Made by a program: the position numbers and the translations under genes. DNA of 46,661 nt from a virus, in IMG/VR virus record IMGVR_UViG_3300025849_000064, positions 1 to 46,661 of that record. One strand, 5' to 3'. Under the pieces are notes generated by a model, which searched no databases, was not told the origin of the DNA, and worked only from the letters and a program-made list of their open reading frames with translations. Position 1 is the first letter of the stretch. Each line of letters begins with the position of its first letter. Positions 1 to 46,661 of the stretch are shown here, in pieces.

Positions 1-1156
1 GCATTAGATTAATAATACCCTGAATTGTGGTTTTAATTCTTGGTTCATTTAATAATTTACCTTGATACAACTCTAAATTAAGTGCAGCCTTTTCTCTAAT
101 ATGCTGCGGTAGTATTGTTACATCTAAGTAAAACGGATGATCGTTTATTAAATAGTCAATGCCGATCGGTCTGTTGTATTTTTCACTAATAGAATCTACA
201 TAATATAGCATATTATGACAATCTAAAACATTATAAGTTTGTACAACTGGCGAAACGTCTAAATTAACATTTTTTAGTTGTGCAATCTTTTGAAAATTTT
301 CATCAATTTTTTCCCACTTACTGGGCGAGCGTATATAGTCATTTACTTTTTGATAGCCATCTAGACTGCAATTGATTTTTATGTTAGAAAACTTACTAAT
401 TAAACTTAAAAATTTATCAGTTACATTTGTGCAATTAATATTAAAAAATATTTCAATCTTATCTTGATATCCTGCTGCAACTATTTCTTCCATAAATCTA
501 TAATTATTGTTTATAAGAGTAGGCTCGCCGCCGGTCATATAAACTTTACTTAAATTTGGAATAAGCCCTATAATTTCATTCCATAAAAAGTTACTATCAA
601 AATTTAAGTCGCTATCTTTTAAGAAAGTAGGATTTGGGCCCCAGTTGTTATTCCAAAATTCTTTGTATTCTTCACTTTTTTCGTATGAGCTAAAGTGTTC
701 TTTAGCAATTTGACTGCTATTAAACGGATTACACATACGACATTTGAGATTACACAAGTTTCCTAGTCTAAGATCTAAATATACAGGTGGTAATTTTACT
801 TCGTAGTTATTTTCTTTTGCACTATTAATAAAGTTGTGCAGTTCGGGTCCTAGTCTATTACGCCACTCAGCAGTCATTCTAGTTCTAAAGCTATCTAAGC
901 CTATACTTTCTTGTTTGTAACAATGCTTACAAGCTTCTACTTGAACACCATTGAGCATATCTTTTCTAGCATCTTTAAAAACTTTACTATTCCATGCATC
1001 TTCTACACTGTTTTTGCCAACCATCATAGGAGATCCATCTGCATTACGTGCAAAGGCTGTTGGACCACTGGCAATGCAGCAATAACGCATTTTACCATCA
1101 GTGTTTAACATAGTACTAATAAATGGCATAGCACAGAAGGTTTTTGATTTTCTCAT
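1..1156 (-). CDS. Radical SAM protein with N-terminal SPASM/twitch-like cysteines (3' end cut by window edge)
   Basis: The frame is open from the ATG at 1156 to the window edge (385 codons visible). The canonical radical SAM [4Fe-4S] motif CNLKCRMC lies at residues 135-142 (C135, C139, C142), and a TGGEP motif that contacts SAM follows near nt 530. Before the core there are further cysteines: C8, a CC pair at 26-27 within GKMRYCC, and CKHC at 76-79. These resemble the SPASM/twitch auxiliary region, here placed N-terminally. Family knowledge: such enzymes cleave SAM to a 5'-deoxyadenosyl radical and modify peptides or small molecules; the substrate here is unknown. The start overlaps the stop of the upstream gene (TAATG), so translation is coupled. 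It is the last visible gene of the glycosyltransferase cluster. The C-terminus is not visible. Confidence 0.88.
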   Translation of the reverse strand, partial: MRKSKTFCAMPFISTMLNTDGKMRYCCIASGPTAFARNADGSPMMVGKNSVEDAWNSKVFKDARKDMLNGVQVEACKHCYKQESIGLDSFRTRMTAEWRNRLGPELHNFINSAKENNYEVKLPPVYLDLRLGNLCNLKCRMCNPFNSSQIAKEHFSSYEKSEEYKEFWNNNWGPNPTFLKDSDLNFDSNFLWNEIIGLIPNLSKVYMTGGEPTLINNNYRFMEEIVAAGYQDKIEIFFNINCTNVTDKFLSLISKFSNIKINCSLDGYQKVNDYIRSPSKWEKIDENFQKIAQLKNVNLDVSPVVQTYNVLDCHNMLYYVDSISEKYNRPIGIDYLINDHPFYLDVTILPQHIREKAALNLELYQGKLLNEPRIKTTIQGIINLM

Positions 1157-2073
1157 TACTTTTCGATATCTATAAGTTTTCTAGAATTTCTAGATGGATT
1201 TTGGTAAACTGATTTAAAGAATCTACTTTGTTGTGCATTTAACGGCTGTTCTGCAATAGGAATGTTTAGTTCGTTAATTAATTTAATTCCATATTCTTCT
1301 ATTTCATAATCAACATCTTCAATTGATTCAAAAGACACTTTCCATAAATTATTTAAGTATTCAAAATCTCTCACATTTATAAAATCCCAGTCTGTACACA
1401 TTGTCATATACAACCCTGCCCGAGCACCGAGTATTGCCCATTCACCATGTTCTGCATCAGCACCTATCATTAACCAAATATATAAACGTTGTAAATTTTT
1501 CCAATGTCCTTTTACTAAATCATATTTGCTAGTACGTACACCTTCGTTCAGCGTCATCTTAACACCTTCACGGAACCCAGCACGCCAGGCTTGCTGCGGT
1601 GTTTCATTATTATGTACAGTTGAAAAACAACTATTTTGTTGAATATAATTTAAATCCCAGCAAAAGTCTACTTGTGCATGTGGGTTATCGTCTGGAGCAT
1701 TTTCATGCGTTTTCATATTAAGAACATAATCTTTAGGCCAACATTTAATGCCGCCATTACCGTACATTAACCCGTTAATTATATTTTTACCGCACCAACT
1801 TATTACACTATTTTCTAAATTAGATAATTGATCAAACGGTATTTCTTGATTTATAAACGAACCATCTATTTTATTATCAGCGTCTACAGTAATAAAACGA
1901 TCTGTTTCACTTAGATTAGCGCAGGCTTTATGTGCAGCGTCTGAACCTTCTACACCGTGTACACGTTTAGCCCAAGGAACTTTCTGACATAAGTCTGCAT
2001 AATTCTTTTCTGCATTCGGCTCATCGTAGCTTAGGTAAATGATATCACAGTCTGCTACTCTAAAGTTATTCAT
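1156..2073 (-). CDS. Glycosyltransferase-like (GT-A type) protein
   Basis: A protein of 305 aa if it starts at the ATG at 2073. I prefer this start because AGAAAGG lies about 7 nt upstream and it gives an 8-nt overlap with the upstream gene. The longer frame back to 2103 needs a TTG and a 38-nt overlap. Near the N-terminus it has a strand pattern CDIIYLSYDEP followed by RFITVDADNKI; the DAD resembles the metal-binding DxD of GT-A glycosyltransferases. The layout (opening strand, HGVEG, DxD, a later YGNGGIKCWPKDY block) matches a family common in marine T4-like phages that I recall as glycosyltransferase-like. Donor and acceptor sugars are unknown. It lies between a protein of unknown function and the radical SAM gene in one polycistron, which suggests a shared modification pathway. 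Confidence 0.65.
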   Translation of the reverse strand: MNNFRVADCDIIYLSYDEPNAEKNYADLCQKVPWAKRVHGVEGSDAAHKACANLSETDRFITVDADNKIDGSFINQEIPFDQLSNLENSVISWCGKNIINGLMYGNGGIKCWPKDYVLNMKTHENAPDDNPHAQVDFCWDLNYIQQNSCFSTVHNNETPQQAWRAGFREGVKMTLNEGVRTSKYDLVKGHWKNLQRLYIWLMIGADAEHGEWAILGARAGLYMTMCTDWDFINVRDFEYLNNLWKVSFESIEDVDYEIEEYGIKLINELNIPIAEQPLNAQQSRFFKSVYQNPSRNSRKLIDIEK

Positions 2074-2902
2074 CGTGTGCCTTTCTATTACAATCATACG
2101 CAACTGTTGTATATATACTTAATTGTTCTAGGTCAGATTCTTGGTCAAATATGAAAGGAATATTTATAACAATCTCACCTCTTTGATTAAGAGCTAACCA
2201 TATCATATTGTCCTTTATGTATAAACCACCTGCAGGTGTATCTTTCCTATTAGTAAATACATTATCAATTACAACTTTATCTAAATCAATATCTAAATAT
2301 TCATTAGTTAAACAATAAATTTTGTTATTATGAAATACATGATCTCCAGGATAGTATACTGAATCTTTTTTATTATCCTTTAATGTAATACCTTTGTATA
2401 CATGTTTGTCATTATATGTCATAGTGTTAAAATGAAAATCACACTCTAAAAGTCTTATTAATTTACGAGGATCATTTTTTTTTGTTATACTACATTTGAA
2501 AAATCTAGAATTGCCTATATTCTTTGATATAACAGTATTATAAAACTCTGTATCTATTGTAATTTTCCATAGTTTTGATTTAACTATTTGTTGAATTGTA
2601 ATATCACCGTGTTTTTTAAACAAAATTTCTTTAAAATTATTCCAGTTTAATGAATCTTCTGAAGAATGTTTACTTATTAGTTGATACAATTTATCTTTTT
2701 TATTATACTGTACACAAAAATCATTTAGAGATCTTTCTTTTGATTTAATTTGTTTTTCTTCTAACTCATTAATTTCTACTTTGGAAGTATTTTTATCATT
2801 ATCGTCAGGCCCAACTTTCCATACCTCACCTGATTCAGTACTATAGTATGCAAAAGTTTTATTCGGAACTTGTGTATTTTTTATAAGATTAATTAGATCC
2901 AT
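2066..2902 (-). CDS. Hypothetical protein, unrecognised
   Basis: This 278-aa protein is not recognised. No signal peptide or membrane segment is visible. The first third is charged and lysine/asparagine-rich (a D/N/K run near residues 33-60). The second half reads as beta-rich, with patterns such as GGLYIKDNMIWLALN and short alternating hydrophobic strands. Its start overlaps the end of the upstream glycosyltransferase (TAATG) and its end overlaps the next gene by 8 nt, so it is translated as part of the cluster. The DNA is among the most AT-rich of the window; one hand-counted line (2581-2640) is about 18% GC. A run of nine A on the coding strand (2475-2483) is a possible slippage site. A role as specificity or accessory factor for the neighbouring enzymes is inference from position only. 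Confidence 0.75.
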   Translation of the reverse strand: MDLINLIKNTQVPNKTFAYYSTESGEVWKVGPDDNDKNTSKVEINELEEKQIKSKERSLNDFCVQYNKKDKLYQLISKHSSEDSLNWNNFKEILFKKHGDITIQQIVKSKLWKITIDTEFYNTVISKNIGNSRFFKCSITKKNDPRKLIRLLECDFHFNTMTYNDKHVYKGITLKDNKKDSVYYPGDHVFHNNKIYCLTNEYLDIDLDKVVIDNVFTNRKDTPAGGLYIKDNMIWLALNQRGEIVINIPFIFDQESDLEQLSIYTTVAYDCNRKAHDE

Positions 2903-3741
2903 TAATTTTCTCGCTTTGATTCATAAAGAGATATGAGTTTATCGTTACAAAAATCTTTTTCAGTATAATGAAATACTCCAGTTTGTATATAATTTCCAAC
3001 AATAAGTTCTAATTCATCATTTATAAAACAGTCAATTCTGTCTTGCCAGGTATCTGTTGTTGACTTCCAACCTTGTACATTATTTTTCATATGTGTAAAT
3101 GTAGGTATACTTATTCTATCATTTGTTACTTGATCTTCGATATTAAGAATTTTAATTACCAACGATGCTGCTACATCTATACTTAAAAATTTAGGAGTAT
3201 GTTTTGATATAAATTTAAAATAAAATGCTTCGTAGTTATTACAAACTATTTCTAACATCTTATAAAAATTCATTGCAGTGTCACATTTTTTAAAATAATG
3301 AAATCCTACATAGGTATTAGGTAAGTCATTTAATTGAAATGCTTTTCTATAATAACTATTTTGTATATAATCGCCTCTATATGTTTTTACATTTTTTACA
3401 AAATACAATTCATAATTATTTAAAATTTTCCACCACGACGAAATATCTTGTAATACAATCATATCAGTATCCATTACTATAGTTTCGTCATATGGCGATG
3501 CATGATAAATCTTCCAACGATTTGAAACTTTCCAGTTATCATTAACAGCCGAATCGTTCCAAGGAATGTCAATTATTTTATCAAATATATTTTTATAGGT
3601 TTTATCTACAGAGTCATTTGTAATTAAGCTTACTTTTGTATCAGGATTAGTATGTATTATACTTAACGCATTTAAATATGCTTGTTTGACATAGTTGGTT
3701 TCATCTGTATTCTGTGCCAACATTATTATGCCCTTAGTCAT
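2902..3741 (-). CDS. Glycosyltransferase with DTD motif, paralogue 1
   Basis: A protein of 279 aa from the ATG at 3741. The frame extends to a TTG at 3747, but the ATG has AAGGAG 7 nt upstream and gives a neat 8-nt overlap with the preceding stop. The N-terminal strand MTKGIIMLAQN and the block SPYDETIVMDTDMIV give a GT-A nucleotide-sugar fold with the metal-binding DTD at residues 91-93 (counted from this ATG). It is clearly paralogous to the next gene upstream: both share MTKGI at the N-terminus, VKQA, SPYDETIVMDTD, and a histidine in an HYTE/IHAMN segment near the end. The family predicts transfer of a sugar from a nucleotide donor; the acceptor (phage fibre, host glycan or DNA) cannot be read from sequence. 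It is in the same operon as two other predicted sugar-active or radical enzymes. Confidence 0.8.
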   Translation of the reverse strand: MTKGIIMLAQNTDETNYVKQAYLNALSIIHTNPDTKVSLITNDSVDKTYKNIFDKIIDIPWNDSAVNDNWKVSNRWKIYHASPYDETIVMDTDMIVLQDISSWWKILNNYELYFVKNVKTYRGDYIQNSYYRKAFQLNDLPNTYVGFHYFKKCDTAMNFYKMLEIVCNNYEAFYFKFISKHTPKFLSIDVAASLVIKILNIEDQVTNDRISIPTFTHMKNNVQGWKSTTDTWQDRIDCFINDELELIVGNYIQTGVFHYTEKDFCNDKLISLYESKREN

Positions 3742-4579
3742 TTTCAAACTCCTTATTAATAGCCCTACCTAAACTAAATTTATTCATAGCATGAATAGTT
3801 AAATCTTTTGTTTTAATAAGTGTATATTCTCCAGTATAATTTTCTTTTTGTATTAAAAATATAATCTCATTGTTATCTAATTTTATTACAACATCTCTAT
3901 CTAAAATATGATATAGTCTGCCAGGTAACGGTGCTGCAAACGTTCCTTTTTGAAATCCATTCATTATGTGAATAGCAATACTAAAAACAAAATCGTTTCT
4001 AAACAGAGCTGGTACTTGATATAAAGATTTATAATGCCACCAGTTATTTTCAATATGTTTAGCTAAATCAAAAAATATGTCATTATTTTTAGTTTTTCTA
4101 AAGAAAAATATAGTTGCCCAGTAAAACTCAACACTAGCATCACTTATATGCTTAAACTCAGATTGATCTCTCCAGTCAGCTAAATCAAAAGAGTCTTTAT
4201 ATATCTGAAAATCTTGTAGGCTAGAAAAGGCTTCCTTTAATTTATCATTACATATTATTATGTCAGTGTCCATTACAATTGTTTCGTCATACGGACTTAA
4301 CTCATATGCCAAAGTTCGAGAATTATTACGCCACGGAAGTCGATACTGAGATAAAGAACCGTCAAAATAAGTTTTAATATTAAATGATTTTAAATTTTCT
4401 TCATTTAATTTAATAACATTGTCAAAAACTTCAAAAGATTCTGCATAAGTTAGAGAATCTGTCACAACAGATACTGGAAGATCTAAATGAGTTTTACATC
4501 TTTTGGCAACAAACGCTGCTTGCTTTACATAATCTACTTTTTCGTTATTATTCGCAAATAATAATATACCTTTAGTCAT
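3734..4579 (-). CDS. Glycosyltransferase with DTD motif, paralogue 2
   Basis: A 281-aa GT-A type glycosyltransferase. The N-terminal strand MTKGILLFAN is followed by SPYDETIVMDTDIII, with the metal-binding DTD at residues 104-106. Similarity to the downstream gene at both ends indicates tandem duplication with divergence in the acceptor-binding middle part. It overlaps the preceding small gene by 8 nt (ATGACTAA) and the following gene by the same 8-nt pattern, so the trio is translationally coupled. The ribosome binding site is weak, as expected for coupling. Transcription should come from the promoter at 4949-4977. Substrate unknown; two paralogues with different middles suggest two successive sugar additions, which is inference. 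Confidence 0.8.
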   Translation of the reverse strand: MTKGILLFANNNEKVDYVKQAAFVAKRCKTHLDLPVSVVTDSLTYAESFEVFDNVIKLNEENLKSFNIKTYFDGSLSQYRLPWRNNSRTLAYELSPYDETIVMDTDIIICNDKLKEAFSSLQDFQIYKDSFDLADWRDQSEFKHISDASVEFYWATIFFFRKTKNNDIFFDLAKHIENNWWHYKSLYQVPALFRNDFVFSIAIHIMNGFQKGTFAAPLPGRLYHILDRDVVIKLDNNEIIFLIQKENYTGEYTLIKTKDLTIHAMNKFSLGRAINKEFEND

Positions 4580-4922
4580 AATCTACTAATTTTTCTACTG
4601 ATCTTTGAGATTTTAATTTGTTATACTCGGTTAGGTAAGTATTAGATGCAGAAAAGTATACATCCAGTATATCAATTAAGAAAGAATTTATATTGTCTAT
4701 ATTTACAGGTATATTATTATCATCTATTAAAACTGTATTGTCATTGTCGTTTTCATTTAATAAATTTACAAAATTTATTAATTCTTTAGTTACAGTAAAC
4801 TGACATCCATTATAATAATATAACGTATTTTCTATAAATTGTTCATTTAAAATACGCTTTTGATTTGACAATGTTACCATGTAATTAGAAAAGTCTAGTG
4901 CTTTTTCTAAACGCTCGTCCAT
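4572..4922 (-). CDS. Small hypothetical protein, first gene of glycosyltransferase operon
   Basis: I place the start at the ATG at 4922 (116 aa) because GGAG lies 6 nt upstream. An in-frame ATG at 4934 lies just downstream of the predicted transcription start and has no ribosome binding site. The protein is acidic and asparagine-rich in the middle (an END-repeat stretch near residues 55-70) and likely helical at both ends. No known domain is recognised, and no membrane segment or signal peptide is visible. It is the promoter-proximal gene of the cluster and overlaps the first glycosyltransferase by 8 nt. Confidence 0.7.
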   Translation of the reverse strand: MDERLEKALDFSNYMVTLSNQKRILNEQFIENTLYYYNGCQFTVTKELINFVNLLNENDNDNTVLIDDNNIPVNIDNINSFLIDILDVYFSASNTYLTEYNKLKSQRSVEKLVDYD

Positions 4923-4948
4923 ATATTTCTCCATATAGCTGTAGTTAC

Positions 4949-4977
4949 AGTATATAACAGAAATATATATTTGTCAA
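4949..4977 (-). promoter_or_regulatory. Consensus sigma70-type promoter for the glycosyltransferase/radical SAM operon
   Basis: Read on the minus strand, TTGACA (4977-4972), a 17-nt spacer and TATACT (4954-4949). Transcription would begin near 4942, leaving a leader of about 20 nt before the GGAG and ATG at 4922. It sits in the 66-nt gap between the end of the 398-aa fibre gene and this operon. A perfect -35 with optimal spacing suggests recognition by host housekeeping sigma factor, early in infection. Confidence 0.8.
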
Positions 4978-4988
4978 ACAATAAATGA

Positions 4989-6185
4989 CTATAAAGATTG
5001 TACTGTAAGACCAGTAACATCAAATGTTACTGTATCATATGTTACACCGTTAATAATCATTGTACCTAATGGCCTATAAAGCTCTACTAGGCTTGTTAAT
5101 GTACCATTAACGTTTTCATCGACGCCAAAGCCACCTGGACTATCTAAGTCAGCAAACTCTACCTTAAATCCTAACTGACTGTTAGAATTTCTTTTAGCGT
5201 ATATTCTAAATCTGTTATTTGCGTAACTTGCTCCAAATCTTTCAACTAATACCTGATAGCTAGTTGTTAAATTGTAAGGAGTAATAGTTGCATCAACAAA
5301 GTTTGCTACACCTGATACGTTTACACCTGTTCTATCAAAAGTCATAGAACCTATACCTGATAACATTGTAGCCCAATCACCTGATTTAGATCCGCTATAC
5401 CCTGTTAGTGATGGGGTGAAAATTATCTCACCGCTGGCATTCCAATATCCAGTTTGTTGTCCTTGTGTGGGAAATGTAAGATTTATTTCATGTGATCGAG
5501 TGCCGTTCCATGCTGATGTTCTAACACTAGTTACCGGAGTATTAGTCCCGTCTCTTAATACTTCTTCTGAAACTTGTGACGGATCTGCAATTAACAACCT
5601 ATCAGTTTCGACACTAGACATAAGTGTCTCTAAATCTTGCAAATATGGTTCTGCAATTACGTCACCAGTTGTAAGTGTTGCACTATTACCTATTGTAAAT
5701 GCAGGTCCTACTTGATGTATACGTGCGCCTACTATATCTTTATATAAATTAAAATAATCTTCTGCTTCTACAGATTCTGCATCTAGTTCTGTTAAAATAT
5801 GTGTACTAGAAGCACCTGAAATAAAATTCAATTGTCTAGTAAAAGATTCATCCAAGTATAATTGTATATTATTTGCGTCTATTACTTTCACATAATAATG
5901 GGAATACTCATTCATTTCTTCTACTATAGGAGTATTTCCATTTGCGTTGTATCTTACAAATTGTTTGTCAATTAAATTATGTCCGGCAATAGTGATTGTG
6001 TCAGTAGAATAGTTTACATCTGTACTCGGATCAAAAGTTTTATCTACAAATGTAAGAGGAACAACTTGAGACGAACGAACTGTTTGTCCATATCCGGTAC
6101 CAGAAGATAAGCTAATTGCATCGCCGTATACTGCCTGTATTCGACTTTGTAAATTATTATATCTTGTTGCTAAAATCGATACCAA
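4989..6185 (-). CDS. Tail fibre/structural protein, paralogue A with inserted beta module (TTG start)
   Basis: A 398-aa virion-type protein. It starts at TTG (6185) with GGAGAAG a few nucleotides upstream; no nearer in-frame ATG fits. It shares a core with the next gene upstream: RYNNLQ and GYGQ near the N-terminus, INAR/VGARIHQ, WNGT..H, SGEI, a GDWATML block and DENVNGTL near the C-terminus. Relative to that paralogue it carries an extra module of about 88 residues (44-132) containing STDTITIAGHNL, YYVKVIDANNIQL and similar strands, a pattern seen in many marine phage fibre proteins. It is the last gene of the fibre block, with its own promoter upstream. The exact role (distal fibre or adhesin) is inferred from position and paralogy. 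Confidence 0.7.
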   Translation of the reverse strand: MVSILATRYNNLQSRIQAVYGDAISLSSGTGYGQTVRSSQVVPLTFVDKTFDPSTDVNYSTDTITIAGHNLIDKQFVRYNANGNTPIVEEMNEYSHYYVKVIDANNIQLYLDESFTRQLNFISGASSTHILTELDAESVEAEDYFNLYKDIVGARIHQVGPAFTIGNSATLTTGDVIAEPYLQDLETLMSSVETDRLLIADPSQVSEEVLRDGTNTPVTSVRTSAWNGTRSHEINLTFPTQGQQTGYWNASGEIIFTPSLTGYSGSKSGDWATMLSGIGSMTFDRTGVNVSGVANFVDATITPYNLTTSYQVLVERFGASYANNRFRIYAKRNSNSQLGFKVEFADLDSPGGFGVDENVNGTLTSLVELYRPLGTMIINGVTYDTVTFDVTGLTVQSL

Positions 6186-6208
6186 AAAACTTCTCCAATT
6201 CCTACTAT

Positions 6209-6239
6209 ATTATATAGCACATTTTATAGCATATGTCAA
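6209..6239 (-). promoter_or_regulatory. Probable sigma70-type promoter upstream of 398-aa fibre gene
   Basis: Minus strand: TTGACA (6239-6234). A 17-nt spacer leads to TATATA (6216-6211); a 19-nt spacer leads to the consensus TATAAT (6214-6209). It lies in the 65-nt gap between the two fibre paralogues. It would allow this fibre gene to be read separately from the late structural block. Confidence 0.6.
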
Positions 6240-6250
6240 CTGATTAGAAT

Positions 6251-7174
6251 TTAAATATACGAAATAGTAGTAAACAACGGAGTAGGCACATCAACATGTA
6301 TACCCGAAGCTCTTTGTACTTGTATTATATTTGAAAGAGATCCTTGTACATTTTCGTCATAGTTTGGATCACCTGTATCAAAATCATTATATTCAACTCT
6401 AAAATTAATTGTTGCTGAGCCTTCAACTGCTCCTGCAGATATTTTATATATGTTTTCGCTATATACAGAAGAACCAGATTTTTGAAAAATTGTTGTAAAT
6501 CCTGGCGTCAAATCAAAATAACCAAGGAGTGTCCCTGAACCTGAACCTGCAGGTGTTGTTGATGTATGATCAAAACTAACTATACCAGTATTACTTAACA
6601 TACTTGCCCAGTCGGAACCTTTGGCGCCGACAGTATTACTTAAATTACTAGAAATTCTTATTTCGCCGCCACTGTTGAAAAAGTGTCTAATATGATCTTG
6701 AGGAGTTACTGAACTTCCATCTGATAAGTCATATCCGCCAAAAACTACATTAAAATCATGTTGTATTGTACCATTCCAAGAAGTTGTTCTTGTTACACTT
6801 AATCCTGACTGTACTGTCGACTGTTGTGGGCTTAGTAAAAATTTATCAGATTCAATATCGATCATTAATTCTTCAAATGCTCTAAACGAAGTTATATTAT
6901 ACGGAGCATCATCATCATCTGTAATGACATCTAAATTTGCAACAAGTTGTCCTATACTATTAGGAATAGTACCTGTTTGATGCACTCTAGCATTAATCAT
7001 ATCAGTATATAAGCTATTCATATCACTTGCTTGTACTAATGTGTTAGTTAAAACAGAAGAACTTTGTAAAAGTTGTCCATAACCTTCATTATTTGCACCT
7101 GAACCTAAAATTGTTGCAGCTCTTGCTTGTAAATTATTATATCTTGCTGCTGTAACTAAATCATTAACGGCCAT
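6251..7174 (-). CDS. Tail fibre/structural protein, paralogue B
   Basis: A 307-aa structural protein with AAGGAAA upstream of its ATG and a 10-nt gap to the preceding fibre gene. It has the same core as the 398-aa neighbour: ARYNNLQAR, EGYGQLLQSS, MINARVHQTG, TTSWNGTIQHDF, NSGGEIRIS, KGSDWASMLS and YDENVQGSLSNI. It lacks the inserted 88-residue module and goes straight from the QSSSVL region to the DMNSLYTDMINAR helix. The sequence is rich in S, T, N and G, as in beta-structured fibre tips. Known homologues in marine T4-like phages are usually listed only as structural proteins. Together with its neighbour it may form an adhesin pair; this is inference. Confidence 0.7.
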   Translation of the reverse strand: MAVNDLVTAARYNNLQARAATILGSGANNEGYGQLLQSSSVLTNTLVQASDMNSLYTDMINARVHQTGTIPNSIGQLVANLDVITDDDDAPYNITSFRAFEELMIDIESDKFLLSPQQSTVQSGLSVTRTTSWNGTIQHDFNVVFGGYDLSDGSSVTPQDHIRHFFNSGGEIRISSNLSNTVGAKGSDWASMLSNTGIVSFDHTSTTPAGSGSGTLLGYFDLTPGFTTIFQKSGSSVYSENIYKISAGAVEGSATINFRVEYNDFDTGDPNYDENVQGSLSNIIQVQRASGIHVDVPTPLFTTISYI

Positions 7175-7184
7175 AAACGTTTCC

Positions 7185-8705
7185 TTATACTTTTAATACA
7201 CACTCTACTAGTTTTTCGCCTTCATTATCATTAGATTCTAATGCAATACCCACTAACGCATTTGTTGCTGTTGTTCTGCATATACCATCATTCCAAGCAT
7301 AGACCGCTTGTCCTTTTTTAACAGGACCATTTACCCTTACTGGAAGGCGTCCTTTAAGGCCGATGTACTGCCCGTCTGCTTCACTGTTCATCATATATGC
7401 AGGATCAGTTGATACTACGCCGATGCAAAAGTCGCTTGCACTTGCTGGAGCAACTTCATGCCCGTCATGCACACCTACTGCAACTGCTGTACCTGCTGGT
7501 AATTCTTCTGCTGTGCTATATTTTTCTGCTAAGTCAGCATATCTAGCCGATGTTGCAGTACCTTGAAATAGATTTGCATATATATCGCCTTGATCGTCTC
7601 TTACTGCTACACTATTCGGTGTAGAGGCTGTAGATCCCGCAGCTAAATTTGCATCCGAATTATCATATTTTAGATTTTGAGCATTTAATGCCATTCCGTT
7701 AAATTGTGTTGCATATACTGTTTGCCATTTTCTAGTGCTAGATCCTAAAATATAAGCATTATCAACACCCGGTGTTATACCTAATTGTGTTCCGCTTACT
7801 GTTCCAATACTAACTACATCTGTTAATGCTCCTAGATTGTCATTTGTTTTTATAGAAATTTTTGTTGAGGCGCCAGTATCATGTTGTAATATTCCATGAT
7901 TTAAAGTAGGACCAGCTAATCTGTCAACATAGATTTTGAAGTCTTCACTGTATACTCCTGATGAGCCGCCGATTGACAACCCGGCATCAACAAACTTACT
8001 TTTTACATTAAACTCTGGATTAATTTTAGATACAAAATTATCTGACGAAATTCCGCCTAAATTATCAGCATTAGATGCTGTGCCGTAAAATCTATGATTC
8101 GAACTTGTTATGCCGTTGGATCCGAGCATAGTATTAACTAATGTAATACCTTGTTTTATTCTATCAAATCCTATAACAGGATTTGATGGACCAATATCAA
8201 ATTCGTCAGCACTTATAACTTGAACTACTTCATCATTTACATACGCTAATATAACAGAGTGCGGATTACTTGCTGTGTCAAGTAGGGTAGCACTTAACAT
8301 AGTTGTAACACCTTCGCCTGCATTTTGCGGACCTATTAATATAAATCGTGTACCGTTATATACATACAATTGTTCATTTAAAGTATCCCACCAAAAATCA
8401 CCAGTTGCTAATCCTGTAGGTTCAGTATCTGATGTTTCAGAACCTCCTGTTGTACGCCATTTATTTCCATCATAAAACTTTAATTTAGTTGCATTACTAT
8501 CGTACCATCCTTGACCGCTTACTGCTCTCGGTGGCGGATTAGCGCCGCTGAAGTTTTCTAGCAAATACAAAAAATTTTCATTTTGAATTTCACCGTATCC
8601 TGCATAGTTTTTACCTATAAATTTTAGATCAGTTGTTGTATCAATTGTACCATCTTCTACAACAGCTAAAATAGTGTTGTTGTATCTATCAATTTGATAT
8701 GCCAT
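7185..8705 (-). CDS. Tail fibre protein with shared N-terminal attachment domain and chaperone-like C-terminus
   Basis: A 506-aa protein. Residues 1-130 match the N-termini of the two genes upstream: NYAGYGEIQNENFLYLLENF, GQGWYD, LKFYDG, GDFWWD and QLYVYNG..FILIGP. This suggests one common attachment site on the baseplate. The middle is a repetitive beta region (DNLGGISSDNFVSK, then GSSTRKWQTVYA). The C-terminal 115 residues begin ARYADLAEKYST and include GVVSTDPAYMMNSE and PVKKGQAVYAW. This type of C-terminal domain is common in marine phage fibres and resembles intramolecular chaperone or autoprotease tails of trimeric spikes; whether it is cleaved is not known. A late-promoter motif lies 29 nt upstream. 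Confidence 0.75.
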   Translation of the reverse strand: MAYQIDRYNNTILAVVEDGTIDTTTDLKFIGKNYAGYGEIQNENFLYLLENFSGANPPPRAVSGQGWYDSNATKLKFYDGNKWRTTGGSETSDTEPTGLATGDFWWDTLNEQLYVYNGTRFILIGPQNAGEGVTTMLSATLLDTASNPHSVILAYVNDEVVQVISADEFDIGPSNPVIGFDRIKQGITLVNTMLGSNGITSSNHRFYGTASNADNLGGISSDNFVSKINPEFNVKSKFVDAGLSIGGSSGVYSEDFKIYVDRLAGPTLNHGILQHDTGASTKISIKTNDNLGALTDVVSIGTVSGTQLGITPGVDNAYILGSSTRKWQTVYATQFNGMALNAQNLKYDNSDANLAAGSTASTPNSVAVRDDQGDIYANLFQGTATSARYADLAEKYSTAEELPAGTAVAVGVHDGHEVAPASASDFCIGVVSTDPAYMMNSEADGQYIGLKGRLPVRVNGPVKKGQAVYAWNDGICRTTATNALVGIALESNDNEGEKLVECVLKV

Positions 8706-8733
8706 TTAGTTCTACCCTTCGACTGTATTATAT

Positions 8734-8741
8734 TATTTATC
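8734..8741 (-). promoter_or_regulatory. T4-type late promoter motif (GATAAATA)
   Basis: Minus strand GATAAATA, followed by an AT-rich stretch, 29 nt upstream of the 506-aa fibre ATG and in a true intergenic gap. It matches the NATAAATA late element of marine T4-like phages, recognised by gp55. It would allow the distal fibre genes to be transcribed on their own late in infection. Confidence 0.6.
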
Positions 8742-8753
8742 GTATTTTTGTTA

Positions 8754-10655
8754 TTAAGGCCAACCAGGCGCTAATGTGTAATCCGTATACACATCACTGC
8801 TAAATTGCCATGTATTTCCTATTACTGTAAACTTTTTCAATCCTCTAGATATACTAACTGCAACGTTTCCTGTCGCAGGAAAGAAGTTAATATCTTGTAC
8901 AACTGATTCGTTTTGTGTGCCATTTGAGTCAACAGCAACAAACGACACATTTTTTACAGAATCAATGTCAATATTTGTTGCAGTAGAACCTGCAAGGTTT
9001 TGTGTAACTACAAATGCTTCTGTACCTTCTTCTCTTAATCTGTATTCTGCTATTTGTGGTTGGCCAGGAACGTATACCGGATATACACTCGATATAATAT
9101 ATCCGATTTGATTATCTGTTAATCCTGTAGTATCTAGTGTTAGAGATAAACGTTCGCTTCTATTTTGTATATCAACATAATTTTTTGTAGCGACATCTTG
9201 AAGTTCTGTTGGATCAGCTAATCCTGTCATTCTTTGATTGTTAACAGTAATTTCACCAGTTGATGTAATGTTTAGCGGTGAACTTGTAGTAATAGTTGCT
9301 GCGTTTAAATTAATATTATCAACATTTAAATATTGAAGTGTACCTATTCTTACAAGACCTTCAGCATATAAAACGCTGTCATCTATTCTATCTGCAGAAA
9401 TCTTATTAACTCCGTTAATTTTATAAGATCGACCTTGATCTACATCAAAATTAACATTACTTGTCCATGCATTGTTTACTCTATTCCATAAAATAGACTT
9501 TTCAACTCCACTTGCTCTTAATATTACGCCGCCGCCGTCAACAAATTGATCGTCTAAAAGTGTACTATCTTCAGTAATGCCTAATTCTATATTAATATCT
9601 TGTACTTTTAGTACGTTTACATCTACTGAAGTAGATTCTCCTCTTACAGTAAGATTTCCTTCTATAATAACATCTGTAGAAACTCCTACTGGAGTATTCG
9701 GCGCACCGATATGTAACATTGCTTCAGGGGCACCATTGAAAATACCCACTCTAGCTTCGCTAGAATCAATATATAAAGCATCAGTAGATACAGTGTCATA
9801 TGCTGTACCTTTAACTCTGATGGAATAATCGTGATCTGTAAGTTGGTTTTCAGTAATGTATGTAGTGCCTACAATTTTTTGCACATTGTTAAGATCAGCA
9901 CCGATAATAATACCACCATTGTTTCTAATAGTTAATGTGCCTGATGTTTCACCGGCGGCATCATTTGGAAGAAACTGGTTTGCTGTTAGCACATCGCCAG
10001 CTTCATTAATAAGTGCTTCTGACGAAGTTGCTGTTCCTCTAAACTTAAAGTTAGTAGTATCTAATACATTTACACCTTTTCGAATTGTTCCTGTTGGATT
10101 AGACGCTGTTACAAGTTCAGCAATTCTTTCCTCAGGTGTCGGAGTAAAATCTATATTACTTGTTACAGAAACTAAGTTACCTGCAACAAATGTTTTTGCA
10201 ACAGGTCTTGCTCTACTTTGAACATCTTTAATAGAATCAATTTGAAATCCACTAACACCTTGTAAGGAACTATACGCTGGTCCTATAAGAACTAAATTAG
10301 ATCCGTCATAGAAATAAATCTGCCTTGTTTCTGAATTAATCCATAGGTCGCCAGCAACCATTTGTGGTCTGGTTGGCGTTACAAATGGTCCTCCACTTAC
10401 TTTCCATTCTTCTCCATTAAATATTTGTAGTCGTTTACCAGTTACATCCCACCATAACTGTCCCTCTAAAGGATTACTAGGAGGTGCAGTGTTTGAAAAG
10501 TTCTCTAAAACTTTTATAAAGTTTTCATTTATAAATTCTCCAAATCCTTCATAGTTTCGACCAACTAATACAAGATTAGTTGACGAAGTATCAATTTGTC
10601 CATCAATTAAATCTGTAAGTAGCGATCCGTTTGTTTTATTAAGTTTGTAACTCAT
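8754..10655 (-). CDS. Tail fibre protein with shared N-terminal attachment domain
   Basis: A 633-aa protein. The N-terminal 135 residues are paralogous to the flanking fibre genes: NYEGFGEFINENFIKVLENF, EGQLWWD, LQIFNG, GDLWIN, QIYFYDG..LVLIGP. The middle contains LRIG/ALYIDSSEARVG-type repeats and ATKNYVD (residues near 490), a fibre-shaft motif found in many phage trimeric fibres. The C-terminal part is unlike its neighbours and ends in a beta-rich stretch with no recognised domain, so it is the likely host-contacting portion. The start is one base after the upstream stop. It acts outside the cell as part of the virion; the receptor is unknown. Confidence 0.75.
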   Translation of the reverse strand: MSYKLNKTNGSLLTDLIDGQIDTSSTNLVLVGRNYEGFGEFINENFIKVLENFSNTAPPSNPLEGQLWWDVTGKRLQIFNGEEWKVSGGPFVTPTRPQMVAGDLWINSETRQIYFYDGSNLVLIGPAYSSLQGVSGFQIDSIKDVQSRARPVAKTFVAGNLVSVTSNIDFTPTPEERIAELVTASNPTGTIRKGVNVLDTTNFKFRGTATSSEALINEAGDVLTANQFLPNDAAGETSGTLTIRNNGGIIIGADLNNVQKIVGTTYITENQLTDHDYSIRVKGTAYDTVSTDALYIDSSEARVGIFNGAPEAMLHIGAPNTPVGVSTDVIIEGNLTVRGESTSVDVNVLKVQDINIELGITEDSTLLDDQFVDGGGVILRASGVEKSILWNRVNNAWTSNVNFDVDQGRSYKINGVNKISADRIDDSVLYAEGLVRIGTLQYLNVDNINLNAATITTSSPLNITSTGEITVNNQRMTGLADPTELQDVATKNYVDIQNRSERLSLTLDTTGLTDNQIGYIISSVYPVYVPGQPQIAEYRLREEGTEAFVVTQNLAGSTATNIDIDSVKNVSFVAVDSNGTQNESVVQDINFFPATGNVAVSISRGLKKFTVIGNTWQFSSDVYTDYTLAPGWP

Positions 10656-10656
10656 A

Positions 10657-12720
10657 TTAGTTTCCAGTATAGATAATATAATTTAATGCCAAGTAAGGAT
10701 TCATAATGTCCATAGGCGTACCTAAATTTTGTGTAGTTTTGATGCCGCCGCTTGAGGGTAAAGCTTGACCAGCTTGTGACCCTGTAGGTGCATCATATTG
10801 AATAGCTTGAGTATCTAATGGAGCACCAGTATTGTCTCTAATTGCATAGTATTGTGAACCTGCATCGCCTCTAAGATCGTGTTCGTGTTCAGGTAAATTA
10901 GAAACATCAATTGTAGCTTTTTCATTACCTAAGTTGTTGCCTACTGCTGTAGCACCACTACTAGTAACTCTGCCTGCGGCACTATCATTCATATTGTCTA
11001 AACCTAAAGGAAATCTACCTCTCATATCAGGTAATGCAAATAAGTTAACTCCGCCGTCATCTAAGAAGTCTGGATCTAAGAACGAATATCCTATTTTTTG
11101 GAATAGTGCAGTAAACTCTGATTTTAAAACCTGTCTTCCATCACAAAGCAACCATCCATTTGGTTCTTCGTCGCCGCCATATGGCAAAATAATGCCAATC
11201 GGTAAAGTAGGTAATCCACTTAAAAAATTAAGTCTATTTACTTTATAAATGCCTTGATCTGATCCGTAATTTTTATTTACTAAAACTTCTAATCTATCAT
11301 CAGTGGAAAATAATTCTTCTTTTGTAGATATAAATCCATCTCCGACTGTAGTAACAAATGTTTTTGTATTTTCTCCCGATTTACCATCAAAGGAAAAACT
11401 TGATGCACTTACATCGCCTTCCATTCTAAAAGTTGTAGCGGTAGTTAATCTCTCCGATGATCCAGATCTACCTGATACAGTTCCGTCTAAGTTTCCTTGG
11501 AATTGACCAAAAAATGTGTTAGCATAAATTTGATCAAATCTATTAATATTTGTACCTATATTAAATACACCGTTTTCACTCGGTGAAATATTACCTGACG
11601 AAAGTACACCTTTAATTATTGCATCGCCATTAACATATATATTTCTACTTACGCCGATTCCGCCTAATGTAGTAATAGACCCTTCATCTTCTGCAAGACT
11701 ATTTTCGCTATTCTTAACAATTATTCTACCTAATGTAGTGTCGGTTGACGAAGGACTTAATTGTATATTACCTATGACATCTAACGCTTGATCAGGATCT
11801 AAGTTATTAATACCTACATTTTGCGAAGAATCAACTCTAATAACAGTTTTAGTAGTTGCGCCATCTTTTACTCTAATATCTAAATTACTACCCGAAGCTG
11901 TATGCTGTATAATACCTTGATTACCTTCAGCTTGAATTTTAACCTGTCCTGTTGTTCCAACTTCTAATCCTAAATCATTTTTTACTCTTAAACTAAAATT
12001 TGTTGTACTAGGAGAATCTGAACGCAATAAGTCATTTGCACTAACAATTTTTGTACCATCGGTAGGATCATTTGTTACTTTTACATTTAATGCTTGCTCA
12101 GCAACTCCATTAAATTTATAAGCATCGTTTGTATTACTTAAATTAAATCCTTTTTTGATTCCGGCAGTAAACCCTTGTATTGTAGTTTTAGGAGAAAATT
12201 CATCGTTGGATATTATACCTACAGTTACATCTCTTATATCAATTTTTAATACAGTATATTCTACATTATCTTGGCCTATTAATGTTACAGGAGTTGCACC
12301 TGTAACTAATCCATCTGAGAAACTAGGGCCAACTAATACCCAGCCAGCACCTGTATATAAATATAATTGCTGGTTATCTGTGTCTACCCAAAGGTCACCG
12401 CTATTAGATATACTAGCAATCGGTTCTGACGTTCCCTTTTTTAGACCTGAAGCAGAAAGCCAGCTTGTTCCGTCATATATTTTAAGCTGATCTACTCCCT
12501 CTGAACTGTCGTACCATAGTTGACCTTCTACAGGTCTTTCAGGAGCATTTGGTGCTGCAAAGTTTTCAAGCAAGTGTAAAAAATTTTCACCTATTACTTG
12601 TCCGTAATCAGTTCTAAATCTACCCGGAATGCTTAAACTGGTATCAGTATTAATGGTATTATCCTGTACTGTTATTTCACCTTTATTTGCTTCGTCTGTG
12701 TATCTTATTTCATATGCCAT
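10657..12720 (-). CDS. Tail fibre protein with shared N-terminal domain and tail-collar domain
   Basis: A 687-aa protein. The N-terminal domain (residues 1-140) is paralogous to the two downstream fibre proteins, with TDYGQVIGENFLHLLENF, EGQLWYD, LKIYDG..W, GDLWVD and QLYLYTG..WVLVGP. A beta-repeat shaft follows. The C-terminus (about residues 510-687) is a phage tail-collar (microcystin-dependent-protein type) domain: NGWLLCDGR, LFALPDMRGRFPLG, NLPEHEH with its histidines, and a closing MNPYLALNYIIYTG. In T4 this domain is found in gp12-type short fibres, where it contributes to metal-bound trimers and receptor binding. The HEH cluster is consistent with that, so this is the best candidate for the short-tail-fibre equivalent. 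Confidence 0.82.
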   Translation of the reverse strand: MAYEIRYTDEANKGEITVQDNTINTDTSLSIPGRFRTDYGQVIGENFLHLLENFAAPNAPERPVEGQLWYDSSEGVDQLKIYDGTSWLSASGLKKGTSEPIASISNSGDLWVDTDNQQLYLYTGAGWVLVGPSFSDGLVTGATPVTLIGQDNVEYTVLKIDIRDVTVGIISNDEFSPKTTIQGFTAGIKKGFNLSNTNDAYKFNGVAEQALNVKVTNDPTDGTKIVSANDLLRSDSPSTTNFSLRVKNDLGLEVGTTGQVKIQAEGNQGIIQHTASGSNLDIRVKDGATTKTVIRVDSSQNVGINNLDPDQALDVIGNIQLSPSSTDTTLGRIIVKNSENSLAEDEGSITTLGGIGVSRNIYVNGDAIIKGVLSSGNISPSENGVFNIGTNINRFDQIYANTFFGQFQGNLDGTVSGRSGSSERLTTATTFRMEGDVSASSFSFDGKSGENTKTFVTTVGDGFISTKEELFSTDDRLEVLVNKNYGSDQGIYKVNRLNFLSGLPTLPIGIILPYGGDEEPNGWLLCDGRQVLKSEFTALFQKIGYSFLDPDFLDDGGVNLFALPDMRGRFPLGLDNMNDSAAGRVTSSGATAVGNNLGNEKATIDVSNLPEHEHDLRGDAGSQYYAIRDNTGAPLDTQAIQYDAPTGSQAGQALPSSGGIKTTQNLGTPMDIMNPYLALNYIIYTGN

Positions 12721-12723
12721 TTA

Positions 12724-13326
12724 TTAGACTCCCGACAAACTTTGGATTCTTACAGTGTAGTCAATTTGTATTAATCGGTTTAAACTTTTTTGTACAGGAT
12801 GGAAGATAACATGTGTTATTAATCTTCCGTTGCCTGTAGGACTATAACTACGTAATCCTAACTCGTCGAACACAAATGGACTTTCTTGAGTATTTGCATT
12901 ATCAAATGCATCTTGTCCAGCTGGTTCGCCATAATCAAGTAAACATGATACAAAAACATCTGTATAGTTTGTGCCACTTACATGTCTAATTTCTAGTTTA
13001 TTACGTGCAGGATCTGTATTATTAGCATTTCTATCATCTACAATTTTGCTAAATGTTTGTCTATATAAACTAGCATTAGTTCCAGTTGTATTTGGTGTTA
13101 GATATGTAATTATACCAGTTGGGTCTACACTAGTCCCGCCGCTTCCAAAACTCATTTCACTAATAAAACCTTGTCCTGCATTACTTAAACTTTCTGCAAG
13201 AGCAATACTCATATTCTCATAGTGGATTGCATTTCGCTTATCGATTAAAATCTCGTTAGATTCTGGATCAAAGATCTTTATATGTCCTTGTACAAGAATA
13301 CCACTTTTATCATTAATATCTGTCAT
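12724..13326 (-). CDS. Baseplate/fibre-associated structural protein
   Basis: A 200-aa protein of a family I recognise from marine T4-like phages by KGTVKI/QGHIKIFDPES, NAIHYENMS, a glycine-rich FGSGGT loop, DPARNKLEIRH, FDELGLRSY and a C-terminal THVIFHPVQKSLNRLIQIDYT. It is normally listed only as a structural protein next to the fibre genes. No catalytic motif is seen. It lies between the giant wedge protein and the collar-type fibre, so a baseplate-to-fibre connector role is plausible but inferred. AGGAAAAC precedes the ATG, and a late-promoter motif lies 18 nt upstream, overlapping the end of the giant gene. Confidence 0.72.
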   Translation of the reverse strand: MTDINDKSGILVQGHIKIFDPESNEILIDKRNAIHYENMSIALAESLSNAGQGFISEMSFGSGGTSVDPTGIITYLTPNTTGTNASLYRQTFSKIVDDRNANNTDPARNKLEIRHVSGTNYTDVFVSCLLDYGEPAGQDAFDNANTQESPFVFDELGLRSYSPTGNGRLITHVIFHPVQKSLNRLIQIDYTVRIQSLSGV

Positions 13327-13344
13327 TTTTGTTTTCCTACAACG

Positions 13345-13352
13345 TATTTATT
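13345..13352 (-). promoter_or_regulatory. T4-type late promoter motif (AATAAATA)
   Basis: Minus strand AATAAATA, starting 18 nt upstream of the 200-aa gene and overlapping the last codons of the 5248-aa gene. It fits the NATAAATA late consensus and could restart transcription after the very long giant gene. Confidence 0.5.
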
Positions 13353-16300
13353 CCAATAACCCACTGTCACTATCACGTACGAATCTAGCTATATTATTAT
13401 TAGATTCAACAAGTGATTCTCCAGGAGTTGTCCATGTTTTTCCGATTTTTCTTACTACTGTCACTTGTAAATTTTCTTGTGGTACAAAATTTAGTATTAA
13501 AGAATTTGATTTCCAAGATATTCCATTCCATGTAAATATATATTCACTTTGCATATGCTGTGTGCCTATAGTTGGACTTAGTGGTCTTGTATTATCTGTA
13601 AAGTCAAACTCTGGTAATATAAATTCTCCTGGAGATAAAACATCTCCTTCGTTCGAATCTAATGCCAATGTTTGATCAAAAATATCTATTTCATTTTTTC
13701 TAAGTCTTCTACCTGCATAAAATACTTCAAATTCATTTAAATTATTAGGCACAAAATCTAAAGCAAAGTTACTCGATATGCCATCAGTTGTAAAGTTTTG
13801 TGTAATTATTTGATCTCTATACGGAATTGTTTTTGATATTCCTTGATCAAAAATATTAGTTCCTGCGTTAATTATATCCTTTGTACCAGTACCGAGTGTT
13901 CCTCGTCTTAGCTGTCTTAATAAATTGCCTTCTTTTACTAGATATTCAATACGTTCGCCTTCAATAAAAATTACACCAGGTATATTTTTACCTTTATTAG
14001 GTTCAGGTAATTTAGTACCGTCTATAACTTCAATACGTAAGTCATAATAATTTAAATCTTGTGATAATGTAGTAGCAGCACTATCTAATCTTTTAAAGTG
14101 TGTTCTGTTTAACATATCTTTAAACTGTCTAAATGCAAAGGTATTAGTTACTACCGGTGCAGCAAAATGTATAATATCTATTACATCGTTAGGATTAGGT
14201 AATTCTAAAAGTTGCACTTTTTTCAAGTCACTAGTTATATGATAATCTACAGTGGGTGACAATAATTCACCATTTATACTTACCCAAACGTATTGTGCAT
14301 CTATAGCAGGATAACGTAGTTCAATTTCACCTCTAGTAAGTCTATGATAAATTACAAACTCATCTTGACCTTCGGAAATAATCGATCTAGCAACAACGTC
14401 TAAATTGATTCTTTCAGTTTGTAATATATCATGATTTGTAAATTTAATCACTTCAATTAAACTATTATCTGCGGGTGGAACTTTAAATGTTACATCTGTT
14501 CCATCTATTGTATATTCGCCGTCTGTTACGACATATATTTCAAGAATATCACCTTCATTTCCTGTGCCAGGTGTTAATTCTATAGCATTATTAAATATAT
14601 CAAATCTCCACTGTGCAGGGAAAGTTATAGTTTCTCCATTTAATATTACAAGTAAATCGTTAACAGTAATAGATGCTTCCGGCTGTTGGAACAAATCTAA
14701 ACTATACTGTGTAGTACCTACTAGTTCTTCGCTTAATTCATTATACTCAACTATTCGATTATTAGAATCAACAACAAACTGTTTGTTATATCCTGGATTT
14801 AATATTTTATTATCTACTTTTACAATTGTATTATGTTGAGTTGGTAATTTATACAAAGGAGATTGTGTTAAATTATATAATACACTCGAACCATCACCTT
14901 TAAATACGTCTTTTGTAACTTGACTATAATTTATTTTTGTGTTATCATAAAACACAATATAATTTACCTGAGCATTCTCTGTAGGTGGAGTATCAAATCG
15001 TATTAAAAGATTTCCTTTTAAGTTTTTATTAGTACTATCAGTTGAGTCGTAATTTACTAGAGTAGTGCTTACTTGTACACCGTCAATAGTTGCAAATACA
15101 TCTAATAGTTCTGTGTAATCAACATCGACAATAACTTCGTATTTTACGCCATCGCCAACAAATGCATCAGTTGTTAGTATTTTTTGTTGTCCTGCACTAA
15201 TAGTAATAATGTTAAGTTCTTTTTCACTATCTGGTACTTCGTTTAACGTTACTGTATTATTAACAAAATCAATAGTATACTTGTCATTTGACAATATTAC
15301 ATTATCTAATTTTACTATTACAGCATCTTTAGTACTAGGAGTAAGTTCTAAATTAAATTCTACAGTACCGTCAGTTTTATAACTCTGTGAATAAATTTTT
15401 CCTTGACCGTCACCTTCTCTATGATATACTTTAATATCAAGAGTATCTACTAGTTGTCCCGGCACAAGTTCTTCAGGACCTTTAGAAGTTGTAGGCGTAA
15501 CAAATCCGTCACCGTCAACAATAATATCTTCTGCATTTATACCTTGGGCAGTTTGATAGTTTAAATCTCCGCCACTAAGTGCCGTATCATAACTTTCTGT
15601 ATCCGGAGTAACACTGCCGTCACTTGTATTTTTTCTTATAATTAATACATCTCCATCAGCAACGGTAATGCCCAACTCATCTAAGAAAATTGTATCTGTT
15701 GTGCCGTCACCGATTATGCTATTAATTATTACACCGTTATAATCAAATTTACCACTATCAAAATTTGGATCATCAATTCTTACACCGTTAAGATATACAT
15801 TATATTCTATATCTTGTGTTAAAGGCTGGCTTAATTTTATACTAACAGTTGAACCGTCAAATGTAAATATTTCATCTTCATATGTATTGTCATATACGTC
15901 CCACGAAGTACTATACCATTCTCCAGATCCCCAACCAGCAGGTCCTTCGAACTCGAAACTTCTTACTTCAACGCCGCCATAATCAATACCGTCCATAAGT
16001 TGTGCAAAATTCATCGAACCATCATTGTTTTCACCTATACCAAACATTCCTGTAGTAGGATTATATCCGTATGCTAATCTATCTTGTGCAGTAAGCATAC
16101 TAATAGGCTTATAATAATCAATTACAATTTCTGCACCTACTTTAGGCGGAGTAGTAAATATTATTTGTCCTTGTTCTCTTGTATAAGTTTTATCTAAATT
16201 TTCTGTATTTGCAAATGTATAACGACTTCTTAATTGTTCTTTATTATCTATTAATACTTTTACTTTGGTATTATTTAGATCCATAGGAAAATTTAAATCA

Positions 16301-19300
16301 AAAACAAATTTAGATCCTGTTCCATAGTAGGTTTCTGATTCAGTTAATTCAGCAATATATACGTTGCCACTAATTCTATCAAATTTTACTTTAATATTTG
16401 CTGTACGTGCAAGACCATTACCTAAAATTACACTTGCAGTTGCAGGAGTACCATCGTCTTCTTGTGAACCTACAATTTCAATATCTGGTTTAGATATATA
16501 TCCTGAACCAGCATTAGTAACTTTGATTTCTACAATTTTTCCTTGGCTTATATAAGCTTCGGCTGTTGCATTCTGGCCGCCACCGCCGGTTATATTAACT
16601 TTTGGCTTTGTAAGATATCCCGATCCAGGATTTGCTAGTTTAATTTGTGTAATTTCGTATCCTACATTATCTAACCAGTGTTTCCTCGGATATTCAAGCA
16701 TAATATCATCTATGCCTATAAGTTGTGTTTCTTGTGCTTTAACTTTAGAAGTTTGTATACTTTTTGTATTTTGAGAATAAAATGGAGGTAAGTCAAAATC
16801 TGTTGTAGAGCTTCTTGTATTATCAAAAGCATCATAATCTGTTACAAATTCTCTTATAGTCGAACTATATGGTTTTGCTTCATTAATAAAATCTGTATAA
16901 CTTGGTAAAGTATTGTTTTGGAAGTTTCTAGGCTGATCTAACATTCCTTTATTATGTTTACCTTTTATAAAGCTAGTCTTAAATGCCCAATCTACATTAT
17001 TTTGTTCTGAGAATATATATCTTAAACTTGCAAACCATAACTTATTATATTCTACAGATAAGTTGTCTACAAACAAATTATCTCTTATTGTTTCTAATAT
17101 AATTCTTGTTTCTTTAATAGGCTGAGCATCGTAAAAATAACTATCGTATGAACGATTGTCATATCCGATAGAGTTACCTGCTAAATCATATAATGCATCT
17201 GAGAATTGTATAGAACCGTTTTGCCTACCTATAGTTTCATAATTTACTGTATAGTCATCTACAGATTCATTTGCTATTTTACGCAATAATAACCAACCGC
17301 CTGTGCTGATATTAGCAATTTTTACTGTATCGCCTATTACAGCTTCTAATCCTAATAATTCATAACTTTGGTCTACTTCGTAATCTATATTAGTAAATTC
17401 ATTTATACCTTCTTGGTACCAATCAATATAATTCCAAAATAAATTAACATCAAATTCTTGTACTTGATATCTAAACCAAGTTTTTTCATCATAGTTTAAT
17501 CTATAAATCGACCACTTGCCGAATACTGTTGAATCATTATTAACTAATACAGAAAATGGTCTAACACTTATTGATGTATTGCTTTCATAACTGTTACCTT
17601 GTGATTCTACATTTATATTTGTAATTTGACCTAGATTATTAATTGTAATATCAAAAGAGGCACCATTTCCGTTACCTATAATAGAATATGTAGGAGCAAC
17701 TTTATAGCCTCTACCAGGATTTATAATTCTAACTCTTACAATTCTACCATTTTGTATAACAGGTTCAAGTATTGCCTGTTCTGCTTTCGATATACCTACA
17801 AATTGTAATTCCGAAGTTGTATCAATTACTGCATCATATTGATTACTTAATTGAGTAGGTGCAACTTGTGCTTGTGATAATGGACTTAAATTATATAAAT
17901 CAGCAATAATATTCTTTTTCAGTATCATATTCACACGTTCTATTACTTGCTTCAATGCTTCTTCACGGTTAACAAACATACTTTGTCTTGGTCTAAATTT
18001 GTTTCCATATCTATATTTCGGAGAAAGTGTAATATCTGGAACTACTTTAAGATTTGTATCATATCCGACAAGACTATCAAACCATTTTTGTTCTATTTCT
18101 GTATTCAATTTACTTGTTTCAAGACCTTCACTTATAATCTGATATTGATTATGTATGTTTTGATCTATTGTATCTTCAGTCCATCTTATCGATAAAACAA
18201 TATCTTTATTATTAATAAAAGAATTAATGTTGTGCATTGTTAATCGATTAGCTGAAAGAAAGTTCACATGTCGATACCCTTGTGCAGAAGGATTAGTAAT
18301 TAATTTTGTAACATCTAATGCACTAATTTTTCTATCTTCTAAAGACGGAACTGTTGCTTTGTTCTTTACCCAGAAGTAGTTTTTAACAAAATATGCATTA
18401 GATACAGAATCATAAAACGTTTTTTGTGTATAGATTGCATCACTGTATATACTCTGGCCGCTGACGCCTTTTAATAATCCTTCTTGGGTATCAGCAAGTT
18501 CGTCATACTCACTAGGTGTAAATTCTGATTCTACCCATTCGTATACATCTACACTTGTGTTAAATTCTAATTTATTAAATGCACCATTTTGATAAATTGT
18601 GTCGCCCTGATAAGGGTATGTAAATCTAGCTTCGCTAATGTCCCACCATAATTTTCCAACGTTTTCTTCAGCCCAAAATTTCTCTTCATCGTATACATTT
18701 GCAACTGAACTTACATTATATCGAGCAGGATCAAACGGAATCTTATATGTTAATTCTTGTTCTGCAGGACCTGCAATTTTTCCTTGTATCGGATCTATCC
18801 AATCTAAGTAAGTTAGTATTTGATCTGTTCTTTTATTATAGAGGAAAATATTTTCAATTTTACTTGTATCAACTGGAGTAATTTTTTCTCTTGTTTTAGT
18901 CCATGCTGTTTTACCCGAATCTTTACGATATTCTAAAACTGTTCCTCTAGACTTTTGATTTAATGTTCCGTCTGGTAATATAATAGGAGCAGTACGTGTC
19001 CACTCTGCATTATCAAAGTCTCTATCTTCAATAACTAAACCCGGAGTAATATCAGCGTTAGCAACATATGCTATACCATCATATTCTACTATAGAGCCTT
19101 TTTTGTACGATTTATTTTTTGAAAATACATCGTAATCGTTTAAGATCATATTTGTCATGCCCATATAGACATGATTATTATTAATTTTTAAATTTTCACC
19201 TAATAATATTGCATCTTTATCACGTAAGACTAAGTCTTCTGCAAAAAGATATTTCTGTTCAATTTTTTCATAGTGATAAACTACACCTGAATCTTTATTA

Positions 19301-22300
19301 GAACCTGCAAATCTAGTAAAGTTATTATCAAACGCAGTTTCGCCTGTATCAAAAATAGTAGGTATTACACTATCGCCGTTTGCACTAGTAATAAAAATGC
19401 CATTATTAGTTGCAGCTACAGTAAACCCAAACAATTCAGATTCTTCATTACTAGGACTATATAACATTTGGCCTTTTGTAAATCTTGTTCCATTAAACTG
19501 ATATACATGGACTTTACCTTGATCTATTTTATTAATGTCATCAAATGGTTCGCCGATTGCTATAGTATTTCCGTCCGGACTGATCGAGATAGAATTAGCA
19601 AACCCGGTATTTGGTATATCTGGATAGATAGATTGATCTAAATAAAATTTATCATTAATTTTTCTATATACTAAGACTATAGTTTCAGGAGTTGAATTTG
19701 TTTCTTGTGTACTAGTTGTGATTAGAACGTCACCTGTAGTACTTAATTCAAATTTTTCACCAAATCTAATTATATTAGTTTCTGGATCAAAAAATACTTC
19801 ATCTCTAGCATTAAGTTGTTCTGTCCATTCATTTGGATTAAATCTGCGATTTAATTCAATACTATTAGGAGTTATATCATTATTTGCTTTATACAGTTTT
19901 TCGTTATACACTACAATCGAATCAACATTATAAGATGCATTTTTATCAAAATCTGCAAAATCATATGCAACAAATCCACTATTATTAGGAATGTAACCTA
20001 AATAATCGATTCCGGTTGGAACAATGTCCCATTGAAAATAGTTAAACGACGAATTTGCTGAAATGTTAGTTTTTGCAACAAATAATCTATTGTTTCCACT
20101 ATCAGGACCATCATATTTTACTATTTCACCAGCTCTATATGGTATTACAGGATCATATTCTCCTCTATAATCTTTGTCAATGCCGTAAACAAAGCTTATA
20201 TTTTTCCAGTATAAGTTATTTGTAACTAATATAGGATTATTAATATCTTGGATAAAATTAATTAATGTTTCATAGTATTCACCTCTAAATACTACAATAT
20301 CTCCTTGCACATAATCTGAGTTTAAATCAAATTTGCCGCGATATCTTAATGATTGCTCATCATCAAGACCATGTGTTAAAAATTCTATAGTGCCGAAATT
20401 ATTTAAAGATTCGTCGCCTGCTGAACTTACAGAAATATAATATTTGTTATTAACTTGTTTTACATTTATTCTAGATCCAAACTTTCTGTCATTTCCTCTA
20501 TATCTAGAAACTATACTTCTAATGTATGTATATGCTCCGTTTTCACTACGTCTATATACAGATATAACACCTTCATTATCAAATTTCTTTTCGCCAAAAC
20601 TGTCAACTGGTATGTTGAATACTTGTGTATAATCTTTATTAAACGAACTAGGTAAACTTGCGCTTCTCGAATCACCACTTCTAGTTTGCTCATTATATAA
20701 CCAGTATTCGTCATTAACTAAGTCTGCATTCTCTACAAGTGGCATAAAGAATGTTCCTGTTGAATCATTTATTATGTTATTTTTTACAACAAAGAGTTTG
20801 CCTATATTATCAGCTGTGTTTACAAGTGAAACTCCTACATCAACACTATCAATGACTCCCATATCTCTATCTGGATCAGCTGCTCCTCTATATAAGTCAT
20901 TACCTAATCTAGTAAATTCATATCTAGCAATATTAGTGTTGTATAATTCAAAGTTTCCGCCATAGGTAGTACCGTCATACTCTTGTAGAATTTTTACATA
21001 CACTCTTACACGTAGGAAATCTCTTTGGTAAAACATTACTTCTGCCGCACTAGTATTGTAACTGGTTAATGCAAGGCCGCCAAATTCATCAAAAGGTATT
21101 TGTTTATCAACAATTATATCTCCGCCATTTGGTCTTTCTGTAAGAACATTTCCTACATAATGATATCTAGCCTGCGGTTCAAATGGATCTCCATTAAAAT
21201 CAAATTCTGAATATTCAAATTCAATAAATCCGTCCCAGATATCAAATACATCATGAGATTTATTTATAATACTATCTTGAAATCCAAATTGTGTTAAATC
21301 AGTAGGGAAGTTTTCGTTTGACTGTAGTTCTAATTTTATACTTTCTCCTGAAACTATAGAATTAAATTCACTAGTGTTCGGAGTTCTAAATACAAATATA
21401 TCTGCAGGATAATCTGCAGGGGTATTATAAGGATTTCCTGAATAAGATAAATTTAATATTTGACTTGCTTGTCTTTTTATTCCTGTATAATCGCCTATTA
21501 CAGATGTTGTATTAAGTAAATTAAAATATTGATTCTTAACTCTAGATTCTTCAGATCTTACTAAGTCTACATATACTAAACCATTTCCGGTATCATAAAA
21601 CTCAGTACCGTTATTATAAGGTTCTGTTTCAATAAGCCAAAACCCTCCTACTACATCAGGTGTAAGATTTTCTGCTATTAATGAATATGTGCCAACTAAG
21701 TTATCATTATTTACAAACATAACTCCTGTTTGTTGAAAAACTCCGGTTGTATTTTCTAGATATACAACAGTAGTTCCTCCCTGTTCTCCTACAAAAACAA
21801 CTGTACCGGCTGCTGTTGGAGTTTCTAAAAAATCGCCTATTATTGGAAGAACAGTATATTCCGGGATACGTACTATAACTTCTACCTTGTTTTTAATTTC
21901 AAACGCACCTGTTATGTCTGTAGCTTTAATATCTAATAGGTTATTCCATGGCTCGTATGCATCATTTATATTTGGATTGTTTTTCGAATATAAATTATAT
22001 TGTAAATGTATAGTGTCTCCAACTGATGATGCAAGATACTGTTGTAACGGTGCTCTAACTAATACATGTCCTCTTCCTGTCTCAGGGTTATTAACATAGT
22101 TATTATCAAGACCAGGGGTTCCGGTAATTAATAATGCTAGTAATGTACTATCAACTGTATCGTCATTAATAAAATCAGTGTAACTACTAAAAGTGTTATA
22201 CGACTGGCTACCGATTGCTGGTAAAATATCCCTATTTGCTCTCCATAAACTTTCTTTATAATTTACAATATCAGATTTATTATATGGCAAAAATGGATCA

Positions 22301-25300
22301 AAGTTTTCTTTATATCTAGTTCTTACATTTGATGCTGTCGGAGAGCCTACAAACAAATAGTTTCCGTCAGGTGTATATGCAACCGAAGTACCATATCCTG
22401 ATTCTGCATCATCACTACTAAAAATATCTCCACCTGACGTTAAAGTTTGATCTAAGGACCATGAACTAATATCATTTGATCTACGATAAACGTGTACTCT
22501 ACCATCTAATTCTTTAGGAGATCCTACAACCATATTTCTGTTATTAGATGTAACATCTAATGTTGATGCATAATTATGAAAGGTGCCGTCGTCAGTTGTA
22601 GGATTTTCTACACTACTTTGTAGATTGTATACTTCTTCATTTCTATACACTCCCCAATTAGAATCTCCGTCAATATCATCTACCCAAATCTGTTGATTGA
22701 GTGCTTTATTTTGTTGTAGGATAGCATTTGCACTATCTAAATCTGTACTTCTTACTGATCGTAGTCCAACTACTTTTAAATCTAATTCATCGTTATGATC
22801 AACATCTACAAACTCTGGAAAATCTTTTTGTAACGGCCATTCGACTATCACATCATTTCTATTTTTTTGTATTACTTTGTAGAAATTTACTATACCAAAT
22901 AGTTCTGCATTAATAACAGAAATATAATCGCCTATTGCAATGTCTGTAGGAAATTTATTAAATGTAAATCTTACTAACGGATAATCTGAGTCTGGAGTAG
23001 TAGTAAGTTCTAAATTAACTTCTGATGTTCCGACTAATGTTAGATTTAATCTTGTAAATTGATGAACATTCCAAGTATTATTATCAATAGGAGACCAAAT
23101 ATATTGATCTTCTATTAATTGATTTACGTTAGCATAAATTATGTCTTCAAAATTTACTACTTTAAAATCTACGTCTCCGTTATATACATATCCGCTAGAT
23201 TTTATATACTCGTCAAATTTAGCCTTTGTAGGGAACGGTGAATTGTTATAATTTTTTGATTTGTGATATAGCTCAAAAGGACGCTGTCTATAAACTTTAT
23301 CTGTATTATCTTGTGGTAGATAATCAACAAGTTCAATAGGTTGCGGCGAAAGTAGCATACTCTGTTCATCTAATACAATTTCTAATTCTTCTTTTTTATC
23401 AACTGATCCGTATCTACCTACCTGGATTGCCCATTCTTCATAGAACTCTAAACTATCTTTGTCTGCTGTGTTTAACGCATCAAATAATTTATCAAGTGCA
23501 TTTTTTGTACCCTTTTCTTGTATAAATCCTTGATAGAATTTATACTGACTAACATCATCGTTGATTATATTTGACAAATATTTTCTATTTTGATAGCCTA
23601 ATAGATGTTGAGCAAGTTTTTGTTTTTCTATATCAAAATTGTCACTATCTAAATCATAAAAATCTGTAAATTCGCTAATTCTATAATCAAAATTTGTAAG
23701 TAACTGTGATTTTGGTCTTTCATCAAGTATTTGCCATTTAGATGTACTAAATGTTTCATTACCAGGAATATTTTCTAAAGCTACATAATAAAATTCTTTA
23801 TATTTTATTAAATCACCAATAACATAATCTTGCCATTCTTGCCATTCAGTTACTTTTGCATCATCAAAAACAAACCCAGGAGCATTAAGTGTGCCATTCC
23901 ACTCATCGCTTCTGTATCCTGAAACTTTTATTCTTTCTTGTCTATAACCTGTAGACGGTTTGTATATAATATCGCTAAATTGTGTAGTATTGTCTAACAG
24001 CACAACATGCTCTTTTTGCACAAGAGGAAGTTTTATGTGATATATTCCGTCTTCAGTGTTTGCTAATCCTATGCTAATGCCCTTTGCAGATCTAGCTATT
24101 CTACTAGTATCTGAGTTAATTTGACTACCGTCTGCATTTAGAATTAATCCATACTCATAAAAATTATTATTAAGATCATCTACAGTTGCAAAAGGTCTTT
24201 CAAAATCTATTAATTCTGCACTAGGACTTATAGATAGTGCATTTCCTGGTGCCCAGTTTTGAGTTGTCCAGAATAAAAATTCTCTTACTGCATATGTCCA
24301 GTTTTTAATATTATTAGAGCCAGCAAATTGTTCAAACTTAAAGCCTAGTGTATTTAAATATTCTCCATAACCTATTAAAAAGTCTACTACTTCTTGACTA
24401 GTTCTTAATGTTTCACCGTAATTAAGATAACTTGTAATAGAACTAAATTTTTGAGCTACAGTTGCAGATTTTCCGCCCACAACTGGTGCTTCAGAAAGTC
24501 GAACTAAATTAGTATCATCAAATTGTGCGTTACTTTTATGATTTTTTGTTACTCTATAAAATACTGTTCCGTCTTCGACAACTTGACCTTTATAATAATT
24601 TTTTTCCGGTTGCCACTTAACAAATTCTTCGCTAACTCCTCCTACCGAAATTTTCGGATCTGAAAATGAAGTAATCGGTTTATAATATGAAAATTGCGGC
24701 TTAGACGGATCATAACCTTTAATTATATAACCAGATGCACTTTTTTGTACAATTACACCACTGTAGTTAGCAATATCAACCGGTGTACTTTTATGTAAGA
24801 ATATTTTATAGTTTTCTTCAGGTACAAATACATTACCTTGATTATAAGGTGTTCTACTGTCTAATAATAATTTAAACTTATCTTTATTACTAAACCCAGC
24901 TATTTTAAAACCCATTTTGTTTTTAATTGATTTAACATTGTTAATATAATCTTCGTATATTTTTGTTACATAGCCTGAAATATAATTATACTGGTAATTC
25001 ACTAACCCACTTGTATAAATTCTTTCATCATCATTATACGTATTAGGAAATTTAATTTTTTCTAATTCTATACTTTTTCCTGTAGGAGTGTAAACTAATT
25101 GTCCGCAGAAATTTCTAGACATTCTAGAAATATCAAAAGCAGTACCAAGTACTTTAGCTGGTTGATTTAGTAAGTAACTAAGCAATATTGCAAAAGGATA
25201 TTCGCTTGAATTTCTCCATGCTGCTTCTACTGGAGCAAAATCTCCAAATGTAAATCGTTGACGTGTATAACTTGCAACATAATTCTTTGCAAAATTACTT

Positions 25301-28300
25301 TCTAACGGAGCAGTTAAATTTCCTCTATCGTCTGCGGGAATATGAGATACTAATCCCGGTCTTACATATTTTGGATTTCTAATAGGTAATTTTCCTGGCT
25401 CTCTTATCAAGCCTTCTTGTAAATCTTCCCATAATACTAAATTATTTTTTGTATACGGAGCTACTCCATAAACTTCGTCCCACCAAGAAGGTTTGATTGT
25501 AAATCCTATCATTTCCCATGGATGACTGTGTGGACGATCTGTGTCATATGCTTGCTTATAAATACCTCTCCAAAATCCTGGCAAGGTTTCGTCATCAGGT
25601 CCGGTCATTGAAGAATAATTTATTAAAAATTTATCCGATCTATTATAAAAACTATTTTCTGTATAATCTTCATCAACTATTTGATTCCATTGCAAGAAAT
25701 CAATCAATAACGTATTATCTATTTCCTGTTTAGTAAATTTGGTATCTCTATAAAATCCTCCAACATAATCATTAATGTCAAAGATGTTAGGATTATAATT
25801 TACTTTAATATTATTAAATATTCGTTTTTCAAATTCTAATAATAAATCATCTCGATAGTCGTTAAATGCTACAGTAATACTTCCGTCGTGGCCTTGTATT
25901 ACTCGTGTAGGTTCTCTAAATCTATCATCAATATAAATTTTTGGTTCGTAACTAGGATACAATCCTAGTTTTGTAGGTGTAGGCGGAACATACGATCCAT
26001 CTGTTGAACTATACTCATAAATTTCAATAGTATCGCCAACTTCTTTATCGGCTATGATAACAGCAAATCCTTCAGAACTAAATGTATAATCACGTCCTTT
26101 TAATAATTGAGTACCGTTCAAATAAACATTAACCGCAGTAGTGCTTATTATGCTGTCGTCAAATGGATTACTTATTGCAAAAAAAGGATTTGTGTTATCT
26201 AGTACTTCGTAAACTAATCTTTTACCTGTATTATAAGATATCATATCACTAAAATAAAATGGCATATTAGATGTTTTATCTTTATTAATTTCTAATAATA
26301 TTTTATCTAAATGCTGTATTACTGGTCCTGAATATCCTAATTTTGTAGCAGTTTGTATAAGCTGTCTTTTAAATTTTGCATACTCTTGTTTAGAAAAACG
26401 TAAAGCACTTACAATATTATGTTCCTGAGAATTTAAATGATAATTTGCTAAATTTACAGGTCCAGAATGTTTCATAAATCTAGTACCAAACTTATCAAGA
26501 TCTCCTAAATCTCTTAAATTACTTTTTCCAGGATATGTACCGTCAAATTTAGGAATTTCACCTATCATTGTATTGACATGGTCTACAACTTCTCCTAATG
26601 TAAAATCAACTACATTTTCATTTAACGGGTTTCTTTCTAAGTTATTAGGTATTTCATAAAATCCATTTTTAGATTTAGGACTATTTGATAAAGTTTTTAT
26701 AATTACAATTTGATTTTCTTGTAAATTATTTGTAAATCTTACAAAAGTTTTTTTATTAATTCTATCTATTTGATAATCTACATTTTCTTTTTGAAATCTG
26801 TCATTAACAAATACCTTGACTTTTAAATCTGTTAGTAAAGTTGAATTTTCGTAAACATCAATTTCAAAGTTATTATTTTGTTGTAATGTAGATGTGTATT
26901 GTCTAATAACATACTGTTTTGTTATTGTGGGGTGAGATGCCCAGCCGTTTTGATATTTAAAATCTTCTCGACTTGTATATTTTCTTAAATATGCATTATC
27001 TGTATAGACTGTACTAATACCAGTTTCACTTTGTGTAGTAAATGTATCTGATAATAAATTAAAGTCAAACACAATATCGCCACTATTATCTATAGTTCTA
27101 TAGCTTAAAGGAAATCCTAATTCTTCATCAGGAGTTCCAGTTCCTTCTCTATAACTAAAAAGCTTTGTTCCTGTAAAATTTGAACTTTCAAATATAGCAG
27201 AGTCGCCAAAGTCGTTTCCATTAGGACAACATAAATCAAATTTAGGCGGCTGGTTAGTTTTTGTTTTTAATTGTCCTAGATTCCATTTGTTATTAGTAAA
27301 ATGATAACTTTTACCTGCATTATTAGTACCCTTTGTAACTAAAACAGTTTCTAAATCTAATGGATTAGAATCATCAGTTTCAAATAAACTTATTTGTCTA
27401 TAACCTTGGAAGTTCAAAAACTTTACAATATATATTTTGTCTTTGACAAGTATATCTGTATCAGCAGTAAAAAGTATTCGCATACCTTCAGTTATATCAA
27501 CACCGTCGATATTATAGCCAGATGAGCCTTCTATAATAGAAAATACATCTGTTGTAAAATCATCAATAAGATCAATATCTTTTTTTGCAAATGTTCCAAA
27601 ATTAAATAATTTTAATCCTGCTTCAAATTCAATAATAGGACGTTTAGCTCTAGCATCTTCATCAATATTAACCTGTGTTAAATTAATTTCAGCACTTTTA
27701 TCTATAACATCTCTATGAATCCACCTATTATATCTAGACCAGGCATTTTTGTCAATTGCTGCACGATTAGAAACAATATAATCTTTTGTTGCAGGATATG
27801 AATTATTATTACTCCATGGCAATATATCAAATCCTTGGGAGTCAAACGGAACTAATCTATTTTCAGAATATGATGCAGGAATAATTAAATCTATAGTGTT
27901 TACTAATCTAATCTTGTCGCCGACACCCTCAACATAATACTGACCTGTTTCGTAACTTTGTGGCACTGTGTCCCCAAGGAAGTATACTTTCATTCCATTT
28001 GAAACACTCCAGCCATCTTTTGTTGTGTATTCTTTTTTACCTAATATTTCTGCTGCTACATCGATAGATGTATTTTCTTCAATATCATATACTCGGATAT
28101 TGCCACTAGTATTCACATCATTTTTTGATATGTAAAATAATTTATCAGGCGCATTATCAGGAATAGTAAATTCTATAGTTCCCTTTTCAATATATAGGGT
28201 TGCAATTTCTTCATTATCTTCGTTTAGTTTTCTTATTCCATCTGGATAAAGTGTAGAAATATTTTCGGCATCGTCTTCAAAAGTAATTATACCGTCTGCA

Positions 28301-29094
28301 GGTATTACAAAAAAATCACCTGGTTCAGACACAGCACCTTCTTCGTTATATATAACTGAATTATATAAATCAGGGCCACTTGAATCATCTCTTCTGCCAG
28401 TTAATAATGCTGACCCGGGTGTAAAGGTTCGTGATAACGCAAATGCCATAGGATGACCTGGAGTATCTATTTCAAATTTATAAGTCTGTCCTCTATATAA
28501 TTTTAAGTTAGGATTTCTACTAAATCCATTTGGAGAAAATACATAAGCAAAATTATCGTCGTCTTCTTCTAATGTAACTGTGTATGTACTTTCAATTCCT
28601 CTTTCTTGACCTTGGATTGCAACAGGCTGCGGTCCTTCAGGTATCCAGTAATATTCACGAAAGTTTACAAATTTATCCCAGTCAATACCAGGGTTCCATG
28701 CATAAGACTCTTGAGAATTTAATTTGCTGTGATTAGCAACTGATCCTGAAAAATTACTTATAGAATTGATATAATCGATATAGTCGCCATAAAATTTTAC
28801 ATTGCCTAAATTATCTTCTATTACAGTTGCAGGTTCAAATTGATAGTTTTCTCTATCTAATGATATATCTCCGATATAGTTATCTGTAGTAGTATTATAT
28901 GATTTGGCATGCTTTCTTCCAAAATATCCTGATAGTTTTTCTGCTGTGCCTGGTTGTGTTAATTGATCTAGTGTTGCTTGTAAAAAATTAATGTTTGCAG
29001 TAGTTCTAAAGAATTTTGGTAATAGATTACTTGTTTTTCTTTCAGAATCTCCAGGAACTGGCAAACTGTATTCGTTTTGATTATTATTAGACAT
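13348..29094 (-). CDS. Giant 5248-aa baseplate wedge/structural protein (gp7-position)
   Basis: One uninterrupted frame of 5248 codons takes up a third of the window. It directly follows gp6 (TAATG overlap), the place of gp7/gp8 in T4, so a wedge or peripheral baseplate role is likely. A central segment (about residues 1800-1900: FDYRISEFTDFYDLDSDN, HLLGYQNRKYL, FYQGFIQEKGTKNALDKL) resembles what I recall as gp7 of cyanophages. Seven ChtBD3/CBM-like modules (pattern Y..GD.V.Y....Y.A....P....W) occur near residues 1490, 1745, 2258, 2917, 2975, 3041 and 3318. FG-GAP-like propeller repeats (GSPKELDGRVHVYRR, GEPFDDINKIDQGKVHVY) lie between 2150 and 3250. GSGY..KP.V.I.G repeats lie near 3795 and 4155-4200, and beta repeats fill the C-terminus. 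An N-terminal LYRGQTYKFEIDTPGHP stretch near residue 200 looks cupredoxin-like. The exact T4 equivalence is uncertain. Confidence 0.8.
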   Translation of the reverse strand: MSNNNQNEYSLPVPGDSERKTSNLLPKFFRTTANINFLQATLDQLTQPGTAEKLSGYFGRKHAKSYNTTTDNYIGDISLDRENYQFEPATVIEDNLGNVKFYGDYIDYINSISNFSGSVANHSKLNSQESYAWNPGIDWDKFVNFREYYWIPEGPQPVAIQGQERGIESTYTVTLEEDDDNFAYVFSPNGFSRNPNLKLYRGQTYKFEIDTPGHPMAFALSRTFTPGSALLTGRRDDSSGPDLYNSVIYNEEGAVSEPGDFFVIPADGIITFEDDAENISTLYPDGIRKLNEDNEEIATLYIEKGTIEFTIPDNAPDKLFYISKNDVNTSGNIRVYDIEENTSIDVAAEILGKKEYTTKDGWSVSNGMKVYFLGDTVPQSYETGQYYVEGVGDKIRLVNTIDLIIPASYSENRLVPFDSQGFDILPWSNNNSYPATKDYIVSNRAAIDKNAWSRYNRWIHRDVIDKSAEINLTQVNIDEDARAKRPIIEFEAGLKLFNFGTFAKKDIDLIDDFTTDVFSIIEGSSGYNIDGVDITEGMRILFTADTDILVKDKIYIVKFLNFQGYRQISLFETDDSNPLDLETVLVTKGTNNAGKSYHFTNNKWNLGQLKTKTNQPPKFDLCCPNGNDFGDSAIFESSNFTGTKLFSYREGTGTPDEELGFPLSYRTIDNSGDIVFDFNLLSDTFTTQSETGISTVYTDNAYLRKYTSREDFKYQNGWASHPTITKQYVIRQYTSTLQQNNNFEIDVYENSTLLTDLKVKVFVNDRFQKENVDYQIDRINKKTFVRFTNNLQENQIVIIKTLSNSPKSKNGFYEIPNNLERNPLNENVVDFTLGEVVDHVNTMIGEIPKFDGTYPGKSNLRDLGDLDKFGTRFMKHSGPVNLANYHLNSQEHNIVSALRFSKQEYAKFKRQLIQTATKLGYSGPVIQHLDKILLEINKDKTSNMPFYFSDMISYNTGKRLVYEVLDNTNPFFAISNPFDDSIISTTAVNVYLNGTQLLKGRDYTFSSEGFAVIIADKEVGDTIEIYEYSSTDGSYVPPTPTKLGLYPSYEPKIYIDDRFREPTRVIQGHDGSITVAFNDYRDDLLLEFEKRIFNNIKVNYNPNIFDINDYVGGFYRDTKFTKQEIDNTLLIDFLQWNQIVDEDYTENSFYNRSDKFLINYSSMTGPDDETLPGFWRGIYKQAYDTDRPHSHPWEMIGFTIKPSWWDEVYGVAPYTKNNLVLWEDLQEGLIREPGKLPIRNPKYVRPGLVSHIPADDRGNLTAPLESNFAKNYVASYTRQRFTFGDFAPVEAAWRNSSEYPFAILLSYLLNQPAKVLGTAFDISRMSRNFCGQLVYTPTGKSIELEKIKFPNTYNDDERIYTSGLVNYQYNYISGYVTKIYEDYINNVKSIKNKMGFKIAGFSNKDKFKLLLDSRTPYNQGNVFVPEENYKIFLHKSTPVDIANYSGVIVQKSASGYIIKGYDPSKPQFSYYKPITSFSDPKISVGGVSEEFVKWQPEKNYYKGQVVEDGTVFYRVTKNHKSNAQFDDTNLVRLSEAPVVGGKSATVAQKFSSITSYLNYGETLRTSQEVVDFLIGYGEYLNTLGFKFEQFAGSNNIKNWTYAVREFLFWTTQNWAPGNALSISPSAELIDFERPFATVDDLNNNFYEYGLILNADGSQINSDTSRIARSAKGISIGLANTEDGIYHIKLPLVQKEHVVLLDNTTQFSDIIYKPSTGYRQERIKVSGYRSDEWNGTLNAPGFVFDDAKVTEWQEWQDYVIGDLIKYKEFYYVALENIPGNETFSTSKWQILDERPKSQLLTNFDYRISEFTDFYDLDSDNFDIEKQKLAQHLLGYQNRKYLSNIINDDVSQYKFYQGFIQEKGTKNALDKLFDALNTADKDSLEFYEEWAIQVGRYGSVDKKEELEIVLDEQSMLLSPQPIELVDYLPQDNTDKVYRQRPFELYHKSKNYNNSPFPTKAKFDEYIKSSGYVYNGDVDFKVVNFEDIIYANVNQLIEDQYIWSPIDNNTWNVHQFTRLNLTLVGTSEVNLELTTTPDSDYPLVRFTFNKFPTDIAIGDYISVINAELFGIVNFYKVIQKNRNDVIVEWPLQKDFPEFVDVDHNDELDLKVVGLRSVRSTDLDSANAILQQNKALNQQIWVDDIDGDSNWGVYRNEEVYNLQSSVENPTTDDGTFHNYASTLDVTSNNRNMVVGSPKELDGRVHVYRRSNDISSWSLDQTLTSGGDIFSSDDAESGYGTSVAYTPDGNYLFVGSPTASNVRTRYKENFDPFLPYNKSDIVNYKESLWRANRDILPAIGSQSYNTFSSYTDFINDDTVDSTLLALLITGTPGLDNNYVNNPETGRGHVLVRAPLQQYLASSVGDTIHLQYNLYSKNNPNINDAYEPWNNLLDIKATDITGAFEIKNKVEVIVRIPEYTVLPIIGDFLETPTAAGTVVFVGEQGGTTVVYLENTTGVFQQTGVMFVNNDNLVGTYSLIAENLTPDVVGGFWLIETEPYNNGTEFYDTGNGLVYVDLVRSEESRVKNQYFNLLNTTSVIGDYTGIKRQASQILNLSYSGNPYNTPADYPADIFVFRTPNTSEFNSIVSGESIKLELQSNENFPTDLTQFGFQDSIINKSHDVFDIWDGFIEFEYSEFDFNGDPFEPQARYHYVGNVLTERPNGGDIIVDKQIPFDEFGGLALTSYNTSAAEVMFYQRDFLRVRVYVKILQEYDGTTYGGNFELYNTNIARYEFTRLGNDLYRGAADPDRDMGVIDSVDVGVSLVNTADNIGKLFVVKNNIINDSTGTFFMPLVENADLVNDEYWLYNEQTRSGDSRSASLPSSFNKDYTQVFNIPVDSFGEKKFDNEGVISVYRRSENGAYTYIRSIVSRYRGNDRKFGSRINVKQVNNKYYISVSSAGDESLNNFGTIEFLTHGLDDEQSLRYRGKFDLNSDYVQGDIVVFRGEYYETLINFIQDINNPILVTNNLYWKNISFVYGIDKDYRGEYDPVIPYRAGEIVKYDGPDSGNNRLFVAKTNISANSSFNYFQWDIVPTGIDYLGYIPNNSGFVAYDFADFDKNASYNVDSIVVYNEKLYKANNDITPNSIELNRRFNPNEWTEQLNARDEVFFDPETNIIRFGEKFELSTTGDVLITTSTQETNSTPETIVLVYRKINDKFYLDQSIYPDIPNTGFANSISISPDGNTIAIGEPFDDINKIDQGKVHVYQFNGTRFTKGQMLYSPSNEESELFGFTVAATNNGIFITSANGDSVIPTIFDTGETAFDNNFTRFAGSNKDSGVVYHYEKIEQKYLFAEDLVLRDKDAILLGENLKINNNHVYMGMTNMILNDYDVFSKNKSYKKGSIVEYDGIAYVANADITPGLVIEDRDFDNAEWTRTAPIILPDGTLNQKSRGTVLEYRKDSGKTAWTKTREKITPVDTSKIENIFLYNKRTDQILTYLDWIDPIQGKIAGPAEQELTYKIPFDPARYNVSSVANVYDEEKFWAEENVGKLWWDISEARFTYPYQGDTIYQNGAFNKLEFNTSVDVYEWVESEFTPSEYDELADTQEGLLKGVSGQSIYSDAIYTQKTFYDSVSNAYFVKNYFWVKNKATVPSLEDRKISALDVTKLITNPSAQGYRHVNFLSANRLTMHNINSFINNKDIVLSIRWTEDTIDQNIHNQYQIISEGLETSKLNTEIEQKWFDSLVGYDTNLKVVPDITLSPKYRYGNKFRPRQSMFVNREEALKQVIERVNMILKKNIIADLYNLSPLSQAQVAPTQLSNQYDAVIDTTSELQFVGISKAEQAILEPVIQNGRIVRVRIINPGRGYKVAPTYSIIGNGNGASFDITINNLGQITNINVESQGNSYESNTSISVRPFSVLVNNDSTVFGKWSIYRLNYDEKTWFRYQVQEFDVNLFWNYIDWYQEGINEFTNIDYEVDQSYELLGLEAVIGDTVKIANISTGGWLLLRKIANESVDDYTVNYETIGRQNGSIQFSDALYDLAGNSIGYDNRSYDSYFYDAQPIKETRIILETIRDNLFVDNLSVEYNKLWFASLRYIFSEQNNVDWAFKTSFIKGKHNKGMLDQPRNFQNNTLPSYTDFINEAKPYSSTIREFVTDYDAFDNTRSSTTDFDLPPFYSQNTKSIQTSKVKAQETQLIGIDDIMLEYPRKHWLDNVGYEITQIKLANPGSGYLTKPKVNITGGGGQNATAEAYISQGKIVEIKVTNAGSGYISKPDIEIVGSQEDDGTPATASVILGNGLARTANIKVKFDRISGNVYIAELTESETYYGTGSKFVFDLNFPMDLNNTKVKVLIDNKEQLRSRYTFANTENLDKTYTREQGQIIFTTPPKVGAEIVIDYYKPISMLTAQDRLAYGYNPTTGMFGIGENNDGSMNFAQLMDGIDYGGVEVRSFEFEGPAGWGSGEWYSTSWDVYDNTYEDEIFTFDGSTVSIKLSQPLTQDIEYNVYLNGVRIDDPNFDSGKFDYNGVIINSIIGDGTTDTIFLDELGITVADGDVLIIRKNTSDGSVTPDTESYDTALSGGDLNYQTAQGINAEDIIVDGDGFVTPTTSKGPEELVPGQLVDTLDIKVYHREGDGQGKIYSQSYKTDGTVEFNLELTPSTKDAVIVKLDNVILSNDKYTIDFVNNTVTLNEVPDSEKELNIITISAGQQKILTTDAFVGDGVKYEVIVDVDYTELLDVFATIDGVQVSTTLVNYDSTDSTNKNLKGNLLIRFDTPPTENAQVNYIVFYDNTKINYSQVTKDVFKGDGSSVLYNLTQSPLYKLPTQHNTIVKVDNKILNPGYNKQFVVDSNNRIVEYNELSEELVGTTQYSLDLFQQPEASITVNDLLVILNGETITFPAQWRFDIFNNAIELTPGTGNEGDILEIYVVTDGEYTIDGTDVTFKVPPADNSLIEVIKFTNHDILQTERINLDVVARSIISEGQDEFVIYHRLTRGEIELRYPAIDAQYVWVSINGELLSPTVDYHITSDLKKVQLLELPNPNDVIDIIHFAAPVVTNTFAFRQFKDMLNRTHFKRLDSAATTLSQDLNYYDLRIEVIDGTKLPEPNKGKNIPGVIFIEGERIEYLVKEGNLLRQLRRGTLGTGTKDIINAGTNIFDQGISKTIPYRDQIITQNFTTDGISSNFALDFVPNNLNEFEVFYAGRRLRKNEIDIFDQTLALDSNEGDVLSPGEFILPEFDFTDNTRPLSPTIGTQHMQSEYIFTWNGISWKSNSLILNFVPQENLQVTVVRKIGKTWTTPGESLVESNNNIARFVRDSDSGLLE

Positions 29095-32000
29095 TAGTAA
29101 CTATAACCTCCTGAAGAGCTACTTGAATTTGATACAAGAACATTCGATTGTACTCCTGTATTATTTTGTGCAGTTGCACTAACTACTTTTCCATCTACTT
29201 TTAATTTCTTAGCTGAAATTTCATCAATTACTTCAATGTCCGAAACAGTTGCAGAATTGATGAATACTTCGTCTGGTTCAGATTTTATTTCAAACAAACT
29301 TCCAAATACCTGTGAATCTTGCTTTGGTACAATTAATAAACTTGCAATATTAGGACTCATATTACTCATAATATATGTGCTAAGTTCCTGGAAGTAAAAT
29401 GTATCTCCGAAATCCCAGTTTTCAGATGCAAAAAACTTATTAATATAATCAACTACTGTTGACTTTAATTGATTATCATTTAAAACTATACTAGGATTTT
29501 TTACAATTTTAAATGTTACTTGTAATTCTTCGATTGCTTTATCTCCAAATAATGGTTTATATTTTACAGGATGATAGATTATTTCATCGCTTATACTTTT
29601 TATTTGGTTCAGTTGACCACTGTAATTTAAAAATAACTGATCACTACTTTGAGGTATAGGTTTTATATCTAATTCATTAGAAAGCCAAAGTCTATACTGT
29701 ACATCATAATCTCTTGTTAAAAGGTATGTATCTATAATATTTGATAACGCAGGATCAATACGTTGATTATTATCAGCTGTATGTAAATAATGAAACTTAA
29801 TTTTTTCTCTACCTACATATGCTTTATAGTCACTTGTAACATAAGTATTATTCTTTATTTTATCAATATACTTGAATACATTTGTCTCAATAATATAAAA
29901 GACTTGTTTATCATTATATACACTAAAAGATCCTATGTTAGATTCTGTCGAAACTATTATAATTGTGTTGTTACTATTATCGAAATATTTAAAATCTTCT
30001 GTTTTATCCTCAGTAATATATTTTTCTTGGAATATAAATTTATTAGCAATATTAGTTGAAGGGCTAACAATTTCTTCAAATAATTCTATATCGTCATATA
30101 CCCCATCATCGTCAGAATCAAAGAATGTAACTTCAATTTTTTTACTTTCGATATATCCTGAACTATCTCTATAAGCATCTGATATTGACCATGCAAAATC
30201 TCTTGTAAATGGCATTAATTCATCAGGCTTTTTATTAATATTCAATACGTTAATTTTATCTTTAATTGTTTTACCTGTTTTACTATCATATATTTTATCA
30301 GCACTATCAAAATAAAATTTAATTTCACTGTCACTTTCAAAAATATATCTTAAGTTTCTATAATTTACATTATAAGTCTCGCCGTCAGTTTTAAAGTAAA
30401 AAATCCAACTCGAATCTAAATTTTGTTCACTAGTGTTTCCAGCTTTTCCTAAATTAAATTCGTTTACAGTATCAATATTTTCTGCTAAAATAATTTTCCA
30501 TTGTCTATCAAATTGATCGTAACGTAATCCAAAATCATTATATGCAAATGTTTGATCAATAATCTGAACAATTATATCTGGTAAAAGATTTTCAGCAAGC
30601 TTTGGTCTTATTTCTGTAAGTACTGCTCCTTGAGGTACATTGTCGTTTAAGTATATCGGTCCTAATGCAGAATCTAAATCTTTACCATCATCAGTTATAC
30701 TAATAACTTTAGTCCATATGTATTCTTTACTTCCTGGATGATCAGCATCGCCTAACATAAGAGTATTGTCTTCCATAAAATGATAGCCGGACGGTGCTAA
30801 AAACTTTAACATAGTTTCTGCTTCTAATAGTCTAAGACTATTAGCAGTAAATGTGCCCACTGCTAACGGATCCCCGTCAGTGTCACTCAAATTACCTGTA
30901 GTTAAATTAGTATCATTTGTACGTGAATTCCATGAAGCATTTAAATCATCAACTATAATTCTATTGTATTTAGAAAGATAAAAATTCTTAATATTGTTTG
31001 AAGATAAAATTGGTGTTATAGTATTGTATATAAATCCTTCAATATCTGACTGTGTAGTAAAATTAAATTTCTTTAAAATATTATAATCTTCTTTATACAG
31101 AATTCCATCGTTAGCATATAAATTTGTAGAACTATATTTTCCAGTAGTGTCTTTTAAATCAAAATATCTACTTATTCCGCTGCTTAATCTGTTAACTGAT
31201 TTTACCTTTGTTATGTCTTGACTCACTGCGAGTGGGCCTACATTATAATCTTCAGCTGTAATCATTCTATTTTGAGTGTAGTAAGTAGCTGGAGCATTTT
31301 GTTTAATTTCAGCATTAGTTTCAGCAGGTGAAGAATTTGATATATTTGTTTTTAAACTAAGTGTAATTGTAAGTGTTTCTGAATTATTAGCTTTTGAAAT
31401 ATAAGGTATTTCAATGTTTATATTTGCCATACCTGCTGGGGATATATTCATAAATCTATTAGCACTTGTTCTATAATATAGCTTATAATTTCCACCTGGA
31501 ATATTGCCAAATACGCCGTCTGCAAAAATTAAATTAATTCTGTCATCAACTCTTGACCCTACAGCAAAAATATTTTTAATTTTTTTGAATAAACTATTAT
31601 AAATTACATTGTTACCTTCAACAGTATCAACCTTAGTCCATAATTCTGTTTCAAATCCGTTTAGATCTAACCCGTATAACCAAACATCACTATTATTAAT
31701 ATTAGGAGTGTCTATAGATACAATTTGATTTGGCGTAGGATTACTAACAGCAAAATTTCCAATTTGTAAATCTCCTTGACGGAAGTGCATAAAGAATCCT
31801 GTGTTAGAACTGCCAGCGCCTTTGCCATCGTCTCTATATAAAAACGCTGGATTATTTCCAGGCAATGGTGGTTCTTCACTAATTAAATTATTGTCAATAT
31901 CGGTAGAAACTATTTCAAATTTTTCTGATTTTCCCTGAACTGATCTTGTAAATTTATAAACAGGAATATCAGTATTCAGTGCATTAAATCGATATTGTTC

Positions 32001-32552
32001 AGTCGGTACTCCAGAAATATTTGCACTCTTTAGTGGCTTTCCTACAGGATTTGTAACAGGCAAAGCAGCGTTAATTATTTTTGTAAATTGTTCTAACCAT
32101 AAGTTATTAGAAGGATCATTCCATTTAGCAGTAATGCCATTCATATTAACACCGCTACTATCAAAAATTGATTCGCTTGTTTTAACTGCTTCAATTTTTA
32201 AAAGACCATTTGCTGCTTGATTTCTTTTGGGATTATAACTTATTAATCTAGCAAGTCTTAATACACTTTCTCTACGCTCTGCTGTTTCTAAAAAGTTTTC
32301 TCTTGCATTAAGATCAACACGGAAAGATAAATTTTGTCCTAAAAATGCTATTAGATCAATAAGAGCTACATATTCTGATGTTTCAATATAATCATTAAAA
32401 TTTTCTGGATAATTTTCTCTTAGATATTGAATCATTGTTCTACGTAGATTATCAAAATCATAACTTTGAAAATCAGCATTACGAAAACTTTGATAGATTC
32501 TTTTCCAATCTTGATTTAACAATAATCTATTTTGTCTGTCAGATATAGACAT
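29094..32552 (-). CDS. gp6: Baseplate wedge protein gp6
   Basis: A 1152-aa protein. The N-terminus is characteristic of gp6: DRQNRLLLNQDWKRIYQSFR, then the helical block YIETSEYVALIDLIAFLGQN, DLNARENFLETAERRESVL and LARLISYNPKRN. In T4, gp6 forms the ring of inter-wedge contacts that holds the six baseplate wedges around the hub. The frame is much longer than the 660 aa of T4 gp6; the middle has long asparagine- and aspartate-rich insertions. The C-terminus is serine-rich (VSNSSSSSGGYSY) and contains AGGAGG, which may serve as ribosome binding site for the overlapping giant gene although its spacing (about 13 nt) is long. Its own ATG has AAGGAAA upstream and a late-promoter motif 22 nt away. 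Confidence 0.88.
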   Translation of the reverse strand: MSISDRQNRLLLNQDWKRIYQSFRNADFQSYDFDNLRRTMIQYLRENYPENFNDYIETSEYVALIDLIAFLGQNLSFRVDLNARENFLETAERRESVLRLARLISYNPKRNQAANGLLKIEAVKTSESIFDSSGVNMNGITAKWNDPSNNLWLEQFTKIINAALPVTNPVGKPLKSANISGVPTEQYRFNALNTDIPVYKFTRSVQGKSEKFEIVSTDIDNNLISEEPPLPGNNPAFLYRDDGKGAGSSNTGFFMHFRQGDLQIGNFAVSNPTPNQIVSIDTPNINNSDVWLYGLDLNGFETELWTKVDTVEGNNVIYNSLFKKIKNIFAVGSRVDDRINLIFADGVFGNIPGGNYKLYYRTSANRFMNISPAGMANINIEIPYISKANNSETLTITLSLKTNISNSSPAETNAEIKQNAPATYYTQNRMITAEDYNVGPLAVSQDITKVKSVNRLSSGISRYFDLKDTTGKYSSTNLYANDGILYKEDYNILKKFNFTTQSDIEGFIYNTITPILSSNNIKNFYLSKYNRIIVDDLNASWNSRTNDTNLTTGNLSDTDGDPLAVGTFTANSLRLLEAETMLKFLAPSGYHFMEDNTLMLGDADHPGSKEYIWTKVISITDDGKDLDSALGPIYLNDNVPQGAVLTEIRPKLAENLLPDIIVQIIDQTFAYNDFGLRYDQFDRQWKIILAENIDTVNEFNLGKAGNTSEQNLDSSWIFYFKTDGETYNVNYRNLRYIFESDSEIKFYFDSADKIYDSKTGKTIKDKINVLNINKKPDELMPFTRDFAWSISDAYRDSSGYIESKKIEVTFFDSDDDGVYDDIELFEEIVSPSTNIANKFIFQEKYITEDKTEDFKYFDNSNNTIIIVSTESNIGSFSVYNDKQVFYIIETNVFKYIDKIKNNTYVTSDYKAYVGREKIKFHYLHTADNNQRIDPALSNIIDTYLLTRDYDVQYRLWLSNELDIKPIPQSSDQLFLNYSGQLNQIKSISDEIIYHPVKYKPLFGDKAIEELQVTFKIVKNPSIVLNDNQLKSTVVDYINKFFASENWDFGDTFYFQELSTYIMSNMSPNIASLLIVPKQDSQVFGSLFEIKSEPDEVFINSATVSDIEVIDEISAKKLKVDGKVVSATAQNNTGVQSNVLVSNSSSSSGGYSY

Positions 32553-32573
32553 AGCGGTTTCCTTAATTTAATG

Positions 32574-32581
32574 TATTTATC
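32574..32581 (-). promoter_or_regulatory. T4-type late promoter motif (GATAAATA)
   Basis: Minus strand GATAAATA followed by CATTAAATTAAGG, 22 nt upstream of the gp6 ATG in the 54-nt gap between gp25 and gp6. It is a perfect NATAAATA match in one of the few gaps of the baseplate block, so it probably gives gp6 and the giant gene their own late transcript. Confidence 0.65.
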
Positions 32582-32606
32582 AGGTTTAGAAAAGTACGTA
32601 TTTAAT

Positions 32607-33047
32607 TTACGCAAGATTAGCAGATTGGTCAAATTTAAATTCTAAAGACTCTTGAATTCCGTAAGCAATATATTCTATAGTTGCTTCTATTTGTATGCCT
32701 GATTCATATGTAACTACAGATATTGATTTTGATATTACTCTGGGATCATAATTTATAATTTCTGTTACATTTGTAATAATAGCTTCTTCAATCTCAGGAG
32801 TTAGTTGTTCAAATAAAACGTCCCATATAATTGTACCAAAACTAGGATCACTAAGTTTTTCTCCCTGCCTAATATGAAAATGATTTATTACGTCTTGTTT
32901 TATAAGTTCTAAATCATATAAATTAAATCCAGATCTTGTAATATCAGTGGTGCTAAATCCTCTGTAGGCAATTCCTTGACTACTAGGATTTATTCCGTTA
33001 CTAGTAACACTTACTCGTTTATATAAATTTTTTTCTAATGTACTCAT
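32607..33047 (-). CDS. gp25: Baseplate wedge protein gp25
   Basis: A 146-aa protein of the gp25/lysozyme-like wedge family found in all contractile injection systems. The family signature is present: IRQGEKLSDPSFG (the family EPR-type site), followed by IIWDVLFEQ, and later VISKSISVVTYESGIQIEATIEY. Length is close to T4 gp25 (132 aa). gp25 joins gp6 and gp53 in the core wedge that surrounds the hub and starts sheath assembly. The fold resembles a lysozyme-like domain but enzymatic activity is not expected. It starts one base after the hub spike gene ends, with AGGAAG 7 nt upstream of the ATG. Confidence 0.92.
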   Translation of the reverse strand: MSTLEKNLYKRVSVTSNGINPSSQGIAYRGFSTTDITRSGFNLYDLELIKQDVINHFHIRQGEKLSDPSFGTIIWDVLFEQLTPEIEEAIITNVTEIINYDPRVISKSISVVTYESGIQIEATIEYIAYGIQESLEFKFDQSANLA

Positions 33048-33048
33048 T

Positions 33049-35778
33049 TTAACTTCCTCGTATTGCTCTTGAACCTATAGAATAATATTCGTCGCCCGTA
33101 GTTCCGTATGCATCAGCGCCGCCGTTTCCATTTCTCCAGTTAGTCATTCCTCCAGCACCTAATAAATGAGAGCCTGCTAACATACCGCCAACTGTCTCTA
33201 AATTATCATTAGATCTAATTCCACCTTTATTTTGTAAATATTTGTAATTAAGATTTGTATATTTGAGCATTGCAGTTTCTTGTTCAGTAGTATTTGACAA
33301 AAAGTCGTTAAGATTGTTTATGCCGCCGACGCCAGTCCAATTAGCTGGATTTCTAAGTGTCGAATTATTATTACTTGCATCAGACCTAATATATCCTAAA
33401 TCTTTAAGTGCCATTGTACCCATTTGATATTTTCCTACAAATCCTATACTATTAATTGCTGAATAATTATTATTACTTTCACGTTGTCCTACTGCTCCTA
33501 GGTATGCTGCGGTTTGTTCTTGTGTAAGTCCGGCAATAGTGCCTTGTAGCTGATCAGTACTTAATGGTAATCCTATATTTGGAGCAATATTTGGAAGTGC
33601 TTCGATACCGGCTGCCTTAGCAAGTGCAGGATCTATTTGTCCTATGTCATATCCGATAGACGGAGAAAAAGTGTTTCCGCCACTACTTAATGCAGGAGGA
33701 GTATTAGACGCTGCGCCAGAACCTTTAGCAAAAGTATCAGGAGTTAACGGAGCAAAAGTATTACCTGCAAGCCTGCCAGGTTTTTCTCTATCAGTTTCTT
33801 TAGTTTTAAACACTAACGGGTTCATATTTTCATGATGTGGCCAAGGTTCGTGTTGCGGTGCTCTTGTAAGAATACTAGGATAATATGTAGGAACTTCGCT
33901 TCCTGGTAACATATAAGGTAATTGTATAGTTGTTAAGTGTACAACTTCGGTTGCATCTAATGGAGGTTCAGCATCAACAGCAGGTAGTGCTGCAAGTCCT
34001 ACAGACGGATCGCCTCCAGCACTAGCAGAATTACTAAGATTGCTATTCCAGTGAATTTGTCCTGCATCCCCTGCAATAATACCTGCACCTTGTATATTAA
34101 CATTAGAACCCGAATTATGATAAGAACTTTGTCCTGCAATTACATGATGTGTAGTACCTGCTTCTTGATGTATTGTAGTTGCAGATATAATTGTAGTATC
34201 ATCAGCTGATTGAGTTCTAATATTAGCGTCTGATATTAGATGAACTTCACCTGTAATTTTTTCTCGTCTGTATCCTTCTACAATTCCTTCTACATTTCCT
34301 TTTGCATAATACCTAATATCACCACCTTCGCCATCTTCGCCGGCAATAGATCTCATACTTAAACTTGCATTTTGTAGATGATGTATTCCTACTGCAATGT
34401 CATGTATATTACTATCGCTTTTTCTATACCAACTTTGCCCGCTAGTTTCGTGTGTTTTTTCATCTGATCTTTGATATCTGCTTTTATTAGTATGGAAATG
34501 ATAATTTTCTTTTACTAAAACTTTCATTTCGCTTTCAACAGTTGTATCACTCAAATTATGAACTGTTAATTTATAATCATTTCCGACATCTATATTAGTA
34601 TTCCATGCACTTTCGACTTGTATTCTTCCAGCTTCATTTTCGTTAACATCATATTGATCGCCAGCACTATATCTTGCTGTGGCTTTCATATTGATGTTTC
34701 GACCTGCTTCCATATTAATATCACGCTCTGCTGTAATATTTAAATCAGCCCCAGTCATAATACTAATACTATCATCGGCATGAATATCTATTTTACCATC
34801 ACTTGTTAATTCTATCCAAGCAGTTCCTCTACTATTACCTATATAAATTAAATCTTCTGCATTATGCAGTAATATTTGATGTCCTGTTCTTGTCCTTAAT
34901 CTAATATGCTCATTATGAGGTATAGTAGCATCGCCTTGTATATCCCCAGCTTCAACATTTGCATATACAGGCGGACCATCTTCTGCATGAGTCTTTCGTA
35001 TGTACTTGTCGTCTCCATCATCAAATACTAAACTAGAGCCGCCTAGTCTATTAAAAAACTGTTCTGCTTTTGTTTTTTGATTTCCATATTGATGTTTAGG
35101 AGCACCTTTTCTTTTATCTAGAGGACCCGGAGTGTTCATTCCAAATACCATGCTAGGAACTTCTCTTCTAGCACTAGAAGTAGTAGTACCTCTTATTTCA
35201 TCATCTAATAACCCTTGATTTTCTAAAACTTGTGTAAAATCTTTATTATAAGGTTTATTAAATTTAGTAGGATCTTTACCTTCACCAGTTTCAACTTTTT
35301 TGTTATATTCTGCGGTAGGTAGTTTTTTACCTTGTAATGGTCCCGGAGTATCTGGTCTAGTAAATTTAGTACTAGGACTATAACCAGGTAATTGATAATT
35401 CATAAAGTTATCTTGAATACATCCAATCCAGTACCCATAAGCACTATTATCTTCAGCAAAAATAACAAGTACTTTTGTTCCTACATCAGGTGGAACTGCC
35501 CAAAATCCATAACTTTTTTGTGAATATTCGTAACCTTCGTTTGCTTGTGTTCCTGCTTCTGGCGTTACGCCATAAAATGGACTAAGATATCTTACAGTAA
35601 ATACTTGTCCAGTTCTTGCGGGGTTGTTGCCGCTTGTATCATGTCGTAATAACTCAACTTCTAGTGTGCCCATATATGAAGGATCTAAATGATTAACAAC
35701 TAGTGCTTCATAAGGACCGCCTGATGATGGTTTAACTGAATTAAATTTTGTTCTACTATATGTATTACCTATACTCAT
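33049..35778 (-). CDS. gp5: gp5-like baseplate hub spike with C-terminal muralytic domain
   Basis: A 909-aa protein. Residues 20-125 form the gp5/VgrG OB-fold, with the signature YGFWAVPPDVGTKVLVIF and GYWIGCIQD. Around residues 300-580 there is a beta-helix like the T4 spike (IHADDSISIMTGADL, AERDINMEAGRNINMKA and following octad-like repeats). The C-terminal 155 residues look like a lysozyme/transglycosylase: GQRESNNNYSAINSIGFVG with catalytic-type E767, then KYQMGTMALKDLGY. T4 gp5 carries its lysozyme between the OB-fold and the helix; here it sits at the end. The protein should form the membrane-piercing spike and open peptidoglycan at entry. Residues 707-726 contain a motif shared with two neighbouring hub proteins. 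Confidence 0.87.
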   Translation of the reverse strand: MSIGNTYSRTKFNSVKPSSGGPYEALVVNHLDPSYMGTLEVELLRHDTSGNNPARTGQVFTVRYLSPFYGVTPEAGTQANEGYEYSQKSYGFWAVPPDVGTKVLVIFAEDNSAYGYWIGCIQDNFMNYQLPGYSPSTKFTRPDTPGPLQGKKLPTAEYNKKVETGEGKDPTKFNKPYNKDFTQVLENQGLLDDEIRGTTTSSARREVPSMVFGMNTPGPLDKRKGAPKHQYGNQKTKAEQFFNRLGGSSLVFDDGDDKYIRKTHAEDGPPVYANVEAGDIQGDATIPHNEHIRLRTRTGHQILLHNAEDLIYIGNSRGTAWIELTSDGKIDIHADDSISIMTGADLNITAERDINMEAGRNINMKATARYSAGDQYDVNENEAGRIQVESAWNTNIDVGNDYKLTVHNLSDTTVESEMKVLVKENYHFHTNKSRYQRSDEKTHETSGQSWYRKSDSNIHDIAVGIHHLQNASLSMRSIAGEDGEGGDIRYYAKGNVEGIVEGYRREKITGEVHLISDANIRTQSADDTTIISATTIHQEAGTTHHVIAGQSSYHNSGSNVNIQGAGIIAGDAGQIHWNSNLSNSASAGGDPSVGLAALPAVDAEPPLDATEVVHLTTIQLPYMLPGSEVPTYYPSILTRAPQHEPWPHHENMNPLVFKTKETDREKPGRLAGNTFAPLTPDTFAKGSGAASNTPPALSSGGNTFSPSIGYDIGQIDPALAKAAGIEALPNIAPNIGLPLSTDQLQGTIAGLTQEQTAAYLGAVGQRESNNNYSAINSIGFVGKYQMGTMALKDLGYIRSDASNNNSTLRNPANWTGVGGINNLNDFLSNTTEQETAMLKYTNLNYKYLQNKGGIRSNDNLETVGGMLAGSHLLGAGGMTNWRNGNGGADAYGTTGDEYYSIGSRAIRGS

Positions 35779-36815
35779 TATGTACCTGCTTCATTTATAT
35801 AACCTGCGGCCCTTGCATAAGCCCTTTCGTTTGGTGATAATTTAGATAGAGCAGAGCCGCCACCAATACCATCATTAAATGATTTTAATTTTTCAACTGA
35901 TCTAACATCGTTATTGGACCACGTATTACTTTTTTGGGTTGGAGATAGAGGATGTGTTGAGTGATATACTATACCATCTAATCTATCTGCACCTTTAAAA
36001 TCTGTATTCACATACCATCCTTTTTTCTTATTGTATCCTACATTAGATTTATTAATTCCTGCGGCGGTAAGTGCTGGATCACCTGTGTTGTCATATTCGA
36101 TAGACGGATTTTTACCGATCACTCCGGTGGGATCAACAGGTGCTCCTTGTAAAACATTCCCTGCACTACCTGTTGCATTAGATTGTGTTTGAGCAGAAGC
36201 GCCGCCTTTAATATTAACAGTGCCTCCTCCTTGTCTAGGACCTGATCCGCCGCCGGTGCCTGCAGGACCGTCGCCTAACATATTAAAGACTTTTTGTCCT
36301 TTGTTAAAATCATATCTATCAGTTAATGGAGACTTAGGTACCCATGGACGTCCGCTGATAGACGATGCTTGTGTTGCATCGGCTTGAGCTGGCGTAAAAT
36401 TTGTAACAGCTGAATTACCGATACTATTAGCAATATCTGCACTAGAAGCTCCATCAGTAATGCTTTTTATATTTCCAAGTACACTAGTATCAATTTTTGA
36501 TCCTAAACTATTAACAGCTGAACCTAAATTTCCGATAGGATTATTTACAATATTTGCTATATTAGGCACAATTGCCTGTACACTATTTGCTGCGCTTTGT
36601 GCTAATGTTAATGCTGCAACTGGACCGCCGGCAAGTGCTCGAGCTTGTTGTGAAACAGAATTATAAAATCCCTGTGCTTGTGCAATGTTGCCTCGAACAA
36701 GTGCAGGCACATTTTGTATAGAAGTTACTGCATTAGAAATATTTCTTATAGGTTTTAATGTAGTTGCAAAACTGCTAACTGATCTTGTTATATTTCTAGG
36801 TATATTAATTGCCAT
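35778..36815 (-). CDS. Hypothetical hub-associated protein, unrecognised
   Basis: A 345-aa protein without a recognised domain. The first 140 residues are low in charge and rich in A, N, S, I and V, with helical heptad-like character and no clear signal peptide. They include NNPIGNLGSAVNSL, similar to NSPIGNL in the N-terminus of the next gene upstream. The middle is glycine-rich. Residues 236-256 (PSIEYDNTGDPALTAAGI) match a segment of both the spike gene and the hub/peptidase gene. The C-terminus (GIVYHSTHPLSP, LSPNERAYARAAGYI) is more charged and globular. Position between two hub proteins and the shared motif argue for a hub or spike-associated role; chaperone or minor virion component are both possible. 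GGGAGG precedes the ATG. Confidence 0.7.
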   Translation of the reverse strand: MAINIPRNITRSVSSFATTLKPIRNISNAVTSIQNVPALVRGNIAQAQGFYNSVSQQARALAGGPVAALTLAQSAANSVQAIVPNIANIVNNPIGNLGSAVNSLGSKIDTSVLGNIKSITDGASSADIANSIGNSAVTNFTPAQADATQASSISGRPWVPKSPLTDRYDFNKGQKVFNMLGDGPAGTGGGSGPRQGGGTVNIKGGASAQTQSNATGSAGNVLQGAPVDPTGVIGKNPSIEYDNTGDPALTAAGINKSNVGYNKKKGWYVNTDFKGADRLDGIVYHSTHPLSPTQKSNTWSNNDVRSVEKLKSFNDGIGGGSALSKLSPNERAYARAAGYINEAGT

Positions 36816-36816
36816 G

Positions 36817-39800
36817 TTAGCCTCCCATAATCCCTTTTAACCACTGCGGGGCGCCGTCGTTAGTTGCACTACTAGTTCCCCATGACGGAACATCATATCC
36901 TTTCATTCCAGGCTTTAATGTATTATCATCTGCTATATCAACATGGAATGTATTATTACCCATATATCCATTTCCGGCTCCTATACCTGTTGCTCCGGCG
37001 CCTTCTGCTGCCCGTATAAAGGTTTGTATAATAGACAGATCATCTGGATTAGTAGTTGATAGTGGACTAGATCTATCAGGAACTCTTAGTTGTACATCAA
37101 CTGCATATCCGTCATCGTGTCTGTGACTACCAGTTCTTCTTGTTGATGTTTGGCCGCCGCTAGTTATTAATAAATTAACACCGGCAGTTCTTGCTGCACT
37201 TTGTATTATAGAATTTAAGCTAGGTTGAATTGTTTGATTTCTAATTTTTCCACTAAATCCTGAAACATATTCAACTTCTCCTGTACCTGTACCTGTAGTA
37301 GATCCAGCCGGTACTACAGGAGTACTTACTCCAGTTCTATAAAATTCCTGAGCAGCTTCTCTTTCTTCTGTAGTCGAGTTAGGATTTTGAAAAATACTAT
37401 TTGCTTGAGATTGAGATGTTACAGTAAGTGTATTAGATCCAGATGGTACTATGGGAGGACCTGCTCCTCCAAAAGGCTCAAGTTCTGCGGTTGCAGATGT
37501 TGCAGCAAGGGCGCCTGATTGACCAGCAGCTAATGCAGATCCAGCAGCGCCGTATCCTGTTGCATAAGGGTTAGTACCAACTGGTCCGCCTGCGCCGCTA
37601 AACGAATTATTATCACCTTCAGAAAGATCAACTTCTTGACTGAGTACAATATTTTCAGTTTCACCAGTGGGATTATCGTTTTGACCGCGTCTTCGTAGTA
37701 TCTGTAAATCTTGTATAAATTGCCCGTCACTAAATTTATTATTCACTCCTAACACTTTATAAAGTCCGCTGAATTGTTTTACTAATTTACTAAATTGCAT
37801 AGTGCCATCTTGATTGTAATCAAAAGGAATTTTAAAATTTATAATAATAAACACTTCTGAATTTTGATAATCTATTGTTCCGTCTGTAGTTACAAATGGT
37901 GCCGCTGGAGCAGCATTATAATTTCCCATTCCACTTGTTGGAATAAAATACGGATCTCCCCATATTTTTAAATTACCTTGTATTAAATCAACATTACTAT
38001 TCATTAAAGAATTATGAAATGATTGTGCTATACCAACTTTAGTCGAAAACGATTCAGAATTTCTTCTACCGCCTTTAGCAGTATATCCTTTAACATTAGT
38101 TTCTTGCAAAGTGTTATTAGATTCTCTAGGACTACTCTTTGAACCAAACCCTTGAGATTCTCTAGCTATTTGTGTATTATCTTGTTTTCCAGGATTTACT
38201 GTCTCGATAGATGCGCCTGCTCTACGTTCGCCGCCTAATTGATTAAGGTCTGCATTTAAATTTTGAAAAAATGCAAAATTGTATTCAATATCAAAATCAA
38301 GTACATCTTCATTTTCACCTGTATAAAGATAGTTGTATGTTTTTTGTGCCATCCCTGCTAAAGCTTGAGAATTTGACGGTCTCCTGTCTGGACCTAAAAA
38401 TATTGCTTCGTCAACATAATAAGGTAATACTGCATATACATAAACTTTTGGATCTGTTCCTAGCTTTTGCTCGGATGACTGATTTGGTTCAAGAAAAGTA
38501 AATGTTTCTATTTTAAACCATTCCTTTTTTCCATTAACTGCTGGTTTTTCAGCAAGTTCTCTGCCATATTGACTGTTAGTAATTACGTCACTAATTATAC
38601 TAACAATATCATCGCCGTTGGTATATTGTATTTTTCTTAAGAAATCACTCATTTGCATAGATTCGTCATTTCTTGAAAATATTAAAAGTTTATCAGGATC
38701 CATTGCAGCGTCAGCTTCGGCTATTGGTCGATCACCTTCTTCAAATACATCTTCAACAATTACTTTTTTGCCGATGTCGTTAATTTCTAATTGTGCATAT
38801 GCTTTGAGTCCATCAAAAACTGAAGAACTACTTGTAGGATCACTTAAAGTTATACCTGCTGCATTAGCAAGTCCGGGGTCCACTTGTCCTGCACCATACC
38901 CGACATAATCCCTATTTCCACTATCTACTGCTCTAACAACACCTTGTTTATCATTAGGAAAACAAATAATATATTTGTGATGTTGTTCTACAACACCTTG
39001 TTCTTCTTGAGTTTTTAATCGCTGATTAATAATCTCTGTTAATGATCTATCTTTTTCGTTTTGTAAAATATCTGCAATTGTTCTACCTTCTATAGTTGTA
39101 TCTTGTTTTAAAGTTACATTTTCATCAAAAGTAGCTTGTTCATTAAATGGTACAGCTTCGACTTCGTAAACGCATCCTTCGCCTGTTACTGAAAAATTCA
39201 TATTAGTAAATCGAAAAGGAATAAATTTTGACGGCGATCCAAGATTTCCTGCATCATTTCCCGAATCGTCCCAGCCTGCAAATTTTACTTCTAGACAATA
39301 ACATGCTTCGTTATATGTTGTGTACTTATTTTGTTCGGCTGCTATAGCAATTGTTTCAATAAACTGTCCCATACTATACGGTTCTGTTACTACAAATCTA
39401 ATAACAGTTCCTGTAACTGGTCCTGTAATATTATTAGGGGTTAACACAGTTTCAATTTCTAAATCGTCAATAAAATATTCAGCATGTGCTCCATATGTAT
39501 CTTCAGTTGCAGTTGTAACCCTTCCAGCTGTGCCGCCGGCGCTCTGTACAATAATGTTAGATAGCCCTCTATTTCTATATGTACTAGAAGGCGTGTTAAC
39601 TTCGTTTTTAGATAAACAACCCAATGCAATATGATAGTTATATGATGCATAGTCTCTTAACGGATTTGGTAGCTTACTTTTTGTAATAGAAGATGCTGAC
39701 CCTATTCCTGTTGTTCCTAATAATGATGAAATTGTGCCGCTGCCAAACGCTCCAAAGTTTAATCCAAAATTTGAAAAATTATTAACAACGTTATCTAACT

Positions 39801-40224
39801 GATTTAATGCATTACCTATTTGAGGAACTCCAGGAATTAAATTTCCTATCGGACTATTAATAACAGTATTAAATGCACCTGCAACATTTCCAGATTTAAT
39901 ATCTGATATAGCACTCGAAACATCCGATATAGAAGAGACAATATTGTTTACGCCATTTGGCAAAATAGAAATTGCATTTGAAAAATTATTAAAATCACTT
40001 AGAACAGGAATTCTCGAATTAAATGCTTGATTTGCATTTTGAATACCTGCTAAATTTAAGGAAGATGACTTATTACTAAATGTTTGTCCTATGCTACTCG
40101 AAGTGTTTACTAATCTTGTAATGTTGTTTACATTTGCAGACAAAGAATTATTAAAATTATTTGCAGTTGCAACAAGTTTTGAAGCATTACTAAATGAACT
40201 TATAAGATTAGTAAAAAGTGACAT
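36817..40224 (-). CDS. Baseplate hub protein with C-terminal M15-type peptidase domain
   Basis: A 1135-aa protein. Residues 1-180 are low-complexity (N, S, I-rich). Residues 190-650 hold a conserved marine T4-like hub region: DYASYNYHIALGCLS, GAHAEYFIDDLEIETVL, EPYSMGQFIETIAIAA, ACYCLEVKFAGWDD and VYEVEAVPFNEQA. I take this as the gp27-like hub. The C-terminal 150 residues carry a D-Ala-D-Ala/L-Ala-D-Glu peptidase (M15/VanY-type) zinc site: SHRHDDGYAVDV with H1036 and D1043, and FHVDI with H1094. The combination predicts local cleavage of peptidoglycan cross-links during injection. Next to the gp5-like spike this makes two wall-degrading activities in the hub. Residues near 441-460 (GQVDPGLANAAGI) match the motif of the two downstream proteins. 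It starts directly after gp53. Confidence 0.8.
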   Translation of the reverse strand: MSLFTNLISSFSNASKLVATANNFNNSLSANVNNITRLVNTSSSIGQTFSNKSSSLNLAGIQNANQAFNSRIPVLSDFNNFSNAISILPNGVNNIVSSISDVSSAISDIKSGNVAGAFNTVINSPIGNLIPGVPQIGNALNQLDNVVNNFSNFGLNFGAFGSGTISSLLGTTGIGSASSITKSKLPNPLRDYASYNYHIALGCLSKNEVNTPSSTYRNRGLSNIIVQSAGGTAGRVTTATEDTYGAHAEYFIDDLEIETVLTPNNITGPVTGTVIRFVVTEPYSMGQFIETIAIAAEQNKYTTYNEACYCLEVKFAGWDDSGNDAGNLGSPSKFIPFRFTNMNFSVTGEGCVYEVEAVPFNEQATFDENVTLKQDTTIEGRTIADILQNEKDRSLTEIINQRLKTQEEQGVVEQHHKYIICFPNDKQGVVRAVDSGNRDYVGYGAGQVDPGLANAAGITLSDPTSSSSVFDGLKAYAQLEINDIGKKVIVEDVFEEGDRPIAEADAAMDPDKLLIFSRNDESMQMSDFLRKIQYTNGDDIVSIISDVITNSQYGRELAEKPAVNGKKEWFKIETFTFLEPNQSSEQKLGTDPKVYVYAVLPYYVDEAIFLGPDRRPSNSQALAGMAQKTYNYLYTGENEDVLDFDIEYNFAFFQNLNADLNQLGGERRAGASIETVNPGKQDNTQIARESQGFGSKSSPRESNNTLQETNVKGYTAKGGRRNSESFSTKVGIAQSFHNSLMNSNVDLIQGNLKIWGDPYFIPTSGMGNYNAAPAAPFVTTDGTIDYQNSEVFIIINFKIPFDYNQDGTMQFSKLVKQFSGLYKVLGVNNKFSDGQFIQDLQILRRRGQNDNPTGETENIVLSQEVDLSEGDNNSFSGAGGPVGTNPYATGYGAAGSALAAGQSGALAATSATAELEPFGGAGPPIVPSGSNTLTVTSQSQANSIFQNPNSTTEEREAAQEFYRTGVSTPVVPAGSTTGTGTGEVEYVSGFSGKIRNQTIQPSLNSIIQSAARTAGVNLLITSGGQTSTRRTGSHRHDDGYAVDVQLRVPDRSSPLSTTNPDDLSIIQTFIRAAEGAGATGIGAGNGYMGNNTFHVDIADDNTLKPGMKGYDVPSWGTSSATNDGAPQWLKGIMGG

Positions 40225-40524
40225 TTATATTCCTAAATATTTTTGTAAATTATTTTTCTTTGGCAAATAAATCTGTGTACCTGCAACAAAATCATATATA
40301 GGATCTTTTAGTATGTCTAGATTACGTTGAGCAAATACCCACCATAAATCTTTAGAACCGTATAAATCAAAAGATAATAAATCAGGTCTATGAGTATAAG
40401 CAGAAATTATAGTGTATAATACATCGTCTACTTCTGCAGGAACTGAACGTATTTTTAAAATATCTAAATACCCTGTTGTTGTAATTTGAGTATCGGCATA
40501 TGGGCTAAAAGGTGAAACTGACAT
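40225..40524 (-). CDS. gp53: Baseplate wedge protein gp53
   Basis: A 99-aa protein matching the conserved C-terminal part of the gp53 family: YTHRPDLLSFDLYGSKDLWW, VFAQRNLDILKDPIYDFVAG and a closing TQIYLPKK, the last part LysM-like. It is shorter than T4 gp53 (196 aa) but of the length I associate with marine T4-like phages. gp53 links adjacent wedges around the hub. The ATG overlaps the TAA of the gp48-like gene by one base, with GGAGAAGG about 9 nt upstream. Confidence 0.88.
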   Translation of the reverse strand: MSVSPFSPYADTQITTTGYLDILKIRSVPAEVDDVLYTIISAYTHRPDLLSFDLYGSKDLWWVFAQRNLDILKDPIYDFVAGTQIYLPKKNNLQKYLGI

Positions 40525-41468
40525 TAAATAAATCCTTCTCCTGTAGAAGCATAGCCGCCATTTGCAAAAGTATTCAAACTAAATTTACTCTGTGCTCTTC
40601 TACTGTATTGCGGCATACATGTAACTGTCATTGTAGTCTGTGTTGGAACATAATTAGTTTGACCCATAAAGTTTACCGGAATATAATCTACATCTGATGG
40701 TAAATCCATTGTAAATCCTTGTATTAAAACTGGGATATTACTTAAGACATGCGGGCCATATCCATTTAATCTACATAGTAACGGAGGATTGCCTTTTGGA
40801 GAACTTTCTCCATAAAACATTTTTGTCATTGTCCTTAGATAGTGTACAACTGAAAGATAGTACACTCCGTCTGTAGCATATTCATTATAATATTCTCCGA
40901 TAATAGTAATTGCATCTACTTGACTATTTTGATATGCATTATAAGGATAATTTGTATGTATAGGTTGAATTTGTGAATAGTTAGTACTATTACCAAAAAG
41001 TATACTAGGTGTAAAAGGAAAAACAACTTCATTATTAGTCTGTGAAAAGCTAGATAAAGTAGGTGCATCTCTAATTGTATTAGGCACACTTAATCTTACT
41101 CTCCAAGATGCAGCATTAGAATTTTGCCCGCCGGCGCCAGATGCTGCATTTCTAGTTGATGCAGAATTAGGGTCTTGCCAGCCGCCGCCGCCAGATGTAC
41201 TAGTAAATATAGCCGAAACTCCTTGTCTAAGAAGAGTATTTGCGCCTGCGCCAACACCTTGTGAAAGGTTTTGTAACATTCTATTTTGAGAAGCTAATCT
41301 TGTAGGATCTAAAGAAAGCTGACCTTGGTTTCGGTATCCTATGTCATTATTTCTGTTTGATGCTATTTGAGCTGTGCTTCTAACTTCGGCTCCTAATTGG
41401 TTAAATACTGTTTGTGCAGCATTTTGCCCAATTGACGCCAATTGATTAAACGCATTTAGAATAGACAT
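40524..41468 (-). CDS. gp48: Baseplate tail tube cap protein (gp48-like)
   Basis: A 314-aa protein and the first gene of the baseplate block. The N-terminal 130 residues are low-complexity, Q/N/A/G-rich. The conserved part starts at WRVRLSVPN and includes FPFTPSILFGNSTNYSQI, IHTNYPYNAYQNSQVDAI, VVHYLRTMTKMFYG, LNGYGPHVLSNIPVLIQGF, LPSDVDYIPV and the closing RAQSKFSLNTFANGGY. This is the pattern I know from cyanophage gp48, which caps the hub and nucleates tail tube growth. T4 has two such proteins (gp48, gp54) and this could correspond to either, but gp48 is the usual name in marine relatives. AGGAGA lies just upstream of the ATG. A weak late-promoter motif lies 21 nt upstream, back to back with the gp55 promoter. 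Confidence 0.8.
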   Translation of the reverse strand: MSILNAFNQLASIGQNAAQTVFNQLGAEVRSTAQIASNRNNDIGYRNQGQLSLDPTRLASQNRMLQNLSQGVGAGANTLLRQGVSAIFTSTSGGGGWQDPNSASTRNAASGAGGQNSNAASWRVRLSVPNTIRDAPTLSSFSQTNNEVVFPFTPSILFGNSTNYSQIQPIHTNYPYNAYQNSQVDAITIIGEYYNEYATDGVYYLSVVHYLRTMTKMFYGESSPKGNPPLLCRLNGYGPHVLSNIPVLIQGFTMDLPSDVDYIPVNFMGQTNYVPTQTTMTVTCMPQYSRRAQSKFSLNTFANGGYASTGEGFI

Positions 41469-41489
41469 ATTTATTCTCCTTTGATAATG

Positions 41490-41497
41490 TATTTAGT
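41490..41497 (-). promoter_or_regulatory. Candidate late promoter (ACTAAATA) for the baseplate block
   Basis: Minus strand ACTAAATA followed by CATTATCAAAGGAG. It deviates by one base from NATAAATA, but its surroundings are very like the gp6 promoter (TAAATACATTA, then AAGG or AAAGG). It lies 22 nt before the gp48-like ATG and touches the -35 of the divergent gp55 promoter. A perfect AATAAATA closer to the ATG overlaps the start codon and is unlikely to be used. Confidence 0.4.
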
Positions 41498-41528
41498 TGA
41501 CAAAATTAACTATGTATATTATTATAAT
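41497..41528 (+). promoter_or_regulatory. Sigma70-type promoter for gp55
   Basis: TTGACA (41497-41502), a 17-nt spacer and TATTAT (41520-41525); TATAAT also occurs at 41523-41528 with a 20-nt spacer. It is followed by GGAG and the gp55 ATG at 41548. The upstream frame extension that would begin with the TTG of this -35 box is therefore not coding. Confidence 0.7.
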
Positions 41529-41547
41529 AGTAAGCGATGGAGAAATC

Positions 41548-42396
41548 ATGAGAAAACAAAATTATCTTAATAACAAAGACATATTAAAAGAAATACACAA
41601 GTCAAAGAATACATTCAATAGTTTTACTGATCCGAGTTATGGTCTTTATGATATTATTTTACCAAGTGTAGATAAAATTAATATAAGAACTATAGCCGAA
41701 GCAAAGCGAAATAAAGCAAAAAGGTTATCTACTGAAGACTATAATAGAAGAAAAGAAGCTGGACAAAAAGTCAAGCAGGCAGAATGCGAAGTTGATTATA
41801 AAAAAATTACAAAAGAAGAATTGATCTTCCGTATAATGACATTTGATCATATTCCAGAAGAGCCAGGACGTAAAAAGAATCCAAAGACAGTAGCTGACAC
41901 AAAAACTAAACTAAACTTTCCGCCTTTTCACCACTATAAATTTGATACTAACGGAGAATTACAGTTAGTTGGAAAAAGTCACTGGGTCGGAGGCATGAAA
42001 AACGGATACTTTTCAAAAGATCACGGCGGAGCAACTAACAAACTTGCAATGATGTGGATGAAACTTGTTGATCGTTATGCTACCCGTGGAAATGTACGTG
42101 GATATACTTACAACGACGAAATGAAGGGTCAAGCAATACTGCAACTGTCGCAGATTGGACTACAGTTTGACGAATCAAAGTCAAATAATCCCTTTGCATA
42201 TTATACAGCAGCAGTTACTAACAGTTTTGTACGTGTTATTAACTTAGAAAAGCGTAATCAGAACATTAGAGACGATATTTTAGAAATGAACGACTTAAAT
42301 CCAAGTTATACAAGACTCCATGAAGGTGAGTGGGAAGCTGCTGTGAAGCGCAATGAAGAAGCAACAATGACTGCATATTCTAACACAAAAAAGTGA
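41548..42396 (+). CDS. gp55: Late transcription sigma factor gp55
   Basis: A 282-aa protein from the ATG at 41548, chosen because GGAG lies 5 nt upstream and the longer frame runs into the promoter. The conserved sigma-like region spans about residues 144-225: NKLAMMWMKLVDRYATRGN, GYTYNDEMKGQAILQLSQIG, LQFDESKSNNPFAYYTAAV and NLEKRNQNIRDD, corresponding to sigma region 2. The N-terminal part (NNKDILKEIHKSKNTFNSF, FRIMTFDHIPEEP, LNFPPFHHYKF) matches the long form of gp55 typical of marine T4-like phages rather than the shorter T4 protein (185 aa). gp55 directs host RNA polymerase core to NATAAATA late promoters. It is transcribed divergently from the baseplate genes it presumably activates. 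Confidence 0.93.
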   Translation: MRKQNYLNNKDILKEIHKSKNTFNSFTDPSYGLYDIILPSVDKINIRTIAEAKRNKAKRLSTEDYNRRKEAGQKVKQAECEVDYKKITKEELIFRIMTFDHIPEEPGRKKNPKTVADTKTKLNFPPFHHYKFDTNGELQLVGKSHWVGGMKNGYFSKDHGGATNKLAMMWMKLVDRYATRGNVRGYTYNDEMKGQAILQLSQIGLQFDESKSNNPFAYYTAAVTNSFVRVINLEKRNQNIRDDILEMNDLNPSYTRLHEGEWEAAVKRNEEATMTAYSNTKK

Positions 42397-42425
42397 TTGA
42401 CAAGTGTTAAAAAATAGCTTATAAT
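42397..42425 (+). promoter_or_regulatory. Perfect consensus sigma70-type promoter for gp47-gp46
   Basis: TTGACA (42397-42402), exactly 17 nt, then TATAAT (42420-42425). It begins on the first base after the gp55 stop. Transcription would start near 42432, just upstream of GGAG (42438-42441) and the TTG start at 42452. This is the best promoter match in the window. Confidence 0.85.
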
Positions 42426-42451
42426 TAAACAAAATATGGAGAATTATAAAC

Positions 42452-43468
42452 TTGTTCAAAAAAGCAGCGATCTTTACCGATATTCATTTTGGCTTAAAAA
42501 GTAATTCAAAGCTTCACAATCAAGATTGTGAAGACTTTGTAGACTGGTTTATAAAAACTGCCAAAGATAATGATTGTGAAACTTGTATCTTTTGCGGAGA
42601 CTGGAATCATAATAGAAATAGTCTTAATCTTACGACTATGGATGCAGGATTACGAGCATTAGAAAAATTAGGTGCAGCGTTTGATAACTTCTACATGTTT
42701 GCTGGCAATCATGACTTGTACTATAAAGACAAACGTGATGTAAAATCAACTGAGTTTGCAAAACACATTCCAGGTGTTACTGTTATCGAAGAAATAACTA
42801 TAGTAGATGACGTAGCATTGGTTCCGTGGTTAGTAGGTGACGAATGGAAGAAAATAAAAAACATAAATTCAAAATATTTGTTTGGACATTTTGAACTACC
42901 TAGTTTTTATATGAATGCAATGGTACAGATGCCAGATCACGGAGAACTTAAAAGCGAACATTTTAAGAATCAAGAATATGTATTCTCAGGACACTTTCAC
43001 AAGCGTCAAAGACAAGGCAAAATTCATTACATCGGTAATGCATTTCCGCACAACTACGCCGATGCGTGGGACGACGAACGTGGTATGATGATTCTCGATC
43101 GTGAAAATAACTCTGAACCAGAGTACATCAACTGGCCAAATTGTCCAAAATATCGTACAATTAAACTAAGTCAATTAATCGACGAAAAAGACACTCTTAT
43201 TAAACCAAATATGTACTTAAGAGTTACATTAGATCTTCCTCTTTCATTTGAAGAAGCAAGTTTTATTAAAGAAACTTTTATTAGGGACTTTGGGTGTAGA
43301 GAAATTACATTAATTCCACAAAAACAAATTGATGAAATTTCTACAGATTTAGATATTACTCAATTTGAAAGTGTAGATCAAATTGTTAGCAACGAAATTT
43401 CTTCATTAGATACTGAAAACTATAGCAAAGCAATGCTATTAGAAATTTATAACGGATTAGAGCATTAA
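42452..43468 (+). CDS. gp47: Recombination endonuclease subunit gp47 (Mre11/SbcD-type), TTG start
   Basis: A 338-aa calcineurin-like metallophosphoesterase with the four metal-site blocks in order: FTDIHFG (D10, H12), CGDWNH (D50), AGNHDLY (N86, H87) and SGHFHKR (H181, H183). It is the nuclease partner of gp46 and together they resect DNA ends for recombination-dependent replication and late-phase repair. The start is TTG, with GGAG 10 nt upstream; the nearby ATG at 42436 is out of frame. Length equals that of T4 gp47 (339 aa) within one residue. It ends one base before gp46, so the two are made together from the strong promoter at 42397. Confidence 0.93.
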   Translation: MFKKAAIFTDIHFGLKSNSKLHNQDCEDFVDWFIKTAKDNDCETCIFCGDWNHNRNSLNLTTMDAGLRALEKLGAAFDNFYMFAGNHDLYYKDKRDVKSTEFAKHIPGVTVIEEITIVDDVALVPWLVGDEWKKIKNINSKYLFGHFELPSFYMNAMVQMPDHGELKSEHFKNQEYVFSGHFHKRQRQGKIHYIGNAFPHNYADAWDDERGMMILDRENNSEPEYINWPNCPKYRTIKLSQLIDEKDTLIKPNMYLRVTLDLPLSFEEASFIKETFIRDFGCREITLIPQKQIDEISTDLDITQFESVDQIVSNEISSLDTENYSKAMLLEIYNGLEH

Positions 43469-43469
43469 T

Positions 43470-45242
43470 ATGATTAAGATTAAAGATCTTACAGTAAAAA
43501 ACTTTATGAGTGTAGGTAATCAAACTCAAGCAGTTGATTTTGATAAGGAGCAACTGACTCTTGTACTAGGAGAGAATCTAGATCAAGGAGGCGACGATAG
43601 TGGATCACGTAACGGTACTGGTAAAACTACAATTATTAATGCGCTAAGTTATGCATTGTACGGTACTGCATTAACAAATATTAAACGAAACAACTTAATT
43701 AATAAAACTAATAGTAAAGGAATGTTAGTTACACTACATTTCGAAAAGGACGGGCTCGATTATAGAATTGAGAGAGGTAGATCTCCTAATATTTTAAAGT
43801 TTTTTATTAATGGACAGGAACAAGAATTAATCGACGAGTCACAGGGTGACAGTCGAAAAACACAAGAAACAATTAATGATTTACTTAATATGAGTCATGA
43901 TATGTTTAAACATATTGTTGCATTAAACACATACAGTGAGCCATTTTTATCAATGAGAGCAAACGATCAACGTGCTATTATTGAACAATTACTCGGTATT
44001 ACAATTTTGACTGAAAAAGCAGACAGTCTTAAAGATGAAATTAAAAGTAGTAAAGACGAAATTACTCAAGAGACATTAAAAATTAATGCTATTGAATCGT
44101 CTAACGAAAAAATACAAACCACTATTGATAAATTGCAAAAAAATCTTCGTGCTTGGAATGCTAAAAAGAAACAAGACATAGAAAAATTACAAAGAGCTAT
44201 TGCTGAATTAGAACATTTAGATATCGAAACCGAACTTGATAATCATGAAAAATTATCAAATTGGACTGAACATAATAATGCTATTTTGGCTCTTAATAAA
44301 GAAAAAAGTACATTAGAGAACGCACTATTACGTGCAACATCTTCTGTAGAAAAAGCAGAAAAAGACATCGCAAATTTAGACGATGCAACTTGTTATACAT
44401 GCGGTCAAGAACTACATAATGACAAAAAAGAAGAAATTTTGTTAACAAAAAATAAAGAACTTAACGATACAATGGCATATCAAACAGAAATTGCTGGAAA
44501 ACTTGAAGAGGCAATGAAGGCACTTAGTGACATCGGTGACATTAATGGTAAGCCTACTACGTTTTACGAATCTGCAAAAGAAGCATATGAGCATAGAAAT
44601 AACGTTGATAATTTAAAATCAGCATTATCAAATAAAGAAACTGAAGAAGATCCTTACAATTCACAAATTGAAGAACTAACAAATACAGCACTGCAAGAAA
44701 TTAATTGGAATATTATTAATCAATTAACAGAATACAAAGAACATCAAGAATTCTTGTTAAAACTATTAACAAACAAAGATAGTTTTATCCGCAAGAAGAT
44801 TATTGATCAAAACCTAGCATATCTAAACAACAGACTTACATATTATCTTGACAAACTAGGATTGCCGCATCAAGTGTTGTTCCAAAACGATTTAAACGTT
44901 GAGATTACGCAACTAGGACAAGATCTAGACTTTGATAACTTGAGCAGAGGCGAACGCAACAGACTTATCTTAGGATTGAGCTTTGCATTCCGTGATGTTT
45001 GGGAAAGCCTGTATCAAAATATCAACTTGTTGTTTATTGATGAATTAATCGATAGCGGCATGGATAGTGCTGGAGTTGAAAATTCTCTAAGTGTATTGAA
45101 AAAGATGGGCAGAGAACGTGATAAAAATATCTATTTGATTAGTCACAAAGACGAACTAGTTGGCAGAGTTAATCATGTTCTCAAAGTTATAAAAGAAAAC
45201 GGTTTTACTAATTACGAAAACGATATTGAGATAGTAGAATGA
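43470..45242 (+). CDS. gp46: Recombination endonuclease subunit gp46 (Rad50/SbcC-type ATPase)
   Basis: A 590-aa SMC-type ATPase. Walker A is GSRNGTGKTT (residues 45-54). A coiled coil runs from about 185 to 440 and is broken by a zinc hook CYTCGQEL with C308 and C311. The ABC signature LSRGE is at 491-495 and Walker B LLFIDE at 520-525 (D524, E525). Two subunits dimerise through the hook and ATP heads and regulate the gp47 nuclease. The size matches T4 gp46 (560 aa). It is directly preceded by gp47 and overlaps the next small gene by 4 nt (ATGA), so all are co-translated. It works in the cytoplasm in recombination-dependent replication. Confidence 0.94.
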   Translation: MIKIKDLTVKNFMSVGNQTQAVDFDKEQLTLVLGENLDQGGDDSGSRNGTGKTTIINALSYALYGTALTNIKRNNLINKTNSKGMLVTLHFEKDGLDYRIERGRSPNILKFFINGQEQELIDESQGDSRKTQETINDLLNMSHDMFKHIVALNTYSEPFLSMRANDQRAIIEQLLGITILTEKADSLKDEIKSSKDEITQETLKINAIESSNEKIQTTIDKLQKNLRAWNAKKKQDIEKLQRAIAELEHLDIETELDNHEKLSNWTEHNNAILALNKEKSTLENALLRATSSVEKAEKDIANLDDATCYTCGQELHNDKKEEILLTKNKELNDTMAYQTEIAGKLEEAMKALSDIGDINGKPTTFYESAKEAYEHRNNVDNLKSALSNKETEEDPYNSQIEELTNTALQEINWNIINQLTEYKEHQEFLLKLLTNKDSFIRKKIIDQNLAYLNNRLTYYLDKLGLPHQVLFQNDLNVEITQLGQDLDFDNLSRGERNRLILGLSFAFRDVWESLYQNINLLFIDELIDSGMDSAGVENSLSVLKKMGRERDKNIYLISHKDELVGRVNHVLKVIKENGFTNYENDIEIVE

Positions 45243-45475
45243 AAAAAGATATACACGACGAATTAGTACAAGCATACTTAGATTATTTTACCATTAACGA
45301 AGAATGGAGCCGACGACCTTCAGTACGGCGGTACTATGCGATAAGAAAACAAATAAAGAAAATTATGAATCTAGGCAAAGAAAGACACACAGAAGTAAGG
45401 CAAGAATATTTAGATAGTAAAGAAAAATATCGAAATCCAAATAATAGTAGGCAACAGAAAAAAATTCATAAGTAA
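45239..45475 (+). CDS. Small basic hypothetical protein
   Basis: A 78-aa protein, strongly basic and probably all helical (LVQAYLDYFTINEEW, then SVRRYYAIRKQIKKIM and a lysine/arginine-rich tail). The layout (an acidic amphipathic helix, then a positively charged helix) recalls small proteins in marine T4-like phages that are sometimes labelled histone-like, but I cannot show homology. A nucleic-acid-binding role is inference from charge. It overlaps the gp46 stop by 4 nt and is followed after 3 nt by the GIY-YIG gene, so it belongs to the recombination operon. Confidence 0.7.
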   Translation: MKKDIHDELVQAYLDYFTINEEWSRRPSVRRYYAIRKQIKKIMNLGKERHTEVRQEYLDSKEKYRNPNNSRQQKKIHK

Positions 45476-45478
45476 AGT

Positions 45479-45928
45479 ATGAGTTGGACATATAAAGGTA
45501 AAGAAATATCCGAAATACCAGATGAGTACGAAGGATTTGTTTATCTTATTACCAACTCAACTAACAATCAAAAATACATAGGCAAAAAACTAGCAAAGTT
45601 TAAAACTACTAAGCCACCACTTAAAGGCAAGAAGAATAAACGTAGAGGCTACAAAGAAAGCGACTGGAAAACCTATTGGGGATCTAGTGATAGACTAAAC
45701 GCAGATGTAGCAGCATTAGGCGAAGATAAGTTTACAAGAGAAATACTATACCTATGTAAAGGTAGGGGCGAAATGTCCTACATAGAGGCAAGAGAACAGT
45801 TTGATAGGCGTGTACTCGAAACAGATGAATACTACAACGGTATTATCAATGTTAGAGTAGGCGGATCAGACAAACTCAAACAGGCATTGTTAGAACATCA
45901 CATCCAGGCAAAACAATCTAACACATAA
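45479..45928 (+). CDS. SegE-like GIY-YIG endonuclease-family protein
   Basis: A 149-aa protein of the GIY-YIG superfamily: FVYLITNSTNNQKYIGKK (residues 20-37) gives the paired VYL/YIG strands. A basic loop KGKKNKRR, ESDWKTYWGSS (60-70), FTREILYLC (85-93) and a helix EAREQF with E103 in the position of the metal-binding glutamate follow, then EYYNGIINVR with N120. This is the arrangement of phage SegE-like proteins. It lacks a separate DNA-binding domain, so homing activity is uncertain. Homologues are common in T4-like phages and may be housekeeping nucleases rather than homing enzymes. It is the last gene of the gp47-gp46 operon and directly abuts the structured non-coding region. Confidence 0.8.
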   Translation: MSWTYKGKEISEIPDEYEGFVYLITNSTNNQKYIGKKLAKFKTTKPPLKGKKNKRRGYKESDWKTYWGSSDRLNADVAALGEDKFTREILYLCKGRGEMSYIEAREQFDRRVLETDEYYNGIINVRVGGSDKLKQALLEHHIQAKQSNT

Positions 45929-46320
45929 GGTTGGCGGGCCAGATTAATTTACCGCTGTGGAAAAAGCTCTCGTATAGAAGCACACGTAACATGCTGAGTC
46001 GCGCCTGGTAATAAGGCGTTGGATTGGCATAGGTTGAATGTTAGCAGTCGAAAAACACAAACACAGTACATAAAAACTCTTTAGCAATAGGAACGAAGCG
46101 AGAGGTAGCTGGAAACAGCGATGTCGACGTAGGTTGGGAAAGGTCAGAGCCCATTGTACTTTGTGTATAAACAATTACCTACTTCCAATGTCTCGGCTGG
46201 TGCATGACTCACATGAAGCGCATTTTGAGATTAGATGGGACCGTAACAGGTTCCGTCTGACTGAAACGATCTACATGAAACTTAAACATTATGACATTCG
46301 TCATAATGCATCTATATATT
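45929..46320 (+). ncRNA. Candidate structured non-coding RNA, class not recognised
   Basis: A stretch of about 400 nt directly after the GIY-YIG stop without a credible ORF. Hand-counted GC for 45961-46260 is 134/300 (about 45%), against 18-25% in sampled coding lines elsewhere. Helices that can be read directly: 45932-45937 with 45952-45957; CTCTCG 45967-45972 with CGAGAG 46099-46104; CGCCT 46002-46006 with AGGCG 46014-46018; GCTG/CAGC closed by a GAAA tetraloop (46108-46119); GTAGGT 46129-46134 with ACCTAC 46177-46182, enclosing TGGG/CCCA and ATTGT/ACAAT hairpins; and a 12-bp hairpin 46231-46260 with loop GTAACA. The last contains three G-U pairs that would be A-C mismatches on the other strand, so the plus strand is the likely transcript. 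No tRNA, tmRNA, RNase P or group I intron core signatures were found. Confidence 0.6.
46287..46308 (+). other. Perfect 9-bp hairpin at the end of the structured region
   Basis: CATTATGAC (46287-46295), loop ATTC, GTCATAATG (46300-46308). The stem is perfect but no U-run follows, so it is more likely a 3'-end stabilising or processing hairpin of the RNA than a classical terminator. Confidence 0.5.
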
Positions 46321-46379
46321 AATACTAATAGCTTTTATCAACAAACGAAGTATTATAGTTCGAGCGTTTAGCGAAAACT

Positions 46380-46404
46380 AATATCTACGAAGTAGATATT
46401 TTAA
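46380..46404 (+). terminator. Possible weak terminator hairpin
   Basis: AATATCTAC (46380-46388), loop GAA, GTAGATATT (46392-46400), then TTAATAATAAA. It is a perfect 9-bp stem, AT-rich, with a short T-rich tail. It would end transcripts of the recombination operon plus RNA just before the late-promoter motif of the next gene. The weak stem and short T-run leave it uncertain. Confidence 0.35.
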
Positions 46405-46405
46405 T

Positions 46406-46413
46406 AATAAATA
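46406..46413 (+). promoter_or_regulatory. T4-type late promoter motif (AATAAATA)
   Basis: AATAAATA followed by CTTTGCAGGAG, 20 nt upstream of the ATG at 46433. It is a perfect NATAAATA match in intergenic DNA, directly after the terminator-like hairpin, so the last gene of the window is probably expressed late. Confidence 0.6.
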
Positions 46414-46432
46414 CTTTGCAGGAGTTATTGGT

Positions 46433-46661
46433 ATGAAAATTAATGAAACTAAAAAAGATGATTTAGATGAAGGTCCTTTAGATCTATTAACTAAAAGTGG
46501 TAGAGATCAAAGACGTGCATTTAAAGGTGGTCGTGGTACATTAAAAAAGACAACTGATAATCTTAAAAAAGAATTTGCAAGTTACCTCGGACGTCAAGGC
46601 AAGAAAAACTTTAAACAAGCAACTACTCAAGATGTAATTGACTTTCTTGATGGGAAAAATG
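46433..46661 (+). CDS. Small lysine-rich protein, unrecognised (3' end cut by window edge)
   Basis: The ATG at 46433 has AGGAG 8 nt upstream. The 76 visible residues begin MKINETKKDDLDEGPLDLL and continue basic and glycine-rich (GGRGTLKKTTDNLKKEF, then GRQGKKNFKQAT). The frame is open to the window edge. The acidic EGP-type N-terminus followed by a basic helical part resembles small proteins scattered in marine T4-like phage genomes, whose function I do not know. Late expression is suggested by the AATAAATA motif just upstream. The codon pattern looks like its neighbours. Confidence 0.65.
   Translation, partial: MKINETKKDDLDEGPLDLLTKSGRDQRRAFKGGRGTLKKTTDNLKKEFASYLGRQGKKNFKQATTQDVIDFLDGKN

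Follow-up and report, generated by a model that had tools for sequence, protein, structure and literature searches.

A conserved structured RNA behind a DNA-repair operon

What is encoded between the last gene of the DNA-repair operon and the late gene that follows it, near the end of the 46,661-nucleotide viral DNA stretch analyzed here (i.e., the window)? The plus-strand operon at this end carries genes for a late sigma factor, gp47-like and gp46-like proteins, a 78-aa product, and a SegE-type GIY-YIG endonuclease. Behind it, an earlier note made from the sequence alone had placed a probable structured RNA. We confirm that the region from 45929 to 46400 encodes a structured noncoding RNA on the plus strand (~480 bases); its homologues, their covariation, and plus-strand folding all bear the claim out. 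We regard the existence of a conserved and previously unrecorded structured RNA family as virtually certain.

In 159 loci, the SegE stop codon marks the start of the conserved body; the conserved DNA ends with hairpin H2 (46399). On the 5′ side, the RNA gene probably extends to 45906 (i.e., 45906 to 46400). The 5′ element concerned is retained directly ahead of the RNA where a gene other than SegE precedes it, and part of this element is also present in a non-T4 phage. Loci in which an extra gene separates SegE from the RNA retain the 23 bases leading into the latter (AGGCAAA..CAAYCYAACACATAA); therefore, the element begins within the 3′ end of SegE, at about 45906.

The locus had also been described as having no usable frame, and no conserved protein frame was found. 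The only frames of at least 60 aa within the RNA are of 62 aa (plus strand) and 76 aa (minus strand), no consistent counterparts of either were found in the homologues, and among these homologues the length of the inserts in helices P3 and P7 varies freely. The reported G+C island is present (43 to 44.5% at the RNA in 200-base windows), but the 20 to 30% assumed for the rest of the genome was too low (~26 to 41% in neighboring sequence). G+C content alone proves little because a coding stretch (41100 to 41299) reaches 46.5%. The folding energy of the plus strand is −129 kcal/mol (z = −3.3 versus shuffled sequence), while the minus strand folds no better than shuffled sequence (z = −1.0).

Homologues and covariation

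Searches of viral contigs via SegE and gp46 yielded 157 loci, more than 100 of which have similar DNA directly behind SegE. Pattern scans raised the number of RNA-bearing viral loci to ~250, and a divergent type (type II) accounts for 76 further loci, a few of which were already among the ~250. The RNA is present in a single copy per contig. Apart from one non-T4 group (see below), the phages carrying it are of T4 type (gp23, gp46/47, and late sigma), gp23 being present in large relatives of the window.

For covariation, 198 near-full-length matches were reduced to 128 distinct sequences and aligned with MAFFT; the null came from our own script, which replayed the inferred substitutions on the tree. 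Over all possible column pairs, 12 were significant, and all 12 are base pairs, spread over six helices. We specified the core structure, including its pseudoknot, by hand and scored it on a separate alignment of 30 sequences. Here, 95.5% of the cells were paired (slid partners, only 36 to 50%), changes on both sides occurred in 14 of 27 pairs, and none of 500 shuffles reached the observed score on four of five measures, pairing and covariation included. Nearly every helix is kept through compensatory changes in the 128 distinct homologues. The check on collected homologues that the earlier note had proposed thus gave strong covariation and no conserved frame, and the RNA stands.

When three divergent copies were compared with 50,697 phage records by blastn, no full match emerged; therefore, no isolate in that collection has the RNA at that sensitivity. 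In a search run partly without a positive control, the initial RNA model found no copy in seven isolate genomes, including that of Methylophilales phage Melnitz, whose SegE is the closest among isolates (70.8%). Two contigs of a Neomarinimicrobiota MAG (L278/L279; PBPT01000016.1 and PBPT01000082.1) carry the RNA behind SegE. They are poor host evidence because they probably come from phages and were binned into the MAG. Among 80 contigs (L002 to L081), 26 end 0 to 500 bases behind the SegE stop codon, compared with ~5 per 500 bases further on, and about ten of these ends cluster at 139 to 149 bases behind the stop codon. The stretch is an assembly break hot spot, probably because co-occurring phages have near-identical RNA cores.

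Helices and pseudoknots

At least eight helices had been read by hand; we identified ~14, plus two pseudoknots (Table 1). The hand-read helices exist, but several belong to a pseudoknotted core and not to a simple nested fold. In this core, P5 is crossed by P8 and P10. The three-way arrangement noted at 46129 to 46182 is real, but it is a pseudoknot rather than a nested element, P8 enclosing both P9 and the 3′ strand of P5. The second pseudoknot (PK2), which joins the P9 loop to the 3′ strand behind P11, is without compensatory proof because it is nearly invariant.

Hairpin P6 is compensated again in non-T4 phages. The GAAA (GNRA) tetraloop hairpin seen earlier exists as P7, and the loop is GUAA, GCAA, or GAAA in other short-P7 homologues; because of the inserts, P7 does not align column by column as a helix. 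The 12-bp hairpin and its three G-U pairs are likewise present, in the extended form of P11, of which 46234 to 46242/46249 to 46257 was scored. Toward the 3′ end, the tandem G-A element of H1 is almost invariant and precedes the exchangeable terminal hairpin H2. A search of the window for the H1 consensus gave no other copy. Five pairs of H2 are significant in the tree-based test, and H2 is the probable 3′ end of the RNA.

TABLE 1 Features at and near the RNA locus (window coordinates). Pairing percentages for helices are over 128 sequences, with slid-strand controls where given.
Feature	Position	Strand	Evidence or remarks
gp46-like recombination exonuclease subunit	43470–45242	+	PHROG 77, E = 5e-105
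SegE-like GIY-YIG endonuclease gene	45479–45928	+	Pfam PF19835, 121 bits
Conserved 5′ element AGGCAAAACAATCTAACACATAA	45906–45928	+	Overlaps last SegE codons in the window
Structured noncoding RNA, whole conserved body	45929–46400	+	~250 homologous loci; covariation
Helix P1	45932–45957	+	93.4% paired; slid, 32–73%
Helix P2 (outer, inner)	45956–45986	+	82% and 90% paired; inner, double changes in 3/3 pairs
Helix P3, hypervariable allele-like extension	45990–46031	+	84% paired; slid, 22–45%
Helix P4	46032–46049	+	91% paired; double changes in 4/5 pairs
Helix P5, half of core pseudoknot	46061–46166 (core 46066–46070/46155–46159)	+	98.1% paired; double changes 5/5
Hairpin P6, conserved 12-base loop (ANNAGGAACGAA type)	46077–46104	+	95.8% paired; double changes in 4/7 pairs
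Hairpin P7, GNRA loop (short alleles), variable inserts in others	46108–46119	+	46% column by column
Helix P10, crosses P5	46123–46127/46193–46197	+	97.7% paired
Helix P8, crosses P5	46129–46134/46177–46182	+	98.7% paired
Hairpin P9	46135–46153	+	98% paired; two double-change pairs
PK2, GGUCAGA (46142–46148) with UCUGACU (46256–46262)	46142–46262	+	98.3% paired; slid, 15–43%
ACUC + heptamer R1 (ACATGAA at 46211–46217)	46207–46217	+	Identical to R2 in 182/188 RNAs
Hairpin P11	46234–46257 (extendable to 46231–46260)	+	96.4% paired
AUCU + heptamer R2 (ACATGAA at 46273–46279)	46269–46279	+	14 substitutions shared with R1
Hairpin H0	46286–46309	+	74% paired; double changes in 10/10 pairs
Hairpin H1, tandem G-A (UUGAGCG..AGCGAA)	46357–46379	+	86% paired
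Terminal hairpin H2	46381–46399	+	92.7% paired; double changes in 8/8 pairs
T4-type late promoter TAATAAATA of next gene	46405–46413	+	TAAATA motif

Twin heptamers that change together

Each RNA carries ACUC-N7 before P11 and AUCU-N7 behind it (i.e., heptamers R1 and R2), with a spacing of 50 to 68 bases. The flanks CUC and UCU are invariant and differ from each other, while R1 equals R2 in nearly all of the 188 distinct RNAs (Table 1), which represent 15 alleles. Mismatches between the copies all fall at position 7, except in one locus (L080) that was evidently misparsed by the script. For each RNA, this script chooses the best-fitting of about two CUC candidates, which introduces a slight bias toward identity; the tree test is free of that bias because fixed alignment columns were used. 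On the tree of the 128 sequences, R1 underwent 16 substitutions and R2 underwent 14, and the identical change occurred on the same branch in both copies 14 times (0.2 expected). Positions 4 to 6 of the heptamer are UGA or UAA in nearly all alleles, possibly by chance.

No complement following the alleles, with G-U allowed, was found from 450 bases upstream to 300 bases downstream, and an intramolecular partner (Watson-Crick or G-U) was rejected since no covarying complement exists inside the RNA. A limited search near gene starts (94 gene families in nine large contigs) gave no convincing partner. Copying of the repeats by a reverse transcriptase was also rejected, with none found in ten records. 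Identical words that change together imply either one common partner or a process that needs their identity; of the two, we lean toward the common partner.

Genomic neighborhood and transcription

Most of the homologues share one genomic neighborhood, so a cis role is possible for those loci. No good promoter of the RNA's own was seen in the window, and cotranscription with the operon is therefore possible. In two other loci (L116 and L055), a sigma-70 consensus (TTGACA-17-TATACT) lies ~75 to 105 bases ahead of the RNA, between it and the operon. On the other side, behind the last hairpin, the T4-type late promoter motif TAAATA stands no more than 75 bases ahead of the next start codon in 115 of 116 distinct loci (compared with 3% of random 75-mers), mostly at a distance of 25 to 38 bases, and the proteins of the next gene vary (24 clusters). 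The RNA is thus not the leader of that gene, and a cis-regulatory leader of the riboswitch type is ruled out. The variable late genes behind the RNA (46433 to 46660 in the window, and homologues) mostly start M-[KR]-x-x-[ED]-[IV]..E, which resembles the N terminus that targets the internal head proteins of T4 to the capsid; possibly, the RNA lies next to a locus at which internal head proteins are exchangeable. Elsewhere in the window, an open frame of 5248 aa lies among structural genes (13348 to 29094, minus strand).

The position beside gp46 and a GIY-YIG gene, which had been pointed out as new, is correct, but the tie to the GIY-YIG gene is positional and no partnership: in five type-II loci, a gene for a RusA-like/PDDEXK nuclease replaces SegE. 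Three contigs of an unrelated, non-T4 phage group (L379 [= L211], L380, and L381 [= L376]) have the RNA without a gp46, gp47, or SegE match; it is preceded by a gene for a zinc-ribbon-like protein of 66 to 69 aa and followed by terminase genes. The portal and capsid genes of L211 are unlike those of T4, and its capsid protein had no match in the phage collection. P5 and P6 of L379 and L381, as read by eye, are rebuilt with different bases. The independence of the RNA from its neighboring genes is well supported.

The zinc-ribbon-like gene (HGGKVICNTCNKHVAWIPK) lies directly before the RNA in L211 (13740 to 13943, minus strand), L380 (904 to 1113), and L381 (3995 to 4195). It takes the same position in the T4-type loci L113, L094, L239, L271, L191, L156, and L204, and several T4-type loci have related zinc-ribbon genes between SegE and the RNA. 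The gene may have traveled with the RNA.

Comparison with known RNA families

Searches with the covariance models of Rfam 15, among them those for GOLLD, ROOL, RNase P, SRP, and introns, gave no match in the window at the gathering score, nothing relevant (chance matches only) at E values of ≤10 in the window, L154, and L212, and none at E values of ≤1 in eight divergent loci. The proposed novelty holds up at this level, neither the copy in the window nor any of 10 divergent ones matching a family. A tmRNA identity was rejected: ARAGORN found no tmRNA at the RNA locus, the alpha_tmRNA model found nothing there in ten records, and the RNA has no tRNA-like end or tag frame. On a type-II phage contig, far from the RNA, the alpha_tmRNA model matches weakly (G017:C1:3637-3799; 24.5 bits compared with a gathering score of 50). 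A group I intron was rejected as well, since the RNA stands between complete genes (a stop codon before it, and a late promoter and start codon after it). We found no description of the RNA in the open literature, a coverage that mostly excludes subscription journals and preprints.

GOLLD and ROOL are nearest in kind. Like the present RNA, they are large, structured, pseudoknotted, phage-borne, and noncoding, and their function is unknown (PMC12286853). Unlike them, this RNA has no Rfam match, is ~480 bases long (many GOLLD RNAs exceed 800), carries coevolving direct heptamers, and is not beside tRNAs; ARAGORN found no tRNAs in a 236-kb relative. The two-piece tmRNA of marine phages known from Melnitz, which has a glutamine riboswitch with it (PMC9004378), is also a large structured RNA of a marine T4-like phage, but the RNA described here lacks a tRNA-like end and a tag frame and is absent from Melnitz itself. 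Crossing helices around a core and a nearby homing-type endonuclease are shared with group I introns, while the missing Rfam match, the absence of exons, the different helix order, and the presence of the RNA without the endonuclease are not. OLE RNA, a large structured RNA of bacteria, shows tight sequence conservation in its single-stranded parts. The present RNA shares this feature, but it has no Rfam match and belongs to phages, next to a recombination operon.

Proposed function and alternatives

The reading that we favor, tentatively and at somewhat less than an even chance, is that of an independent, trans-acting structured RNA gene of a marine T4-type phage group, the two heptamers of which bind one external partner. 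Synthesis of the RNA would fall in the early or middle phase; transcription would either run on from the gp47-gp46-SegE operon or start at a dedicated promoter, and the RNA would be released at H2. Its rigid core (P5/P8/P10, the P9 loop helix, and P11) would keep the heptamers apart, flanking P11, and R1 and R2 would act as two equal contact sites. A single hypothetical partner, most likely either a protein that reads sequence or a strand of host or phage RNA or DNA, would bind both sites, which would have to change together for that reason. The likely purpose would be capture, inhibition, or scaffolding of the partner during infection.

It is unlikely that the RNA is instead a cis-acting 3′ UTR element by which the gp47-gp46-SegE message has its 3′ end protected or processed and is set apart from the late gene that follows. 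Such a role would fit the start of the body at the SegE stop codon, the location immediately after the operon, on the same strand, in almost every locus, and the terminal hairpins ahead of the late promoter. However, the RNA is far too complex for a terminator or stabilizer, is kept behind a different nuclease gene and, in a different phage, behind the small zinc-ribbon gene by the terminase, and is separated from the operon by consensus promoters in two loci; its 5′ element, moreover, survives the insertion of another gene in front. Self-assembly into a multimer or cage, with the heptamers and the GNRA loop as contact points, seems distinctly improbable: the heptamers are identical rather than complementary, the RNA contains no complement to them, and there is no Rfam match to GOLLD or ROOL. 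What speaks for it is a large, pseudoknotted, phage-borne RNA with GNRA loops kept and no known protein partner, together with the multimerization of GOLLD and ROOL via kissing loops and A-minor contacts (PMC12286853).

Direct repeats can anneal or exchange strands only if they are identical, and the RNA adjoins recombination genes, as might be expected of a DNA-level element (i.e., an origin, recombination, or packaging site) at which the repeats anneal or recombine and the RNA primes or marks the site. The many contig ends within the RNA stretch would agree with this, as would the cumulative GC-skew minimum of the 236-kb relative (G004) at ~150.9 kb, 5 kb before the RNA (maximum at 66 kb). 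That minimum, however, coincides with a gene-direction switch, which confounds it; the repeat spacing varies; and the compensatory changes, including G-U pairs, together with the strand asymmetry in folding, indicate selection on RNA. We consider a DNA-level element very unlikely. There is only a slight probability that the RNA is catalytic, whether by kinship with group I introns or by convergence on them, and either remains from SegE homing or serves it. Its crossing of P5 by P8/P10, with internal hairpins, recalls the P3/P7 arrangement of those introns, and a homing-type endonuclease gene lies next door, but no Rfam intron model matched, no exon is interrupted, and the RNA is present without SegE.

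The favored reading of a trans-acting RNA with one external partner has a bolder form, which is possible though doubtful: a new class of phage RNA acting as a bivalent reader, in which a rigid pseudoknotted scaffold offers one word twice to a single partner, and word and partner coevolve. If this is true, recognition specificity would be switched by rewriting two seven-base sites. To our knowledge, few large structured RNAs of phages are well supported, and those known (GOLLD and ROOL) have no assigned function. Hundreds of marine viral contigs carry the present RNA, which has moved from one phage group to another. Its co-changing heptamers provide a handle that GOLLD and ROOL do not offer; they allow a simple double-mutant test, which should lead to the partner.
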